Assembly: GCA_963920765.1 (NCBI GenBank) | Contig: OY987252.1 | Span: 4,201,966 to 4,265,965, forward strand | Length of the DNA stretch: 64,000 bases | Origin: Ulota crispa | Lineage: Eukaryota; Streptophyta; Bryopsida; Orthotrichales; Orthotrichaceae | Direction of reading: 5' to 3' | Part shown: in pieces, positions 1-64,000 of the stretch | Numbering within the stretch: position 1 is the first letter of the stretch | How the letters are laid out: each line of letters opens with the position of its first letter | Notes under the pieces: generated by a model | What the model saw: the letters and a program-made list of their open reading frames with translations, nothing else | What the model was told of the DNA's origin: nothing | The model's database searches: none | Position numbers and translations under genes: made by a program

Positions 1-593
1 CCCACATGCAAATATATACTAGAATACAAAAATGTGAAGTGAACTCCATTGCATTTGGGTTTAAATTTGTAAATACTCACACAAATAGCTAAATCAAAAT
101 CCACATATTCACTTTAGGGTTTAGGATATCCATAGGATTCAGGGTCGTCTTTTAATGTAAACTGTGTGTATGGTTTAGGGTCTGACTTATTTTACTTCCT
201 TTTCAACTTTCAAATAACAATGTAAACAATTACACCTCTCTTTGTAATCCTTAGTAAATGTCAAAAACACTTTGCTCTTTAGAATGCATTGTGAACCCAT
301 AATCTAGTACTCCATGACTAGGTTTTTTTCAAATTAGCACCTAGTAAATAAAATATTATAACAAGATCCATTGTCTTCACCTTAGAAGGTAGGATGACCT
401 TTTTCATTAATTTGCAATGTAATTAGGCTTCTAGATGTAGGAAATCTTGGGTTATTCTTTTGTGCCCTGCAGTTTGATTGAACATCCACTTATATTAACT
501 CTAGAGTTATCCAGTTGCACTTTGAATTTTGATGGTGAACCCTTTTAAAAGAACTATGTGATTATCATATTTAAAAGCCCTATCCATATATAA
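1..593. other. AT-rich stretch without a recognisable gene
   Basis: I see no coding signal, RNA gene or repeat with defined ends here. Short TTAGGG-like words occur, but only singly and not as a telomere-type array. Confidence 0.5.
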
Positions 594-910
594 GGGATGA
601 TTTCATGGATGCTCCTCTAGTTTTACTTTATTGCATACATATCAATGGTTTTTTGTTAACTGCACAAATTCCTTTGGGCCAAATTTTCTTGATGTTCTTT
701 TATTTTGCATGTCACTTCCATTCTTCTTTTGTGCGCACATTACTTTATTTTTGTTTCATTACCTTTCTTCAACATTGGTCATGAAGAAAGTACAAGCACA
801 TCAAATAGATGCCTAAAATGTATGATCCAAGGGTATTTGTGCAATTTTAGAAAAGGCAAGGACATCTAGGCAAATATCATAAACTTCTAGGGTATCCATG
901 AAATTTTCTA
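594..910. mobile_element. Diverged MULE-type MITE, same family as 9818-10129
   Basis: The ends are inverted copies of each other: GGGATGATTTCATGGAT on the left, and on the right CCATGAAATTTTCTA, whose reverse complement is TAGAAAATTTCATGG. Internal words such as the TTTTGTGCGCACA region and the 'aaaaggcaaggacatc' stretch also match the better preserved element at 9818-10129. The flanking 9-mers (585-593 and 911-919) agree at only about 6 of 9 positions, which suggests an old insertion. It has no coding capacity; the short open frame inside follows the palindromic sequence. Family assignment rests on the second copy. Confidence 0.7.
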
Positions 911-2046
911 TATAATTAACAACTAATAATCAAAGTCATTGTCCTTGTTTCAGCCTAGCCTACAATGCTTTCATGGTTTACAATACATATATCAATTAGA
1001 GTGAGATTACATTCCAAAAACAATCCCAAACCTAAAGAAATCCAATTGAAGTAGAAGGAGTACAACATGCCAAAGTTGAATATTTGCTATGATTAGACGA
1101 TTTACTTAGGGAAGAGATTGTGTGTGGGGTATAAGGTTTGGATTTGCTTACAAGTTTGGCCACAATTTAGGGCTTGGATTAAAAAATTGGATATGATTTA
1201 GGGCTTTAGGTTTTTAGACTTGAGAATAGCAGCCTCAAACTTTAGGATGCTCTCAATTACCTTTTCAAGTTTGAGAATAATATTGGAGACCTTTCTGAAT
1301 ATAGAATAATCCCTTCATTTAAAACATGTGTATACAATTTTTAGAGTCAATGATATTGTTGGTCACAAAGAATGGAAATGATTATTTATTATCTCAAAGA
1401 GGATACACTTCATTCTAATAGAGTCTATAATGAACTAGAAATCTTGTCATCATTTAAGAATTTTTTGATTTGATGACCTTCATTTCAATGATATGAATAG
1501 ATGTCAATTGCAATTTTAGCATTTTCATCCACCAACATTGATTTGCATTCATTGTAAAACATTTTATTCATCTATTGCAATGAATGAAAGATGTGAAATT
1601 CATATTGTCCCATTTTCTTACAAAATGCATTATCTCTATCTACAAAATTTTATGAATGTTTTGAGATGTAGATTACAAATTAAATGTTATGGACCTTGAA
1701 TATATTTTGTTCACTATTGAACGCTTCTTGCTCAATCCTCAAAGATTGTTGCTCAAGGCTAAATACTCAATGCTTATTGGTCATTGCTCACACTGTAGTG
1801 ACCTTGTTGCCCGCAATTGTATAAAGCAACATACTAGGTTTTTAATTTGTATTCACAATTCCAAAATCACAAACTGAATATGAAAATATTCCTCATCATC
1901 ACCTTCTAATAATATTCAAGTATAAAATATAAAATCCTCCAATCATTGATACTTGCCTAAAATTGCTATGTTGCAAAAATTGTAGTTTACTCTTTTGTGG
2001 GTAAACATACACAGATTTATTGAATTAAAAATGAATACCAAGAAAT

Positions 2047-2089
<43 letters not shown>

Positions 2090-4319
2090 GTATGCACTTG
2101 ATTGACATCAATTAGCTCTTTTTTTTACATTTTCCATAATACAAAAATATGACAAAAGTATGTGCATTATTTATATGTAAGAATTGTCCATTTACAATTG
2201 TTTTTATGCATTTTTGAAGAAGACACCACCATATTTGTTAATTTGGGAAGAAACCCCAAGTTTGGAAATAAACAAGGTGTAAGGTGATTACTTGAAACTG
2301 AGCTCTACGTTTAAGTAGCATTTTTTTGGTACACTTGCCCTTACTTGAGAGGATGAATTCGCAAGGAACAAAATTTCAATGGCTTAGACCAAATTTGATA
2401 CCTTCAAATCAGGCTTTTAAACCGTATCAAGAGAAACACTAGGTTTAAGGTGGAGTACAAATTGGGAACTCGAGTTCCCCAATACAATGAATATGGTGTT
2501 AGATAGAGTATTTGTCTAAAGAACTAAAATATAAACTAGTATCTAAACATTGTCCACCGATTTGACCCGTAAAAGCCCAAGCCTTGTTGTTTGTGAAAGC
2601 CATTGAATACTACCACTTTTGGAAAAATGAGTAAAAAAGTAAGAGAAAAAGAGTTTTTTTTTTAAAATCGAACCATGAGATCTTGCCCTATACTATGGAA
2701 GGTACTTGTAGGAAACAAATTAGCTCATTATAGATGTAGAGGAGTGACATATTGACATCTAAAGTGATTTCTTTATTTATTTATTATGCTACCCAAAATT
2801 TTCAAAACCCTTTGACTGCTCCCATACCAAGAAAATTGCTCTACACAAAATTGAGGTTAATTTTTTTCATGCAGAAGACCAAGTTAGGTAACTATGGGAG
2901 AATTTTGAAATGAATTGGAGGAGTAAATCATATGTTTGTAAAATCTTGTAGTGCTGTAAGGCCATGAAATTTGCATATACAAAAGGCAAAATAGAAGGAT
3001 TTATGTAAATTGAGAAATCTCAATTATTTTGACTCAAATAGTAAAAATCAAGGAATCATAGTCTACTACAACTTTAGTCTACTACAACTTAGAAAAAGAA
3101 AAAGTCAAAAAACAAATTCAGAAAGAGCTCAAAAAAGTGAAGCACCAAGTTTTACAAGTAGCAAAAGCAATGGAGGTTTGGGATTCCCATACATACCTGC
3201 AAAGTAAAACTTCTCATAACTTTCATTACATTAATCAAAATTGATTAATTTAAAACTTTCCACATATATATAAATTGAAAGAACCAATTTCAAAATTTTA
3301 TTCTTAAAAAATGCAGAATTTAAAAAAGTATTTATACTACTTGATATCTCCCAATTTCCAAAAACTCATGCATAACTTTTTCCATAGATGTCAAAATGAA
3401 GCAAAAATTATATGCCCACACAGTTCTATGTATTCCCCATCTTCTTAAAAGTTCTTGAAAATCACACAAAGTAGTTTAGCTGTAATTACATGCCTAAAAT
3501 TCCACTTGGCCCCCAAGGGGCCACTTGGACCTTTAGGGGTTAAATAAAAGTTGCAAAAAAACTGCAATAAGTATTTTGAGAAATGGACCATTACATTTCT
3601 TGAAAATGTATTGTAATTCTATTTTGTAAACTAAAAAAATGGCACATGTGTCCTGCACTTTTATAAGATCCAATTCTAAATTCAAATTATAGTGTCATTA
3701 TTTCTTTCATCATGTTTGCAATGTTGCATTAATATGTTGTCCATGTTGAATTATAACTATAATAGAGATGGGGACACAAAGATCCATTCCTCAATCACAC
3801 TTCTTCCACACCATCCATAGTTCACTAAATTTAAATTTTAAAATTACATATGTTGAAAACTCTAATAATAGGATGAGAATGTATTAGTTTTTGACTGTTG
3901 GTGGACTTATAATGATTTTAAAAGCATTTTAATCATAATTTGATGCTTTTTCTAAATGATTTATTATTTACACTTCTTCTAATTTGATTTGTGTCAAATT
4001 TTAGTGCATTGTATCCCTCTTTCTATCTACAAGAGGCTTGCATGAGTTGAGGTAATTTCGAGCTCTAAAAAGTATTTAAAAGCTAAAAAAGTTGTTGGTG
4101 GAAGAATAAAAGTTGATGAATATAGCATATTTGATAGAGCAAAATTGCACTTGACATAGGTTAAATGCATGGAGTTGGAATACTCTACTTTTCAAAGTTT
4201 GATGCATGTTTTCCCCCTTTATAGGCTTTCAAAATATGTAATTGGTTTTAGATTTGGTGAAAATTTGATTACATGGAAAGGGTTTGAGTGGGGAATGGAT
4301 CTTTTTGGCCACATCTCTA
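911..4319. other. Long AT-rich region without a recognised gene
   Basis: Apart from the TA microsatellite at about 2050-2082 I see nothing that looks coding. The open frames are short, lack splice context and are rich in codons expected from AT-rich noise. A 17-bp word is duplicated at about 3060-3092. Nothing else with definable ends was seen. Confidence 0.45.
2050..2082. repeat. (TA)n microsatellite
   Basis: An uninterrupted run of alternating T and A sits between a CACACA stretch and a short TATGTATATGTATG tail. It is a simple sequence repeat with no sign of function. Confidence 0.9.
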
Positions 4320-5735
4320 TAACCAATTAACTATAATACTGGTTGATAACTAGAAGTTTGTTATGCTACACATTCACCACTAGAGTTTATTATGATATTC
4401 ATATGTCTAATAGAATGCACAACATAATTTTTAGTAAGTTCTCAAATTGCACCTATGTGATAATGTCATAAACATTGGATAAGTGACATTACATCTAGGG
4501 AAAAACGTGAAATTACAAAGGTTGTCAGACATTTTGGTAGTATGACTAGCAATTGGTGCTTGGTACACAACTCATTTATCTTTAGATCAAATTATTGCAT
4601 TTGAAAAAACTCCTTAAAATTTTGAATTGTTGTGGAATCCAAAATTGAGTCAATGTAATAAATGTAAAAAATTATGTAATAATAGCAAAATAATAGTGAA
4701 ATCATGAAGTCTAAAACTTCCAAAAGTCACAAAATCTTAAACAGCAGTGACAAATGAAACAAAGAGCAGAAAATTATTACAAACCTCTTTCATGTCACCC
4801 TATTTATTTATCACCTCAGCTTGAATTGATACATCCTTGTTTTCTATAATATCACAAGGTCCTTGTAATTCTAGTAGTAGGATTACATGGAGATTACGTA
4901 TGTGACATTCTAGAGGGTTATTTATGATGTTACAAAAGTCCATGTGATTTTAGTAAAAGGATGTCACGCAAATTGAATATGTGATATGACAGTTTAGGGT
5001 GGTATTACAAGGGTCCTTATGATTTAGTAGTATGACCATCGATGTGTGTTTGATATGTTGGGCATTCACCATTAGATCAAAAATATAGATTTCAAAGACT
5101 CGTGGAACATTTGAATTGATGTAGAATCCAAAATAATTTAATTGTAGCACTTGTTTGGAATCACATAGTAATACCAATAGTAATCTAAAATAATGACAAT
5201 CCAAAAATCTCCAAAATCACTAAATTTGAAAAAGCAAAAGTTTGAAGCAAATTGAAAAAATACAATTGCAACCTCTTCAATATCACCATATGAAACCATT
5301 GTAATATCACCTCAACTAATAATTGTCTCTTTGTTTTCTATTGTATCATAGAGACTAATAATGTGATATTGCAGGATTGACTGTGATTTTAGTAGTATGC
5401 CTACTGATTGGCGCTTGCTACGTTACTCATTTGAGTTTTTCTGGGAAATTATACATTTGATGAAACGCACAATAAACATTTGAATAAGTTTTCAAATTAT
5501 AATATGTGATAATGTCACAAAGATTGAATATACAACATTACAAAGGTCCACATGTGATATTACATAGATCATTTTGATTATAGTAGTAAGATGTTTTGAA
5601 GATTTGATTTGCAATAGTAATTAGGGAGTGGAAGATGTCATATTACTGTGGTCATTATGGTTTCAGTAGTATGTCTAGTAGTAGGCGCTTACAGTACTAT
5701 GCATTCATCTTTAGATCAAATTTCAAACATTCAAA
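4320..5735. repeat. Degenerate tandem repeat, unit of several hundred bp
   Basis: A recurring block can be followed several times. It contains 'AGTAGTATG' followed by a short spacer and a GGYGCTTG-like word (near 4531, 5027, 5391 and 5659), then 'CATTCA...TTAGATCAAAT', then a 'GTGATAATGTCA' stretch. Spacing is uneven, about 270-500 bp, and copies differ by many substitutions and indels. A further half copy lies at about 7245-7380. It looks like an old satellite-type or dispersed repeat array; no gene is seen. Confidence 0.6.
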
Positions 5736-5952
5736 AACATTTTTGCTAATTGCGTTGTTATAAATCCCATAATCACTTCACAATAACAAATGTTTCAAAT
5801 CAATTGGCAATAATAATAAAAATATGGAATAGTGAAATTCCAAAACTCTCCAAAAATGAATAATGAGTTGTTTCATAGTGCAAAGGAGAAGATGTGATAA
5901 GGTAGCATAACCCATAATTGTCAAATTAAGGGTTGGACATGATGATTATTAC

Positions 5953-6338
5953 TGTATGTTTGTAGCAAATTTGGCACAATCTGCCAAATAATTCATTTTC
6001 TCAAAAAATCTGATTTGGCACCTACTTTTACAATTAAATTAAGATTTGGCATTTAAAAAAAAATTTGATAGTCAATCAATCTTTTTAAATAGAATCAAGC
6101 ATTTTGCAAAGAATCTTTGACTTTCCAAAATGTACCCTTGGTATAAAGTTTGCAATAGATTGAGTATTCTTGAAATTAGCTTAAAATATCCAAAAATATC
6201 TAAGCTTAATGACTTTTATGATGTCACAATTCAAATTTTAGATTTGTTTAATATTGGGCATTTTTGGAGAATAATATAAAAAATAATTTGGCAAAATTTG
6301 GGAGAATTATTTTATGCCAAATCTGTTATGAACATACA
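5953..6338. mobile_element. Non-autonomous TIR element (MITE), about 385 bp
   Basis: The two ends match as inverted repeats: TGTATGTTTGTAGCAAATTT on the left, and on the right the complement of TGTATGTTCATAACAGATTT, continuing into TGGCA on both sides (about 20 of 24 positions). The related sequence at 13.3 kb lacks the whole block, which supports insertion. I could not settle the target-site duplication, so the superfamily is open. No coding capacity. Confidence 0.65.
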
Positions 6339-6556
6339 ATAATAAACATTAAACAAATAATAGGATCCTATTAGCAAGAGAAAAATGATAAGTTTGGACT
6401 TTTGAATATGTTATTTAGATTACTTGAAAATAAGTTTTGAATTTTTAAACAGTCGACTACTATTGCACCTAACAACAACTCTAAAGTTTCATGTTCACAT
6501 GTTGTACATTCTTGCAATTACATCTATTCATTTCCACATGTTTTTCAAGATTTAAC

Positions 6557-7191
6557 CCCAAAGCGTCATTGGAGATAGAAATTGTCCTTGACCTATTTCT
6601 GAGGTTAAATTAAACCTAACCAAATTACTATTTTTAGTAAATTATATTTTTGAAAAGTTCATTATGAAGTTTAGTTTTAGCTTCAACAATTTGATTTTGC
6701 AAATGATTAATTGTGATTTTTCTATTCAAGATTTTGTACACAAGTGTTCATTGCAATCTTGACTTTAAGTAATGTTGAGGGCTCTTAGCAATGAGCCTCA
6801 AATACACTAGATCTTTGAGAAAAATTCACATTAGAAGATCATTTAAAAAAATTGTAGAGTAGGTTAGAGAAGTTATAAATTGGTTGGGATTATACATGTT
6901 AGGCTCTTTAACCTCATTTTTTGGTGACCAACTTTTTTGAATTGACATGTGAAAAGAAGATTGAAAGACTTCAAATCACTTCCACAGTTTTAACATGCTC
7001 ATGATCAAACATTATAATCTTTCAATTTATAAAAGATATTGTTGTGTATTCTTTTCTAACGTGATCTCTAACATGTCTAGTTTGATTTTATACGGTTACA
7101 ATTCAAAAAGAATTAATACAACTTATGAAAATATTGGCTTTTAATTCAAATTAGAGAAAATTCCTAGAAGCCCTAAAAATGCAATGTCACT
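6557..7191. mobile_element. TTAA-flanked TIR element, family member 1
   Basis: The block starts TTAA-CCCCAAAG and ends CACTTTTGGA-TTAA. It matches the element at 50041-50697 over its whole length, including the internal words 'CAAGATTTTGT', 'GAGGGCTCTT' and 'GATCAAACATTATAATC'. The empty counterpart at about 13535 reads CAAGATTTTCAAAGGTGACGG, where this copy has CAAGAT-TTAA-element-TTAA-AGGTGATGG. The TTAA target is like piggyBac-type insertion, but I see no transposase, so the class is not proven. Confidence 0.7.
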
Positions 7192-7409
7192 TTTGGATTA
7201 AAGGTGATGGTTATGGGTACAGTGATGGTTATGGATGTCGATATCGTATTATAGGTGATTATGATTTTAGTAGTATGCTGTAATGGTGATTGGACATCTG
7301 ACATAAGAGAGGGACATATGTGATATCGCACTAAGAGGTTGTTGTCAATTTATTACTAGTATGCTTCAGTTAGTAAGCTTAATATGATTGCCGTAGTAAG
7401 GTTACCGTG

Positions 7410-8460
7410 CAGCTTCTTCCTTGCTCTCTTAAACTTTAAGTTAGCAGCTCTCTCTCACTGAAGTGACTGTGAACAGTAATAGAGATTTTTTTTCTTTCCT
7501 CCGCAGATGTTGCTTTAAGCTTATCCCGCCGCCTGCTCTGCTTCTGAATTCTGCTGGTTTTTGCCAAGTCGCCGCGGGAGTGCATATCCGCCGCCGTTGA
7601 GCAAACTCATCGAGTGATTTCTACTTGCTTATGCTGGAGATTGCAGCTCCACCCTTTTGGACGACGTTGAGAAAGCTCACCAAGTTGATATATGCTCATT
7701 TTTGCTGGAGTTGCCACGGCTATGCAGTTCTTCTCTTTTGGCCACCATTGAGTGCGAGAACGTGCGTAGGTGGTGGCTGCGGGATCAGTAAGGTTGGAAC
7801 GCATGGGAATGAATTTAGTATTGTGATAGCAATACTACTGATGCAATGACGGGGCTTCTCTCCTCCTTTTTCGTCCTAGTATAGATGTTTCTTACTTACT
7901 GTGAATATTAAGAGGGTGGGTTTTTGTTCCTTTCCTCATGTGCTATTGCTTTGTTTCAAGCGCTTGCTCTACTATTGATTTCTAGCAGGCTTGTGCTCCA
8001 CTGTTGCTTTCTCCCATGCGCGTGCACAACAATTTGCTTTAGTTTTTGTTATTGCCCAAGAAGGTCTAGAAACATGTCTTCAGAAAATCTGGAGCATGGA
8101 TCACAGCAGTGTAAGGATTTTCCTTCCACTTGTATACCTGGCCGTGCTAATGCGACCTCAATTCCTATTGCACCAAGTTTTGTGCCTAGCTAAGCTACCA
8201 CTGCACCTGCAACCCCTACAGTTGTGAATCCTGGACCTTCTAGAATGTCACAACTTCAAAACCTAGGTGAACTTCCATTTCTATCTTTTGAATTGAAGCT
8301 TTTGAATACTTTGTAGATTTACAAATATATGTTTAGCCCCACCCCTTTCTGCTTCCATTGTGGCGGCGGAAGAAAAACCAAGTGTAGGAAGAACCAGGCA
8401 GAGGAAGACCTAGGCGGATGACAAACCAAGCAAAGGAGGAACCAGGTCATAGTGCTTCCC
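7410..8460 (+). other. GC-richer block, possible promoter/first exons of a decayed gene
   Basis: Base composition rises sharply compared with the flanks. A pyrimidine-rich tract with a CTTTCCTCCGCAG acceptor-like site lies at about 7495-7506. A stretch starting with ATG at about 8073 reads a Pro/Ala/Thr-rich, low-complexity sequence interrupted by a stop. Downstream exon-like pieces at 9.6, 10.2, 11.0 and 11.6 kb are on the same strand, so this may be the 5' part of the same decayed gene. Function unknown; linkage to the downstream pieces is inference. Confidence 0.3.
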
Positions 8461-9629
8461 GTCTTTCACGTCCTCTTCAAATTAGATTAAATTTCTTCTT
8501 GATACTAATAGTAATTTTTTGAATTGTTTTGCTCTTTTTAGTGTACATTTATCATGTTAAAGAACTTGCTTTACCTAACTATGTTAGGATTTCATGTTTT
8601 GAAGGTTTAAGTGTGTCTTGGCTGTTGAGCTTCATTGATTTTAAGGTTTTTGATTTGTTAGAGATGAAAGTACTTAGTTGCATATAATGCCTTGAAATTA
8701 TGAAGGTTTATAGAGAAGATATAAGAACTCTTTGGGTTATTGTCCATTCATTTTTTAAGGTTTTATTCAAATGTAGTCATTCATCTATTGCAAATCAACA
8801 AAATTAGCAAAATTGTGAACCAATCTTTGCCTTATTGCATGGTATTATATCTTTACTATGGTCTCTTCAAAATTGGTTAAATATGGCTTATAGTTGTGAC
8901 TACCAGCCTTGTCAGCCGTGACTGTCACTATTGGTTCCCAAAAACTTCTAGTTACTATGTAGCCAAACCATAATGGAAGAACACTAATGACTCAAGTAAC
9001 TAGATTTTGCAGAAATTTGAAGATTAAATTTTCTTGATTTGGTTTTAACTCCCTGTCAAAACTTATTTTGCAATATCTTTGTAGGCTTGTTATAGACTTT
9101 ATATTTTGATTTTGTGCAACAACCCATGAGCAAAGTAACTCATATGCATTCTTCAATAAATAGATGGCAATTGAAGACCTAATTGGCAACAGGTGCAAGT
9201 GCTGTGAAGGGAAGATTTCAAGCTTTTAAGCAAGTAAAATCTCAATGGTTTTAGCTTTTACTAACGCCTTTGGCTGTTGTAAAGTGCTTTACAATATCAA
9301 CTAACAATTCTTGATTTTTGGTTATCCAGAGCATATGTTAGGAGCTTGCTTGAGCATTAAGAAACCCTACGCAAGTAATTGCTAGCATCAGCTCAAGCCA
9401 GTCAAAAGATGAGGTACTGACTCTCACAAGATTGATACCAGTCTTACCTGTCTTTGTTTTGTGTCATAGTCATGGTTAATGAACTCCAAAAGTTCATGCT
9501 CTATAGTAATGCAGAAGGCAAAGCTCTATGAGTAGCAGAATTTTGTTCATAGTAATTAAGCTTGAAGATTCCATTTATTAAGAGAGACTTGTTTCATTAT
9601 GTCTCACTTTCTTTGCATGCAATTCTTGG

Positions 9630-12000
9630 TTTGATGGATAGTGGTGGTGCATTAAAGGCTACACCTGATGTCACAAACAAAGAGGTACATTCATTTACTT
9701 TTAGAAACAATAAATTCTACATTTAAACTTGATTGGCATATAGTTGACGGGTCCATAATCAAACTGCTGTCATCATTGTTTCACTACTTCCATGCCAAGA
9801 ATTATATATTTTATTTAGGTAAAATTTCATGGATACCCCTAAAGTTTGTAATATTTTCATAAATACCCCTGCTTTTTCAGAAATAACACAAATACCCTTG
9901 ACCAAAAAATTTAGGTGTTTGTTTTGTTATGCATGTCATTTCCTTCTCCCTTTGTGCACACGCTACTTCTTTCTTGTTATGCGTGCACACAAAAGAAGAA
10001 GGGAAATGGCATGCACAACAAAACAAACACCTAAATTTTAGGGTCTGGTAGGGTACTTGTGATATTTTTGAAAAGCAAGGGTATCTATGAGAATATTGCA
10101 AACTTCAGGGTTATCCATGAAATTTTCCCTTTTATTTAGGAGGAATACTTATTGCTTTTCTTGTCTTTTGCAGACCTGTATGTTGAATGTTGAGGTGGTT
10201 GATGATTCTGAATTCTATCAATAGCTCCTAGTTGAATGCTTGCGGCCCTTTGAATCTGGGTGGACTTGGTAAGTGATTTTAACCTTTAAATCTATAGTCA
10301 TTGCTAATATTTTTCCCAAAGTCCCAAATTGATTAATTTTACATCCTTTGTTTGTGACGGTTTGGATTTCATGGATGATTGTCAACCATACGTTCTGAGG
10401 TCCAGGTAACATTAGTATTGGAATATTTGAAGCCTTGCATGGATCTATTGATCTAGTCAAGGTTATTTTAGGTGTATTGGGTGTCACATGATCAAACTTT
10501 TTGAAGCTTTAAATTAGTTCTATGTGTTAAGAATCAATTGTTCTAACATGCCTACACTTTTATGTGAGGTGAATATTTACAAGTATTAATCTTGATAGGA
10601 CTGGTGGCCATTTTTTTTTTTGCCTTGAGTTGAGAGGATTAGAGGGCTATATGTACATACTTTTGTCCCACTCTAGCTTATTGCATCATTAAAATAATAA
10701 GCCAATGCTATGGCTCATTTTCTTTTTGCTTGCATTGATGATTTTTAGATTGGACATGTGGTAGCAGAGCATGTTACAAAGAAGCTTACTCAATTGGCAT
10801 AGGATCTTTAATGTTTTTAACTCCAAGTTTATTGTTGTGTTGTTCTTTTATTGCAAGTTTATAGAGGAAAATGAAGGGGTGGCGGCTGCATGTGAATGAC
10901 AATGACAAATGTTTGTGAAGTTTTTGTTAATTTTGAAAATCTTTGTAACTATCTATATATTCTAATATTTGATTTGTTTTTCAAGAGATAGTGTGTTAAA
11001 CACTTATCAATGCATGGTACGTACATTGGAGGCACAAAATCATCATTTGACGGAACACAAAGCTGTGTTGACGGCTTTAGTGTCAATGAATATGTGGAAT
11101 GAGCCAAAGCCCAAGGTTGCTACGTGGGAATCAATAAAAACGCACATGGGGGCAATGGTCAAGCGCCTCATGTTGGGATTAGATCTCAAAAAGAATAGGC
11201 CCTTTCCTAAAGAAGAACACATTAAAGAAGCAATTTTTAAGGCTTTTAACACTTCTCCAGCTAATAGCATCACTTGAAAGGTGTTCGAGAGAGTTTGGGT
11301 TGAAACATTGAAGAAAAATGTGAATAAGGTTTTCACCAATAGACGTGGGAGGTTTCTTCAATTGCCAGACATGAATTATGGCACAACTTGGGAGTCCCAA
11401 AACCGCAACAAGGAACAGCAGAGCAAATTGCAGAATGGAAGGCAGAACTAGTTCCATTAGCCAAAGGTATGGTTTAGTTAAATTATTACTAAATGTTTAA
11501 GTTTTTCTTTGGTGCATATTGATTTGTCACATGCATTTTATTTTGTGTAATTATCTTTTGTAAAATAAATTTACCTCACTATGTCATGTTGTCAATAATC
11601 ATTGATGTGTTTGTTAACTTTTTTGGGCATTGTAGGCAATAACCTGCAATGGAGCAAAGATGATCCTTTTGGTGTTGACGCTTTATATAAAACTATAGCG
11701 TTTGTTAAATTTGGACCACGGTATTCAGAAGATAAACCACTTCGACTGACTGCAAAGCAGTTGGCATGGTTTACACATGTTCTGCACTTAGCTGTAGATG
11801 GTGACCAAAACATGAAAGAAAGTGAAATGAGGTTTCACAGACAAGAAATCAAATGTTTGAAGAAGTTCATCCTAGAAAGTTGACATTTGTTGAAGAAAAT
11901 AGAGATAGTTGTTGTTGAAGACCAAGACAGAGAGCTAGAATTTTTGGGCAATGACTTAGAAGATGACTGCTGACTTTGTGTGGATTGTTGTGTTTTTTGA
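9630..12000 (+). pseudogene. Decayed multi-exon gene of unknown function
   Basis: Exon-like pieces on the plus strand have fitting splice signals. One at about 9632-9686 (MDSGGALKATPDV, then GTAC) is followed by one at 10174-10269 with a TTTTGCAG acceptor and a GTAAGT donor but one internal stop. Next come a piece from about 10986 (after TTTTTCAAG) to 11457 and one from 11636 (after CATTGTAG) to about 11972. The 11.0-kb piece is basic and helical (KKNRPFPKEEHIKEAIFKAF), and the 11.6-kb piece contains KFGPRYSEDKPLRLTAKQL. In-frame stops within exons argue against a working gene. The MITE at 9818-10129 lies in an intron-like gap. I do not recognise the family; it may be transposon-derived. Confidence 0.4.
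9818..10129. mobile_element. Mutator-type MITE with perfect 9-bp target duplication
   Basis: The element is almost one long palindrome. It begins GGTAAAATTTCATGGATACC and ends with the complement of GGGAAAATTTCATGGATAAC, and the two arms pair over about 145 bp each, including TTTAGGTGTTTGTTTTGTT and TTTTGTGTGCAC-like words. It is flanked on both sides by TTTTATTTA (9809-9817 and 10130-10138). A 9-bp duplication with long TIRs is the Mutator signature. No coding capacity. A diverged relative lies at 594-910. Confidence 0.88.
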
Positions 12001-12588
12001 TGTTTTTTTCTCTCATGTACATAAATGTGAAACTGATTTTTTTTGACATGTCCATTATTGTGTGATTCAATTATTAATCACAGTGTAACAATGATGTATG
12101 TGGTAGCAATAAATAACCTTGATGTATGTGATGATGGCCATGGATATTTTTCCAAGGGTAGGTAAACTTTTTTCCACTATTTTTTGGTTTCATATTCACG
12201 TCTTTGTGACCCCTCTTTGACTCAATTAGTCAAAGGCATGTATCAATGCCTACCTAGAAGTGCATTAGGAAGATTTTGATAACCAATATACATGAGATAA
12301 TGCATATTGTGTTTTTTTGCAGCTCTTGGGTGGGTAAGAATGATGAGCTTGGACTAGTTCACTTTGGTGTAACTAGTAAATCCAATTTTACAAGTACTCC
12401 ATTTTCTTTAACCATCCATGTTTATTCTTGGAGTGCTGGGCCTTGTTATCATAAATTCCACCTAAGGTACGTGCATTTATATCCCTAATACATTGTAAAT
12501 TACTTTTTGTAAACTTAGGTGATTGAATGATTTGGTTATGTGGTATGCTTTGATGAGGATTTTGGAGCTTCAAAGTGGTTAAAAAAGG

Positions 12589-13030
12589 TTGAAAATCTCT
12601 TACAGTCTTTTTGCTCACAGCTTGGTATTAGAGCAGCGTCTTTCACCGGAAGTGATTTTACAAGTGGCCTTTTTTATTGTTAGAACATTGCAAGTGGATT
12701 GTTTGAATTATACACATAATTTTTTTTTCTACTGTAAGAATGTGAAGGCTTATGCAGGGAAAACCAAGGAAATGTCACAATGATGAGAAGTTTTCTTGAA
12801 GGTGTTTTTCATTATAGTTTTCTCTCTTCTCTTCTTTCTCTTTTTTTTCCTATTTTCTTGATTTGTATGCCAACGGTACTAACATGTTTTATATTGATTG
12901 TTCAATTTGCAAAAATAGATGCACAAATGGCTATAAAAAGATTCTTGCTGCATTGGACTCCAAAAGCTGGTATTTTTGTGGAGAGTGAATTGTGGCCAAT
13001 TCTTGGTCTTTAGGCTGCTCTCAAGGGTGT
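12589..13030 (+). pseudogene. Fragment resembling plant KDO transferase (KdtA/WaaA-like)
   Basis: Two exon-like pieces on the plus strand match, from memory, the N-terminal glycosyltransferase half of 3-deoxy-D-manno-octulosonate transferase. The first (about 12600-12660) reads SLVLEQRLSPEVILQ, like the family's 'RLP-G-V-QFAP' stretch. The second, after a TGCAAAAATAG acceptor at about 12919, reads IKRFLLHWTPKAGIFVESEL followed by WP, the characteristic ESELWP motif. A stop follows shortly after the motif, then GTAAGT at about 13030. The remaining two thirds of the enzyme are not visible. In bacteria the enzyme adds KDO to lipid A, and plants carry a mitochondrial homologue. Here it looks like a broken or captured gene fragment. 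Confidence 0.5.
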
Positions 13031-13269
13031 AAGTCCTAAATATCTTTGAATCCCTTGTGTACAAGAATTTATAAATTTAAGAAAAAATAAATAAACATTT
13101 TATGGAAAAGGTGAAATTAGAACACAATCCAACATGTTTGCAATCAAAGATTTTTAGAATTCAAACCAATGTGTACGTGCTCTAGAAACGTCCCACCTTA
13201 CAATGTACACTAATTTGTTCATTGAAATATTTAGTATCACCCCAAGAGGGATATGTATTGAGGTATGTA

Positions 13270-13595
13270 CACCCATTAAGCGTCAAACTAAGGGTTTTGA
13301 ACATGATGAATATCAATAAATAGCTAGCAAATTACAGGATCCTATTGGGAATAGAAAAATAACAAGTTTGCACTTTTGGATGTATTATTTGGATACTATG
13401 AGAATAAGTTGTGAAGTTGTGAATTTTTAAAGAGCAAATTGCCATTGCACCCATAACCACTTTTAAGAATTCATGTTCACATATTGTACATTCTTGTCAT
13501 TACATCTATTCACTTCCACAAATTTTTCAAGATTTTCAAAGGTGACGGTTATGGGGACACTGACACTTATGGGTGTACATACCTTGTGTTAATGA
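13270..13595. repeat. Dispersed repeat copy 2, the empty site for the 5.9-7.2 kb insertions
   Basis: The sequence matches 5895-7245 piece by piece (GGATCCTATT, 'TGTACATTCTTG', 'TTACATCTATTCA', 'GGTGACGGTTATGG') but lacks both inserted elements. It therefore records the pre-insertion state of a paralogous repeat. Confidence 0.75.
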
Positions 13596-14229
13596 AATTT
13601 GGGTGTTTTTCTTGGGAGGCACAGAGTCAACTTTTTTGAGATGGAAGCGCTTCTTTTACTTGTGAGTTAAAAGACCATTTCATTTGTGTATTTATTACAA
13701 TGTCTTTACAAAAAATTTTAATTTTTACAACTCTTGAATATTCATATCACATAACATAGCAGAACCAAAAATGAAGAAAATTATTTCATAATTCTAAATT
13801 AACAGAGCCATCAAGCACAAATGTGTCTAGATTATCTGTGGTCAAGAGAAGACCAATAAATGGAAAGATTGGTGGTTAATGTATGACGAGCTTATTCATT
13901 TTCCTAAAAGGCTGATTCAAAATCAACACAATTAGTGAGCAATATTCAAGAACTTTGGATAATGGATGGTTTTTACTTAACTACTCTATAAGCATGTTGG
14001 GAATATGAGATAATAAGTTTGTAACAATATTCTAGAATGTGAGTCATTTGAAGAGAAAAAACAAACAAACTTGTTATTAAAGAAAAAAACTCATTTTTTT
14101 ATTGAAGAGTACAATTAACAGCAATATTTTGTTCTATAACCTTCTCTAGCTTTTTTTAAAGTCCATTTTCAATCATGGTGGGGTCTTAAAGTTGAAAATT
14201 ATGGGGTACCTAAATCAATCCACCTCTAA

Positions 14230-14920
14230 AAGAAGACTGTTTGGTGCACTGGCTACAGCATTATTTTTGTGATGTGGATTTTCACCGCCTTGACATGGGT
14301 CATGTTTGGGTTATTCTTCTCGGTTCACTAGTAAGTTCCACACCCTTGGAAGGATTATTTTTATTGTTGTTAATTTTTCTTTTGCTTTTTTGCAACATTG
14401 CTTTTTTGTTTGTTGCTATGATTATTTTATGATTTTTTTTTTTGGGGGATTTGCTTCAAGATGGACTAAAAAAGAAATTATTTTCATGTTGTCGGATGTC
14501 AATGTGACAGATGACAGCTGCTTAGCTTTCAAGCAGTACCTTGAAGACCCTCAAAACACAAGTCTTGATGACCTAATTCCGTGCGCAGATTTGACCACTT
14601 CTTCTTCAAAATACTTGCAAGTGCGGGTGGCCATGAAAAGCATCATTGCTTTGGTACCAAACATAAATTGTCCTACCTACTTTACTTTTCTAGAGTTTTA
14701 AACTCATCATTGAAACTATAGTTCTTCATTTGTACAAGTGTAGACCTAAACTTGTGACAATTGAATGGGTGACAGGTGATGGAGCAGGGGAATATGTTCA
14801 TGTCAATCAACATGCTGAGAGTGGTAGCAAACAAATTTTTGGAGTAGAACATTATTGGCCGAAGGTGGTGCAAAGAGGAAGATGGTGAAATGGAAGAGGA
14901 GTAATAGTTTCCTTGAATCA
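14230..14920 (+). pseudogene. Exon-like coding remnant, function unknown
   Basis: After a TTGCTTCAAG acceptor-like site at about 14460 a frame reads WTKKEIIFMLSDVNVTDDSC and on to about 14650, where a GGTACC donor-like site follows. A second piece around 14740-14880 reads TIEWVTGDGAGEYVHVNQHA. Composition is protein-like (acidic, balanced) compared with the noise around it. I do not recognise the family, and the pieces may belong with the decayed gene at 9.6-12 kb. Low certainty. Confidence 0.3.
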
Positions 14921-15089
14921 TATTGTTTGTAGAAATAGTAGTGTAGAGTAGTGTTTATATGTTCAATGTATATGTTATTGTACATTTTGAAAGAATATGT
15001 ATACAAAATTAAATTTACAATGTTTATGACTCATCTATTGAAATTGAATTAAATCAAAAATTGTAAATGTTTTGAAGAATTTGTAAATT

Positions 15090-15690
15090 GAGTGTTGCAA
15101 TTATATTAAGTATATGCAAATTTACCCAAATAAAACATATTTACCTTGCAATAACCCAACAGTATAGTTTTTGAACAACATTATCATTGAAACATGATTG
15201 TCTCAATATTGAAAACTATCTAATAGTATATAAAATTTGTACTCTATAAAAGTATTACAACAATTTGCAAAAAGCATAAATTCAATATACACCAATAGTA
15301 CTGACATACACTTTCTTCAATATACGTTATGTAAGTCTTTGCAGTATTTTAATTGTCCCTCAAACGTATAAATTCAATACTAGCATTGGGTATTCATAAA
15401 TTAGTGCTGCATTGTGTCAACAATACTATTAAACAATAACGCAGCAGTACAAAAAATATAATACTTTACTCATGACATATTATACTCATTCAATACTGAC
15501 ATGTACCTTTTGCCTTATTACATCAATATTGCTTTATTGTATAACATGCAGTATTATTTAGATATAATGGTAGTATTGTATGTATTTCAATTGCATACAA
15601 AACTACTGAAGTATTGCATCAATATTATATTGTGAGGCCTTTGCAGCAATATTGATGCAGTACCGCAAACGTATTGAAGGTAATAGGGGT
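15090..15690. repeat. Cluster of CAATACT/AGTATTG words in both orientations
   Basis: Short words CAATACT, AGTATTG, CAATATT and GCAGTA recur many times in about 600 bp, on both strands, ending with GCAGCAATATTGATGCAGTA near 15647. Such clusters resemble the subterminal motif arrays of large DNA transposons. I could not find matching terminal repeats, so this is only a motif cluster. Confidence 0.4.
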
Positions 15691-15699
15691 TTTTTCCCG

Positions 15700-17330
15700 A
15701 TGAAGCAAATTCATCTATTTGTCCGTCACCAAAAGATGCTCTTCTTTCAAACTCATTTGAATCACCCCAATTCAAGATGAATGACTACATTCATCCTCGC
15801 AATAGTGTCATCCATCCATGGACGTGTACGCACCAACACCAGCACTATTATCTTCATTTTTTGTTTTTAGCTTTACTTGCCAAAGACGTGGGTTAGGTTG
15901 GATTTTTTGCAATCTACCTTGAATTTTAGTAGTAGGCAAGTTGCAATACTTTCTTGTTTAGTTTAGTATTTTGCCTATAAATTTTTTCTTGCCTAAGAAC
16001 TTTTAGCTACACGCATGGCAACTTTTAAGTTTAGTTCATATATTCTTCAATTATATGAATTGGTGATGTCTAACATCAATCTTCCATAGTTGTTTTAGGG
16101 TTTAGGGATGATGCTAAACTTGGACATTTGCAAAGTGTACACTAACAATTTTATGAAGAAGCCACTAAAAGACTATTTAGTACATTTGTACTAGCTCCAA
16201 ACCTACTTAGCAAACTATGAGTCCTCAGGTCTTTACATCTAAGGCCAAGCATGATAGAGGAATTTGTGATCCTTACATGATTCTTGATGTTCAAAACATC
16301 CTACAAACCATTCAAGTGCTTCCAATTTTTTGTGAGGACGGCACTTATTTTATAAATGCCTTTAAGTTTTGAGTCAATATTTTAATGTTACAGCTTCAAT
16401 TTGTGATTGATTTAGTATTAGTAGGTACATTTTTTAATCCTCTCGAATCAAAAGTGATCATTTAGTGCATTATCAAAAGTAATTGAAATAATACTGATAA
16501 GAAGTGGATTGAAATTGTGTTGGGGTATTGTAAATTAGAAAAGCATAAAGTCTAGGTATGTTGACTCAATGAAATTTTCAAGTCTATTTAGACCTTGACT
16601 CAATACCAATTCAATTGATTATTGATATGACAATCAAACTTACTATTTGAGAGTTTGTGATGTAGTCTAGTTTTTTTTTCTAACATCAACTTTTTATAAT
16701 CACAATAAATAGAGTGACTTTAAAGCTTTGCACCTTCATTCCTGGTGGCATGTTACTTGGCAATTCTAAACTAAATATTCCAATTTTGAATTACATCACC
16801 AATGGTTCTCTTGGTCATCTAGTGCATGACATCTATTACTAACTAAATTGCCAAAATAGTAAATACTAAATCCCAATATACACATCCAATAGCTCAAAAG
16901 CATTTCCATGAGCCAGAAGAATAAATATTTAACTTTATTTTGGTGATCTGGGATTTTTGATAGCCTCTTTTTGTACGGAGTCATAGATTGGCCAGTCAAA
17001 TTTGGGAATTGTTGATATGTCATGCAATGATGAGATTTTAGAGGATTTTGCATGCTTATAGGAAGAAAATAAAAGTGCTAACATCCTTGAACAATTGAAG
17101 AGATCCTTGCTTTTTAGAAGATTGACTTCCTTATCTATTTATTGCTAAGAATGAAAGTAAACAAAACTAGGAACCTACATGGACATCTTCAAAAAGGAAT
17201 GCTCATTTGCATGTTTTCTAAATTTCATATCACATGGCATATTCTACTAAAAACAAGCTTTCCAAGGTCCAAACATCATCCAATTCATTTGTGATTTGAT
17301 GATATACGCAAAACATTGGAATATCTCCCA
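15700..17330. other. Region without a recognisable gene
   Basis: AT-rich sequence with only short open frames that lack splice context or familiar motifs. I see nothing definable apart from its border with the foldback element at 17339. Confidence 0.45.
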
Positions 17331-17341
17331 ATATTTTGAGG

Positions 17342-17550
17342 GTCTTGATACTGCCATAGTGCCACCCCCTTTTTGATACTGCCACTCCCTTTTTGATACT
17401 ACCACCCCCTTTTTGATATTGCCACTCCCATTTTGATACTGTTGCCTCCATTTTGATAATGTCGCCCCCATTTTGATAATGTCGCCTCCTTTTTGATACT
17501 GCCACCCTCTTTTTGATACTGCCACCTCCATTTTGATATTGCCACCTTTT
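17342..17550. repeat. Minisatellite, 20-bp unit (left arm)
   Basis: About nine to ten copies of a 20-bp unit ending TTTTTGATACT or CATTTTGATAAT. Units vary at a few positions. On the minus strand this keeps all frames open, which explains the apparent open reading frames here. Confidence 0.9.
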
Positions 17551-17847
17551 TTTTAGCATTGTTCAATTCTTAGTGTTTTTTGTGGATTTAAAAAAATAAA
17601 AAAAGAATAAAATATGTTTCAAACTAAGTGATTTTTTGTTGGTGTTTTTTATATTGATAGATGGCAATTAATTTTTTTTATAAAAACAGACAATTCTTTA
17701 TTGTCATTTTTTATCAAAAATTTCAATTGCAAAATTATCAATATGAAAAACACCAACAAAATCACTTGATTTGAAACATATTTTATTCTAAATTTAAAAA
17801 AAAGTTGTCCTCAAAAACATTAAAAATTGAACAATGCTGAAAAAAAA

Positions 17848-18010
17848 GGGTGGCAGTATCAAGAAGGGAGGTGGCAGTATTAAGAAGGGAGGTGGCAATA
17901 TCAAGAAGGGAGGTGGCAGTATCAAGAAGGGAGGTGGCAGTATCAAGAAGGGAGGTGGCAGTATCAAGAAGGAGGGTGGCAGTATCAAAAAGGGGGGTGG
18001 CAATATCAAG
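17848..18010. repeat. Minisatellite, 21-bp unit (right arm)
   Basis: About eight copies of a 21-bp unit, GGTGGCAGTATCAAGAAGGG plus A. Because 21 is a multiple of three, all copies read the same heptapeptide GGGSIKK on the plus strand. I take this as a by-product of the repeat and not a gene. Confidence 0.9.
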
Positions 18011-18117
18011 ACCCTATTTTGTTCAAATATCTATAGATTGTTGAAATTTTGATCATATTCTGTTCTAGACATAAAGACATCTCTTGTTGTTTTGTCTAAG
18101 CAATATATACATGAATA

Positions 18118-18442
18118 AGGTAGGAGGCTCACATTTGCTGAGGCTCTAAAATGTCCACCTTCTCAAATGTACTTGGAATTGTACATTCATGTTTTTCATA
18201 TGATTCAACAAAGTACAAGTTATTTACGGTAGAGAAGGTGGATGGTTTTATAGCCCTAAAACACTTCAACCTCAAAATTTCATAATTAATTCCACTAAGC
18301 TTCAAAAAACATAAAACAAATTGGTTTAGATACCAATTCCTCTTGTCTTTTGAGGAAAGTTTACTAGAAAACCTTTCAAAAAATTCACATCCCCAAAATT
18401 CAGTTTTAGCCCGTATATAGTTGGTTTATGAGCCTCCTACCT
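18118..18442. mobile_element. Stowaway-like MITE, copy 1
   Basis: The ends are AGGTAGGAGGCTCAC and the complement of AGGTAGGAGGCTCAT, flanked on both sides by TA (18116-18117 and 18443-18444). A TA target with a short conserved TIR is typical of Stowaway/Tc1-mariner MITEs. A second copy with the same ends lies at 60554-60853. No coding capacity. Confidence 0.75.
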
Positions 18443-18444
18443 TA

Positions 18445-21400
18445 GTTCATGTTTAGTTATAATTGGCATTGAATGTCTTTCTACTTTTTCCTACAATTGT
18501 TACAAAACATATACAACAATATATTTGTTATGTGGGATCTTCACGTGTACAAGTAATCTGCATGCATTTATAATTTCTGGAGTTCCATATGTTTTTTTGG
18601 GACATGTCCATTCTATATCTATTGTCTCATAGATGCACATATTCCTAGTGTATCCTAATTCAATTTAAAAACTATGATTTGAGAAATCTTCAAAAATATA
18701 CATGATTTGTGCATTGTATGTTTGTTGATATAAACATTGGGTAGTATTGATACAATTTTGTCATACAATGATGTGATGCTTCTAGAAGAATGTCACCATT
18801 CAAATAACTAAGCTTAAAGCTTTTTTGGTTTCAAAACTCATTCAAACAGAATCTAAAGGGATGCTAATCATAGATTAGCACCCTAAGGCGCGATGCTATT
18901 GAGAAGATGTAAAGTCATCATTATTAGAATGGAAGAGTCCCAGCGCCAATTTTACATGGGCAAAGAAAGTAAGAAAAACAGAGGCGCACAAGTTAGTGAT
19001 GGTTTTAGAATTGCATATTAATTCTAGTAATTATGCATAGTAGTTAAAATTCTTACGTAACACTCTAATTGCCTCCCAAAATCTTGGCATTGATATTCCT
19101 CTTGTCTAAGTTTTTTGGATCATCTTACCCCTAATGCATGGGTAGGTTGGAAATCAAATTCACCCAAAGGAATGACCTCTTAGAAATACACTCCATACTG
19201 GTTTTATGGATATTTCTCTGCAAGTTTGATTGTAGGATGGCAAAGTTCATTTGGTTATGAACATAGAATATTGTTTCAAAGCCGTAGTTCTTGATAGTTG
19301 ACATTATCATAGTAATTAAAAATAAGATATTTTAAACCCCACATTTCTTTTGTGTGTATATGGTCAAATAACTCAAAATTGACATCCCTCAATAAAATGA
19401 TTAGAAAATCATAAATTTGATTTTTTTTTAATATTTAAGCTATAAGATCTATTTTGTCATTTGCTTATATACATCCCCTCAAAAATTTCAAACTTTGTGA
19501 CGGCATATTTCATTAGATTATAACATTCAAAGTAGGGACAAAATCATAATTACTGCACTATATATGATGTTTGTGGGTAGCGTGTGTTCAGGCCCCTATA
19601 AGATGGAGGCTATGTAGGTAATTTATTTTGATTTTTGTAAGGCTATACTTACCTAAATTTATAAGTTTTGACAATTTCATACACCGTAGGCTTCTTTTGA
19701 ATTAAGTTCTTGTGATATTTATGTATAATTGTATAGCATATGTTCATTATAAATACACAATGACACAAACAAAATTATACATTTGTAATAAAAAACCAAA
19801 CACTTCAAAACATAAATTTTAATCAACCACATAGAACTTCAAACAAGAACTTGAGTGAAAACAAAACTCATAGAAAAGCATATAGTATACCTAAAAGCAT
19901 ATTTGTAAATTCAATATAGGATGAAGGAAAAAGTAGTGAAACTCATTCTACTTCAACCACAAACCTCTTTTTACCTTAGCACACATCTAATCAAATCACA
20001 AAACTTACCAATTTTGTTTTTGTATAGTACTAGCATAGAGAAATGCATTTAAATGAAGACATATGGTGGACATGATCTTTGCAACAAGTGCCTATTCAAA
20101 ACATGCATGTGTTTAGAAACACAATACAAAGCATTTACATGCATAACATGACTACAACCTATACTAATACAGCTTGGATTCCCTTGCCGTGAATTCCCAA
20201 TCTGCGTCACCAAGCTTGAATCCCATGCCATGAACTACCAATCTGCGTCACCAACACATTCCATGTCAGCAAATGCCCATAACTGCCACATTTGCTTTTA
20301 AACCCAAAAAAAATGACTCAATGATGCCAAATACATAGCAAGAGATTGAGAGAGAGGGAGAGTTGCAAAATTAGAAACAGACAATTTGCATAATCAATAG
20401 AATGGAAAGGGTAAGAAATTTTATTGCACAAAACTTTGCATCAAACAAAAGAGATGAAAGCGATCAAGAAGCAGAATTGCAAGAGCTGGGACTGAGCCAA
20501 CGAGAGGGGAATGCATACTTGCAAGGCTACAAGGGGCAAGCTCTCAAACAAGTGTAGGAGCCCAAGGTCAACATAGCAAGCAAGGGCTGAGTTTTGGTTG
20601 TCACCTTGCTTGATTGCGCTCATGCGAGCACACATTGAATTTAAAGAAAGCGTGAGTAATGACATTGCATGCAGAAATAGCGTTGCATGTAAACCCTTAC
20701 AAAGTCTAGAAATTGCACGCAAACAAAAAGTATTGTTGCAGAATTTGAGATAAACCGTGCAATCAAAGCCACAAAGCATGCAAGCGGAAGTTGCTAAAGC
20801 ACAACCCAACCCTCAAACCCCAAGCTAACCTTGAGCCCAAGCCACAAGCCCATAAATGAATAGCAACAAAAGCTTCATCTATGTGTCTAATCATGTATCA
20901 TTACCTATAAATCATTTATCAACCTTACGGCCCTAAACTACTATTGAATACATTTGACATTGGATACTTGAATAGGGATCAAACATAATATACTTTGTCA
21001 TACTCAAAACATGGGATACTTTAGCTAACCATTAAATCATTAAAATATATCTAATAAAAGTGTGGATTTTGTTTTTTGAATATTGGCAAGACTATTGTAC
21101 AACTAAAAATATTATCATTCTCATTATTATGCCCTACCTTCTATTATTTATAAAGAGCCCACATCCAATTCAACAATGCTTACTTTTTATAAAGCCATAT
21201 GAAAATTTAGGACCAAGGCAATTATAAAAACACTTCATTCAATGACACATGTACAAAAAAAAATAAGGGAGTGCACTCCTCGCGAGCAAAACTTTTTCTG
21301 AAGCTTCTCTTAGGTGTTACTTTTTTTTGGGTCATTCAAAATGATATCTTCCACTTCATGAATTTCTTGTGCAATATAACTTTATTGTAGAGCATGAAGT

Positions 21401-21680
21401 TGGCTATATGCCTTACAAATTTTATGAACACCCTATGCTTAAAACATAAGAAAAAAAAATCAGAAGCGGAAATTGCTTTGTTCAAATTGTTGTTACTCTA
21501 AGAAAACTTCACCAACAAGATTTTTATAGAAATGAATCTAAATTACAAAATCCATATGGTGTTAATCTAGAACATTGTATAGAGTACTTGCCGCAATAAT
21601 TATTATTTTTAAATAAAAAGTAAAATAGAAATTACTTAGTCAAAGAGAGTTGATTGCAAATTTTGCCCATTCACCAAGCC
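18445..21680. other. Region without a recognisable gene
   Basis: AT-rich with a slightly richer patch at 20.4-20.8 kb. The minus-strand open frame there (20441-20809) is Cys/Leu-rich, has no motif I know and no splice context, so I do not call it. A 41-42-bp tandem duplication lies at 20171-20253. Confidence 0.4.
20171..20253. repeat. Two tandem copies of a 41-42-bp unit
   Basis: Both copies start AGCTTG and end CAATCTGCGTCACCA, with six or seven differences between them. A local duplication. Confidence 0.75.
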
Positions 21681-21689
21681 ATTGCAAAG

Positions 21690-21750
21690 GGGGGATGCTA
21701 TTTTGTGAGGCGCGAGCCGTGAGCCGTGAGCCATGAGCCTTTGAAAAAAA
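21690..21750 (+). repeat. Left terminal inverted repeat of the MULE with GAGCCGT heptamers
   Basis: GGGGGATGCTATTTTG is followed by GTGAGGCGC and tandem heptamers (GAGCCGT, GAGCCGT, GAGCCAT, GAGCC). It pairs with 42222-42288. Tandem short repeats close to the end could be transposase binding sites; that is inference. Confidence 0.8.
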
Positions 21751-22236
21751 AACATAATCTCCTATTATTGTGGCAAAGGAGACCTAATACCATGGATAGA
21801 AAAATGTTTGGAATACAAGTGGTCAAGGTTTAGGATATTCGGGATTTAGGGATGAGCAATTGAAACCCAAAAGAAAACATGGGTTTGGTGTACAAGGTAT
21901 TTCTCATAGCAGATCAATATTGTGGCTTCAGGATTAAAGGTACTTGGGGTTTCGGGTTTAGAAAAGGAGTAACAACACTCATATATTATGGGTCCAAATC
22001 GTTGGTTTAGGGAAACTTAGAGTTCTATTATACGCAAACAAAGGTAGTGGTTTAGGGTTTAGCACTACTTGGCCTCAAATGTATTATAAAACTGGTCTAT
22101 TAGAGAATGAAAATTCCACATGTGAAAACAAAGAAACTTATACTTAGAAGCAAAATGCTAGTATTGAGTACGTAAAGTTCATAACCATTTGCAATAGCTA
22201 TGAAGGCTGAAAAACAAAAGAACCTTTGGCAATGCA

Positions 22237-22566
22237 TTATAGATCCAGCTCCAAGCACCCCAAAGATGAAGATAATGTCTGGAGAGCTTGGTGGTGCCTT
22301 CCCAAGCTAGTTGGAGAAGACAATACCTCAACACCAATGGATTCAGTAGCTGAACCATCAATATAGAGTTTAACACTAGGGTCTCTTCTATAAGACCTAT
22401 CCTTCTGAACTACATCACCTTTTGCCACCAAAAAAAGAGCGTGCTGCTTAGCATATGTTGGTAGAATAAAGTCATTGCCCAAACTATTGCTGCAGGTCGA
22501 ATGCTGAACTAGACGCTTAGAGGATTGGCAACGAGGCATAGAGGGATTAGAAGGCCCGCCCTTCAT
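22237..22566 (-). pseudogene. Gene B C-terminal tail segment
   Basis: An open stretch beginning KGGPSNPSMPRCQSSKRL and ending about 550 bp inside the left end of the MULE. It is Ser/Pro-rich and probably disordered, and follows the methyltransferase-like part. Its connection to the preceding exon is not certain. Confidence 0.35.
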
Positions 22567-22769
22567 ACCTGCATTGCAATTATAGGGTGAGGTAGAAGAT
22601 GAGAATATAGGTGAAATAGGGCATGAATTTATAATGATAATGAAATGATCTGATACAAGAGGCTCAGCTTATATATAGAATCTATTGTTGTCCACAAGGA
22701 TATCATGTCCGTGATGTCTTCAATGTCTTCATCCTCAGAGTTTGAAGCCAAGTCCACCCACTACTTTTA

Positions 22770-22900
22770 GATGTACTAGTTACAAGAGGCAATACCAGAG
22801 GTTCCAAGAATTCATGGAATCATCCTCCAGAGCAACCAATTGCTTGTCAAGAGCTCGGCAAGCCCTAATGATAGCGCTTGCATAGTTAAAGTCAAAGCAC
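22770..22900 (-). pseudogene. Gene B methyltransferase-like segment, part 4
   Basis: The minus strand reads IIRACRALDKQLVALEDD. In amino-methyltransferases of the N6/N4 type the SAM-binding motif (DxFxGxG) is followed by 'A-C....R.....E.D', which fits this segment placed right after the preceding exon. A frame change after LEDD is seen, consistent with decay. Confidence 0.5.
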
Positions 22901-22981
22901 ACATCAGGGATAGCTTAAAATTCAACCAAGCAATCACTATAAATCTGAGAATCTCAAAAACTGTAGTTTAGGGTTGATTAC

Positions 22982-23255
22982 CAATTCTAGCAGTGCAATG
23001 CACAACAATGTCCCTAGGAATTGTAGTAGACAATATAAGCATCTGCAGAAATACTTCATCCTTCTCCTTGGCCCCATGGAAAGGTATCCTGTTATGAAGA
23101 AGCTGAGACTCCATTGTTACACAATTGTGTAAGACATCATCCCTCTGAGAGTCAATTTTTGCATTTTGAACTTCGGGGTGCAACAAAATACGGAATTTGG
23201 ATACTAGTGGTGTGTTCAAGTCACGCACAAGTAGCTTAATGCAAAATTTGAGAGT
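22982..23255 (-). pseudogene. Gene B methyltransferase-like segment, part 3 (motif I)
   Basis: The exon starts after TTTAG at 23256 and ends before GTAATC at 22981. It reads NTPLVSKFRIL, then HNRIPFHGAKEKDEVFLQML, then PRDIVVHCTARIG. In related proteins I recall the last part is GDIVVDCTASTG, a glycine-rich SAM-binding motif. Here the Asp is His, so the binding site looks damaged. Confidence 0.5.
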
Positions 23256-23350
23256 CTAAAATAAAGACAAGCATATTGAATTAGGGTGAAGGCTTATAGA
23301 TATATTGCAAACTCAACTTTATTATCAAAAGTCAAATTTAGGGGACTTAC

Positions 23351-23540
23351 AACAAAGTTTGGGTCTTCTGTGTCGATCCATCAAAGTCAGTTTATCCCCG
23401 TTCATTGCTTCACCGCTTTGAATTTAAAGGTACTGAAACATCCGCAGAACCAACGCATAGACATGGACAGTGAGTGAAACACAACCAACGTGCCATTGTC
23501 ATGCAAAAATGACCTTGCAAAATTGAATAGGGATTCTAGA
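23351..23540 (-). pseudogene. Gene B methyltransferase-like segment, part 2
   Basis: The minus strand reads ESLFNFARSFLHDNGTLVVF and then, after in-frame stops, WIDTEDPNFVV before a GTAAGT donor at 23350. 'Alpha helix - DNG - beta strand (LVVF)' is the usual layout of the strand after the catalytic motif in Rossmann methyltransferases. Confidence 0.5.
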
Positions 23541-23560
23541 AAGTTAGGCTTCATCTAATT

Positions 23561-23826
23561 CTAAATTGGCACAAAAGAAGCCAAGAGAGATATGTCAAGG
23601 ACTAGTAGGTTTTTTGGCAAGTTGGCAGATATTAGGTCAACGGCTGTGCGAGAATCCGTATCACCTTGAAAATACCTTGAGTAGTTGTTCATGTGCTGCA
23701 AAAAAGAAGAGTTTAGTGTAATTGAAGACAAATCAAATGCATTGCTCATTAGAAAAAAAGTGAATGCAGGATTTGGGTGCAAAGTTTCTACAACGTCAAT
23801 GAGCGCCGTCATATCGCTAAATTTGG
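23561..23826 (-). pseudogene. Gene B methyltransferase-like segment, part 1
   Basis: The frame reads SDMTALIDVVETLHPNPAFT, then HMNNYSRYFQGDTDSRTAVD, then LPKNLLVLDISLLASF. The LLVLD strand followed by a loop sits where the DPPY-type catalytic motif would be; if so, the prolines and aromatic residue are lost in this copy. The preceding exon ends in a different frame near 23830. Confidence 0.5.
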
Positions 23827-23829
23827 GTG

Positions 23830-24600
23830 GACATCTTCCATGCTATGCTTTGTACGCATGCATTGAGTTCATGGAACTGAAGTAGATAAATTCTTGCGAC
23901 TTAGTGGAGGCGGACCCAAGATTTGCAAACATCAGACGGTTGTGAAGGTCAAAGCTAACACTGCAATGGGCCGCAATAGAAGCTGGACGTTTATATCTCC
24001 TTGCAGATTGTGATATAGCTAGAGAAGCATCCGGAGATGCTTCTAAAGCTGCACTTGCTTGCTCCGCGGCCGTGTGGACCCTTGCACTCTTCCACATGCC
24101 TTAGACAAAACCTTTGCTATCTTTATCTTTAGCTCATTTTGCCTTTCCAGCAGCAATAGCTTGCCTATTTGCAATAGCTTTGGCTTCTTTCACTTGCCTG
24201 GCTTGAGTCCTATCTGCTTGCTTTTCCCTCTACATAAAAATTTTCTTTTGCTCCTTTGGGTCAAGATTAGAAGTGTCCATGTGTCCGTGGTCATCCCCCT
24301 CTGCCACTTTGGTGACTTAAGTTCGCATCACAATAAATTTCCTTTGGCTATTGCTTGCGTCAATTGCCTGCTTACTCACTACCTCCTCTTCTGGACACGT
24401 GCCCAATGCGCAATCCAAGTACCAATAACACCCATGCAAATGTGCAGCTGACCAATCCTTGGCTTGCTTGGGAACATACATACAATCCTTTGACGCCTTG
24501 TCCACCCAGGTGGAGAAAAACGCAGGTAAATCCGCCTCTACAAGAGCATTCTTTGGTACTAATTCATACTTGAAATACTTGCAATTCCCCCAATATACAA
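23830..24600 (-). pseudogene. Gene B central segment with Lys/Ala-rich coiled region
   Basis: One continuous frame, with about four stops, contains NALVEADLPAFFSTWVDKAS, HGCYWYLDCALGTCPEEE and then a charged helical stretch (KEQKK, REKQADRTQARQVKEAKAIA) typical of a coiled coil. It links the ParB-like half to the methyltransferase-like half. The TCCGGATGCTTC stretch near 24035 is part of an inverted repeat within the coding sequence. Confidence 0.5.
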
Positions 24601-24970
24601 CTAAAAGATTAGTGAGAAGTGATGAATTGACTTTGCAACCATGACTTAAAAAATCAAGGCTAGCGTGGCCCTATTGACGCCAGCGTGGAGGGCTCCTTTA
24701 CGCGTGGAATGGAGCTTTTGGCTCCAAAGGCTACAGAGACTACTCTTGGGAGCTCAGAACACAACCCCATGAGCATGTAAGCTCAATTTTACATTAGCTT
24801 GCCGAGTTGAAGGCAGCGCCCACTCTGGCTCTTGGTGTGGACTCCCTGTAGCATAGCATGGAGCTAATGGAGCCAAAGAATCCACGCAATTTGCCAAGGA
24901 GCTTCCACCAAGAGCCACAACAAGCACAACACTGGTTGAGAAAGACAAGTAGCTATCTTTGAGATCATGG

Positions 24971-25240
24971 AGCTGGCATCTTGAGCCCCCTGGCGTGCCG
25001 CGCCAAAGCTTAGGGTCCAACGCCTTGGCGCGCTGCGCCAGGAGGCTCGCAACGCCAGCCCTGGCACGCGCTCTAGATCCATGTAGTGAGTTGTGGATGC
25101 GCTTCGGAGCGCGCGCCAGGGCTGGTATCACAAACCCCTTGACGCGCCGCGCCAAAGCTTTGAGTCTAAAGCCTTGGCCCGATGTGCCAAGGGGCTCGCA
25201 ATGCCAGCTACAACATGCGCGGGCACCCTCACAATTGAAC
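24971..25240. repeat. GC-rich tandem duplication (about 150-bp unit) inserted in gene B
   Basis: Two copies begin at about 24971 and 25121 with AGCTGGCATC or GGCTGGTATC, and share GCCGCGCCAAAGCTT and GGCTCGCAA(C/T)GCCAG. GC content is far above the surroundings, and many words are near-palindromic (TTGGCGCGC, GGAGCGCGCGCC). It sits between two gene B exons, so it is either an inserted repeat or intron sequence. The long open frames here result from the GC bias. Confidence 0.65.
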
Positions 25241-25279
25241 TTCCGCACTAGCATACTTTCCTTCAATTTTCTATAATTC

Positions 25280-25613
25280 ACCTTGTTCATTGATTAGTTA
25301 GGTAGTTTGGCGCATTTGGAAACTCTATGGGCTTCTTATGTCTATTTTCAAAATCATGATTATAGAGAAGGACATACTTGAAGAGGAGTGGTTTAGTTGC
25401 CAAGTTGGTCTACAACTAGTCGTTGTAAGCCTTCAATTTGTTGTACACATCTAGGCCTTCAAAGAAGGCTACAAAGCCATGATCCTTGATCTTCAATCTC
25501 TAGCTCTCGAGGTATTCGTGAATCTCCATTGGCCTTGGGATTATTTGGTAATCCATCCAAATCCTATCTTCAGCTTTGACTTTAGCGTTCAACTCAATCA
25601 TGGAGTCTTCGAG
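25280..25613 (-). pseudogene. Gene B helical segment
   Basis: Starts after a TGGCATTCCAG acceptor. Reads LEDSMIELNAKVKAEDRIWM, then DHGFVAFFEGLDVYNKLKAY, ending KPIEFPNAPNYL. Three in-frame stops. No known motif. Confidence 0.5.
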
Positions 25614-25735
25614 CTGGAATGCCATCATCATCAGCAACAATGTTAATAATCAACATGTATATGTATGCCAAACATTGTTACATTCACATTCGAGAATAAT
25701 GTACAAGTGGTCAATGGAGATGGATTGGGACTTAC

Positions 25736-25954
25736 TCTGATGTAGAAGTAGGCTTTGTTGAGCCAACTCTTGAGATCATTCTCAGTAATTAGCTTTGCTG
25801 GAAATTGGTACGCAAATTTTGAATGTGGATTGGAATTCCAACACTTCAACCACTTCAATTTGTGTTGTGGCAATGCCGAGGCAGTGGTCACGAGCTGTAG
25901 CTTCTCTACAAAAGCATTTGCATGGTCAAGTGGACCAAAGATGGCAGTTAAAAC
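25736..25954 (-). pseudogene. Gene B helical segment ending FYIR
   Basis: The open exon with a TTTTATAAG acceptor and a GTAAGT donor reads VLTAIFGPLDHANAFVEKLQ and ends ENDLKSWLNKAYFYIR. No stop inside it. Composition and clean splice sites support a real former exon. Confidence 0.55.
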
Positions 25955-26490
25955 CTTATAAAAAGTCCATAATTTAGAGATTTCTACAAGTATGGATCAC
26001 AAAGTGTTTGTTTTCCTTTATATAAATACGTGCATTATAGAAAAAAAACCAAGCCCATGTAGCCACCAGGAAGGCTTTTGCAAAAGAAAAATAAATAAAC
26101 TAAAAAAATGTTGAACTCATTAAGATATTGCTGCCTAAACATTTAGCCTTAATTTGGGTACTAAAAAGTCAAGAGCTTTTATTGTATATCACTTGTTTAA
26201 AATTATAACACTTTTTTGAAATACTTAAAAGATGCTAAATCATATATGTAGTCCCTATGTATACATAATACCTAACTTGATACATTATGTCTTTCATTTT
26301 CACGGGACGTTGTGAATGGGACAATCCAAATACATGCATTGAAAAGTTCCTTATTTCTTATATTATCAATTCTAACAAACATTGATTATTTATTATGTTT
26401 TATGAACAAGTATAGAATATATTCACTAATTTAGGATGTTTCCAAGCTCTTTCTTCTATAAGAAAAAAGCCATGCAATCAAAACATGTTC

Positions 26491-26589
26491 CTAAAAATTA
26501 AATGGCATGCGCATTTTGGTCCAGTTGACCATGCATCCACCCTCCAGTGTCATTTCAATTTTTCCACTACTGCTCCAATGTTTTGTGAC
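26491..26589 (-). pseudogene. Gene B short exon
   Basis: Follows a TTTGGTTGCAG acceptor and reads VTKHWSSSGKIEMTLEGGCM, then VNWTKM, with a stop at about 26491. No function assigned. Confidence 0.4.
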
Positions 26590-26775
26590 CTGCAACCAAA
26601 GTAGTCAGAGTACACTTACACAACATTGTTGAACAGAAAAAGTCAGAATACACTTACAAGCATTGCTTCTTTAGTTTTTCTTTGACCTCAAAATATTTGA
26701 TTTGAACCCTACGTTTCTTTTTTCTAGAACTATGAAACTTAATTCCTTTAACTTATGAACTTGCTAGGGTTTTAC

Positions 26776-26970
26776 CTCATCAAGGAATAAGTCCTCCAAG
26801 ATAGGTTTGGCAATAGTAGTGTATTTCCAAAACAACCCTTTCAAGGCTGCGTGTTTGTTAACTGCCCCTTTTTGCATCATTAAAGCTACACTTGCATTGG
26901 TTTTCTCTTCAATGGTCTCATTAGCTCAATACAAGCGGGCGCACTCTTTAGAGGCGTTAGCAATCTCATG
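26776..26970 (-). pseudogene. Gene B exon
   Basis: Bounded by TTATTGCAG and GTAAAA. Reads HEIANASKECARLY, a stop, then NASVALMMQKGAVNKHAALK and AKPILEDLFLDE. Alpha-helical. Confidence 0.5.
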
Positions 26971-27059
26971 CTGCAATAAGAAATCATAAATTCACATACT
27001 TGCAGATCGCTACAAATATCAAAATGGAAAAGAAAAATCCAATTGAACTTATGCCTTAC

Positions 27060-27255
27060 CCAAAAGACGACGTTGATAAACACGTCAGTCACTAAGGAGT
27101 ACCATGTTCTCTCTCAATGCAGGTTGTTGATGCACCTAGTGTATTCCGCTAGAGTTAGACTAGGCTTCAGAAACTCAATCAATTGAACACCTAGGGCTTT
27201 GATCCAATGTAGCGTGTGCACCATGTTTGTTTTCACAAACATTGTCTCGTTGGCC
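27060..27255 (-). pseudogene. Gene B exon after the ParB-like segment
   Basis: Bounded by ATCAAAAG and GTAAGG. Reads ETMFVKTNMVHTLHWIKALG, then LKPSLTLAEYTRCINNL, a stop, then LVTDVFINVVFW. The 'helix after the GNHR domain' position fits the C-terminal helices of ParB/Srx-like folds, but that is inference. Confidence 0.5.
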
Positions 27256-27349
27256 CTTTTGATAAGATTTAGATAGTGTTAGTTAAGAATTTACTTACAA
27301 AGATAAATAAATTCAAACCAGTGAAGAGCAGCAGTTAGACTAAACTCAC

Positions 27350-27992
27350 TTGTTCACGTCGTGCATGGCATGAACTAGAGCGCTGGTCTTTCCTCTCGTG
27401 TCAAGGGCAATGCAATCCACAGCTACGTGCCACGCAGGGTCAGATGGTAAAGTCGCTCAATGTATGTAGTCCATGCTTTATAGCGATGATTACCGTTGCA
27501 TATGAAAAACATGCGGCCAAAAAGATACCTAAGTTTTAGGTTGGCTTGTAAGAATGCCTCAAATTCCTCATTCCGTGTATGCCAAATTCGGTTCCAACCA
27601 TCAAAATCTTTTGCATTGAAACTCCTTTCCATGCCATCTGGATCAGTAATTGCCACATAGAACATGCTGCTTCTTGGTCAATACCCTTATCCAAACCCTA
27701 ATTCAATGTGCTTGACATCTGCTGGAAGTGTAGGGCGGATCAATGGCAACGGGATCATATGGCAAAGAGGGATGTCGAACCTAGAGAAGGACTTTGGCTT
27801 GATGCACACAACTTCAATGGCCACAATAGTGCTGCTCCTCTGCTGAAGTCGGAATTTGTCCTGCCCCATGGTGGATTTGACAATGTCAACTGCGGTCCCC
27901 ACATGATTGCTCTACACTTGCAGTGATGCCATTATTGTAGGTGCTGCCGGCACTTCAGGTTCCGCCATATTGTCAATGAAATCAGGAAGGGC
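27350..27992 (-). pseudogene. Gene B ParB/sulfiredoxin-like segment
   Basis: Starts after GGTTGCAG and ends before GTGAGT. It reads FDIPLCHMIPLPLIRPTLP, then FNAKDFDGWNRIWHTRNEEF, then GRMFFICNGNHRYKAWTTYI, and after a frame change DPAWHVAVDCIALDTRGKTS and ALVHAMHDVNK. G-x-H-R-x-x-A is the signature of the ParB/Srx superfamily (nucleotide-binding box), usually preceded by an address-like 'I-P-x-x-I' strand, here MIPLPLIRP. Two stops lie near 27675-27692 and one frame change near 27430. Other readings, such as a plant-specific fold with a chance GNHR, cannot be excluded. Confidence 0.55.
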
Positions 27993-28665
27993 CTGCAACC
28001 AAGAACAATTTCAAATGAGAACAACTGTAAGGGAGGGACTCCTTAGAGGAGTAGCACTATCAAAATTGCTAGAGAGAATTTAGCACTTGCACACGTCCTA
28101 ACTGATCAAACGATCAAGAAATCGTCCCTGCAGCAAAGTTGCAAAGGGTTTAGGGGTCTAGAGTTAGGGTAACTCTAAAGCGGCCATCATTTTCTGGTTT
28201 GCATTACAATTCTAAACGCGAATGTTGGTGCTGCATTCACCTAGGTATTGCCAGCGGTGCTAGCAACGATCAGACCTCTGCTTAGTGCAAATAGGATTGG
28301 AAGTACTTGCATGCGTACGTCAAGTAATCAAATACATACACCAAGCGACTAAGTGTAGTTTTTACCTAATTAGAGTTCGATTGAGAACAACATTGCTTGT
28401 GTCGAATTTACAGAATGCCAACTATTTTACCCATTTGGAACCTCCTCTACAGCAATCAATTTCTAGTTTAGTGGCATGTACACCATAACCCAGTGTTGCA
28501 GGAGTCGGTAGCAAGAAAGGAAACTGAACATGGAGAATGCGGCGCGGGAGGTGGTCACTGATGATTGTGGAACATCTTCAACCCTGAAATTGTCAAATGG
28601 AGCTTTGCAAACTCTTTGCGCTAGAAAGGTGAGGGTTGGAAGAGGACCGCAACGATTTACTGTTG

Positions 28666-28765
28666 GAAGAGGATGCTAGCAGCAAAGAGAGAAGAGGATG
28701 GCAGCGGCAAAGACAGAAGAGGATGGCAGCGGCAAAGACAGAAGAGGATGATCGAGGCAAAGACG
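28666..28765. repeat. Four copies of a 25-bp tandem repeat
   Basis: The unit is GAAGAGGATGGCAGCGGCAA plus AGACA; copies two and three are identical and the outer ones diverged. It is purine- and GC-rich and lies in an intron-like part of gene B. It makes both strands open locally, which explains open frames that I do not call as genes. Confidence 0.85.
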
Positions 28766-29303
28766 GCTGGGGCAAAGAACTGCGAGCGCTAGGTGGTGCA
28801 AGAAGGAGACGGAGGGGAGCGCCGGCTTGAAAGACATGGAGAGGGGGGAATGCAAGGGTCACGACGCAAAGACCATTGCTGCCCAATTTAGGGTTTAGGG
28901 CAAGTGAGGCAATAAAGCCGTGCAACAGTGATCTCAAAAGACAAGCAACGCGATAGTGGAGGGTATTGGGCTTATGTTAGGATACGCTCGCCAAGCAGAA
29001 CTAGGAAATGGAGGACTAAATCCTAAATTGTGAAGGGCTCGCAACGAAGCAAAGTTGTTGCAATGTGTTGATGTGTTTCATCAAACCACAAAGTGGGTCC
29101 GCCATTGCCAAACGGCTTTCCCCAAAAATAAGTTGACATTTGGAAAAAAAACCTGAGCATGACCTCTACCAATGTCATGGAGTCTACATAAAGTAGGCAC
29201 CGTAAATTGCAAATTCATATCTCGTGCTATGAATTTGTTTCTTTGCCCTATATAGTAATGCTGGCACATCAATATTTTTTGACAAGAAGAAGTTCATACT
29301 CAC

Positions 29304-29357
29304 AATGAATAAGAGGGTGTCAGCATCCAGTCTTAACATCTGATTTTTGATGCATAC
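29304..29357 (-). pseudogene. Gene B small exon
   Basis: A 54-bp exon bounded by CATTTTTAG and GTGAGT that reads VCIKNQMLRLDADTLLFI. A further exon-like stretch lies at about 29100-29280. Confidence 0.4.
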
Positions 29358-29452
29358 CTAAAAATGAGGCGGTTCTATTACAAAGGATAGCATCTTTGAA
29401 CTTAGTCATTCAAGCAACAATCAAAATAGGAGATGGATGGTGCTGTTTATAC

Positions 29453-29960
29453 CTGCACATAAGTGACAACAATGGGAATTATCTCTTTGATACTAATAAT
29501 CATTCTAGCTGCGTCGTCGTTGCTCTCTTCAATTGCAATCAAACGCCACACTTTTTGCCGCCCATGGTACGTGCCTTCAACATCTGCAAAGCACTCGGCT
29601 TCATCATCACTATACTCCAAGGTGCGCATTATCTGGTCCTCTACATTTGCTTGATTTGACAAAGACTTCCTTTGCGGCCTAAACCTTCTAATCTGCTTTG
29701 CACTTGAAACAAGACTTGGGACTTTCTCTTCTTCTGTCTCTCTCCTGTCAAGAGTGTTCTCTAAGTGTGAGAAAATAACAGAAGTGTTGGTAATTTGAAT
29801 AAATGTAGAAGTGCTTATGACATTTTGGGCTATACTCTGCAACAGCATTAGTACAGGTGTCCACCTTTGCAAGATTTGACAAGAAGAAGTATTCAGTGCT
29901 TTTGCTGCCAAATTCATTATGTAGGACATTGAAGTAGCCCTTCCATCTCAGTATCACCAT
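29453..29960 (-). pseudogene. Gene B N-terminal segment
   Basis: Two overlapping frames suggest two exons. One reads VILRWKGYFNVLHNEFGSKS and the other ETEEEKVPSLVSSAKQIRRF, then EYSDDEAECFADVEGTYHGR and IKEIIPIVVTYVQ, ending at a CAG-GTATAA donor. The charged stretch suggests a linker. The true start codon is not certain. Confidence 0.45.
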
Positions 29961-30647
29961 GTCAGGATCAAATCAACAGAGTGCCAAAGTGTCATCAACA
30001 AACGGCTGCAGTGAATCCTAAATTTTAGGTGACGGTGATGTAGCTTCCTATGCATAGCATCCGCCGTCTAGTTCATTAGTGCCGTGTTTGCTTATTGAGT
30101 TCAAATTTTTGACGCTGCCGTCATGTAATTATTTTGCTTCTACAAAGCACATTACAATGTAGAGTCATTGTTCTCCATGATAAACCTGTGTTTAGTGTTT
30201 TCCGGCTCTATTGGATTCATTTTGTAGCTAAGTGCTTTGTGATTGCCATTCCTTTTATAGCCTGTGCTTTGTTTGTAGAAGTAACAGTAGTTGTGCTGCC
30301 GTCCTCTATTCTCATGGCCGTTTGTCTTCTGCGCAGCTAGACGGTAGGGATGGCGCTTGTGTATCAGCACTCTTCCAATATTCTTGTTGTCTTTCCTATT
30401 GAGAGTGATTGGAACGCTGTAGTGTCCCCTTCTTGATTGTCAGTGCGGTAAAATTTGGTAGTTTGATCATTGCACACCAATGAGGAGATTTGCAATGCTG
30501 TCATAGGGGAAAATTTTGCACTACTTTGGCCTCTTTCCTAATGCAAATGTAGTGCAAAGCAATGGTCACTACCCTGTGTTGTTACAAGGTGTATGGCCAA
30601 GTCTCTATTTTCATTGAACTCTTGCTACAATAGTTGTGGAGTCTACT
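29961..30647. promoter_or_regulatory. Divergent intergenic region between genes A and B
   Basis: About 0.7 kb separates the first coding sequence of gene B (minus) and gene A (plus). This head-to-head layout would place both promoters here. I see no clear TATA box that I would trust. The stretch has no exon-like sequence. Confidence 0.4.
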
Positions 30648-31875
30648 ATGACTAATCCTTTGTTGGGTACTCCTGTTCTATTCATTATCAAAATTGAACT
30701 AGATGCGGAAGTAGTACAGATCCTAAGCAATGAATCAAATGCAAATTCACCTGTAATAGCAATCACTCTTGGTCAGACCTCCAAAAGTTCCTTGTTAGAC
30801 GATTCTAAGAGGTTTAAGGACTACGGTTTCTATAGTGATCCATCTTCCAATCCGGAACAGTCTCTTAGTGTTGTGGATTTACTGAAGCAAATACCTTCCA
30901 CAAAGGGGTCACGTAGTGTGTTCAAAAGCATAGACTACAACACCATTTGTGTCAATAAAGTAGAGTTTCTTCCAACAGTTTTCAATGGTGACGTTGTGTT
31001 TGAGCTCCCAGTGTTGCTTGGTTTTGTCTCCCAGTTGTCAGCAAGTAGAATGCACAGCATGGACAAACGGCACGATGGCCATGCGTGGACAAGAACAATT
31101 ACATCCAACATTCTAAACATGCTAGGCTTGAATTTTAGAACATTGATTTGCATTGGTCATTTGCGGTGTACTTTCAATAGTTGTCCTTATTTGGAACGTG
31201 TCAGTCAATCTTCAAGCATGAACAAGACACAGTGGGAAGGCTCCACACCCTTGCCATTTTCAGTGGGTGATTTAACTCCTCCTGGGTCCAGTATTGTCTG
31301 CAAGATGTGCAAGTTAGTATCAAGGTGTATTGCGGCCTACAGTGCAAGAGTCTATTATGTTTTTGGTGGGATGCAGCAAACTCAAGTTTGTATACACGTA
31401 GGGAATAATTCTCACCTAGTTAAACTAAGAGTACAGCATGACATGGTTGCTAGAACATCCACATTGGTGCAGAAATAGGTAGAGAGGTCCCCTTTTGCAA
31501 AAACGTCTGCCCTCATATTAGATGCAACAAAATTATTGTTGGAAGAGTTGCTACTTGCACCCAAAGGCGCAAACTTGATGTATTAGACATCCATTAGCTC
31601 TACCCAGTTTTAGAGAAATGCAAGTCAATGTCCTCTCTTAGTATTAGGAGTGAGGTATCATCCTTTGGTCATTTTTGTCAGTATATATGGTGGAATTGAT
31701 AATTTTACAAAATTGCGAGGATGCAGCCGTTGGGCATTTATCTAGTCTAGCGTGTTTCTAGGTCAGAGGATTGATGGTACAAAGGTTTTTTGTGTTCAAA
31801 ATGGCAAAGATGGGCCCTGGGAATAGAGTGGATCTTGTTCATTGTATGCAAATTGGTGGTGACCTTTGCGACTGC
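30648..31875 (+). pseudogene. Gene A N-terminal part with zinc-finger-like DNA-binding region
   Basis: The first ATG is at 30648, with an open frame to 31478. Visible: DDSKRFKDYGFYSDPSSNPE, FNGDVVFELPVLLGFV, MDKRHDGHAWTRTITSNILN, and the finger candidate C-x4-C (RCTFNSC) with C-x2-C (CKMC) and a later C-x-H...H (CIHVGNNSH). The rest, with stops, reads VERSPFAKTSALILDATKLL and GNRVDLVHCMQIGGDLCDC, ending exactly at the CACTA-like insertion. Confidence 0.65.
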
Positions 31876-34800
31876 CACAAGTAAAAAATAACATCCTATA
31901 TGATTGCATGTTTTATGATTGGGTGTCCTAAATGATTGTAAACCAACTATGATGCGACTGAAAAATAACTGACATTGAAATAGTTGTTCTTTAGTCATTC
32001 TTTTGAACGGTTCATCTGAAATTATCCATAGAATCATATTTTTCCGAATTTGTAAATACATTCTCATCCATAAGTAGATGAGGTTGTGTCAGACACCTTT
32101 TAGCTGGGGTAGTGGTTTAGTTGTATGCCCAAAACATGAATTTATAGTATTACTAAGGTGTTACTAATGAACTACTAAAGAATTACAACTTTCATTCCAC
32201 ATCATTTTCATGCAAAAACACATCTTTCACGGTTTTCTCTCAAAATTTTGGGATTGTCTGGTAGCATTATTTTTAGCTCTTTCTTGCTCTCTTGAGATTA
32301 TGTGAACACACACTATTGCAATAGTCACTTTTTAGTTGTTTAGCACGTTTTGTGGCACTACTAGTTTACTACTAGGATATAACTTCTGTAATTGAATTGG
32401 TTTTGAGTAAATAGATTAATGAAGTTGTTAGGGGAATAAGTGGCGTAAGGTTGGATGTTGCTAGGTACTAGTTCTATACTTACTAATGTGCAACTAATCC
32501 ATGACTAATAAATGACTTCTACATGGTTTTGCCTCTCCTTTTGAGTTAATATTGTTCTTTCTATCGCATTAATTTAATGATTAGGATTTGATCTTATTTC
32601 ATGGGTCATGGGTGAGGAGCAAGGAATATTTTAGGATTTGGAATTTAGGGATTTAGGGTTTAATGGGAGTTAAAGAAAAGTGGTCATAGATAACATGTCA
32701 CCACATCAGTTAAATGACTACAAAATGACTACAAAATGACTATAAGACACGTATGGAAGAACCCAATCATAGTCATGCATTTTTTGTCATTTAGAAGTTC
32801 ATGGTTTTTATTCTTCTACTACTATTATTGAAATATAACTTGAACAAATTATTTTGGGATTTACGTTGTTGTTTTTTTTTTGGGCTTACATATTGTGGTT
32901 TTCAAGTCAAGAAAGGTCTTGCTCTACCTATTCCAATTCCAACCAACTATTTGAAAGGGGTGTAGTTTGGTTAGTTCATTAAACTGTATGTTTAAGAGTT
33001 TAGTCATATTTTAGTTTTACAAGAGTTGTAGTTAGGTCACTATAATCTTCTCCAAGCATGTGGTAGTTATACAATAGTTGTCTTTGAGTCATACATTCAA
33101 TACATTATTATTATTAATGTTATTGTTATAATTATCACTATAATTATTGTTATTTTGATTATTTTCATAATAAATAACAATTTCAAAGCTATAATTAAAG
33201 CTCTTTAAAAGCTTAAAAATTAGTGTTTCATATATATAGATAAATTTTATCATGATTTTGATTATTTTTTAAAGATAGACGTCAAACAAATTTAAAAAAA
33301 GAAATCTTTTAAAATAAAAATATAAAATTAATAAATTCAAATATTAGAAGTTAAAACTTTAAAATTTGCAAAAAAAATTGTTTCAAATGATTTACAAGAA
33401 TTTTAGCATGTAAATAGTTCATTTTGATGTAAATTTATGTTTTAAACATATTGATGATGTTAAATTTGCCAAAAAAAAATATTATCTAAGTTTTAATAGC
33501 ATTCACCCTAAAAATCAAGTTGTAGTTTTTGAGTCAATTTGAACCCTTCATTGAGATTATGGTTGGTAGTTTGTAAAGTGAAAATGCGGCTGCCACCTTT
33601 AAGTTTAAGGTTTAGCTATGTAAACTTGATTTGTTGGCTCTGTGCTCTTTAGAGAGTTTGTTGACTCTATGCACTTGTCAAGGTTTGTTAGCTCCATGCA
33701 CTTGTTAAGGTTTATTGGCTCCGTGCTCTTCTCTGGTTTTGTTGGTTCTATGTTCTTTGCACATTTGTTTGCTTTGCGCATTTGTCAATGTTTGTTGGCT
33801 TTACGCTGTACAACATTGTAACTCATTTTTAGGTTGTGCTTTTATTGTTTATATGAAATTGCTAAAATTGCAAGCATGTGCAAATGATGTTGACTAGGTT
33901 TAGAAAGCAATGTGTGGGATAGTTTGTAAATGCTAAATGAACAGTGGATATACTTTGAGGTTTTGAAAACCTTGAACCGTATATCTAAATTTTACATAGA
34001 ATCTGCAGTGAATTGTGACTAAGTAACAACTGTGAGTTGACCAAATTGTGATTGCATGGCGATTACTCCTTAACTGCATAGCAACTAAATTGTGATTTTA
34101 TTGTGATTGTAATGGGACTTCATATGGAATGTACAATGACTGTATTGTGACTGTAATGTAACATGACTACATTGTAATGTTGTTATGTCTAAATGATATC
34201 TGCATTTGAGATTAGTTTGTGACTCTTGTTTGTGACTAAATTTTGTATGCATGTGTGAATGGTTGGTGACTAAATTTTGTGTGCTTGTGTGAATGGTTGG
34301 TGATTGTGTTCTGTTTGAGGAATTATTGCACTATGAACTCCAAATCTCATGTGACTGTATGACAACTATATAGTCACTTCAACTTTGCTTCAACCGCTCT
34401 ATATTGACTAGGTTGAGACTACTTTATAATAATTAAACCGCCAACATTGAAACTAAAAATGACGACTATGTGGTGACTAATGTAGAACTACCCACTACCA
34501 TTACTAGTAAACATCACTATTTCTACACAATAAGCATTTACTGCAAACTCTAAACACCCAAAACCAAACAGTAATCAACTTAAGAACAACTAATATATGA
34601 CTAAGTAATAGCTAAAATATGACTAAGTGGAATGTACAAACAACTAGAAAATAACTAACCAAGCACTAGAAAATGACTAACCAAACACTACAAAATGAAT
34701 GTAAGTGCTCATTGGAGCACCGTGGCACCTCGATTGAAGACTAACAAACAACTAATATATGACTAATGAAAATTATGGGCTCACTTATCCGTTACTGATA

Positions 34801-35278
34801 CATGACTAAATGAGAATTATGCAACCACTTATCCGTTACTAATATATGACTAAATGATAGTTGTGTTGTCACTTATCTGTTATTGAATGTGGATTAGCAT
34901 TTTGATTACAAATGCAGATTTTACAAAGCTGTTACTGAGATCAAGATACGTTGCCACATGATAGTTTGATTTTGTCAGTGGAAATGTAATGGCACCATTG
35001 GGAATTGGGAAAATTTAAATGCCTTCAAGAAAAAAGGGGCAACTGGATTCAAGAAAGAGAGAACAATTCTTTCTTCCCAATAAAGACAAAGCTTGCAGAA
35101 TGTAAAGGATGAGATATTGTAATGTCCTAAATGATTGAATGACAAAGACTACTAAACAACTAAAACATGACTAAATTGTGACCAAATGAGACCAATCATG
35201 ATACAGTCATTTAGTGGGAAATGACTCATTTTTTAGTCATTTGTAGCAATCATATAGGAACGTTGTTTTTTACCTGTG
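31876..35278. mobile_element. Non-autonomous CACTA-like element, 3.4 kb, TSD TGC
   Basis: The ends are inverted: CACAAGTAAAAAATAACATC and, on the other strand, CACAGGTAAAAAACAACGTT, both continuing into CCTATATGATTGC. TGC flanks it on both sides (31873-31875 and 35279-35281), a 3-bp duplication as made by CACTA transposases. Dropping the element and one TGC rejoins gene A in frame as GGDLCDC-WLMFDHV. The inside is rich in ATGACTAA/TTAGTCAT words, densest near 32690-32760 and 34560-35240, like the subterminal motif arrays of CACTA elements. No coding capacity, so it depended on a transposase in trans. The CACAA/CACAG start differs from strict CACTA. Confidence 0.82.
33625..33815. repeat. Degenerate tandem repeat with GTTTGTTGGCTC unit
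   Basis: Five to six degenerate copies of a unit of about 33 bp beginning GTTTGTTGGCTCTRTGCRCTT, inside the CACTA-like element. Local minisatellite. Confidence 0.6.
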
Positions 35279-35596
35279 TGCTGGCTGATGTTCGATCATG
35301 TGAAGCATGTAAAACATTGGACTACAATGGCTTGCCACATCTACAATTCCTTCTATTGCCGCATGCTGACCATTGCAGTCTGTGACATGCAATCCAAAGA
35401 TGTTGTTGCTCAAACCTTATTTTGGAGGAATTTGAATGTAGTGTGCAAGCAAAACAGGATACACAACCCAAATTTCAAAGGGTTCATTGTCAATAGTGCT
35501 CAAGCAAATTAGAACGCGGTTTGCTTAGTATATGGTAATGGTGACATGTCTTTGCCTATGATAGACTGAGAACATACATGTTTGTTTCATTGGGCA
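35279..35596 (+). pseudogene. Gene A transposase core, part 1
   Basis: Reads CWLMFDHVKHVKHWTTMACH, then FYCRMLTIAVCDMQSKD, then NPNFKGFIVNSAQAN and HTCLFHW. The two Asp-bearing stretches correspond to the D-D part of a MULE DDE core; the second Asp appears replaced by Asn. A stop splits the region after SAQAN. Confidence 0.65.
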
Positions 35597-35976
35597 TAGT
35601 TTACAACTGGGTTGTTACTTTGGGCAAGTTGAGGCTGTCAAACAACACGGACGAGCAACAAATCAGGCAAGACAAGCGGACAAATCATACCAAACGGGCA
35701 AATTAGGGCATTTTTAGGGTTTTCAACCTAAAAATGGAAGAATCAAATTAAAAAATTTCATTTTTATTACGTGATATGGCTTTGAATCCACGTTTTGGTT
35801 TCATGTTGGCAACAATGAGTGTCACTAGCATGTACAAAGTAAGTTTTTTTTATCATTTTGGACCATTTTTTAAAGTCAACTATGAGTAGACTTCTTTGGA
35901 CGGACCATGACCTCAATTGGGCACTTTGGGCGTACAAGCAGACGGGCGGACAGGCAGCCCAATATAACAACCATGG
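35597..35976. mobile_element. Short insertion with TIR-like ends in gene A (about 0.38 kb)
   Basis: The block separates CLFHWA from SMEKHTKADI, which are adjacent in the related proteins I recall. Its ends share GGTTGTTACTTTGGGC (35610) and the complement of GGTTGTTATATTGGGC (ending 35972). The exact boundary and target duplication could not be resolved. Confidence 0.5.
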
Positions 35977-36215
35977 TCTATGGAGAAGCACACAAAGGCA
36001 GACATCTGGGTTGATGTGCAAGACTAGCATTGTTAACTTTGTAGACAATATAGAAACTTGTCATCTATGTCCAAAGCAGAGACAAGGTATTTTACAATCC
36101 GTGCATGGTGGCACTCCTCAAGTGCCGCTACAAATGTCTCATTGCGTCATCTGGAGTTATGGTTGGCGTTTTGGCATTTTCAATATCACCAATGGAGAGG
36201 CTTCATGAATTTGGT
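35977..36215 (+). pseudogene. Gene A transposase core, part 2
   Basis: Reads SMEKHTKADIWVDVQD, then after stops LCRQYRN, AETRYFTIRAWWHSSSAATN and LRHLELWLAFWHFQYHQWRG. The W- and H-rich end is typical of the helix region after the MULE core. Confidence 0.6.
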
Positions 36216-36312
36216 GTGTACAACAATATTCTTGTTAATAGTGCAATTTTGGTAGAAATGAAATTGTCAATTTTTTTTTTTTTTTTTTTTTCTCAAATTT
36301 TTTGAATGTGTT

Positions 36313-36706
36313 GATCTCCTTGCGCAATGAAGTAGACCCTTTGGATCCAAAGGCTCTCCTAAACTCGCAAAGGAGTTTTTCATTGGAGAGTTCTACGTGA
36401 TTTAGTCTTTGGAAATGTCGTTGTTGATATGAAGTTTGCTGTGGAACATGCTGTTTCTTGTATTTATTTGATTTTGACCTCTTTCCTAATAAGGCAATTG
36501 TTTTTTCTTATTTCTATTTGTAAAAAGATTAAAAGTTGTAACGTCATCAATGATGATGTCAATGAACTACAATGTGGTGACATGAATTTTCTCAATGCAA
36601 AATTTGTTTTGTCGTTGAGTTCATGTTGGATCTAATTTGGCGATCTCCCTAGAGTTTGAGGGAGACCCTTTGGATCCAAAGGCTCTCTGCCCCAAGTAAG
36701 GGAGAT
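36313..36706. mobile_element. Short TIR element with palindromic TTTGGATCCAAA ends
   Basis: Both ends carry a 60-bp block with GATCTCC or its complement at the outside and the palindrome CCTTTGGATCCAAAGG inside. A T-run lies just upstream (36272-36291). It sits between two gene A segments. No coding capacity; target duplication unclear, superfamily open. Confidence 0.55.
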
Positions 36707-36879
36707 TGCGGGTGCCATGCAAGTACTGGTTCCATTTTTGACAATCCATTTTTGAACGCAATCTAACCTAAAATTTAACCGTGCCTATTGTTTATACTAG
36801 TAATAAGCTGCAAAATCATTGACTCCATATAGTTATTGATTCCATCAATAGTGAAGCAAAACAACCCAGTTATTTGATC

Positions 36880-38039
36880 CTCTATAGGGTTTGAACAATG
36901 ACAAGCTTGCCCAAATGCCTGCGTGCAATTTGGCTGAAATTGTGCATAGCAAATGGAAGCAGCAGTCTGGAGATCGCATCAACGACCTTTACACTGCCAA
37001 TGTTGATGACTTTGTTTAAGGTTTCATGCAGGTAGTACAATACCATAGGTTCTTGCAGGGGGATAATGGTGGTTGGGGCCCTGATAAGGCTAAATTGCAT
37101 ATGCGGGCGGCAAGACAATTGGCGCTCAACTCTGGTGACCCTAAGAAAATCCATATTGCTCCAAACTTTACACCGGAAGCTCAACAATTTTGAACTCAGC
37201 AGCCCCATTTTGAGGAGGCGGAGGTATTTAACTCACTTAAACGCAAAGCAAATGTGCTTGTTGAATCTGAATTGGACTCTCATTAGCCAGACAAGGTTAA
37301 TTTCTCCCGCGCTTCTGTAGGAACAAAGAGTGCAGGTGGAGCAACCGTTGGATGTTCTTTAGGGGGGGTTCTCGAGGAATCTCTCTTACCTGATGAACCA
37401 ATTCATCCTAAAGATTCACATGTGCCTCTTTCCCAATGTCACCTCTCTACACCTCATGTTATGAGAGTACTTGAGAGCAACTGTGACATTATGCAGTGGC
37501 ATATCTCAAGATCGCCGAGCAATTCAGCTAAATATTGCTTTGCTCAGCAGGCACTCACCAAGAAGAAGTGTACTGCCTGCATTGTGCAAAACAATACCAT
37601 TATAGCCGCGCCAACTTACACTAGAGGTATGACAAATTACAAGAAAGACAAAGTTGAAGTTATGCAATTCTTCTTTTGCAATGATGATATCTAGCGTTGT
37701 ATGATGGGCACCAAGCGAAAAGGGGTTGCTTCTTGACCTATTGTCCGTGAAGTATGGCCTCTCAAAACTAATATGTATCTGAGCACTAAGGAAATACTAG
37801 CTCTAAAGCAGTTGGTTTTCAGCTGCCCCAGTAACATCATATTTCTCCTCGACAACTTTTTGGAGACAATGCTGCCTCCTTCAACCTTTTTGAGTTTCCT
37901 TCACCTACGTTGCTTGATGAGCACCCCAAGAACTGATCGGGAAAGTCTATTTGGCAAAGTATGCAAGGCCCATCAACCAAATAAATGAACAACTGTGCAT
38001 CTGCCAAATTTGTGCAAGGTGGAATTCAAAAAGCCACCC
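36880..38039 (+). pseudogene. Gene A region between core and SWIM finger
   Basis: Reads ACNLAEIVHSKWKQQSGDRI, ARQLALNSGDPKKIHIAPNF, PDKVNFSRASVGT, then WHISRSPSNSAKYCFAQQAL and TKKKCTACIVQNNTIIAAPT, ending NNCASAKFVQGGIQKAT at the LTR-type insertion. A few stops and frame changes. 'CNLAEIVH-W' is a conserved stretch between the core and SWIM finger in the related proteins I recall. Confidence 0.62.
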
Positions 38040-41000
38040 TGTGAGTCCCAGATTTAGTACCAGAAGTCAAGAATTTATTTTTTATTTTGCTTAGCTTTGA
38101 AATTACATCAATATAAATAGAATAACCATTTATGTTGATTTAGAGTAGTTAGACCAAATAGTTAGCGGTATTCTATTTACCCTTCTCTATTTGGTAGGTC
38201 ATTAGGAGCAATTTAGTGAGAATTAGTCAATTTTAGTTAGTTTGAGTGACACACACATAGGGGGGTTTGGGATCCCCTCCAAAAGTCCCCACTAAATTAA
38301 TTAGAGAGGGTTAGTTTAGGAAACGTTACTAGGGGCACCATGGCCAAGGGCCGCATCACCCAGTTCACATCACCATATCATTTGATGCGTCTACACCCAA
38401 GGTTCCCAATACCTTTTGCTTTTCAGAGAGCGTGATTCCAAGCAATCAACCTTGCTAGGCTGTCAATCAACCCCGGTCAAAAGAGGTTGACAAATGTCAG
38501 TAAAATGCCACCAAAATTTATGGAAGAGTTTCTCAAGGATTTAAGACAATCCCCTAAGTTTCAAGTTGTTTTGATAGCGGCAAGGCCTCGAACAACAACA
38601 TCTAGCTTATTTCAAGAATGCACGCTACATCCAATTTCAAGATCTTATCCATTTGGAGCCCAATTGACAAAATCAAGGAGTGTTTCCCGGCTCCCCCAAC
38701 AACGTTGGAAGACCTTGGGAAGTCAATTTCTCATTTTGGGATGAATTTCCAATTTTGCATTTTTCATCCATCCACCCCTAACCCTTCATTCAAGATTCCC
38801 AATGCCTTATAGCTTGGAATTGGAAGTTTCAACAACCAAAACCGGCTATTTTGAGTGCAAAGAATCCAATGCCATAGTCCGTTTGTCATTTGGAGCTACG
38901 CTTCAAAAGTCATGCTGAATTCATCTAGATTTCATCCATTTTGAGTTTTTCTTAGATTTTAGGTAGATTTCAAGGGATCTATGGATCTCCTAGTTAAAGG
39001 GCCGAGGTGTCCTCCCCCAAATGTATAAAGGGAGGCCCACCTCCTCCCAAACCATCACTTTTATCACTTGTAATCTCTCTTTTTGGTCACCATCACTTTC
39101 TCATGTTTAGATCACTTGGACCCATCACTCATCACTTGTATCTTTTCTTGTAACCCCTCACTTAGCATTTGCCCATCCCCCTTGTCCTCAAGCCCTTTTG
39201 TGCCCAAACCTTAGAGTCGCCTTCTTTCCTTGCCAATAGTTAGAATCTTGAATGAGGGGTGTTAGTACTTCTAAGCAATTGGGAATATTTAGCACATAGT
39301 CCTTTCTTTTTGTCATACTAACGTCTAGGAAATTGGATTATGACATGGCAATGTTGATCTTCCATACTTCCTAGAAGTCCTAGTTAGGATTGTGGTCACT
39401 AAGTAGTTGTTAGAGTTCCATAGTTAGGATAGGTTCACTTGTCAAGCAATTCCCATTAGTTCAATCAGTAGCAGCTCTCATCAGTCCCCCTCCGAGAGGC
39501 CTAGCAAGTAGCAATTCTCGTCAGCCTCCTCTCTCTCTCAGCCTACATCCATTCTCACATCCCTTCAAGAGCTCAACCATCCCCATAGCCTCACAAGAGC
39601 CTAGCTAGCAGCAATTCCCATCAATTCCTCCTCTCTTGAGCCTACATTCACCCTTACAACCTCTTGAGAGCTGAGCTAGCAACAATTCCCATCAGTCTTC
39701 TTTCTAAGAGCTAAGCTAGTAGCATGCTCATCACTTCCTTTGCCGCAAGCTCAGCAGTTGCAATTCTCATCAGTTCCCCTCCTCTCAAGCCTACATTCAC
39801 CCTCATAGCCTTTTGAGAGCCCAGTCATAGCACTCTCATCAATTCCCCTCACCGAGAGCTTAGCAGTAGCAATTCTCATCAGTTCCTCCCCTCTCGAGCC
39901 CTATAGTCATCCTCATAGCCCCCCAAGAGCTAGCTAGCATCAAGACCCATCAATTTTCCCTCTCTTGAGCCCTATATTCATCCTCATAGCCTCTCAAGAA
40001 CCCAGCAGTAGCAAGACCCATCGATTTTCTCTCACGAGCCTTGCAGTCATTCTCACAGCCCCCCAAGAGCTAGCAGTAGCAAGACCCAACAATTTTCCTC
40101 TCTCAAGCCCTATAGTCATCCTCATAGCCCCTCAAGAGCTAGCTAGTAGCAAGACCCAACAATTTCCCTCTTTTAAAGCCTTGTATTCATTCTCATAGCC
40201 TCTCGAGCACCCAGCAATAGCAAGACCCATCAATTTTCTCTCTCAAGCTCTGTAGTCATTCTCACAGCCTCCTGAGAGCTAGCAATAGCAAGACCCATCA
40301 ATTTTCCTCTCTTGAGCCTTGTAGTCATCTTCATAGCCTTCCAAGAGCTAGTAGTAGCAAGACCCAGCAATTTTCCCCCACTTAAGCCCTGTATTCATCC
40401 TCACAGCCCTTGAGAGCTAGCTAGTAGCAAGAACCATCAATTTCCCCCTCTCAAACCCTATATTCACCCTCACAGGCTCTTGAGCACCCAGCAATAGCAA
40501 TTCCCATCAGTCTCCCCTCTCTCAAGCCCTATGTTCATTTTTCTAGCCCTTCGAGATCCTAGCCAATGGCATCTCTCATCAGTTCCTCCATGGGCCTGCA
40601 TTCACCCTCACGACCCTCACGGCCCTCACGAGAGCCGTGGCGCCTTAGTTGCCTCACAGAACTCTGAACAACGGAAGCAGAGGCCGATACCCGGCAGCTA
40701 CTCGGCAGCCTAGTTGATATTGGACAGCCTTTGGCAACTCCGGCCCTCTCCTCTTTGTTCGGACTAGCCTCAAGGTCCAACCTCCAAGGCCAGGCAAAGA
40801 AGATAGGGTTAATTAACTCTCCCTTCTTGGGATTCCCCCCCCTTCCACCAACTCTCTTTGCTCCTTAATAATTTCCTAAACTACTAGGCTAGGTGTGAAT
40901 AGGAGCCCATAAAACTCCAAATTACTTCACTAGTGGCTTGTGGTTACTTCATTATTTGGCATACGGGATAGTAAGCTGTCATATTAAGTGGACAAATAGT

Positions 41001-41546
41001 TGCGTTAGGTCATCCCTGACATTATTAAAAATTGTTGAAAGGGACTAAGGAAATCCTCATCTCCTTCTCTAGCCCTCACAATATGTTGTGACTATTCATC
41101 ACAACCACGTGGTGAGGACTATCCCAAGGGTAGGATTATACCAAACCAACCATTGGTATGTTGTGATTATTTGTCTCTAGAATAGAGTCACTTATCGGCC
41201 ACCCCAACTCCATCTAGATCTGCACTCAAAGGAGCATGGAGGCTATCAACAACCCAACTATTAGTTATGCAGAGCCCCATGATGAGGTATGATCTCTTAT
41301 GCCCATTTCAATTAGCCGCCTACATTTAGACCTTTGATTCCTTAAAAGAGTCCTCTATTTTGTTCATCATTATATGATTATAGATTTGTTAGGAAGATCC
41401 ATTGCTTGGAGGGCATCTTTTAGTTGGAAATTTACAACCAAATCTACCCTCTTGCTATTCTTTTACGTTTAGCTCATCTCACATATTTTATTAGAACCCG
41501 ATTGTGCTTGCGCTTACTTCTCAAGGGGGAGGTTTGATCACTCACA
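38040..41546. mobile_element. LTR-type fossil inserted in gene A, most like a solo LTR or non-coding LTR element
   Basis: Starts TGTGAGTC and ends ACTCACA, the TG...CA form with a short inverted terminal repeat, and is flanked by CACCC (38035-38039) and CACTC (41547-41551), a 5-bp duplication with one mismatch. Outside it, gene A reads straight through (KAT-LIPRPGFGCI). A TATA-like TGTATAAAGG lies near 39020. A 66-70-bp tandem array lies inside. I see no coding capacity and no second copy of the ends, so a long solo LTR or a non-coding derivative is likeliest. It is a broken fossil of moderate age, younger than the MULE it entered. Confidence 0.68.
39430..40620. repeat. Tandem array, 66-70-bp unit, about 17 degenerate copies
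   Basis: Each unit contains GAGCYWAGCAGTAGCAA, then GACCCATCAATTTTCCTCTC, then a C-rich CTCATAGCC stretch. Units vary in length and sequence, and the best kept ones lie between 39900 and 40500. It is pyrimidine-rich on the plus strand and lies inside the LTR-type fossil. Tandem arrays within long plant LTRs are known. No coding. Confidence 0.85.
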
Positions 41547-41551
41547 CACTC

Positions 41552-41853
41552 TAATTCCGCGACCAGGTTTTGGTTGCATCATCATACTTGAATTAGAGTC
41601 CAAGTCAAAAATTCAAGAGCACACATTGACCATTAGTTCATTTTCAAAGTGTTTGTGCCCTTATTTCAAAGACATGACATCCGGTGCGCTAGGTAAGCGG
41701 CAATAGTGGGCCCATTGTAAACATTTATTTTATGTTTTCTTAGTTGTATGTGGGTTAGATGCAGATATTGATTTCTTTATCCGTGCTTTATCCTTTAGTT
41801 TCTCTGAGGTCAAGCGCCTTCTACTGATTCCAGCCTTTCATATGAGTATTTGA
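41552..41853 (+). pseudogene. Gene A C-terminal exon with SWIM zinc finger
   Basis: Reads IPRPGFGCIIILELESKSK, then SSFSKCLCPYFKDM, then WAHCKHLFYVFLVVCGLD and FSFSEVKRLL. The C-x-C...C-x-H pattern (CLC ... HCKH) at about 41650-41724 is a SWIM finger, the usual C-terminal module of MULE transposases. One stop sits just before WAHCKH. Confidence 0.7.
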
Positions 41854-42221
41854 ACTTCTATTTAGCCCTACAACAGTATCTAGAAATGGAGGGAAAACTC
41901 TTTTTACAAGATTGAGTTTTCAAACTTTTGGCCCCAAAGCGTGCCTCAATCTAATATACTCCATATGGCAAGTTTTATATTTCATTCTCCATTCTTAAAT
42001 GGCATTTCCTTTGAAGGAGTCAATTGTATTAATCCTTGATCAATTGTACAAAATCACCAACCAAAAGTACACCACAGGCACCAACCCTACAAGTTCCACG
42101 GTAATAGGACTACAGCCTTCAAGACTCCGTCAAAAAGTAAAATTTTAAATTTTAAAGTTGCAGTAAAATTAAAAGTTTCTTCAAATTTTCCTTAAACTTT
42201 TGAGAAAAAAAAATTTAGCTC

Positions 42222-42288
42222 ATGAAATCCGGTTCACGGCTCACGGCTCACGGCTCACCTCTCTACACTTGCAAAATAGCTTCCCCCC
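42222..42288 (-). repeat. Right terminal inverted repeat of the MULE with GAGCCGT heptamers
   Basis: On the minus strand it reads GGGGGGAAGCTATTTTG, then a short spacer and three GAGCCGT-type heptamers. It is the inverted partner of 21690-21750. Confidence 0.8.
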
Positions 42289-42297
42289 ATTGTAAAG

Positions 42298-44030
42298 TGT
42301 TTTTGAACACTATTTGGACAACACCCTTCCTCAATCCCTTTATTCTTAATTTTTCTCAAGGATGCCCGTGTTGACTTCTAAATCACATTTTGTAAATTAT
42401 CTCTTTCAAAATTGATTCAATTTTATTTTTTTGGGAGGTACACAAGCTTTGTCAATATGAGCACATACAACCATATGTTCACAATCTCATTTTGTGTATT
42501 TACTCGGGAGATACTTGCCCTGATATCCTAAAAGCTCAAAGTGGTCTCTTTGGTCCGTCAAGGGTTAAGCGTTGCTAAAAGAGAAAATTTAGTTTCAATG
42601 GCTTGCTACTCCAAACTTGCGCTCTCAAATCTAATAACTCTTGGGATTCTGTTGCACAAGTGTATTGAACAAATTTGTGAAAAAACATAATGAATTGGAC
42701 ATGTATTTCTTGGAGAACATGAGTAGGTGGTTTAATAGTGTTGTAGCACAAGAAAGTACTTATCCTCTTATTAGCATTAAAATGTGTTAAGATGCCAAGA
42801 AGATGACTTGTTTATTGTTCAACAGAGATTTTGTTTGTAAACCCTTAGGATAACCGGAATAGGATATGAAAATCCTATTTAGAATTTGCAACCACACTCT
42901 AAGAACAACCACACATGAAGAACAATTGGAATATCCGGGGGATTATTGCAAATCCTGTACTTATTCTGAATTTGGTTATAACACTTAACTATGAACAATA
43001 GAAGTTTAGCCTCTATATGAGAGGGATTTGCTATTTGGAATTAAGGCAGCGTGAAATCCTACCCTTCAAGAGTTTAAAGTGAATGAAGAGTCACTTAACA
43101 AAACAATGACTTAGAAATACCAAGAGAATGAGATGCAAGTATTCCTTCACAGTTGATCAGGACTTAATCTAAACCAATAGGTCACACAAGAAACCCCCAC
43201 AACCCTAACTTACTACAACAACAGACGTGCCCAGACCTAATTCCTGTCGCTGAACTGGTAATCAAATAACTAGCAGACTCCTATCTGGATGCTCATAATC
43301 ACCCCTGATTGTAGTGAAACCTCTTTAGCCGTCAGCTAGCATACTTCCGGATCGCTATCCAGACTGCACCTAATTTAGGGGTGGCTATTCCACATAGCAG
43401 TATCTTGCATGTAAACCTGAACAAAAGCAACCCTCCAATACACGCAATTTTCCAACCACCTTAATAATGCTACAAAAACCTGATTAGACAGGATCTGGGG
43501 ACTATCTTTGCTTTCTTCACACTCCACGTCTGGCTACCCGCACAAAACAATGGTTCTAGCACTGCCGGCATACCAACATTGCACCAAATAATCAACTCAG
43601 GACTTTGAAGTGGAAATCCAGAATTTATTTTCCACAAAGAAAATCAAAAATATGAAATTGCCCAAGGCAACAATGGTATAGTCGCCCCTAATAACAAATC
43701 CTTAGGGACATCAAAAAGTTCCCGAAAGGTAAAGTTACTGACCAAAGAATGATACGTCTCATTCTCTGATCTACAAAAGGTGGGTCTGGACTCCCACTGC
43801 AAAGCTCCCCCAAAGGGTGGATCTTAGATCCTTGAATCTGGGATCTGCTATCTCCAAAGGTAGCTTGACAGGAAGTTACCCCTAACTTCTTGAAAAAACC
43901 TCTCTTTTATTTCAAATTAAAAATTACCATTCTATACTAGGTGATAGCTAATTACCCTTCTTCTTCTTCTTCTTCAAAGTCTGAGCTGCCAATTTGGCAA
44001 CACTCTTGCATGGTAGTTGCCTTTGCGCTG
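42298..44030. other. Region without a recognisable gene
   Basis: The first part is AT-rich. From about 43.1 kb the GC content rises, probably as the 3' flank of the gag-like fossil on the minus strand. No feature with defined ends was found. Confidence 0.4.
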
Positions 44031-44034
44031 GAAC

Positions 44035-45800
44035 TCAAGAACTACGTGTCACTTTTCCCTTTTTCAATTTGGGATTGGATTTCTCATGCTTTCCCCGCAA
44101 TAGTGATACAACTTCCGGGTCTGTGCCTCCGAAAGATGTCTCTGAGTCATCCAAACTCTCCTCACTTGAAGTTGACGAGGAGGGTTTGTCATCAAGGTCA
44201 ATCTTGAGTGGAGATGTCAACTTTCGCGAGCGTTTAGAGGTCGTTTCCCTCTTGACAGGGCTTGGTACCCTGGCGACACTTCCACTATCCGGAGTTACTT
44301 GGATATGGCTCCAAATACGCAAATTGGGTGTAGACCCTTCTCCGGGTCTGAAGTCAACTTTGCTGGGCAATTGCGTGGAAGGAGGAGTTCTCACTTCCTC
44401 TTGTTCCTCCTGAATGGTAGGATAAGGGGATTGAGGGGGTGGAGTCTTCCAAGCTGGAATGGCTTCCTTCTCTTTCCCAGATCCTTCTCCTTCCTTTGAT
44501 TTCTTGCTCTGACCATGCAAGATCGTTTGCATCTCCTACAACACTTCCTCCATCTAGCCTGCATATTCCACCAACACACCTACAAGCTTGGAACCTATTG
44601 TTGGCCCTATCTTCAGTACCTTAGCGTCAAACAGTTTAGACTTGTTCACAACATCTCCCGAAATAGCGACCATATTCTCGAATCAAACCATATCATGGTA
44701 GGCGCGTTGGATTAACTTGTCTCCCTTTGCTTCCTATTGCAGTTGTGTTGTGAGTGCTTCACCTGCCTAGATAAATTTTGCACCTCCAATTCACTCTTCT
44801 TCTTGAGCCGAAAGAGCTCCTTTATTTTATCAAAGATCTCAAATTGATGGTAAACATCCATCAATATGGTTAGTTTGTAAAGAATTTCTCTATCAAACAT
44901 AATTGCCTTTTGGATTCCCTCAATCTGACTAACGATATCAGAGAAAGGTTGCTTATCCTTATAGTCCTTAGGATCCTTCCTGACCGGCTTCACTAGTGTT
45001 CTTGCTGCCTCAGCTGGCTCCTTGCCTTTTCCTTTGGCTTCTCTGTGCCTCTCCGATTCTAGAGGCTCTTGTTCTTCTACTTCCGGATCCGCTTCCGGTT
45101 CTGCTTTGGGTTCCGGATCCGGGGTGATGTCAAATCTCAATATTACCTCGGCGGCTTCATAAGCTCTACTCTCCTTGTCCTTTAGTAATCCCAAATGCTT
45201 ATACAAATGGAACAAGAAGGAACTGAGCCTTGACGCTTTAGTATTCCCTAACAATTTGATTAACTTGAGTACTAAGTCTCTAATGACTATCCCCCAATTC
45301 ACCACTCTTTTTGCGGATAGTGCACCAAAGATGGTGCTAGCGTAGGTAAGGGTGAGGGTGGTAGGTCTATCCGGAAGCAAAATAGGAACCAAGAATTCCA
45401 AGACCCTCTTATCCCAGGAATTCTTACAATTGGCGATCAAGCACCTGTTCTTAGAGTGGGCTTCTATAGCAAACTTCCCCTCACAGTTTTCCTCTCCCCA
45501 AGGACAAACTCCCTTGCTTACACTTTTGAAGGAGTACAGACTAGTCCAAATCCCCTTAGACCAAGTATCTGGGCGACCTTGTTTGGAGTTGTCCTACTGA
45601 CTTGCTAGAGTTCCTAGCAAATCTCGGACCATCTCTTTGTCCTTCAAATTCTAGGGAACCCTAAATAATCCCTCGCATCCCATCCATGTCAGATTGTCTA
45701 CTTACATCTTTCTTTGGCTAGGATCTGAGGGAACTCTCAAAACTACCAACCTAAGTGCAAACGGCACTTCCTCTCTTTGGTTTGCCTTGCCCATGGTTCC
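44035..45800 (-). mobile_element. Broken retroelement gag-like region (fossil)
   Basis: Minus-strand coding remnant with a conserved-looking N-terminal half (motifs such as LLPDRPTTLTLTYA and VVNWGIVIRDLV), an acidic Pro/Glu-rich linker, a coiled-coil-like stretch and a Ser/Pro-rich C-terminal part. From memory this resembles gag-like proteins of plant retroelements; no protease, reverse transcriptase or integrase is visible nearby. I found no LTRs around it. It is broken by a few changes. A host-derived gene with the same domain is the alternative. Confidence 0.45.
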
Positions 45801-46560
45801 TAAAGGGGGTGAAGAAGTCCACAACTAAAACTCACTTTGGGGGGTAGAGGATCTCTCACAGCACTTCAACACTTGTCACTCAAAGTAAGAACACCAAACA
45901 ATATTGATTAGGAGGTAGAATGAAGGAGAATTGAAAATGAACTTGTTTTCCCCTCTCGCACCTTCATGATCAGAATTCACTAACTGGACCATTACAACCA
46001 TTCCCATAATCATGATTATTGGCAAACCAATATCACCGTTTGCTAATCTTGCCGTTAGTGACCGTTGGTTGTCAAGCGGCACGTTTACCATTTTTGGGAT
46101 TCTCTCCACCAGCGCTCTGCATAAACCTGGTTTATACTTCCAGGCAACTGTGTCCGGTTTAGAAGGAAACTATTTTTGGTTGGACAAGAAACTGTTAATC
46201 CCTTGTTAATCGTTTTAAACACTTAAGGAATTGAGAAATTTTTTAATTGATGATTTCAATAAACCTTTCCCCTTTACTCCGTAAAAGCAAAACAATTATT
46301 TGAACATGAATGATATGCACATATTTATTGTTAAAAACCCTAAAGTTGAATTTCCAGCTTGCAACAAATAGTTTCATCATACCAATTGTAGACTAATTTT
46401 GAAAGTTGCAAAATAAAGAGCTGTATAACTTTTATGGAGGATAAAAAACCAAAATATCTACTTGGCATTTTAATCTTTTTCAATCATGAAAAATTTAATA
46501 AAAAAATGTGTTAGTACTTTTCAACTTAGAGGCTTTGAAATCAAGCGTTTCAATTTTTTG
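45801..46560. other. Region without a recognisable gene
   Basis: Short open frames only. Composition falls back to AT-rich from about 46.2 kb. Nothing definable. Confidence 0.4.
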
Positions 46561-46565
46561 GACTA

Positions 46566-47270
46566 GGGTGATTGCAAGGATGACTTGTCTTGCTTTTTGT
46601 CCCCTTTGCCTCTTGCAAGTGGTTTTTGGGTCCTATCTTTTACAATTTTAGTCATTTTGACCTAAAATTTCAAAGTAAAGTGAACATGAAAGTTATTGAC
46701 ATTCAATAATTTTCTTGTTTTTTTAAATTTTTTTACTATTTTTAATGGACCCCAATTGCATGTCTACCTTGGTAGTTTTGGTGGTTTTTAGTACTATTTT
46801 GGATTGAAAAAAGCAAATCTCATGCCACAAATTAGGGAAGTTGTTCATTAGGAAGCATTACATGGATTTGTAGATTGATTTTACAAAACTCAAAAAACTT
46901 TGCCCTGCACATTGTCTCAAAGTGGGTGTCCTTTCTCCCTCCATTGGTGAAAGACAAAAACCTTCCTCCAAAAAGCACTTGCATCAATTCAAGCTAATGA
47001 GAGAGATCATAAATGGCCAATTTTTTTTTTTGTATTATTTTACTATTTTCTAAAAGCAAAAAGGAAATTATCTTTTTGTTGATAAATTATGTCCCTTTAT
47101 TTTTGTGCATAACTTTTAGGATAAAAATTTTCTAGGTCTAAATTTTCACTAGTATGCTATTTTAGGTGCTTTACAAATTTTCTATATTTTATTTTATTTA
47201 AAAAAGATTTATTTCAAAAGCTCATAATACTACCTAGTACTACCAATTTTAAAGGTGTTTGAGACAAAAT
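46566..47270. repeat. Dispersed repeat, copy A
   Basis: Aligns over about 700 bp with 51268-51983 in the same orientation, sharing GGGTGATTGCAAG, AAGCAAATCTCATGCC, 'GAAGTTGTTCAT', 'CTCCCTSCATTGGTGAAA' and 'GGTGTTTGAGACAAAA'. No coding signal and no defined ends; probably part of a larger non-autonomous element. Confidence 0.75.
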
Positions 47271-47274
47271 GAGT

Positions 47275-50040
47275 AGGTCATTCTTGCAACTACCCATCAT
47301 CCAACTCAAAAATTGAATACTTTATATCAAAAGCTCAAAGTTCTCCTTCATGTGCTTGTTGTCATTTTAACTATTTGGAACATGGTGAATGGAAATACTG
47401 GATTGTGTTTGATAAAATTCAAACCATTTGGACCTTTTTTGATGCTGCATAAAATGCTCTTTTTCAAAAACAATCATATATTTTTTTTAAACTTCTTACC
47501 ACTTTGTTCAATAGTACTAAAAATTATTGTGCCAAAACAATACTCCATCTACATAAATTTCTAAAAACTCATGCCAATTACCATCCACATTTTGATGCCC
47601 AAAATTTAAATGTTGCCAAAAATCATTGTTGGGTCATTTCAAGGTTAGATGTAATCTGTCATTTACACAAAATTGATGTTATGTAGCTTACATGCTAGAA
47701 TTTAGATGGACTATTTTGTGGGTTGGTTTAGTATATTGGTTGTTCCAAGGTGTATTTTACTTAGCAGCACGCCATACTTAAATAATTTGCAACAACTACC
47801 CACAATTTGGTTCACTTTACTCAAAACAAACAAGGAATCCAATAACTTAGAACTAAAAGTAAGGCAGCATATATCCACAGTGATTGTATGAGAAGGGAAA
47901 AATACCATATAGGTTTTCACTACATTGAATATTGTGTTTATGTTATCCCACATAAAATTCTCTACATTTTAGAAAATTCAAATACTACTGATATCATAGT
48001 CATTTTTAGCAATAATCATTGCTACAAACTTTCTTTAAAAGGCTTGACAAGAACATTAAAGTTGCAAAAAAATAAACCAACAATGTTCAGGTTGTTAACC
48101 ATGCAAAGTCCTAGAACGTATCTAGAGAGTTGCATGTGCCTTTTAGTAGTCAAGCAATGGGTTAGTAAGGAACTTTCCATGCTAACCAACCTATTCTAAT
48201 TATTAAGGCAACCTAAATGCATTATTTAGTGTTTTTAATACAATAACATGTGTTGTCATTTAAGCCAATAGTAAAAGCTCAAAAATTACAAATCTACTTA
48301 TATAATATTTTACACTTGCTTCTTGTCTAAAGTAAACACAATGAAAGAAAAGTTCATTTTTATCTAAACTAAAACTATTGTTCACTTGTCAGATTTTTTG
48401 GTGTGACTCACTTTGGAGTATAAGAAAACTCTATAGTAGAATGCTACGGAGATATGAAGAACTTAACCTTTAAATTTTTCAGTGACCCAAAATAGGTTGA
48501 TCATTTTTTATAATGGTCATTTATGAACTTAGGAATGTAAAGAGTCATTTGAACTTTGGCTCATTTGCAAGAGAAACAAGTTTGCTATGTATTGGTGTTT
48601 TCAAATATAGAAGAAGAGGCACTATTGAATTTACAGAGGTTTTCAAATCATGGGTGGTCTTGGAGCTGTAGTCTTAAATTTTGGCTCTAGATTTGTGAAA
48701 ATCTTCTATTTTTGTCATGATTTTTGAATTTTTACAATGAAGTGGTCACTATTGCAACACCATTTTCTCGCTATTTTTTACCCTAAAAGTATAAGAACTA
48801 TTTTTATGCATGTGGAACTTGGTTACCTTGAGAATGAGCGTAGGATGCCAACTTTTTAAAGCATTGTGTGTCCAAAAGAGCCAATCAAAACACAATTTCA
48901 ACTACCCCAAAATATTGATTTCTTTGTAAGACACCTTTACATTTTTTTTTTTATAATCTTCCAATCTATGACTAGGATTGAAAGCAAATTTTGTAGAGAT
49001 GTTAAGGACTTGGCATTCTACAAGATCTTATGGTTACTTTGGCCTAAAAATGACTCATTGTACTTTGAACTTCACCATTTCATAACTTACAAAATCAAGA
49101 TCCAAAACACCTACAAAATGGCCAAAAATTTAAAGGTTACCATGAAGTGAGTTTGTTGTTGACTTTTTTACCTCAGCAAATATCATTGACAGCCATGCAT
49201 CCATGTGGTTTTTTGTTGATGAACTCTAATTTCTAATCACACATTAGTCTTTCTTTTGAAACCTTTGTGAAGTCCAATTAATGATGTATTTATATTATTT
49301 GTAAAATCTGTTAATGGCCAACATCAATTGCCATATTCTCTAAATACGTATTATAATTTTGATGGCATAAGGTAGAGCATCTTGTAAGATGTGTTGAAAA
49401 AGCCCCTTTTGAGGGAAAACCCGTCTTGCACAAAGAGTTGGATGTTCTCCAAAGAATATACATTTTTCATTTGTAACTATTTGGACACAATTTTCAAAAT
49501 GCTTGCTTTTGGGTTCTCTTATCTTACAATCCAACAAGTTCTTTGCTATGTGCCCTTGTCTCCACATGGAAGCCTTTAGAATTTATATCCAATAAATAGG
49601 TAAAAAATTCTAATATTGGAATGGTTAGGTATCAAATTGAAGAATGAATGCAATCTTCTCATAGGTTCAAGCCTTCTAGGAGTAGCTTTGTGAATAAACT
49701 TTTGTAAATATGTGAATACATAAACTAGATTAACATGATATTAAATTGAAAAAATGCAAATTATAACTTAACATCAAGCAATATTGAAGCTGACTTTACT
49801 GTGGCACCTCAAAAAGAGAACAAAATTTAAATGTTTTGCACAATCATGGCATCACTTCAATTTGCCTCATGACAATCTTACATCTCAAACCACTTAATTA
49901 ATCTGTAATGGGAGGGATGCACATGTAATGACACAAAAGTCATTGCACCTATAATTAAATTTGGAGAAAATTTTCATATGTTGCTGCTAACTAGAAAAGC
50001 ACTTAATGGTAGCTTATGAAATTAGCTTTCTTTTTTGTGT
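47275..50040. other. Long AT-rich region without a recognised gene
   Basis: Several open frames of 60-100 codons exist on both strands, but none has a familiar motif, splice context or protein-like composition. I assign nothing. Confidence 0.4.
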
Positions 50041-50697
50041 TTAACCCCAAAATGACCCTTTGGACAAAATGTGTCTTTGACCAATTTTTGAGTTTAAATA
50101 AAACCTTACCAAATTACTATTATTAGTAGTTATATGTTTGAAGTTTTCCTTTTGAATTTCATTTTTACCATCAACAATTTAATTTTGCAAATGAATGATT
50201 ATGAATTTTTTTATTCAAGATTTTGTGCAAGGGTGTCCATTGCAATCTCAACTTTATATACTGTTGAGGGCTCTTGGGAATGAGCCTGAGATACACTAAA
50301 TCTTTTAGGCAAAAATTGCATTAGAGTTTTATTTTAAAAAATTGCAAAGTAGCTCTTGAGAAGTCCTAAATTGATTGGGGGTATGCATGTTAGGTCCATT
50401 TTAACTTCAAATTTTTTTAGGTGATCAACTTTTCAAGTTTGACATAGGAAAAGAAGATTGATAGACATCAAATCACTTTCACATTTTAACAACCTCATGA
50501 TCAAACATTGTAATCTTTCAATCTATAAGAGATAATGTTGTGTTTTCTTTTCAAATGTGATCTCTAACATGTCTAGTTTGATTTTATACAGTTACAGTTA
50601 TAAAAAAAATGTTACAACTTATCAAAATGTGGAGTTTTTGTTCAAATTAGAGCAAATTCCTAGAAGCTCAAGAAATCCCAAGGTGATTTTGGGGTTA
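50041..50697. mobile_element. TTAA-flanked TIR element, family member 2 (best preserved)
   Basis: Starts TTAA-CCCCAAAATGACC and ends GGTGATTTTGGGG-TTAA, giving inverted ends of 13 bp with one mismatch and TTAA on both sides. It matches 6557-7191 along its whole length. No transposase. A TTAA target is the piggyBac rule, but a 3-bp TAA target, as in Harbinger-like elements, cannot be ruled out from the ends alone. Confidence 0.75.
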
Positions 50698-50790
50698 ATT
50701 TTTGCATTTAACTTTGACTATATTATTGGGTGGCAAATATACAAGTCATGCAATTTTCCCCACCTTGCAATAATAATTCAAACTATACAA

Positions 50791-52394
50791 TACCCAAAAA
50801 AAAGAGTACATAACACCCTTTTATGGCATCCAAAGAAGTATGTATAAAAAAGAATATAATTGACATTTCATTCTCACATTGTTAATATGCAATCTTCATG
50901 CAATCTTGATCAAGCATATCAAATTTTTGTTACTAAAACCCAAAATCCTATTTTTGGTAAACGGTTTTGTGTCAAAATCATGGTTTTACAAGAAAGTGGA
51001 TTAACAAATAGTGGTTATGAAATTTTGAGATTTGATTGCACGGATATGTAGGAGACATCCATACCCACATCTTCCTTTCAAACAAACATTTCCAAAAAGT
51101 TTCAAAATTCCCTCTATAGAGATTTTAATGTTAGGGCAATCATGACCAAATTTAGTTAAATACACATTTCTTCATGGAACTTAATTTTTGGCAAAACAAA
51201 CATATTATCATGTTTAAAGGTACAAACTTAATCACAATGTATGAGTCAAATAACAAAAACAAATTTTGGGTGATTGCAAGAAACACTTGTACTATTTTTA
51301 TCCCCTTCACCTCCTGCGGGTGGTTTTTGGCTCCTATCTTTTGCGTACCAGGTCATTTTGACCTTGAATTTTAGAATAATTTTCTATTCAAAGTTATGGA
51401 TGTTCCCTGATTTTTTTTGTTTTTTTTAGTTCAATTTACTATTTTTAAACAACCCCCAAATAGGTGTCTACCTTGGCCATTTTGGGGGTTTTTAATACTA
51501 CTTTGGGTCCAAAAAGCAAATCTCATGCCTTAAATCAAGGAAGTTGTTCATCATAGGGCATTACATGGATGTGTAGAAGGGTTTTAGGAAATTGTGATTT
51601 CTCTGCCTTTTACATGCTCTCAAAATGGGCATCCATTCTCCCTGCATTGGTGAAATAAAAAAAAATCTTCCAAAAACCACTTGCATCAAGTGAAGCTACT
51701 CAAAGAGATCAAAAATTGCCATTTTTTTTTTTATTTTTTTGTATTTTTTTACTATTTTCTAAAAAGCAAAAAGGAAATTGTCTTTTTGTTAGTAATTTAT
51801 GTCCCTCTATTTTTGTGCATAACTTTTAAAATAAATTTTTCTAGGTTTGAATTTTCATAAGTAGGTTATTTTAAGTGCTTTAGAAATTGTCCATACTTTA
51901 TTTTATTTTTTAAAAATTTATTTCAAAAGCTTGTAGTACTACCTAGTAGTATCAGTTTTAAGGGTGTTTGAGACAAAACCGTGAAATGTTTCTTGTTAGT
52001 ACCCTTTTCATGAACCCATATGTATTTTAGTAAATTTGGTCATGATCACCCTAACATTAAAATCTCTATAGAGGGAATTTTGAAACTTTTTGGAAATGTT
52101 TGTTTGAAAGGAAGATGTGGGTATGGATGTCTCCTACATATCTATGCAATCAAATCTCAAAATTTTATCACCACTATTTATTAATCCACTTTCTTGTAAA
52201 ACCATGATTTTGACACAAAACCGTTTACCAAAAATAGGATTTTGGGTTTTGGTAACTAAAATTTGATATGCTTGATCAAGATTGCATGAAGATAGCATAT
52301 TAACAATGTGAGAATGAAATACCAATTATATTCTTTGTTATACATACTTCTTTGGATGCCATAAAAAGGTGTTATGGACTCTTTCTTTTGGGTA
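50791..52394. repeat. Large inverted repeat, arms about 387 bp, loop about 830 bp
   Basis: Arms 50791-51178 and 52009-52394 are reverse complements at roughly 90-95%. Both can be read as the same peptide (for example NPIFGKRFCVKIMVLQESGL), which is only a reflection of the duplication. The loop carries the dispersed repeat copy B (51268-51983). Either a foldback-type element or two inverted copies of one element around another. Confidence 0.85.
51268..51983. repeat. Dispersed repeat, copy B
   Basis: Direct-orientation partner of 46566-47270, lying within the loop of the inverted repeat. No coding signal. Confidence 0.75.
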
Positions 52395-52399
52395 CTGTA

Positions 52400-53382
52400 C
52401 AGTACAGTACATTAAGAAACTAGTGAATTTGCCAAGTCCACTACTTTAGTTTAATTTCAGCTTCAGCTTTTGTGTATATTGAAACAAGAATGTCTTAGGA
52501 TGCAACATTGACCCTGCAAGATTGCATTCCGCAAATCTTGATACGGCATACTATATATTGAAAGTCATGGTTTGGCATTTCTAAGAAAGATAGATTAAAT
52601 ATTAGGTTTTGCCTTGGCGTTAAAGGATGTAGATAAAAAACAATAGCAAATAGCATGAACACGTCCTTTCTTCATCAGCTATGCAATATTTTGTAGTATT
52701 GACCAGACTATTATTTTGTTTTATTTATTTTTGTAGTATAAAGCTAGATAAACATCATTGACAATTTTTGTAGCAATATGGAATTTATAATTTATTGTTA
52801 AATGTATACACAGTTGTAAAACAATATTGACTATTTTGAATTAATTAGGAATTTTGTTTGACAAATAAATAAGTTTTCATATAGATTTTCCATATGATAT
52901 TTATTATTGCAGGTGTGGGGTGGAGGGAGGGGGGTGGAGAACTTTGTCACCATAAGAACAATTCATTTTTTGCAGTACCAAAATCATATGAAAAAGACAA
53001 AGAGACCTTGATTGCAATGTCACTACAGGATAAACCATGTCGAAAGTACAGAATATTGACAAAAGCATGTCTGGCATGATAATTTTAGAGGCAATGAGCA
53101 GGAGTCTATCAATTGTTGACGAGAATTGCTCCAAGGCCCCACTCACCATGTTCAAAGGATACTTTTTGCAATAAAACCATGAATTGGGGAATTCTAGAGT
53201 TACTGTTTGTCTAATCTTGAAAAATTGTATCTGAGGTCCTATCATGGCAATTGAGGCAAAACATTCATAATGAGCTCCTACTCTTTGGTAGAGTTCAACT
53301 GTAGAAAGAACAGTGGAAGCCTAGAAAGAACAAATGATGATTCTTGTCATTTTCTTTATCTGCATTCCCACTTGACATAATT
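52400..53382. other. Region without a recognisable gene
   Basis: AT-rich apart from a G-rich patch at about 52915-52940. Nothing definable. Confidence 0.4.
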
Positions 53383-53390
53383 AGGGCTCA

Positions 53391-54164
53391 CTGCAAGGGA
53401 AATGCATGGTTGAGTGGCTCAATTTTGGCAAAAGTCCTTGTCCTCAAAATTCCTTGAGTGGGTTTAGGAATTTTGATTCAAGTGTTAGTATGGAATTGCA
53501 TCAAGTGTGCAAGTAGCCAAGTGGCCTCTTCATGTCTATAATGGACTTATAAACTCAGTCAATAGTCCAATGTTTTTGGATTTATACTTTTTGAAATTAC
53601 ACACTGCAGGTTGTGTTCTAGGACTTAGACTTAAATCAATCAAAGTTATTCAAAAATTCCTTATTGCTAAAAGGGGTCCTAGAACTCTGAAAAATATTCA
53701 AATTGAAAAAAATAAAATTAGGAAAAAAATAAAAGATAAAGGAAAAAAGGACTTCATAAAATCCAAGGTTAAAAAAGGCATTAAAAAGTCCTTTGCAAAC
53801 ATTCAATACATATCTACAAAACAAGATTATAATTTCTGAAAATTTTCCCAAATACCCACTAGAATCACAATCCTTTGCATTCTCTTAAGTAACTTAACCA
53901 TCTTTAAAAAGTCCTTGAAAAACTTGCTAATAGCAAAATTATCACATTCACGTTTTTCAAAAGTCCTCCACACCTCCATAAAATGCCAAAAAGAAACTAA
54001 ACAACATTATTGTACTTACAATGAAGTTTAATTCTCTAAAATGGACTTTTTTTTCTTTATTGAAAATTTCCAATGTACCTTTTAGGCATTTGAAAATTAG
54101 ATGTGTGCAGTTTTTTAAAGTGTGACACAATTTTGAGCCACTCAACCATGCATTCACCCTGCAG
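53391..54164. mobile_element. Non-autonomous hAT-like element, about 774 bp
   Basis: The ends pair as CTGCAAGGGAAATGCATGG and the complement of CTGCAGGGTGAATGCATGG, both continuing into TTGAGTGGCTCAA, so TIRs are about 35 bp. AGGGCTCA (53383-53390) and AGGTATCA (54165-54172) flank it, matching at 6 of 8 positions, the size of a hAT duplication. The inner 53690-53790 stretch is Lys-codon-rich but has no motif. Confidence 0.72.
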
Positions 54165-54172
54165 AGGTATCA

Positions 54173-55225
54173 CTCTACTCACATCTAGAATAGTGGGTTT
54201 GACCTTACGGCACCCAAGACCAATTGTTATGATAATCTAATGTAGTTACACCAAGCCAACTTATTATTACATTCACTTTTTTTCATTCTTACTTGCCTGT
54301 CTTGTCACACTCTTAATTTGCATGTCATATTGCCACATTCAACAGTCATAGTTCATGACACACTTGACATAGGAAAGCTATTACTGTAATGGAAGTGTTC
54401 ATGTTCAATAAATCTAGAGTGTTACAGTTTAACTGATCCTTTTGTTATGACATGGAACAGCATGACGATTTTACATAACAAGCCGGTTCAAATGAGAAAA
54501 CCCTTTTCCAAATTCTCGATGAACGGCTCAAGTAATGGCTACTCAAGATAGAGGGTGCAAGGGTGAATTCAAACTATAGATATTGACCAGAGTCATTTAT
54601 TGTTTCACCAATTGGATACGGTGGCTACATGAAACCTGCCACTAAACATCCAACACATCACAAAACACGGTCTTAACTGCCAAGCAGTCCCTCCATGGCT
54701 GACCTTCTTGAATACCCCTAACACAATGTACTGCCTCGATCAAGCTAAAAGTTGCACAAAATTTTAAGCATCCACTCCCAAATTGCAAAACTCCTGTAAC
54801 ATATCACCACATATTCACAGACACTATGTACACGCTGTGAAGCCAACGTTCCTTGATCAAAAGTCCTTTGATTTTATTATTGAAGTAGTTATTAAAAAAA
54901 AGTTATATATTTTGGACCACTTGGTGCATGACTTTATTCTATTCAAACTTTCCAATCACACTCTCCGTCACCTTTGCTGTTCACTCAATTATAATTAGGA
55001 ATGTCTTAATTAAGAGAAAAGATCTAGACAAAGCAAGAGGAGCACTCTATGAAGGGAAGAACATGATGTTCTCCCATATGCCCTCTGAAATCTATAATCA
55101 CTACTAACAATCATGCTCACCCGTCAATTTTCACCCTATTGATTACATACTTCAATTTTTTAATTCAATGCATACAATCTTTAAGACAAAAATGAAGAAT
55201 GAGAAATATTACCTTTTGTACAACT
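54173..55225. other. Region without a recognisable gene
   Basis: Mixed composition, short open frames only. It may be the 3' part of the CACTA element whose transposase remnant starts at 55228, but I found no end sequence. Confidence 0.35.
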
Positions 55226-55227
55226 CC

Positions 55228-56110
55228 ATGTGCGCACTATTTTCCAACATGAAGTCATGGATAATCTTTTGGAATCCCACGTCCGTGCGTCAATCACGTT
55301 TTCCACGGTCCATGACCTTGTCAAACATGATGGGCTCCTCCTCATTGTCCCAGGCTCTCTTTGTCGTAGGAGTGTACTCCAAAAAATATTCAGTTATGAA
55401 TCCTATAAACTCTTGTTGCATGTAACCCTTCGCCATGCTACATTCCGGTTTACATTTATTTCTTACATATCCCTTTAATTCTTTCATGAATCTCTAAAAA
55501 GGAAACTTCCACCTTGTGTGAACAGGACCACAGATGAATAGTTCTTCTATGAGATGCAAAGGCAAATGCATCATGACAACAAATATCGACGGTGGAAATA
55601 CTTTCTCAAAGGAACATACCATCTCTGCTACATCCTCCACAATTTTCTCCTTAACTCCATAATCAACAACTTTCGCACAAGTTCTTTGAAAAATTCTACT
55701 CATTTGTATGACAGCTCCTACTATGACTGGGTCCCCTAGGTTTCTTGAGTACAAAGGTAGCAATTACTACATTAGAATGTGCCAATCATGGGTCTTCAAA
55801 CCTCGTAACTTTCCACCAACAATTTTAGGGCCAAAAAGAGCAACATAGTTAGATGGGAATTTCAGATTTTCAAGGTGGATAGGAACTTCTCTTGATTGGG
55901 TCTGGACAGCACATAAGGTAGGTCAGGCATGAAGAATGTGACACCATTGTCATGCGGCTAGAGGTGTAGGTGGTGACAAATATTTCTCATCCGCATATCT
56001 TCTCGAAACTTTGCACCGTCATTCTCCCTAAACAAAGTTTGAGTTATATTTTTGCACAAATCTTTTTTAGAGTGCATTGGGTCTAGCGTATGTCATGTCT
56101 GAAGATCTTG
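55228..56110 (-). pseudogene. CACTA transposase remnant (C-terminal part, DUF4218-like)
   Basis: On the minus strand, in order: DPMHSKKDLCKNI (about 56085), then LKFPSNYVALFGPKIVGGKL and RGLKTHDWHILM, then LPLYSRNLGDPVIVGAVIQM, KVFPPSIFVVMMHLPLHLIE, CGPVHTRWKFPF and KELKGYVRNKCKPECSMAKG. 'NLDPMHIEKNVCENI', 'SHDCHVFMQ-LLP' and 'FPPSFFD-MVHLPIHL ... GPVQ-RWMYPFER-MK-LK-YV-N' are hallmark stretches of plant CACTA (En/Spm) transposases, so the class is clear. It is decayed, with a few stops and frame changes. Confidence 0.82.
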
Positions 56111-58700
56111 CAAGCACTCCAATACATTTCAATATCATTAGCAATACATTATGTACAAACTTCCACATATCCATATAAATTTTCACTACTCTGCTATACT
56201 TTGAACTTCAAAATATGCATGCAATAATGCTTACTAATCATCCCACTTTGAAAAAATACATATATCCATACCTACTCAATGTTGACTGACATGATAGACA
56301 GTAATACTATAACTAATTAGTAGTGGTTAGTTGATTAATTTGGAAAGAAAACTTTATCCCCTCACTTGTCTCTCAATGTCATATGTAATTACTACAATAA
56401 CTTTTGTATTAGAAGTCACAAACGTTGAGGAACTACCTCTACTATCACAAGTCAATGCTGGTGAACCCTAACCAAACAGCACACTCTTGTACACCTACTG
56501 TTACAATTGTGAAAATTGAACATGGAACATTTGAAACAATCTTAGAATCTGAACTGCCATTTGTGAAATATAACTACAACTCTTAACAACAAAACTTCCT
56601 AAGCATATAACCGGACAAAATGCTTCCATCTATGGCAACTGAATTAATGACTTCATAGTTCCTCACACTCCACCATTAATTAACTACCTATCCTTCTAAT
56701 CTCACTTGCACAATTCCATAATTCAATTACTTGTCCACTAATGGATTGACAACATCACCCGCAAATAAAAATATGCAATTCTTTATTTATATAAGGATCT
56801 GCACACTTGTGCACAACATGCTCACATCCATTATGAATATTGACTCGAAATTTTGTTATGCATTGTCAAGTTAGTTCATCCAGTACACAAGACACTGCGA
56901 TAATACAAAAACTTTTGCTTTTGTTCTTTCAAAAGACCAAAAAAATCTTTGCGGTGCTAGAAGGTTGTGGTCTAGGACCATTTTTTAGACCAAAAACAAT
57001 GACAAACACTTATTCCTCTGCAACTATAGTTGAACATAGCACACCACATGATCTACTATAGATCAAGATGGCCAATACAATTGATTATACTTGATATCCA
57101 CAACCATTATTAATGTTGACGAACTTTGTAGTTTTTTCCATGCATTTCATACGCTAAACACAAGCTACATAGAAGATACAAAAAATTTCCAGAACTCTTT
57201 CAACTGTTCCACAATACAGTCCTTGATTGCACTGAGAATTATGCAATGAATTCTCTAACTTATCTACTATGGTTGACATTACTATCTAAAACTACGCTTT
57301 AGAGATCCACATTGATTAGGAGATTACAGTTGTTCCCTAGTGAAATGACTACTCTACTCAAATTTGCTGTGTTTGAGAGAAGATGGTTTTCAAGGGCTTC
57401 TTGAATTGACATTTGAAGAGGTACACCTTTCTCAATGCAACTTGCTTATGCAATAACAAATTTTGATGCTACTATCCAAAATAATAGGTAATGCAGAATT
57501 CTCAGAACCACATGTACAGCAATACGGCATTCAAAGGAGACTGAAATGATAAATACTTACAAAAGTGTCACAAGTAACTTCCACTACATTACAGCCCATA
57601 CATAGTCCATGTATGACCTTCCTTCCTTTCTTTTGTCCCTTCCTCTACTGGCTTGCTAATACAATCACTAATTAATTTAAATTGAATATTATTTGCCTAA
57701 TGCTGCAAAACAAGTACACATCCTCTACCATGACGTTCACCCTATTGAATCAACAAGTCAAGTAAAAAGCTAACCGCTATTGCCGCTAGTACACTAGTAG
57801 ATTACACAAGAAATTTGATCGATTAGGCATTGACGTCACAATCTGAACATACGTTCTTCCTTGACGAAGAAAGGCAGGCTTATAGGAAAATGTTCACACT
57901 TAACTTTATGGTTGAGGGAGTTCTAAATGAGGACGCCTCAAGACCCTTAAATTCATACTTCAACCTATATTCCACTACAGTAATTTCACTTGCAAATTTC
58001 GTTGTTAAATATATCTGCCCTCCTTCACTTCATCATGACTTACATGTGAGGAAGAAGTGTAAGAAATTGAAAAAATATTTATTTTGATGTCATTCACGTA
58101 GCAGCTATATTTTCCAAGACAGATCATTTCCAATAACTACATGGTTATACATATTACACAGCAACACTTGCACTATCCCTGATTATGTCATGTTTTGTAT
58201 CAATTCATTGCTAGACACTATTTCTCAACTTCTCCACTGATGTTTGATACTCATTACAAAAATTTGAAAGCAAGGAATCATATGTAGATTACACATAATC
58301 ATGTCATAAAAATGCTAACTAAACTCTTAGCCCATTCCTACTAGCTAGTTGAACATACAATTTAGTTTCACCAACAACATGTACAATTAATATCATTTAC
58401 AAGGTACAAACGGCTTGACACCAAACAAGACTGAGATGTCCATATTATCCTTGGTAGCTTTGCAACATATTATTCTCTAGCATTTTAATGGCATTATTAC
58501 TCTCTCAGTTACAATGCTTCCCCGTACTTTAAGGGCAACCACAAATGGGATCCCAATTATTGAACCTAATACTTAAACCGTTTCATTCATCCAATACCTC
58601 CATCTGTTATTTCTTCATTTTCATTTTCCAGTCATGTAGTGTCAATGTACTAAGTAAGGTATTGTAATGCAATACGAGAAAGTGATGGATGTATTGCTCT
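56111..58700. other. Interruption within the CACTA transposase remnant
   Basis: About 2.6 kb separates the FYKLPYW piece from the DPMH piece, which adjoin in CACTA transposases. The stretch has no recognisable protein. It is an insertion or a former intron; I found no clear ends. Confidence 0.5.
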
Positions 58701-58719
58701 GACACAATAATTTCTTTAA

Positions 58720-58985
58720 CACACTTTTTATTAGATTTCATTGATACCAACATAAAACAACACGGATTTCCATGAATAAAATCATACAAGGTTTCGGCAA
58801 TTACCCTCCAATATGGAAGTTTGTAGAAGACCCTCACCCTCTTCATCCCTATACTCTTTACTGAGTTGTGCAATGAATTTGCTTAGCCACCAAGTTTGAA
58901 AAATGACTCCCTCCATGCTCCACGTTGCACTACCGCCAATCCTGTTTGACGAGGGGGAGCACTATTGTGGTTGCTATGACCATTT
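58720..58985 (-). pseudogene. CACTA transposase remnant (upstream part)
   Basis: The minus strand reads GMKRVRVFYKLPYWRVIAET. 'K..SIFFELPYW' directly precedes 'LLRHNLDVMHIEKNV' in CACTA transposases, so this is the upstream continuation of 55228-56110. It ends close to the CACTA-type end at 58989. Confidence 0.6.
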
Positions 58986-58988
58986 AAA

Positions 58989-59240
58989 CACTACAAGAAA
59001 ATTGCCTTTTTATGACTAGGGCACTTTGACTTTGTAGTCTCATTTCACTAAAATGGGCAACCCATCAGTCATGTGGTTTTTGGCTCCTAGTCATAGTCAT
59101 GCTCTAGTTATAAAATTGTCAATGTGACTAGATTTTTTAGGGACCTCAAAGGGAACGTCATTGGGAACGAGTTCTTGGGATTTAGTGAGTGGATATGACT
59201 TGGTTTCTTGACTACATGATTGCCAATAGTCATATAACTT
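58989..59240 (+). mobile_element. CACTA element end with subterminal TGACTA motifs
   Basis: CACTACAAGAAAATTGCC is the canonical start of plant CACTA elements. Over the next 250 bp TGACTA/TAGTCA words occur about eight times in both orientations, as in CACTA subterminal regions. The element should run to the right, but I found no convincing other end. More TGACTA clusters lie at 61590-61800 and 63140-63210, with a weak end-like TTTTCTTGTGTT at about 63164. Confidence 0.7.
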
Positions 59241-59716
59241 TTTGGGTGAGACCCAAGCCACATTGCTTTAGAAACCTTGTAGTTTTCTCTCTTTCATTTA
59301 TATATTGTTTTAAGGGTTTTTGAGGAATTGTGTGATTTTTTATATACATTATAATCATTTATATTTAAAAACCACCATTTTGTACATATCAAAAATTTGT
59401 GGAGTACAATTGCATTTCTATTTTATTGATGTTCTTTATTTGCATTAGGTTTGTGTACTTGCCTTTCTTCTCAACGTATTCTTCTAATTGTAGGCGATTG
59501 GTTGATTACTTATTTTCCACTTGGATTGTCACCTATATTTTGGATGCTAACTCTAAGTTGTGCTTTACAATCTTTTGACATTAGATCAATATCCATTCCT
59601 ATCATTTAACTTCTCTTGTACTTGTTTATTTGATTTCAACTAATCTTAGTGCCCATGTACCTTGCAATATTCATGAGTTTTCTTTCCAATTATTGTTGTC
59701 TGCTTTTTTTATTTAA

Positions 59717-61395
59717 TTAACCTCTAAATGCCTAAGGCACCCAATTTAGGTGTTTACATATCTTTGAAGATGAATGAAACCTTACCAAATCACTATTTTT
59801 GATTTAAAAAATTCAATACAAATTTTTTTTTAAAGTTTGTTTTCAACATTGAACATTTGGTTTTAAAAATGAATTATGGTTATTTTTCTACTCAAGATTT
59901 TAGACAATGGTGTCCATTGCAATATGTTTTCTAGTACTAAAAAATCTTGGAAATGACTTTCAAAGACACTATAGCTTGGAGAAAAATCCACATTAGAAAT
60001 CTACATTATAATTAAATGCGGTTTTTAGTTGTGTTTGTCATGTCAATTATTTGGATGAGAACTTCTTGGATGATAAACAACCCTCATTAAAAGTATGGTT
60101 GATGTGCTTGATTTTGTAGAATTGATTTTTTGTAATTGAAGATTCAATTGAATCTCTTGGCACCTTTTGAAGAGCTTCTTGTTTCAATTGCAAGTAGTTA
60201 ACTTATAGCAATGTATAGCAAGTTTCAAACTTGTGGTAGGCTCTGTAATTCCCTTGCCTTATTCCATGAATTATTTGCTTGCACGTAAATGTAATTGCGG
60301 AATACATTATTTCCCTTTAAAGTAGGAAGTCTCTATCTTTGTGCTCCACTAGGTCACTAGCTTTCAACAAGAATTGGAGAAGATTACTTTCTTTCAAAAA
60401 GAACTAGTGTGATAAAATGTCCTCTGCAGCTCATGACATTTTCACAACTGACATGGCACTTTGTCCACAAAGGGGTTGATTGTTATCTAAATATATTGAT
60501 ATACAAATAGATCAAATTACACTTGCACTTACACAATACAAAGAAAGCATGTAAGGTAAGATGCTGATAAACCAACTAGGCTGTAAAACCAATAATGGCC
60601 TAGAGGTACATTTTGCTTTCTTTCATGTAGCAGCAATGTACATTTCAAGGGGTGATTGGTTTTAATGGCCAATGTGCTTAAACTTCAAAAATTCATAACT
60701 AATTTTGCAAAGGTCCAAACATTTGAAATGACTATGGTTAGATGCAATTTCCATTTGTCTTCCTACAAAAATTTACTGAAATTTGTTTCAAGCAGTTTAG
60801 CTTCCCAAAATGGCAAACAACTCTTAGGTGCGTGGTTTATGAGCCTCTTACCTTAATTGCAAGCATTCAAGCAAACATGTTTCATATTCAAACTTGAAGA
60901 ACCAAGAGTAGAAAAATGTGAAAAATCTGACAACTGTACTCACATACTGTGCACAAAGTCAAAAAAAAACCCTAGCCGTGGAGGTTGGGAGACATAAATT
61001 TGACTGCATGATGGGTATAGAAGACTTTTATTTTATTAAAAAAATATAGAAACAGATTTTGAAAGATGTAAAATATTTATAACTAGACAAATAGCAACTT
61101 TGAACCTCATATTTTATTGATAACCAACTTCCTAGATTTTACATGTGAAATGACAAATGGAAGACTTCAAGTCACTTTTGTAGTTTTTGCACCCTCATGT
61201 TCAAACATTATAACCTTACAAATTATAAGTGATATTGTTGTAATTTCTTTTTGCATGTATTTTTGAACATGTTTAGTTTAAATTTGTATAATTACAATAA
61301 ATAAAAACTTGATGAAATTTATGAAAAAATTGATTGATTGTTTTGTTTCACAATACTTCTAAGAAACGTAGAAAGGCCTCAAGTGTTTAGAGATT
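59717..61395. mobile_element. TTAA-flanked TIR element, family member 3, split by a 1-kb insertion
   Basis: It starts TTAACCTCTAAATGCC, a diverged form of the family start. Left half (59717 to about 60005) and right half (about 61085-61390) match consecutive parts of the elements at 6557 and 50041. The right end is diverged and hard to place. The middle 1 kb is foreign and includes the Stowaway-like MITE at 60554-60853. Confidence 0.6.
60554..60853. mobile_element. Stowaway-like MITE, copy 2
   Basis: Ends AGGTAAGATGCTGATAAACC and the complement of AGGTAAGAGGCTCATAAACC, flanked by TA on both sides (60552-60553 and 60854-60855). Same family as 18118-18442. Confidence 0.72.
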
Positions 61396-64000
61396 ACGGT
61401 TTATGTTTTACATTTATAAGGCTTTGTGAAATAGTAAAAAGAAAAATACCTATTCTATTGTTCCATTCCTCTTTGCATCCAATATCAAGGGAGGCATGCA
61501 TGAGTATTTACAATTGCTATTTAGCTCTCAAAATATTTTGAAATTACATGCAAGTGCATGTAAGGCTACAATCTCATTTGTTAAATGGTGTGTATTTTAG
61601 TGTATGACTATAGCTAGTCAAATGTACATAACAAATGACTGCTTTAAGTCATCCCAAAACTCAATTGTGACTATGTGCAGTGGTATTGCTGTCCCATATG
61701 CCTCATATCAGACATTAGTTTTTATTATTATATTTATGTATGACTAGAACAAGTCAAACATATATAACACATGACTGCCTTTAGTCAATTACTAAACTTA
61801 CAGCTGTCATCCTTAGGGGCCAAGTAAAAACCAAAATTGAAACTTTACACTAATAGGGGATAATGTTACAAACTAAGTTGTAATAGCTGGTAGATGATTG
61901 TGAGGAAGCAATTACTAGAGTTGGAAGGAGGGCGTGGTCATGTCACACATTATAGAGCCACGTGAGAGGATTTGTTCCTCACATGATATTTTGTTAACCC
62001 TTTAACGACCAATCAACTACTTTGTGGTCAATCTGGCCCTTTTTCCCCTTGTCAAAAGAGAATGGCAATGAATGTGGTGATTAGCCAAAGGAGATATGTC
62101 TAGAGAATTGGGAAGTGAAGAGTTCAAGACAATAACCAGGCCAATCTGAGGTGGCATATGGCCAGAGGGTTGAAAAAACTAAAAGAGTACTAACTAAAAA
62201 TACACCAATGAATGCAAAAAGATGGCCACAACAATTAAAAAGTGACCATAATTTATGATGCATAACACTAAACCCTACAAAATACTTCCATTTGTATAGT
62301 CAGATTTGTGGTAGACATCTGTATTCAATAGTTTTAAAATTTCTCCAAATAGCCATACAAAGGATTGCCACCCCTAGAATTGACCACGGTTGTTAAAGGG
62401 TTAAGAACAAGCAATTTATCCAATTATCATTGGGCCTTAATTCAAAAAATAATTTCAAAAGCTACAATACACCAAATGCCATGGTTATAATATCATCTAA
62501 AAAATAATTGAGTAAAGGTTTTGCATAAAGTTTCAAAATCTTAAATGAGTGAAGTATATATTAATTATCAAGGTTTCAACAAGGTATGGTCAAAGTCAAG
62601 CTCAAATTTGAAATTGCCCTATTATTACTTCCTTAGAGATTTTGGTCATCATACATAATCAAAATTTGTCATTTTCATCTTTGGCCATCTTCTTTTTTTC
62701 CTTGGCCTTTGTGATCATCTATAAGTGCTAGCTAAGTTGACAAATTTCAACCATTTTTGATGTTTTACAATTGACAAAGCTATAGCTAAGGCGTTGAGGC
62801 AATACATTGTCTAGTTGAGGTCATAGCAAATATGCTCTATCTTTAGCAAATTTTGGTCAAATGGAAAAATTTGCAAAATTAAATAAAAACCTTTGAGACA
62901 ATTCTTGCAATACTAATGAATCCAAATTTGAAATAAAGACCCAAAAGACATGGATTTTTGAAAATAGAAAAGTGATAATAAGAGCATACTGATGATAGAG
63001 TAAAATAAATTTACATGTATTCATATTAGTGTCTTACATGATCCATATTAGGCATCATTTACATCTTGTATGAATGCTTATGATAAGAATCAGTTAGATG
63101 TATATAACTTGTTATTGTATTTAATTGTTTGAAAGATTGAATATGACTATATACAGTCATTTTCTTGTGTTATAATAGTTATATATTAACAAAACATGAC
63201 ATTTAGATAGTCATGCAAATTGCAGTTGCTATTATCAAGGATTAATATTTTCTTGTTTGTGTGCTTGAATTGACCACTAACAAATTGAATTCTATTATCT
63301 CTCTTTTTAGTATGCGTGTATCATAGAACAACTGCAGTATCTTTATGTTCAAATAATACTTGCCAATACCAAAGTTCATAAAAGGCTGCCAATTATTTTA
63401 TGTCAATTGAATGAACTAGATCATTTTCTATACTAGGTTTGTTTGCCAATAAAGCATAAAAATAGTCACTTCTTTTTAACGTGTACTTGTTGATGTTTAT
63501 GCCTTTCATAATTACAAAAATTGAGCTTGTCTCTTTGATTTTATCATATGCTGCTTTCATATATTGATATGGATGATTCTTTTTGAGGTACCTACAATGC
63601 TTTGCATACACATTCTTCTCCATAACAAATCACTTTTGACTTGACTCAAACTCACACTTTGAACGTTTCTTACAACATTAACCTCTAAGTAACCAAAATG
63701 TGCTTTTTGGCAACATAGCAATTTCAGATTTTCAAATTGGAACCTTTGATTGGAGATTTCCACACTGTAGGCTAAAATTTGAATAAAAGGTGTCTAAGAG
63801 GAATATATTTCATATGTCCTAATTTTCAATGTTTATGGAATTATGAATGAAAAGTTATGGCCTAATATGTTGTTTTTTCCCTAGACAAGGAGTTTGGGCA
63901 GATTAGACAAATTTACCTTTATCAAAATTAAGAACTTGAAATAGGTTTAAGAGATTTACTTTTGGGTGGAAAACTTTGATTCCTCCCATTCTGTTCAATG
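61396..64000. other. AT-rich region with scattered TGACTA motifs, no gene recognised
   Basis: A TATGACTAxxxxxAGTCAAA block is duplicated at about 61600 and 61740. Otherwise only short open frames without motifs are present. It may belong to the CACTA element that starts at 58989. Confidence 0.4.

Follow-up and report, generated by a model that had tools for sequence, protein, structure and literature searches.

A decayed, probably MULE-type transposon with an accessory gene resembling a permuted DNA methyltransferase and a probable ParB/sulfiredoxin-like front

Introduction

The closest described system is Sola1-1_Ec32, a transposon of the Sola1 superfamily from the brown alga Ectocarpus, which encodes, opposite its transposase, a predicted protein of 1104 aa combining a ParB-like domain with an N4/N6 DNA methyltransferase; that report also cites similar proteins from green and red algae (PMC12477816). 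The first-pass annotation of the locus presented here proposed a ParB-methyltransferase fusion carried by a eukaryotic transposon and knew of no description of one, but the kind had already been published in these brown, green and red algal cases. Two other systems bear on the locus. In rotifer N4CMT the catalytic half comes first and AdoMet motif I last (PMC8885841). The VANDAL MULEs of Arabidopsis carry an anti-silencing accessory protein, VANC, which targets tandem arrays in the element's non-coding parts and causes loss of methylation (PMC5735166).

We analysed a 64,000-nucleotide stretch of Ulota crispa DNA, hereafter the window. Likened by description, its element is, like Sola1-1_Ec32, a giant DNA transposon, of 20.6 kb as compared with 21.5 kb in the alga, with a gene placed opposite the (here candidate) transposase and with a putative counterpart of the algal pairing of a ParB-like domain with an N4/N6 DNA methyltransferase; pieces summed by hand give about 1,200-1,350 codons for the accessory gene. 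Unlike the algal element, it has a 9-bp duplication and a plant-like host, and its gene is broken, with a ParB part recognisable at motif level only. With VANDAL elements it shares, again by description, a probable MULE setting with an accessory protein and a tandem array, here of 69-bp units; methylation loss is the point of difference. The MULE-type setting and the host of such an accessory may be new.

Results

Ends and contents of the element

The motif-bearing pieces noticed in the first pass are surrounded by a 20.6-kb element at 21,689/90-42,288 of the window. Its ends and array are:

21,681-21,689, plus strand: left target-site duplication ATTGCAAAG, 8 of 9 bases the same as in the right copy
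21,689-21,739, plus strand: left terminal inverted repeat, made up of GGGGGGATGCTATTTTG followed by GTGAGCC repeats
39,855-40,532, plus strand: tandem array of 69-bp units (9.7 copies), lying inside the element's right end
42,231-42,288, minus strand: right terminal inverted repeat, with CAAAATAGCTTCCCCCC as its plus-strand end
42,289-42,297, plus strand: right target-site duplication ATTGTAAAG, 8 of 9 bases the same as in the left copy

The first G of the left terminal inverted repeat may belong to the target-site duplication. The terminal inverted pair scored 58.5; 200 shuffles reached at most 38.0, and 160 comparisons with other pieces of the window, on both strands, at most 37.0. GTGAGCC begins at offsets 30 and 37 from each end of the element. 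At this single insertion the duplication is 9 bp long and lies within the 8-11 bp given as a MULE hallmark; terminal inverted repeats are present as well, of about 51-58 bp, lengths of hundreds of bp being common in MULEs (PMC6446971).

Between the ends lie two divergent genes, the accessory gene on the minus strand and a transposase-like gene on the plus strand, the latter with these pieces:

30,618-31,475, plus strand: transposase N-terminal part, by eye (CIGHLRC..CPYL), open frame of 286 codons, divergent
35,258-37,985, plus strand: pieces read by eye as transposase core and C-terminus (FKGFIVNSAQAN, TIRAWW, ACNLAEIVHSKW)

Pfam transposase models, including PF10551 (MULE transposase domain), gave no match to these decayed pieces, whose resemblance, seen by eye in the sequence, makes them a candidate for the family. 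The earlier description of a MULE partner gene is in keeping with the element ends, in their inverted repeats and 9-bp duplication, and its transposase side comes down to the decayed pieces just listed. The element is most likely a copy, now dead, of a large DNA transposon with terminal inverted repeats, probably of the MULE superfamily.

The minus-strand gene

All the motif strings reported in the first pass were found on the minus strand: GNHRYKAW at 27,471-27,494, LLVLD inside 23,582-23,611, HDNGTLVVF inside 23,477-23,509, DIVVHCTARIG at 22,980-23,012 and RACRALDKQLVALEDD at 22,819-22,866. The degenerate codon pattern for [ND]GNHRxxAW occurred once in the window and in none of 100 shuffles. 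The gene was read in the following pieces:

29,450-29,737, minus strand: N-terminal piece, 0 stops in 96 codons
27,349-27,992, minus strand: ParB-like piece, with LPLIRP (27,732-27,749), GNHRYKAW and DPAWHVAVDCIALD (27,400-27,441)
26,773-27,278, minus strand: stop-containing pieces downstream of the ParB-like part (27,278-27,060 and 26,985-26,773)
25,377-25,987, minus strand: middle pieces (25,987-25,730 and 25,616-25,377), without Pfam match
23,348-24,598, minus strand: long frame, 10 stops in 417 codons, with a motif V/VI-like LHDNGTLVVF near its end (about 23,612-23,348)
22,971-23,255, minus strand: open piece of 95 codons, with a KLLVRD strand and DIVVHCTARIG at the place of motif I
22,783-22,914, minus strand: piece with RACRALDKQLVALEDD, at the place of the helix after motif I and of motif II
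22,240-22,668, minus strand: open stretch of 143 codons at the gene end

The minus-strand frames look like genuine gene remnants: over 24,598-23,348 the other two minus frames hold 22 and 25 stops and the plus frames 19, 11 and 24, so that one plus frame, with 11 stops against 10, is almost as open as the candidate frame. A frame change separates the GNHR piece from DPAWHVAVDCIALD, and the pieces are spread over several frames with stops inside; the introns of the gene are putative. The multi-exon minus-strand gene of the first pass therefore holds as to strand and pieces, but frame changes and stops keep it from being one intact gene, and the present copy cannot make the accessory protein as it stands.

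Searches for families and relatives

The minus-strand pieces matched neither PF02195 nor PF01555 (N6_N4) in Pfam at E up to 10, and no ParB or methyltransferase match was obtained from Pfam, PHROGs or NCBIfam (three pieces each for the latter two). The Pfam rows that did appear, such as PF07069 (E 0.13-0.16) and PF23519 (E 0.017), were weak and unrelated, as was the one row from each of the PDB sequence searches (E 1.7 and 1.5). In viral contigs, scans with three kinds of piece (ParB-like, methyltransferase-like, transposase-like) each hit a single stretch, of which none was confirmed as a relative, and two motif patterns gave 0 matches there. No match resulted from tblastn of window pieces against 50,697 phage records, or when three phage records were searched for PF02195.

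The methyltransferase-like half

Besides the curated libraries, profiles for N6_N4 methyltransferases were built for this analysis. With the N6_N4 profile, 23,405-23,554 scored highest of the 636 stop-free segments reported (4.4 bits, E 1.1), and among 11,991 spliced fragments the C-terminal-half profile scored highest at 23,006/22,876, a marginal result (5.6 bits; runner-up 5.3). The whole-domain profile had its best spliced places elsewhere, at 27,663 and 17,499 (9.2 and 9.0 bits), with 6.0 and 5.3 bits in the candidate region. A 552-residue reading was ranked in a set of 603 sequences that included 600 shuffles: it came 522nd of the 528 reported for the plain N6_N4 profile and 40th of the 253 reported for the C-terminal one.

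Against permuted N6_N4 methyltransferases, HHalign gave 32.05 over 166 columns for a splice join picked by eye (0 of 200 shuffles reached it; maximum 27.96). For the pieces simply placed one after another it gave 26.13 over 141 columns, a score that none of 300 shuffles reached (highest 23.91); five further controls scored 10.97-19.52. The order of the pieces is collinear with the permuted family PF01555, to which E. coli YhdJ, rotifer N4CMT and viral-contig enzymes belong, the catalytic part lying ahead of AdoMet motif I. Reference sets of 20 sequences gave 18.5-26.8, a range whose lower part does not exceed the 19.5 that a reversed control scored with the full set. Scores were 17.4 against Dam-type enzymes and 10.3, over 8 columns, against 15 bacterial MT-A70 sequences, a value that does not indicate MT-A70 similarity. 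With HMMER, the motif I piece scored 6.9 and 8.3 bits in two joins (0 of 1000 shuffles each) and the motif V/VI piece 2.7 bits (2 of 1000). A single-sequence fold of 23,812-23,348 (pLDDT 41) was compared by Foldseek, and 16 among the best 50 of 220 matches were DNA N6-adenine methyltransferases, from three enzymes (E 0.75-3.8).

The catalytic motifs are degraded: the place of motif IV reads DISL and that of motif I HCTARIG, and intact [DNS]PP[YFW] and DPFxGxG-like motifs are absent from the candidate part. Together, these results lend moderate support to a methyltransferase half, which we file as a relic resembling the PF01555 family, not as a member. The methyltransferase match anticipated for 23,826-22,770 was obtained in part, with our own profiles and, above all shuffles made, with HHalign, but not with Pfam, PHROGs or NCBIfam.

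The ParB-like half

The GxHR block had the second-best score among about 128,000 six-frame positions. Together with the next strand, in a two-block test selected after a five-block one, its score was reached by 4 of 5000 shuffles, in line with the GxxR signature of PF02195; in the five-block test, 89 of 3000 shuffles and 57 of 2118 six-frame windows scored as high. A whole-domain profile, built from 14 of 16 reference loci after a regular expression had found the ParB frame in 1 of the 16, gave a score reached by 16 of 2000 shuffles. Permitting an insertion brought no gain (18 and 50 of 300 shuffles), and in the splice scan the ParB profile was best at 38,782 (9.0 bits), the candidate region coming fourth (6.3). 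ParB or sulfiredoxin folds were not among the best 50 of 592 matches to the low-confidence model of this piece (pLDDT 46).

A motif scan of a prokaryote genome collection returned 13 stretches with a related motif. Three are Mumia proteins that carry DGHHRYAAW; the other ten are open frames, 15-224 codons long. We take the Mumia proteins to be DUF1015-type, so the motif by itself is no proof of ParB. The GNHR motif and the strand that follows it hint at a ParB half: the match expected in 27,350-27,992 is seen at motif level, but not in the library searches, the whole-domain tests or the fold comparison.

Discussion

We favour, with some reserve, the reading of this locus as a dead MULE-type transposon with a transposase and an accessory gene, the latter having a permuted methyltransferase end and a probable ParB/sulfiredoxin-like front. 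Its two genes are divergent, the putative transposase on the plus strand and the accessory on the minus strand. At its C-terminal end the accessory protein would carry a bacterial-type DNA methyltransferase (N6-adenine or N4-cytosine) in the permuted order, and at its front probably a ParB/sulfiredoxin-like domain. In the most likely mechanism, the front might bind DNA of the element, such as its GTGAGCC terminal repeats or the array of 69-bp units, while the methyltransferase might mark the bound DNA, so that the element stays expressed or its ends are recognised. What the sequence shows directly is the ends of the element, the order of its genes and the collinear likeness to methyltransferases; the ParB fold, the splicing, the binding and methylation of DNA and any benefit to the element are inferred. 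The accessory gene shares the element with the transposase-like gene, on the opposite strand, the ParB half being recognised by motif and the transposase by eye. Unlike the known permuted N6_N4 enzymes, the relic lies below detection by curated models, has motifs IV and I that are not intact, and sits in a transposon, in an apparently intron-containing gene. Four viral-contig ParB-methyltransferase proteins (L079, L081, L082 and L085), recognised by motif, are likewise single chains with the ParB-like part first, but have canonical motifs and uninterrupted frames.

That the C-terminal relic is real while the front is something else, GNHRYKAW having arisen in another domain by chance or convergence, seems fairly unlikely to us. 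The weak whole-domain tests, the fold comparison and the apparent DUF1015-type nature of 3 of the 13 prokaryote stretches with a related motif speak for it; the joint score of the GxHR block and the next strand speaks against it, as does the same pairing in the published brown-algal protein (PMC12477816). More sceptically, the gene could be an unrelated decayed one whose similarities are due to chance or to chosen joins, as the empty library searches, the weak scores with smaller references, the by-eye join and the poor plain-profile rank (522 of 528) might suggest; we consider this improbable, in that the unguided join beats 300 of 300 shuffles and does so in the permuted-methyltransferase order.

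Other doubts concern the element. It may be of another superfamily with a 9-bp duplication: no transposase model matched, the published ParB-methyltransferase gene sits in a Sola1 element (PMC12477816) and the terminal repeats are short by the MULE standard. Against this stand the 8-11 bp duplications given as characteristic of MULEs (PMC6446971), and we hold another superfamily to be possible but rather unlikely. MULEs are also prone to acquire host gene fragments (PMC6446971), and a captured host gene of the Pack-MULE type would suit the seemingly intron-split minus-strand gene. Yet the element also holds the transposase-like gene, in divergent orientation as in Ectocarpus (PMC12477816), and a host donor is not obvious, because the rotifer N6_N4 enzyme is stated to be without eukaryotic homologs (PMC8885841); capture appears quite improbable.

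On the favoured reading of a transposon with its own ParB-methyltransferase accessory, we tentatively raise a wider possibility: giant land-plant MULE-type transposons may carry a self-targeting ParB-like DNA methyltransferase and with it place N6-methyladenine or N4-methylcytosine at their own ends or tandem arrays, the accessory class known from algal transposons persisting in plants in another superfamily. If intact copies exist, the ParB-methyltransferase accessory would not be bound to a single transposon superfamily, and it could be asked directly whether a transposon in a eukaryote uses a bacterial-type enzyme to methylate its own DNA. This would bear on the patchy occurrence of N6-methyladenine and N4-methylcytosine among eukaryotes and on the response of transposons to silencing.

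Ends and class of the element

The ends of the element form a matching inverted pair (21,682-21,739 and 42,231-42,295), found by an inverted-repeat search and gapped alignment. The alignment score is 58.5; 200 shuffles gave at most 38.0, and 160 comparisons with other window pieces on both strands at most 37.0. Read inward, the ends start GGGGGGATGCTATTTTG and GGGGGGAAGCTATTTTG, and GTGAGCC starts at 30 and 37 bases from each of them. The 9-mers directly outside, ATTGCAAAG and ATTGTAAAG, are identical at 8 of 9 bases. They are nearly palindromic and part of them can be read as an inverted repeat; the direct-repeat reading, that is a duplication, fits better. Duplications of 8-11 bp are reported to be typical of MULEs, in which terminal repeats often reach hundreds of bases (PMC6446971); those of the Ulota element are shorter. 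Because a Pfam search of the plus-strand pieces confirmed no transposase, the MULE label is based on the element ends.

The element (21,689-42,288) has a GC content of 0.400, above the 0.326 and 0.341 of its flanks in the window, and its CpG depletion is milder (observed/expected 0.43 versus 0.26 and 0.27). A 69-bp tandem array of 9.7 copies lies inside its right end (39,855-40,532).

Divergent genes in a decayed copy

The gene pieces of the element are as follows.

30,618-31,475, plus strand: transposase-like frame, recognized by eye
between 35,258 and 37,985, plus strand: further transposase-like pieces, recognized by eye
31,750-32,088 (minus strand) and 35,215-35,285 (plus strand): stretches at the possible break in the putative transposase
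about 29,950 to 22,240, minus strand: pieces of the accessory gene, divergent from the transposase-like gene

The two sets of plus-strand pieces look like one putative transposase, which seems to have been broken by an insertion or inversion at an AT-rich stretch. Inverted arms bracket this stretch within the transposase (31,883-31,907/35,246-35,270, 80%; 32,322-32,353/35,142-35,173, 81%).

The peptide strings on which the first-pass annotation had built a ParB/sulfiredoxin-like and methyltransferase fusion were all recovered on the minus strand at their reported places. They are scattered across several frames with stops and do not form an intact gene; this copy of the element is therefore dead. 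We regard the element as a genuine but dead transposon of 20.6 kb, with an accessory gene divergent from the putative transposase.

A GC-rich hairpin with 106-nt arms (72%) lies within the accessory gene (24,968-25,212). A loosely conserved 54-nt repeat is common to this gene and the transposase region (24,682-24,735; 36,305-36,687), with 61% and 78% identity to the reference copy.

Methyltransferase part of the accessory gene

The strongest result for this part came from HHalign. With a splice join chosen by eye, the score was 32.05 over 166 columns (reached by 0 of 200 shuffles); with the pieces joined end to end it was 26.13 over 141 columns (0 of 300). Five controls, namely the reversed sequence and four further pieces of the window, scored 10.97-19.52. 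The aligned path starts at motif V/VI, passes the KLLVRD strand and motif X and reaches the strand opening motif I; the chosen join extends it through motifs I and II. This is the permuted order. Scores were 10.3 with MT-A70 (15 sequences) and 17.4 with the Dam type (25 sequences). Three random 20-sequence subsets gave raw scores of 18.5-22.0 unguided and 18.5-26.8 guided, which counts against the methyltransferase reading.

Profiles were built from 80 viral-contig loci encoding relatives of six enzymes of the permuted N6_N4 family, of which the 57 with both canonical motifs in an open frame were kept and 23 dropped; the C-terminal profile was made from the members of this set of 57 that also matched an additional motif pattern. 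With HMMER, the motif I piece scored 6.9 and 8.3 bits against the C-terminal profile for two joins (0/1000 shuffles each), and the motif V/VI piece 2.7 bits against the whole profile (2/1000). The joined domain gave 1.6 bits (7/1000), and 4.3 bits against the C-terminal profile (3/1000). A longer reading of 552 residues, scored within a set of 603 sequences, ranked 522 of 528 reported with the whole profile and 40 of 253 with the C-terminal one. Among 636 reported stop-free window segments, 23,405-23,554 was the best N6_N4 segment (4.4 bits). Splice scans covered 11,991 fragments: the C-terminal profile was best, by a small margin, at 23,006/22,876, a site that differs from the junction of the chosen join, and the whole profile was best at 27,663 and 17,499, the candidate region scoring 6.0 and 5.3 bits.

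The single-sequence fold of 23,812-23,348 had a pLDDT of 41. Sixteen of the best 50 of its 220 Foldseek matches were DNA N6-adenine methyltransferases, representing three enzymes (M.BceJIV, T4 Dam and E. coli Dam); the top two were unrelated proteins, and none of the 220 had E <= 0.001. A methyltransferase likeness is moderately supported: HHalign scores lie above all shuffles in permuted order, but the catalytic motifs are not intact, with DISL in place of [DNS]PP[YFW] and HCTARIG in place of DPFxGxG in motif I.

ParB part of the accessory gene

The GxHR block had the second-best score among about 128,000 six-frame positions, and together with the following strand it was reached by 4 of 5000 shuffles, these blocks having been picked after a five-block test. 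In that earlier test, 89 of 3000 shuffles and 57 of 2118 six-frame windows scored at least as high. A whole-domain ParB profile was reached by 33/1000 shuffles, one from 20 ParB sequences by 16/2000, and one with an insertion allowed by 18/300 and 50/300; HHalign covered 12 columns (4/200 shuffles). With the ParB profile, the GNHR piece ranked 5 of 481 reported stop-free segments and its region 4 in the splice scan. The predicted fold of the ParB-like piece had a pLDDT of 46, with no ParB or sulfiredoxin among the best 50 of its 592 matches. Given these whole-domain and fold results, the ParB reading is based on three things: the motif, the strand after it and a published precedent. The ParB likeness is weakly supported.

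Other features of the window

55,497-55,763: DUF4218 remnant (PF13960, E 1.7e-14)

We take DUF4218 to be a domain of plant CACTA elements, and the remnant probably comes from one. The window has the look of repeat-rich plant DNA, a view for which this remnant is the one search result. Two arms of 398 nt (50,782-51,179/52,006-52,403), 94% complementary and separated by 826 nt, form an inverted repeat that resembles a young fold-back or TIR element. On the minus strand, 44,715-45,593 is open for 293 codons within a GC-rich stretch and had no Pfam match at E 0.1. A 21-bp tandem repeat array occupies 17,807-18,032.

Precedent and possible role

In an Ectocarpus Sola1 transposon, a ParB-like and N4/N6 methyltransferase protein is encoded opposite the transposase; the paper suggests that such accessory proteins form a class whose members bind their own transposon and modify it, and refers to green and red algae (PMC12477816). 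In a search of open-access literature, which cannot exclude a case in print, no title among those listed concerned a plant MULE with a ParB-methyltransferase gene. The accessory gene is of a known kind, in a setting that may be new.

Rotifer N4CMT is a permuted bacterial enzyme able to work in a eukaryote (PMC8885841), and VANC proteins target tandem arrays in Arabidopsis MULEs (PMC5735166). Because of the algal precedent and these VANC-targeted arrays, we propose that the element may mark or protect itself. Candidate targets would be the GTGAGCC terminal repeats (five of the eight GTGAGCC sites of the window, counted on both strands, are at the two element ends) and, as a second candidate, the 69-bp array.
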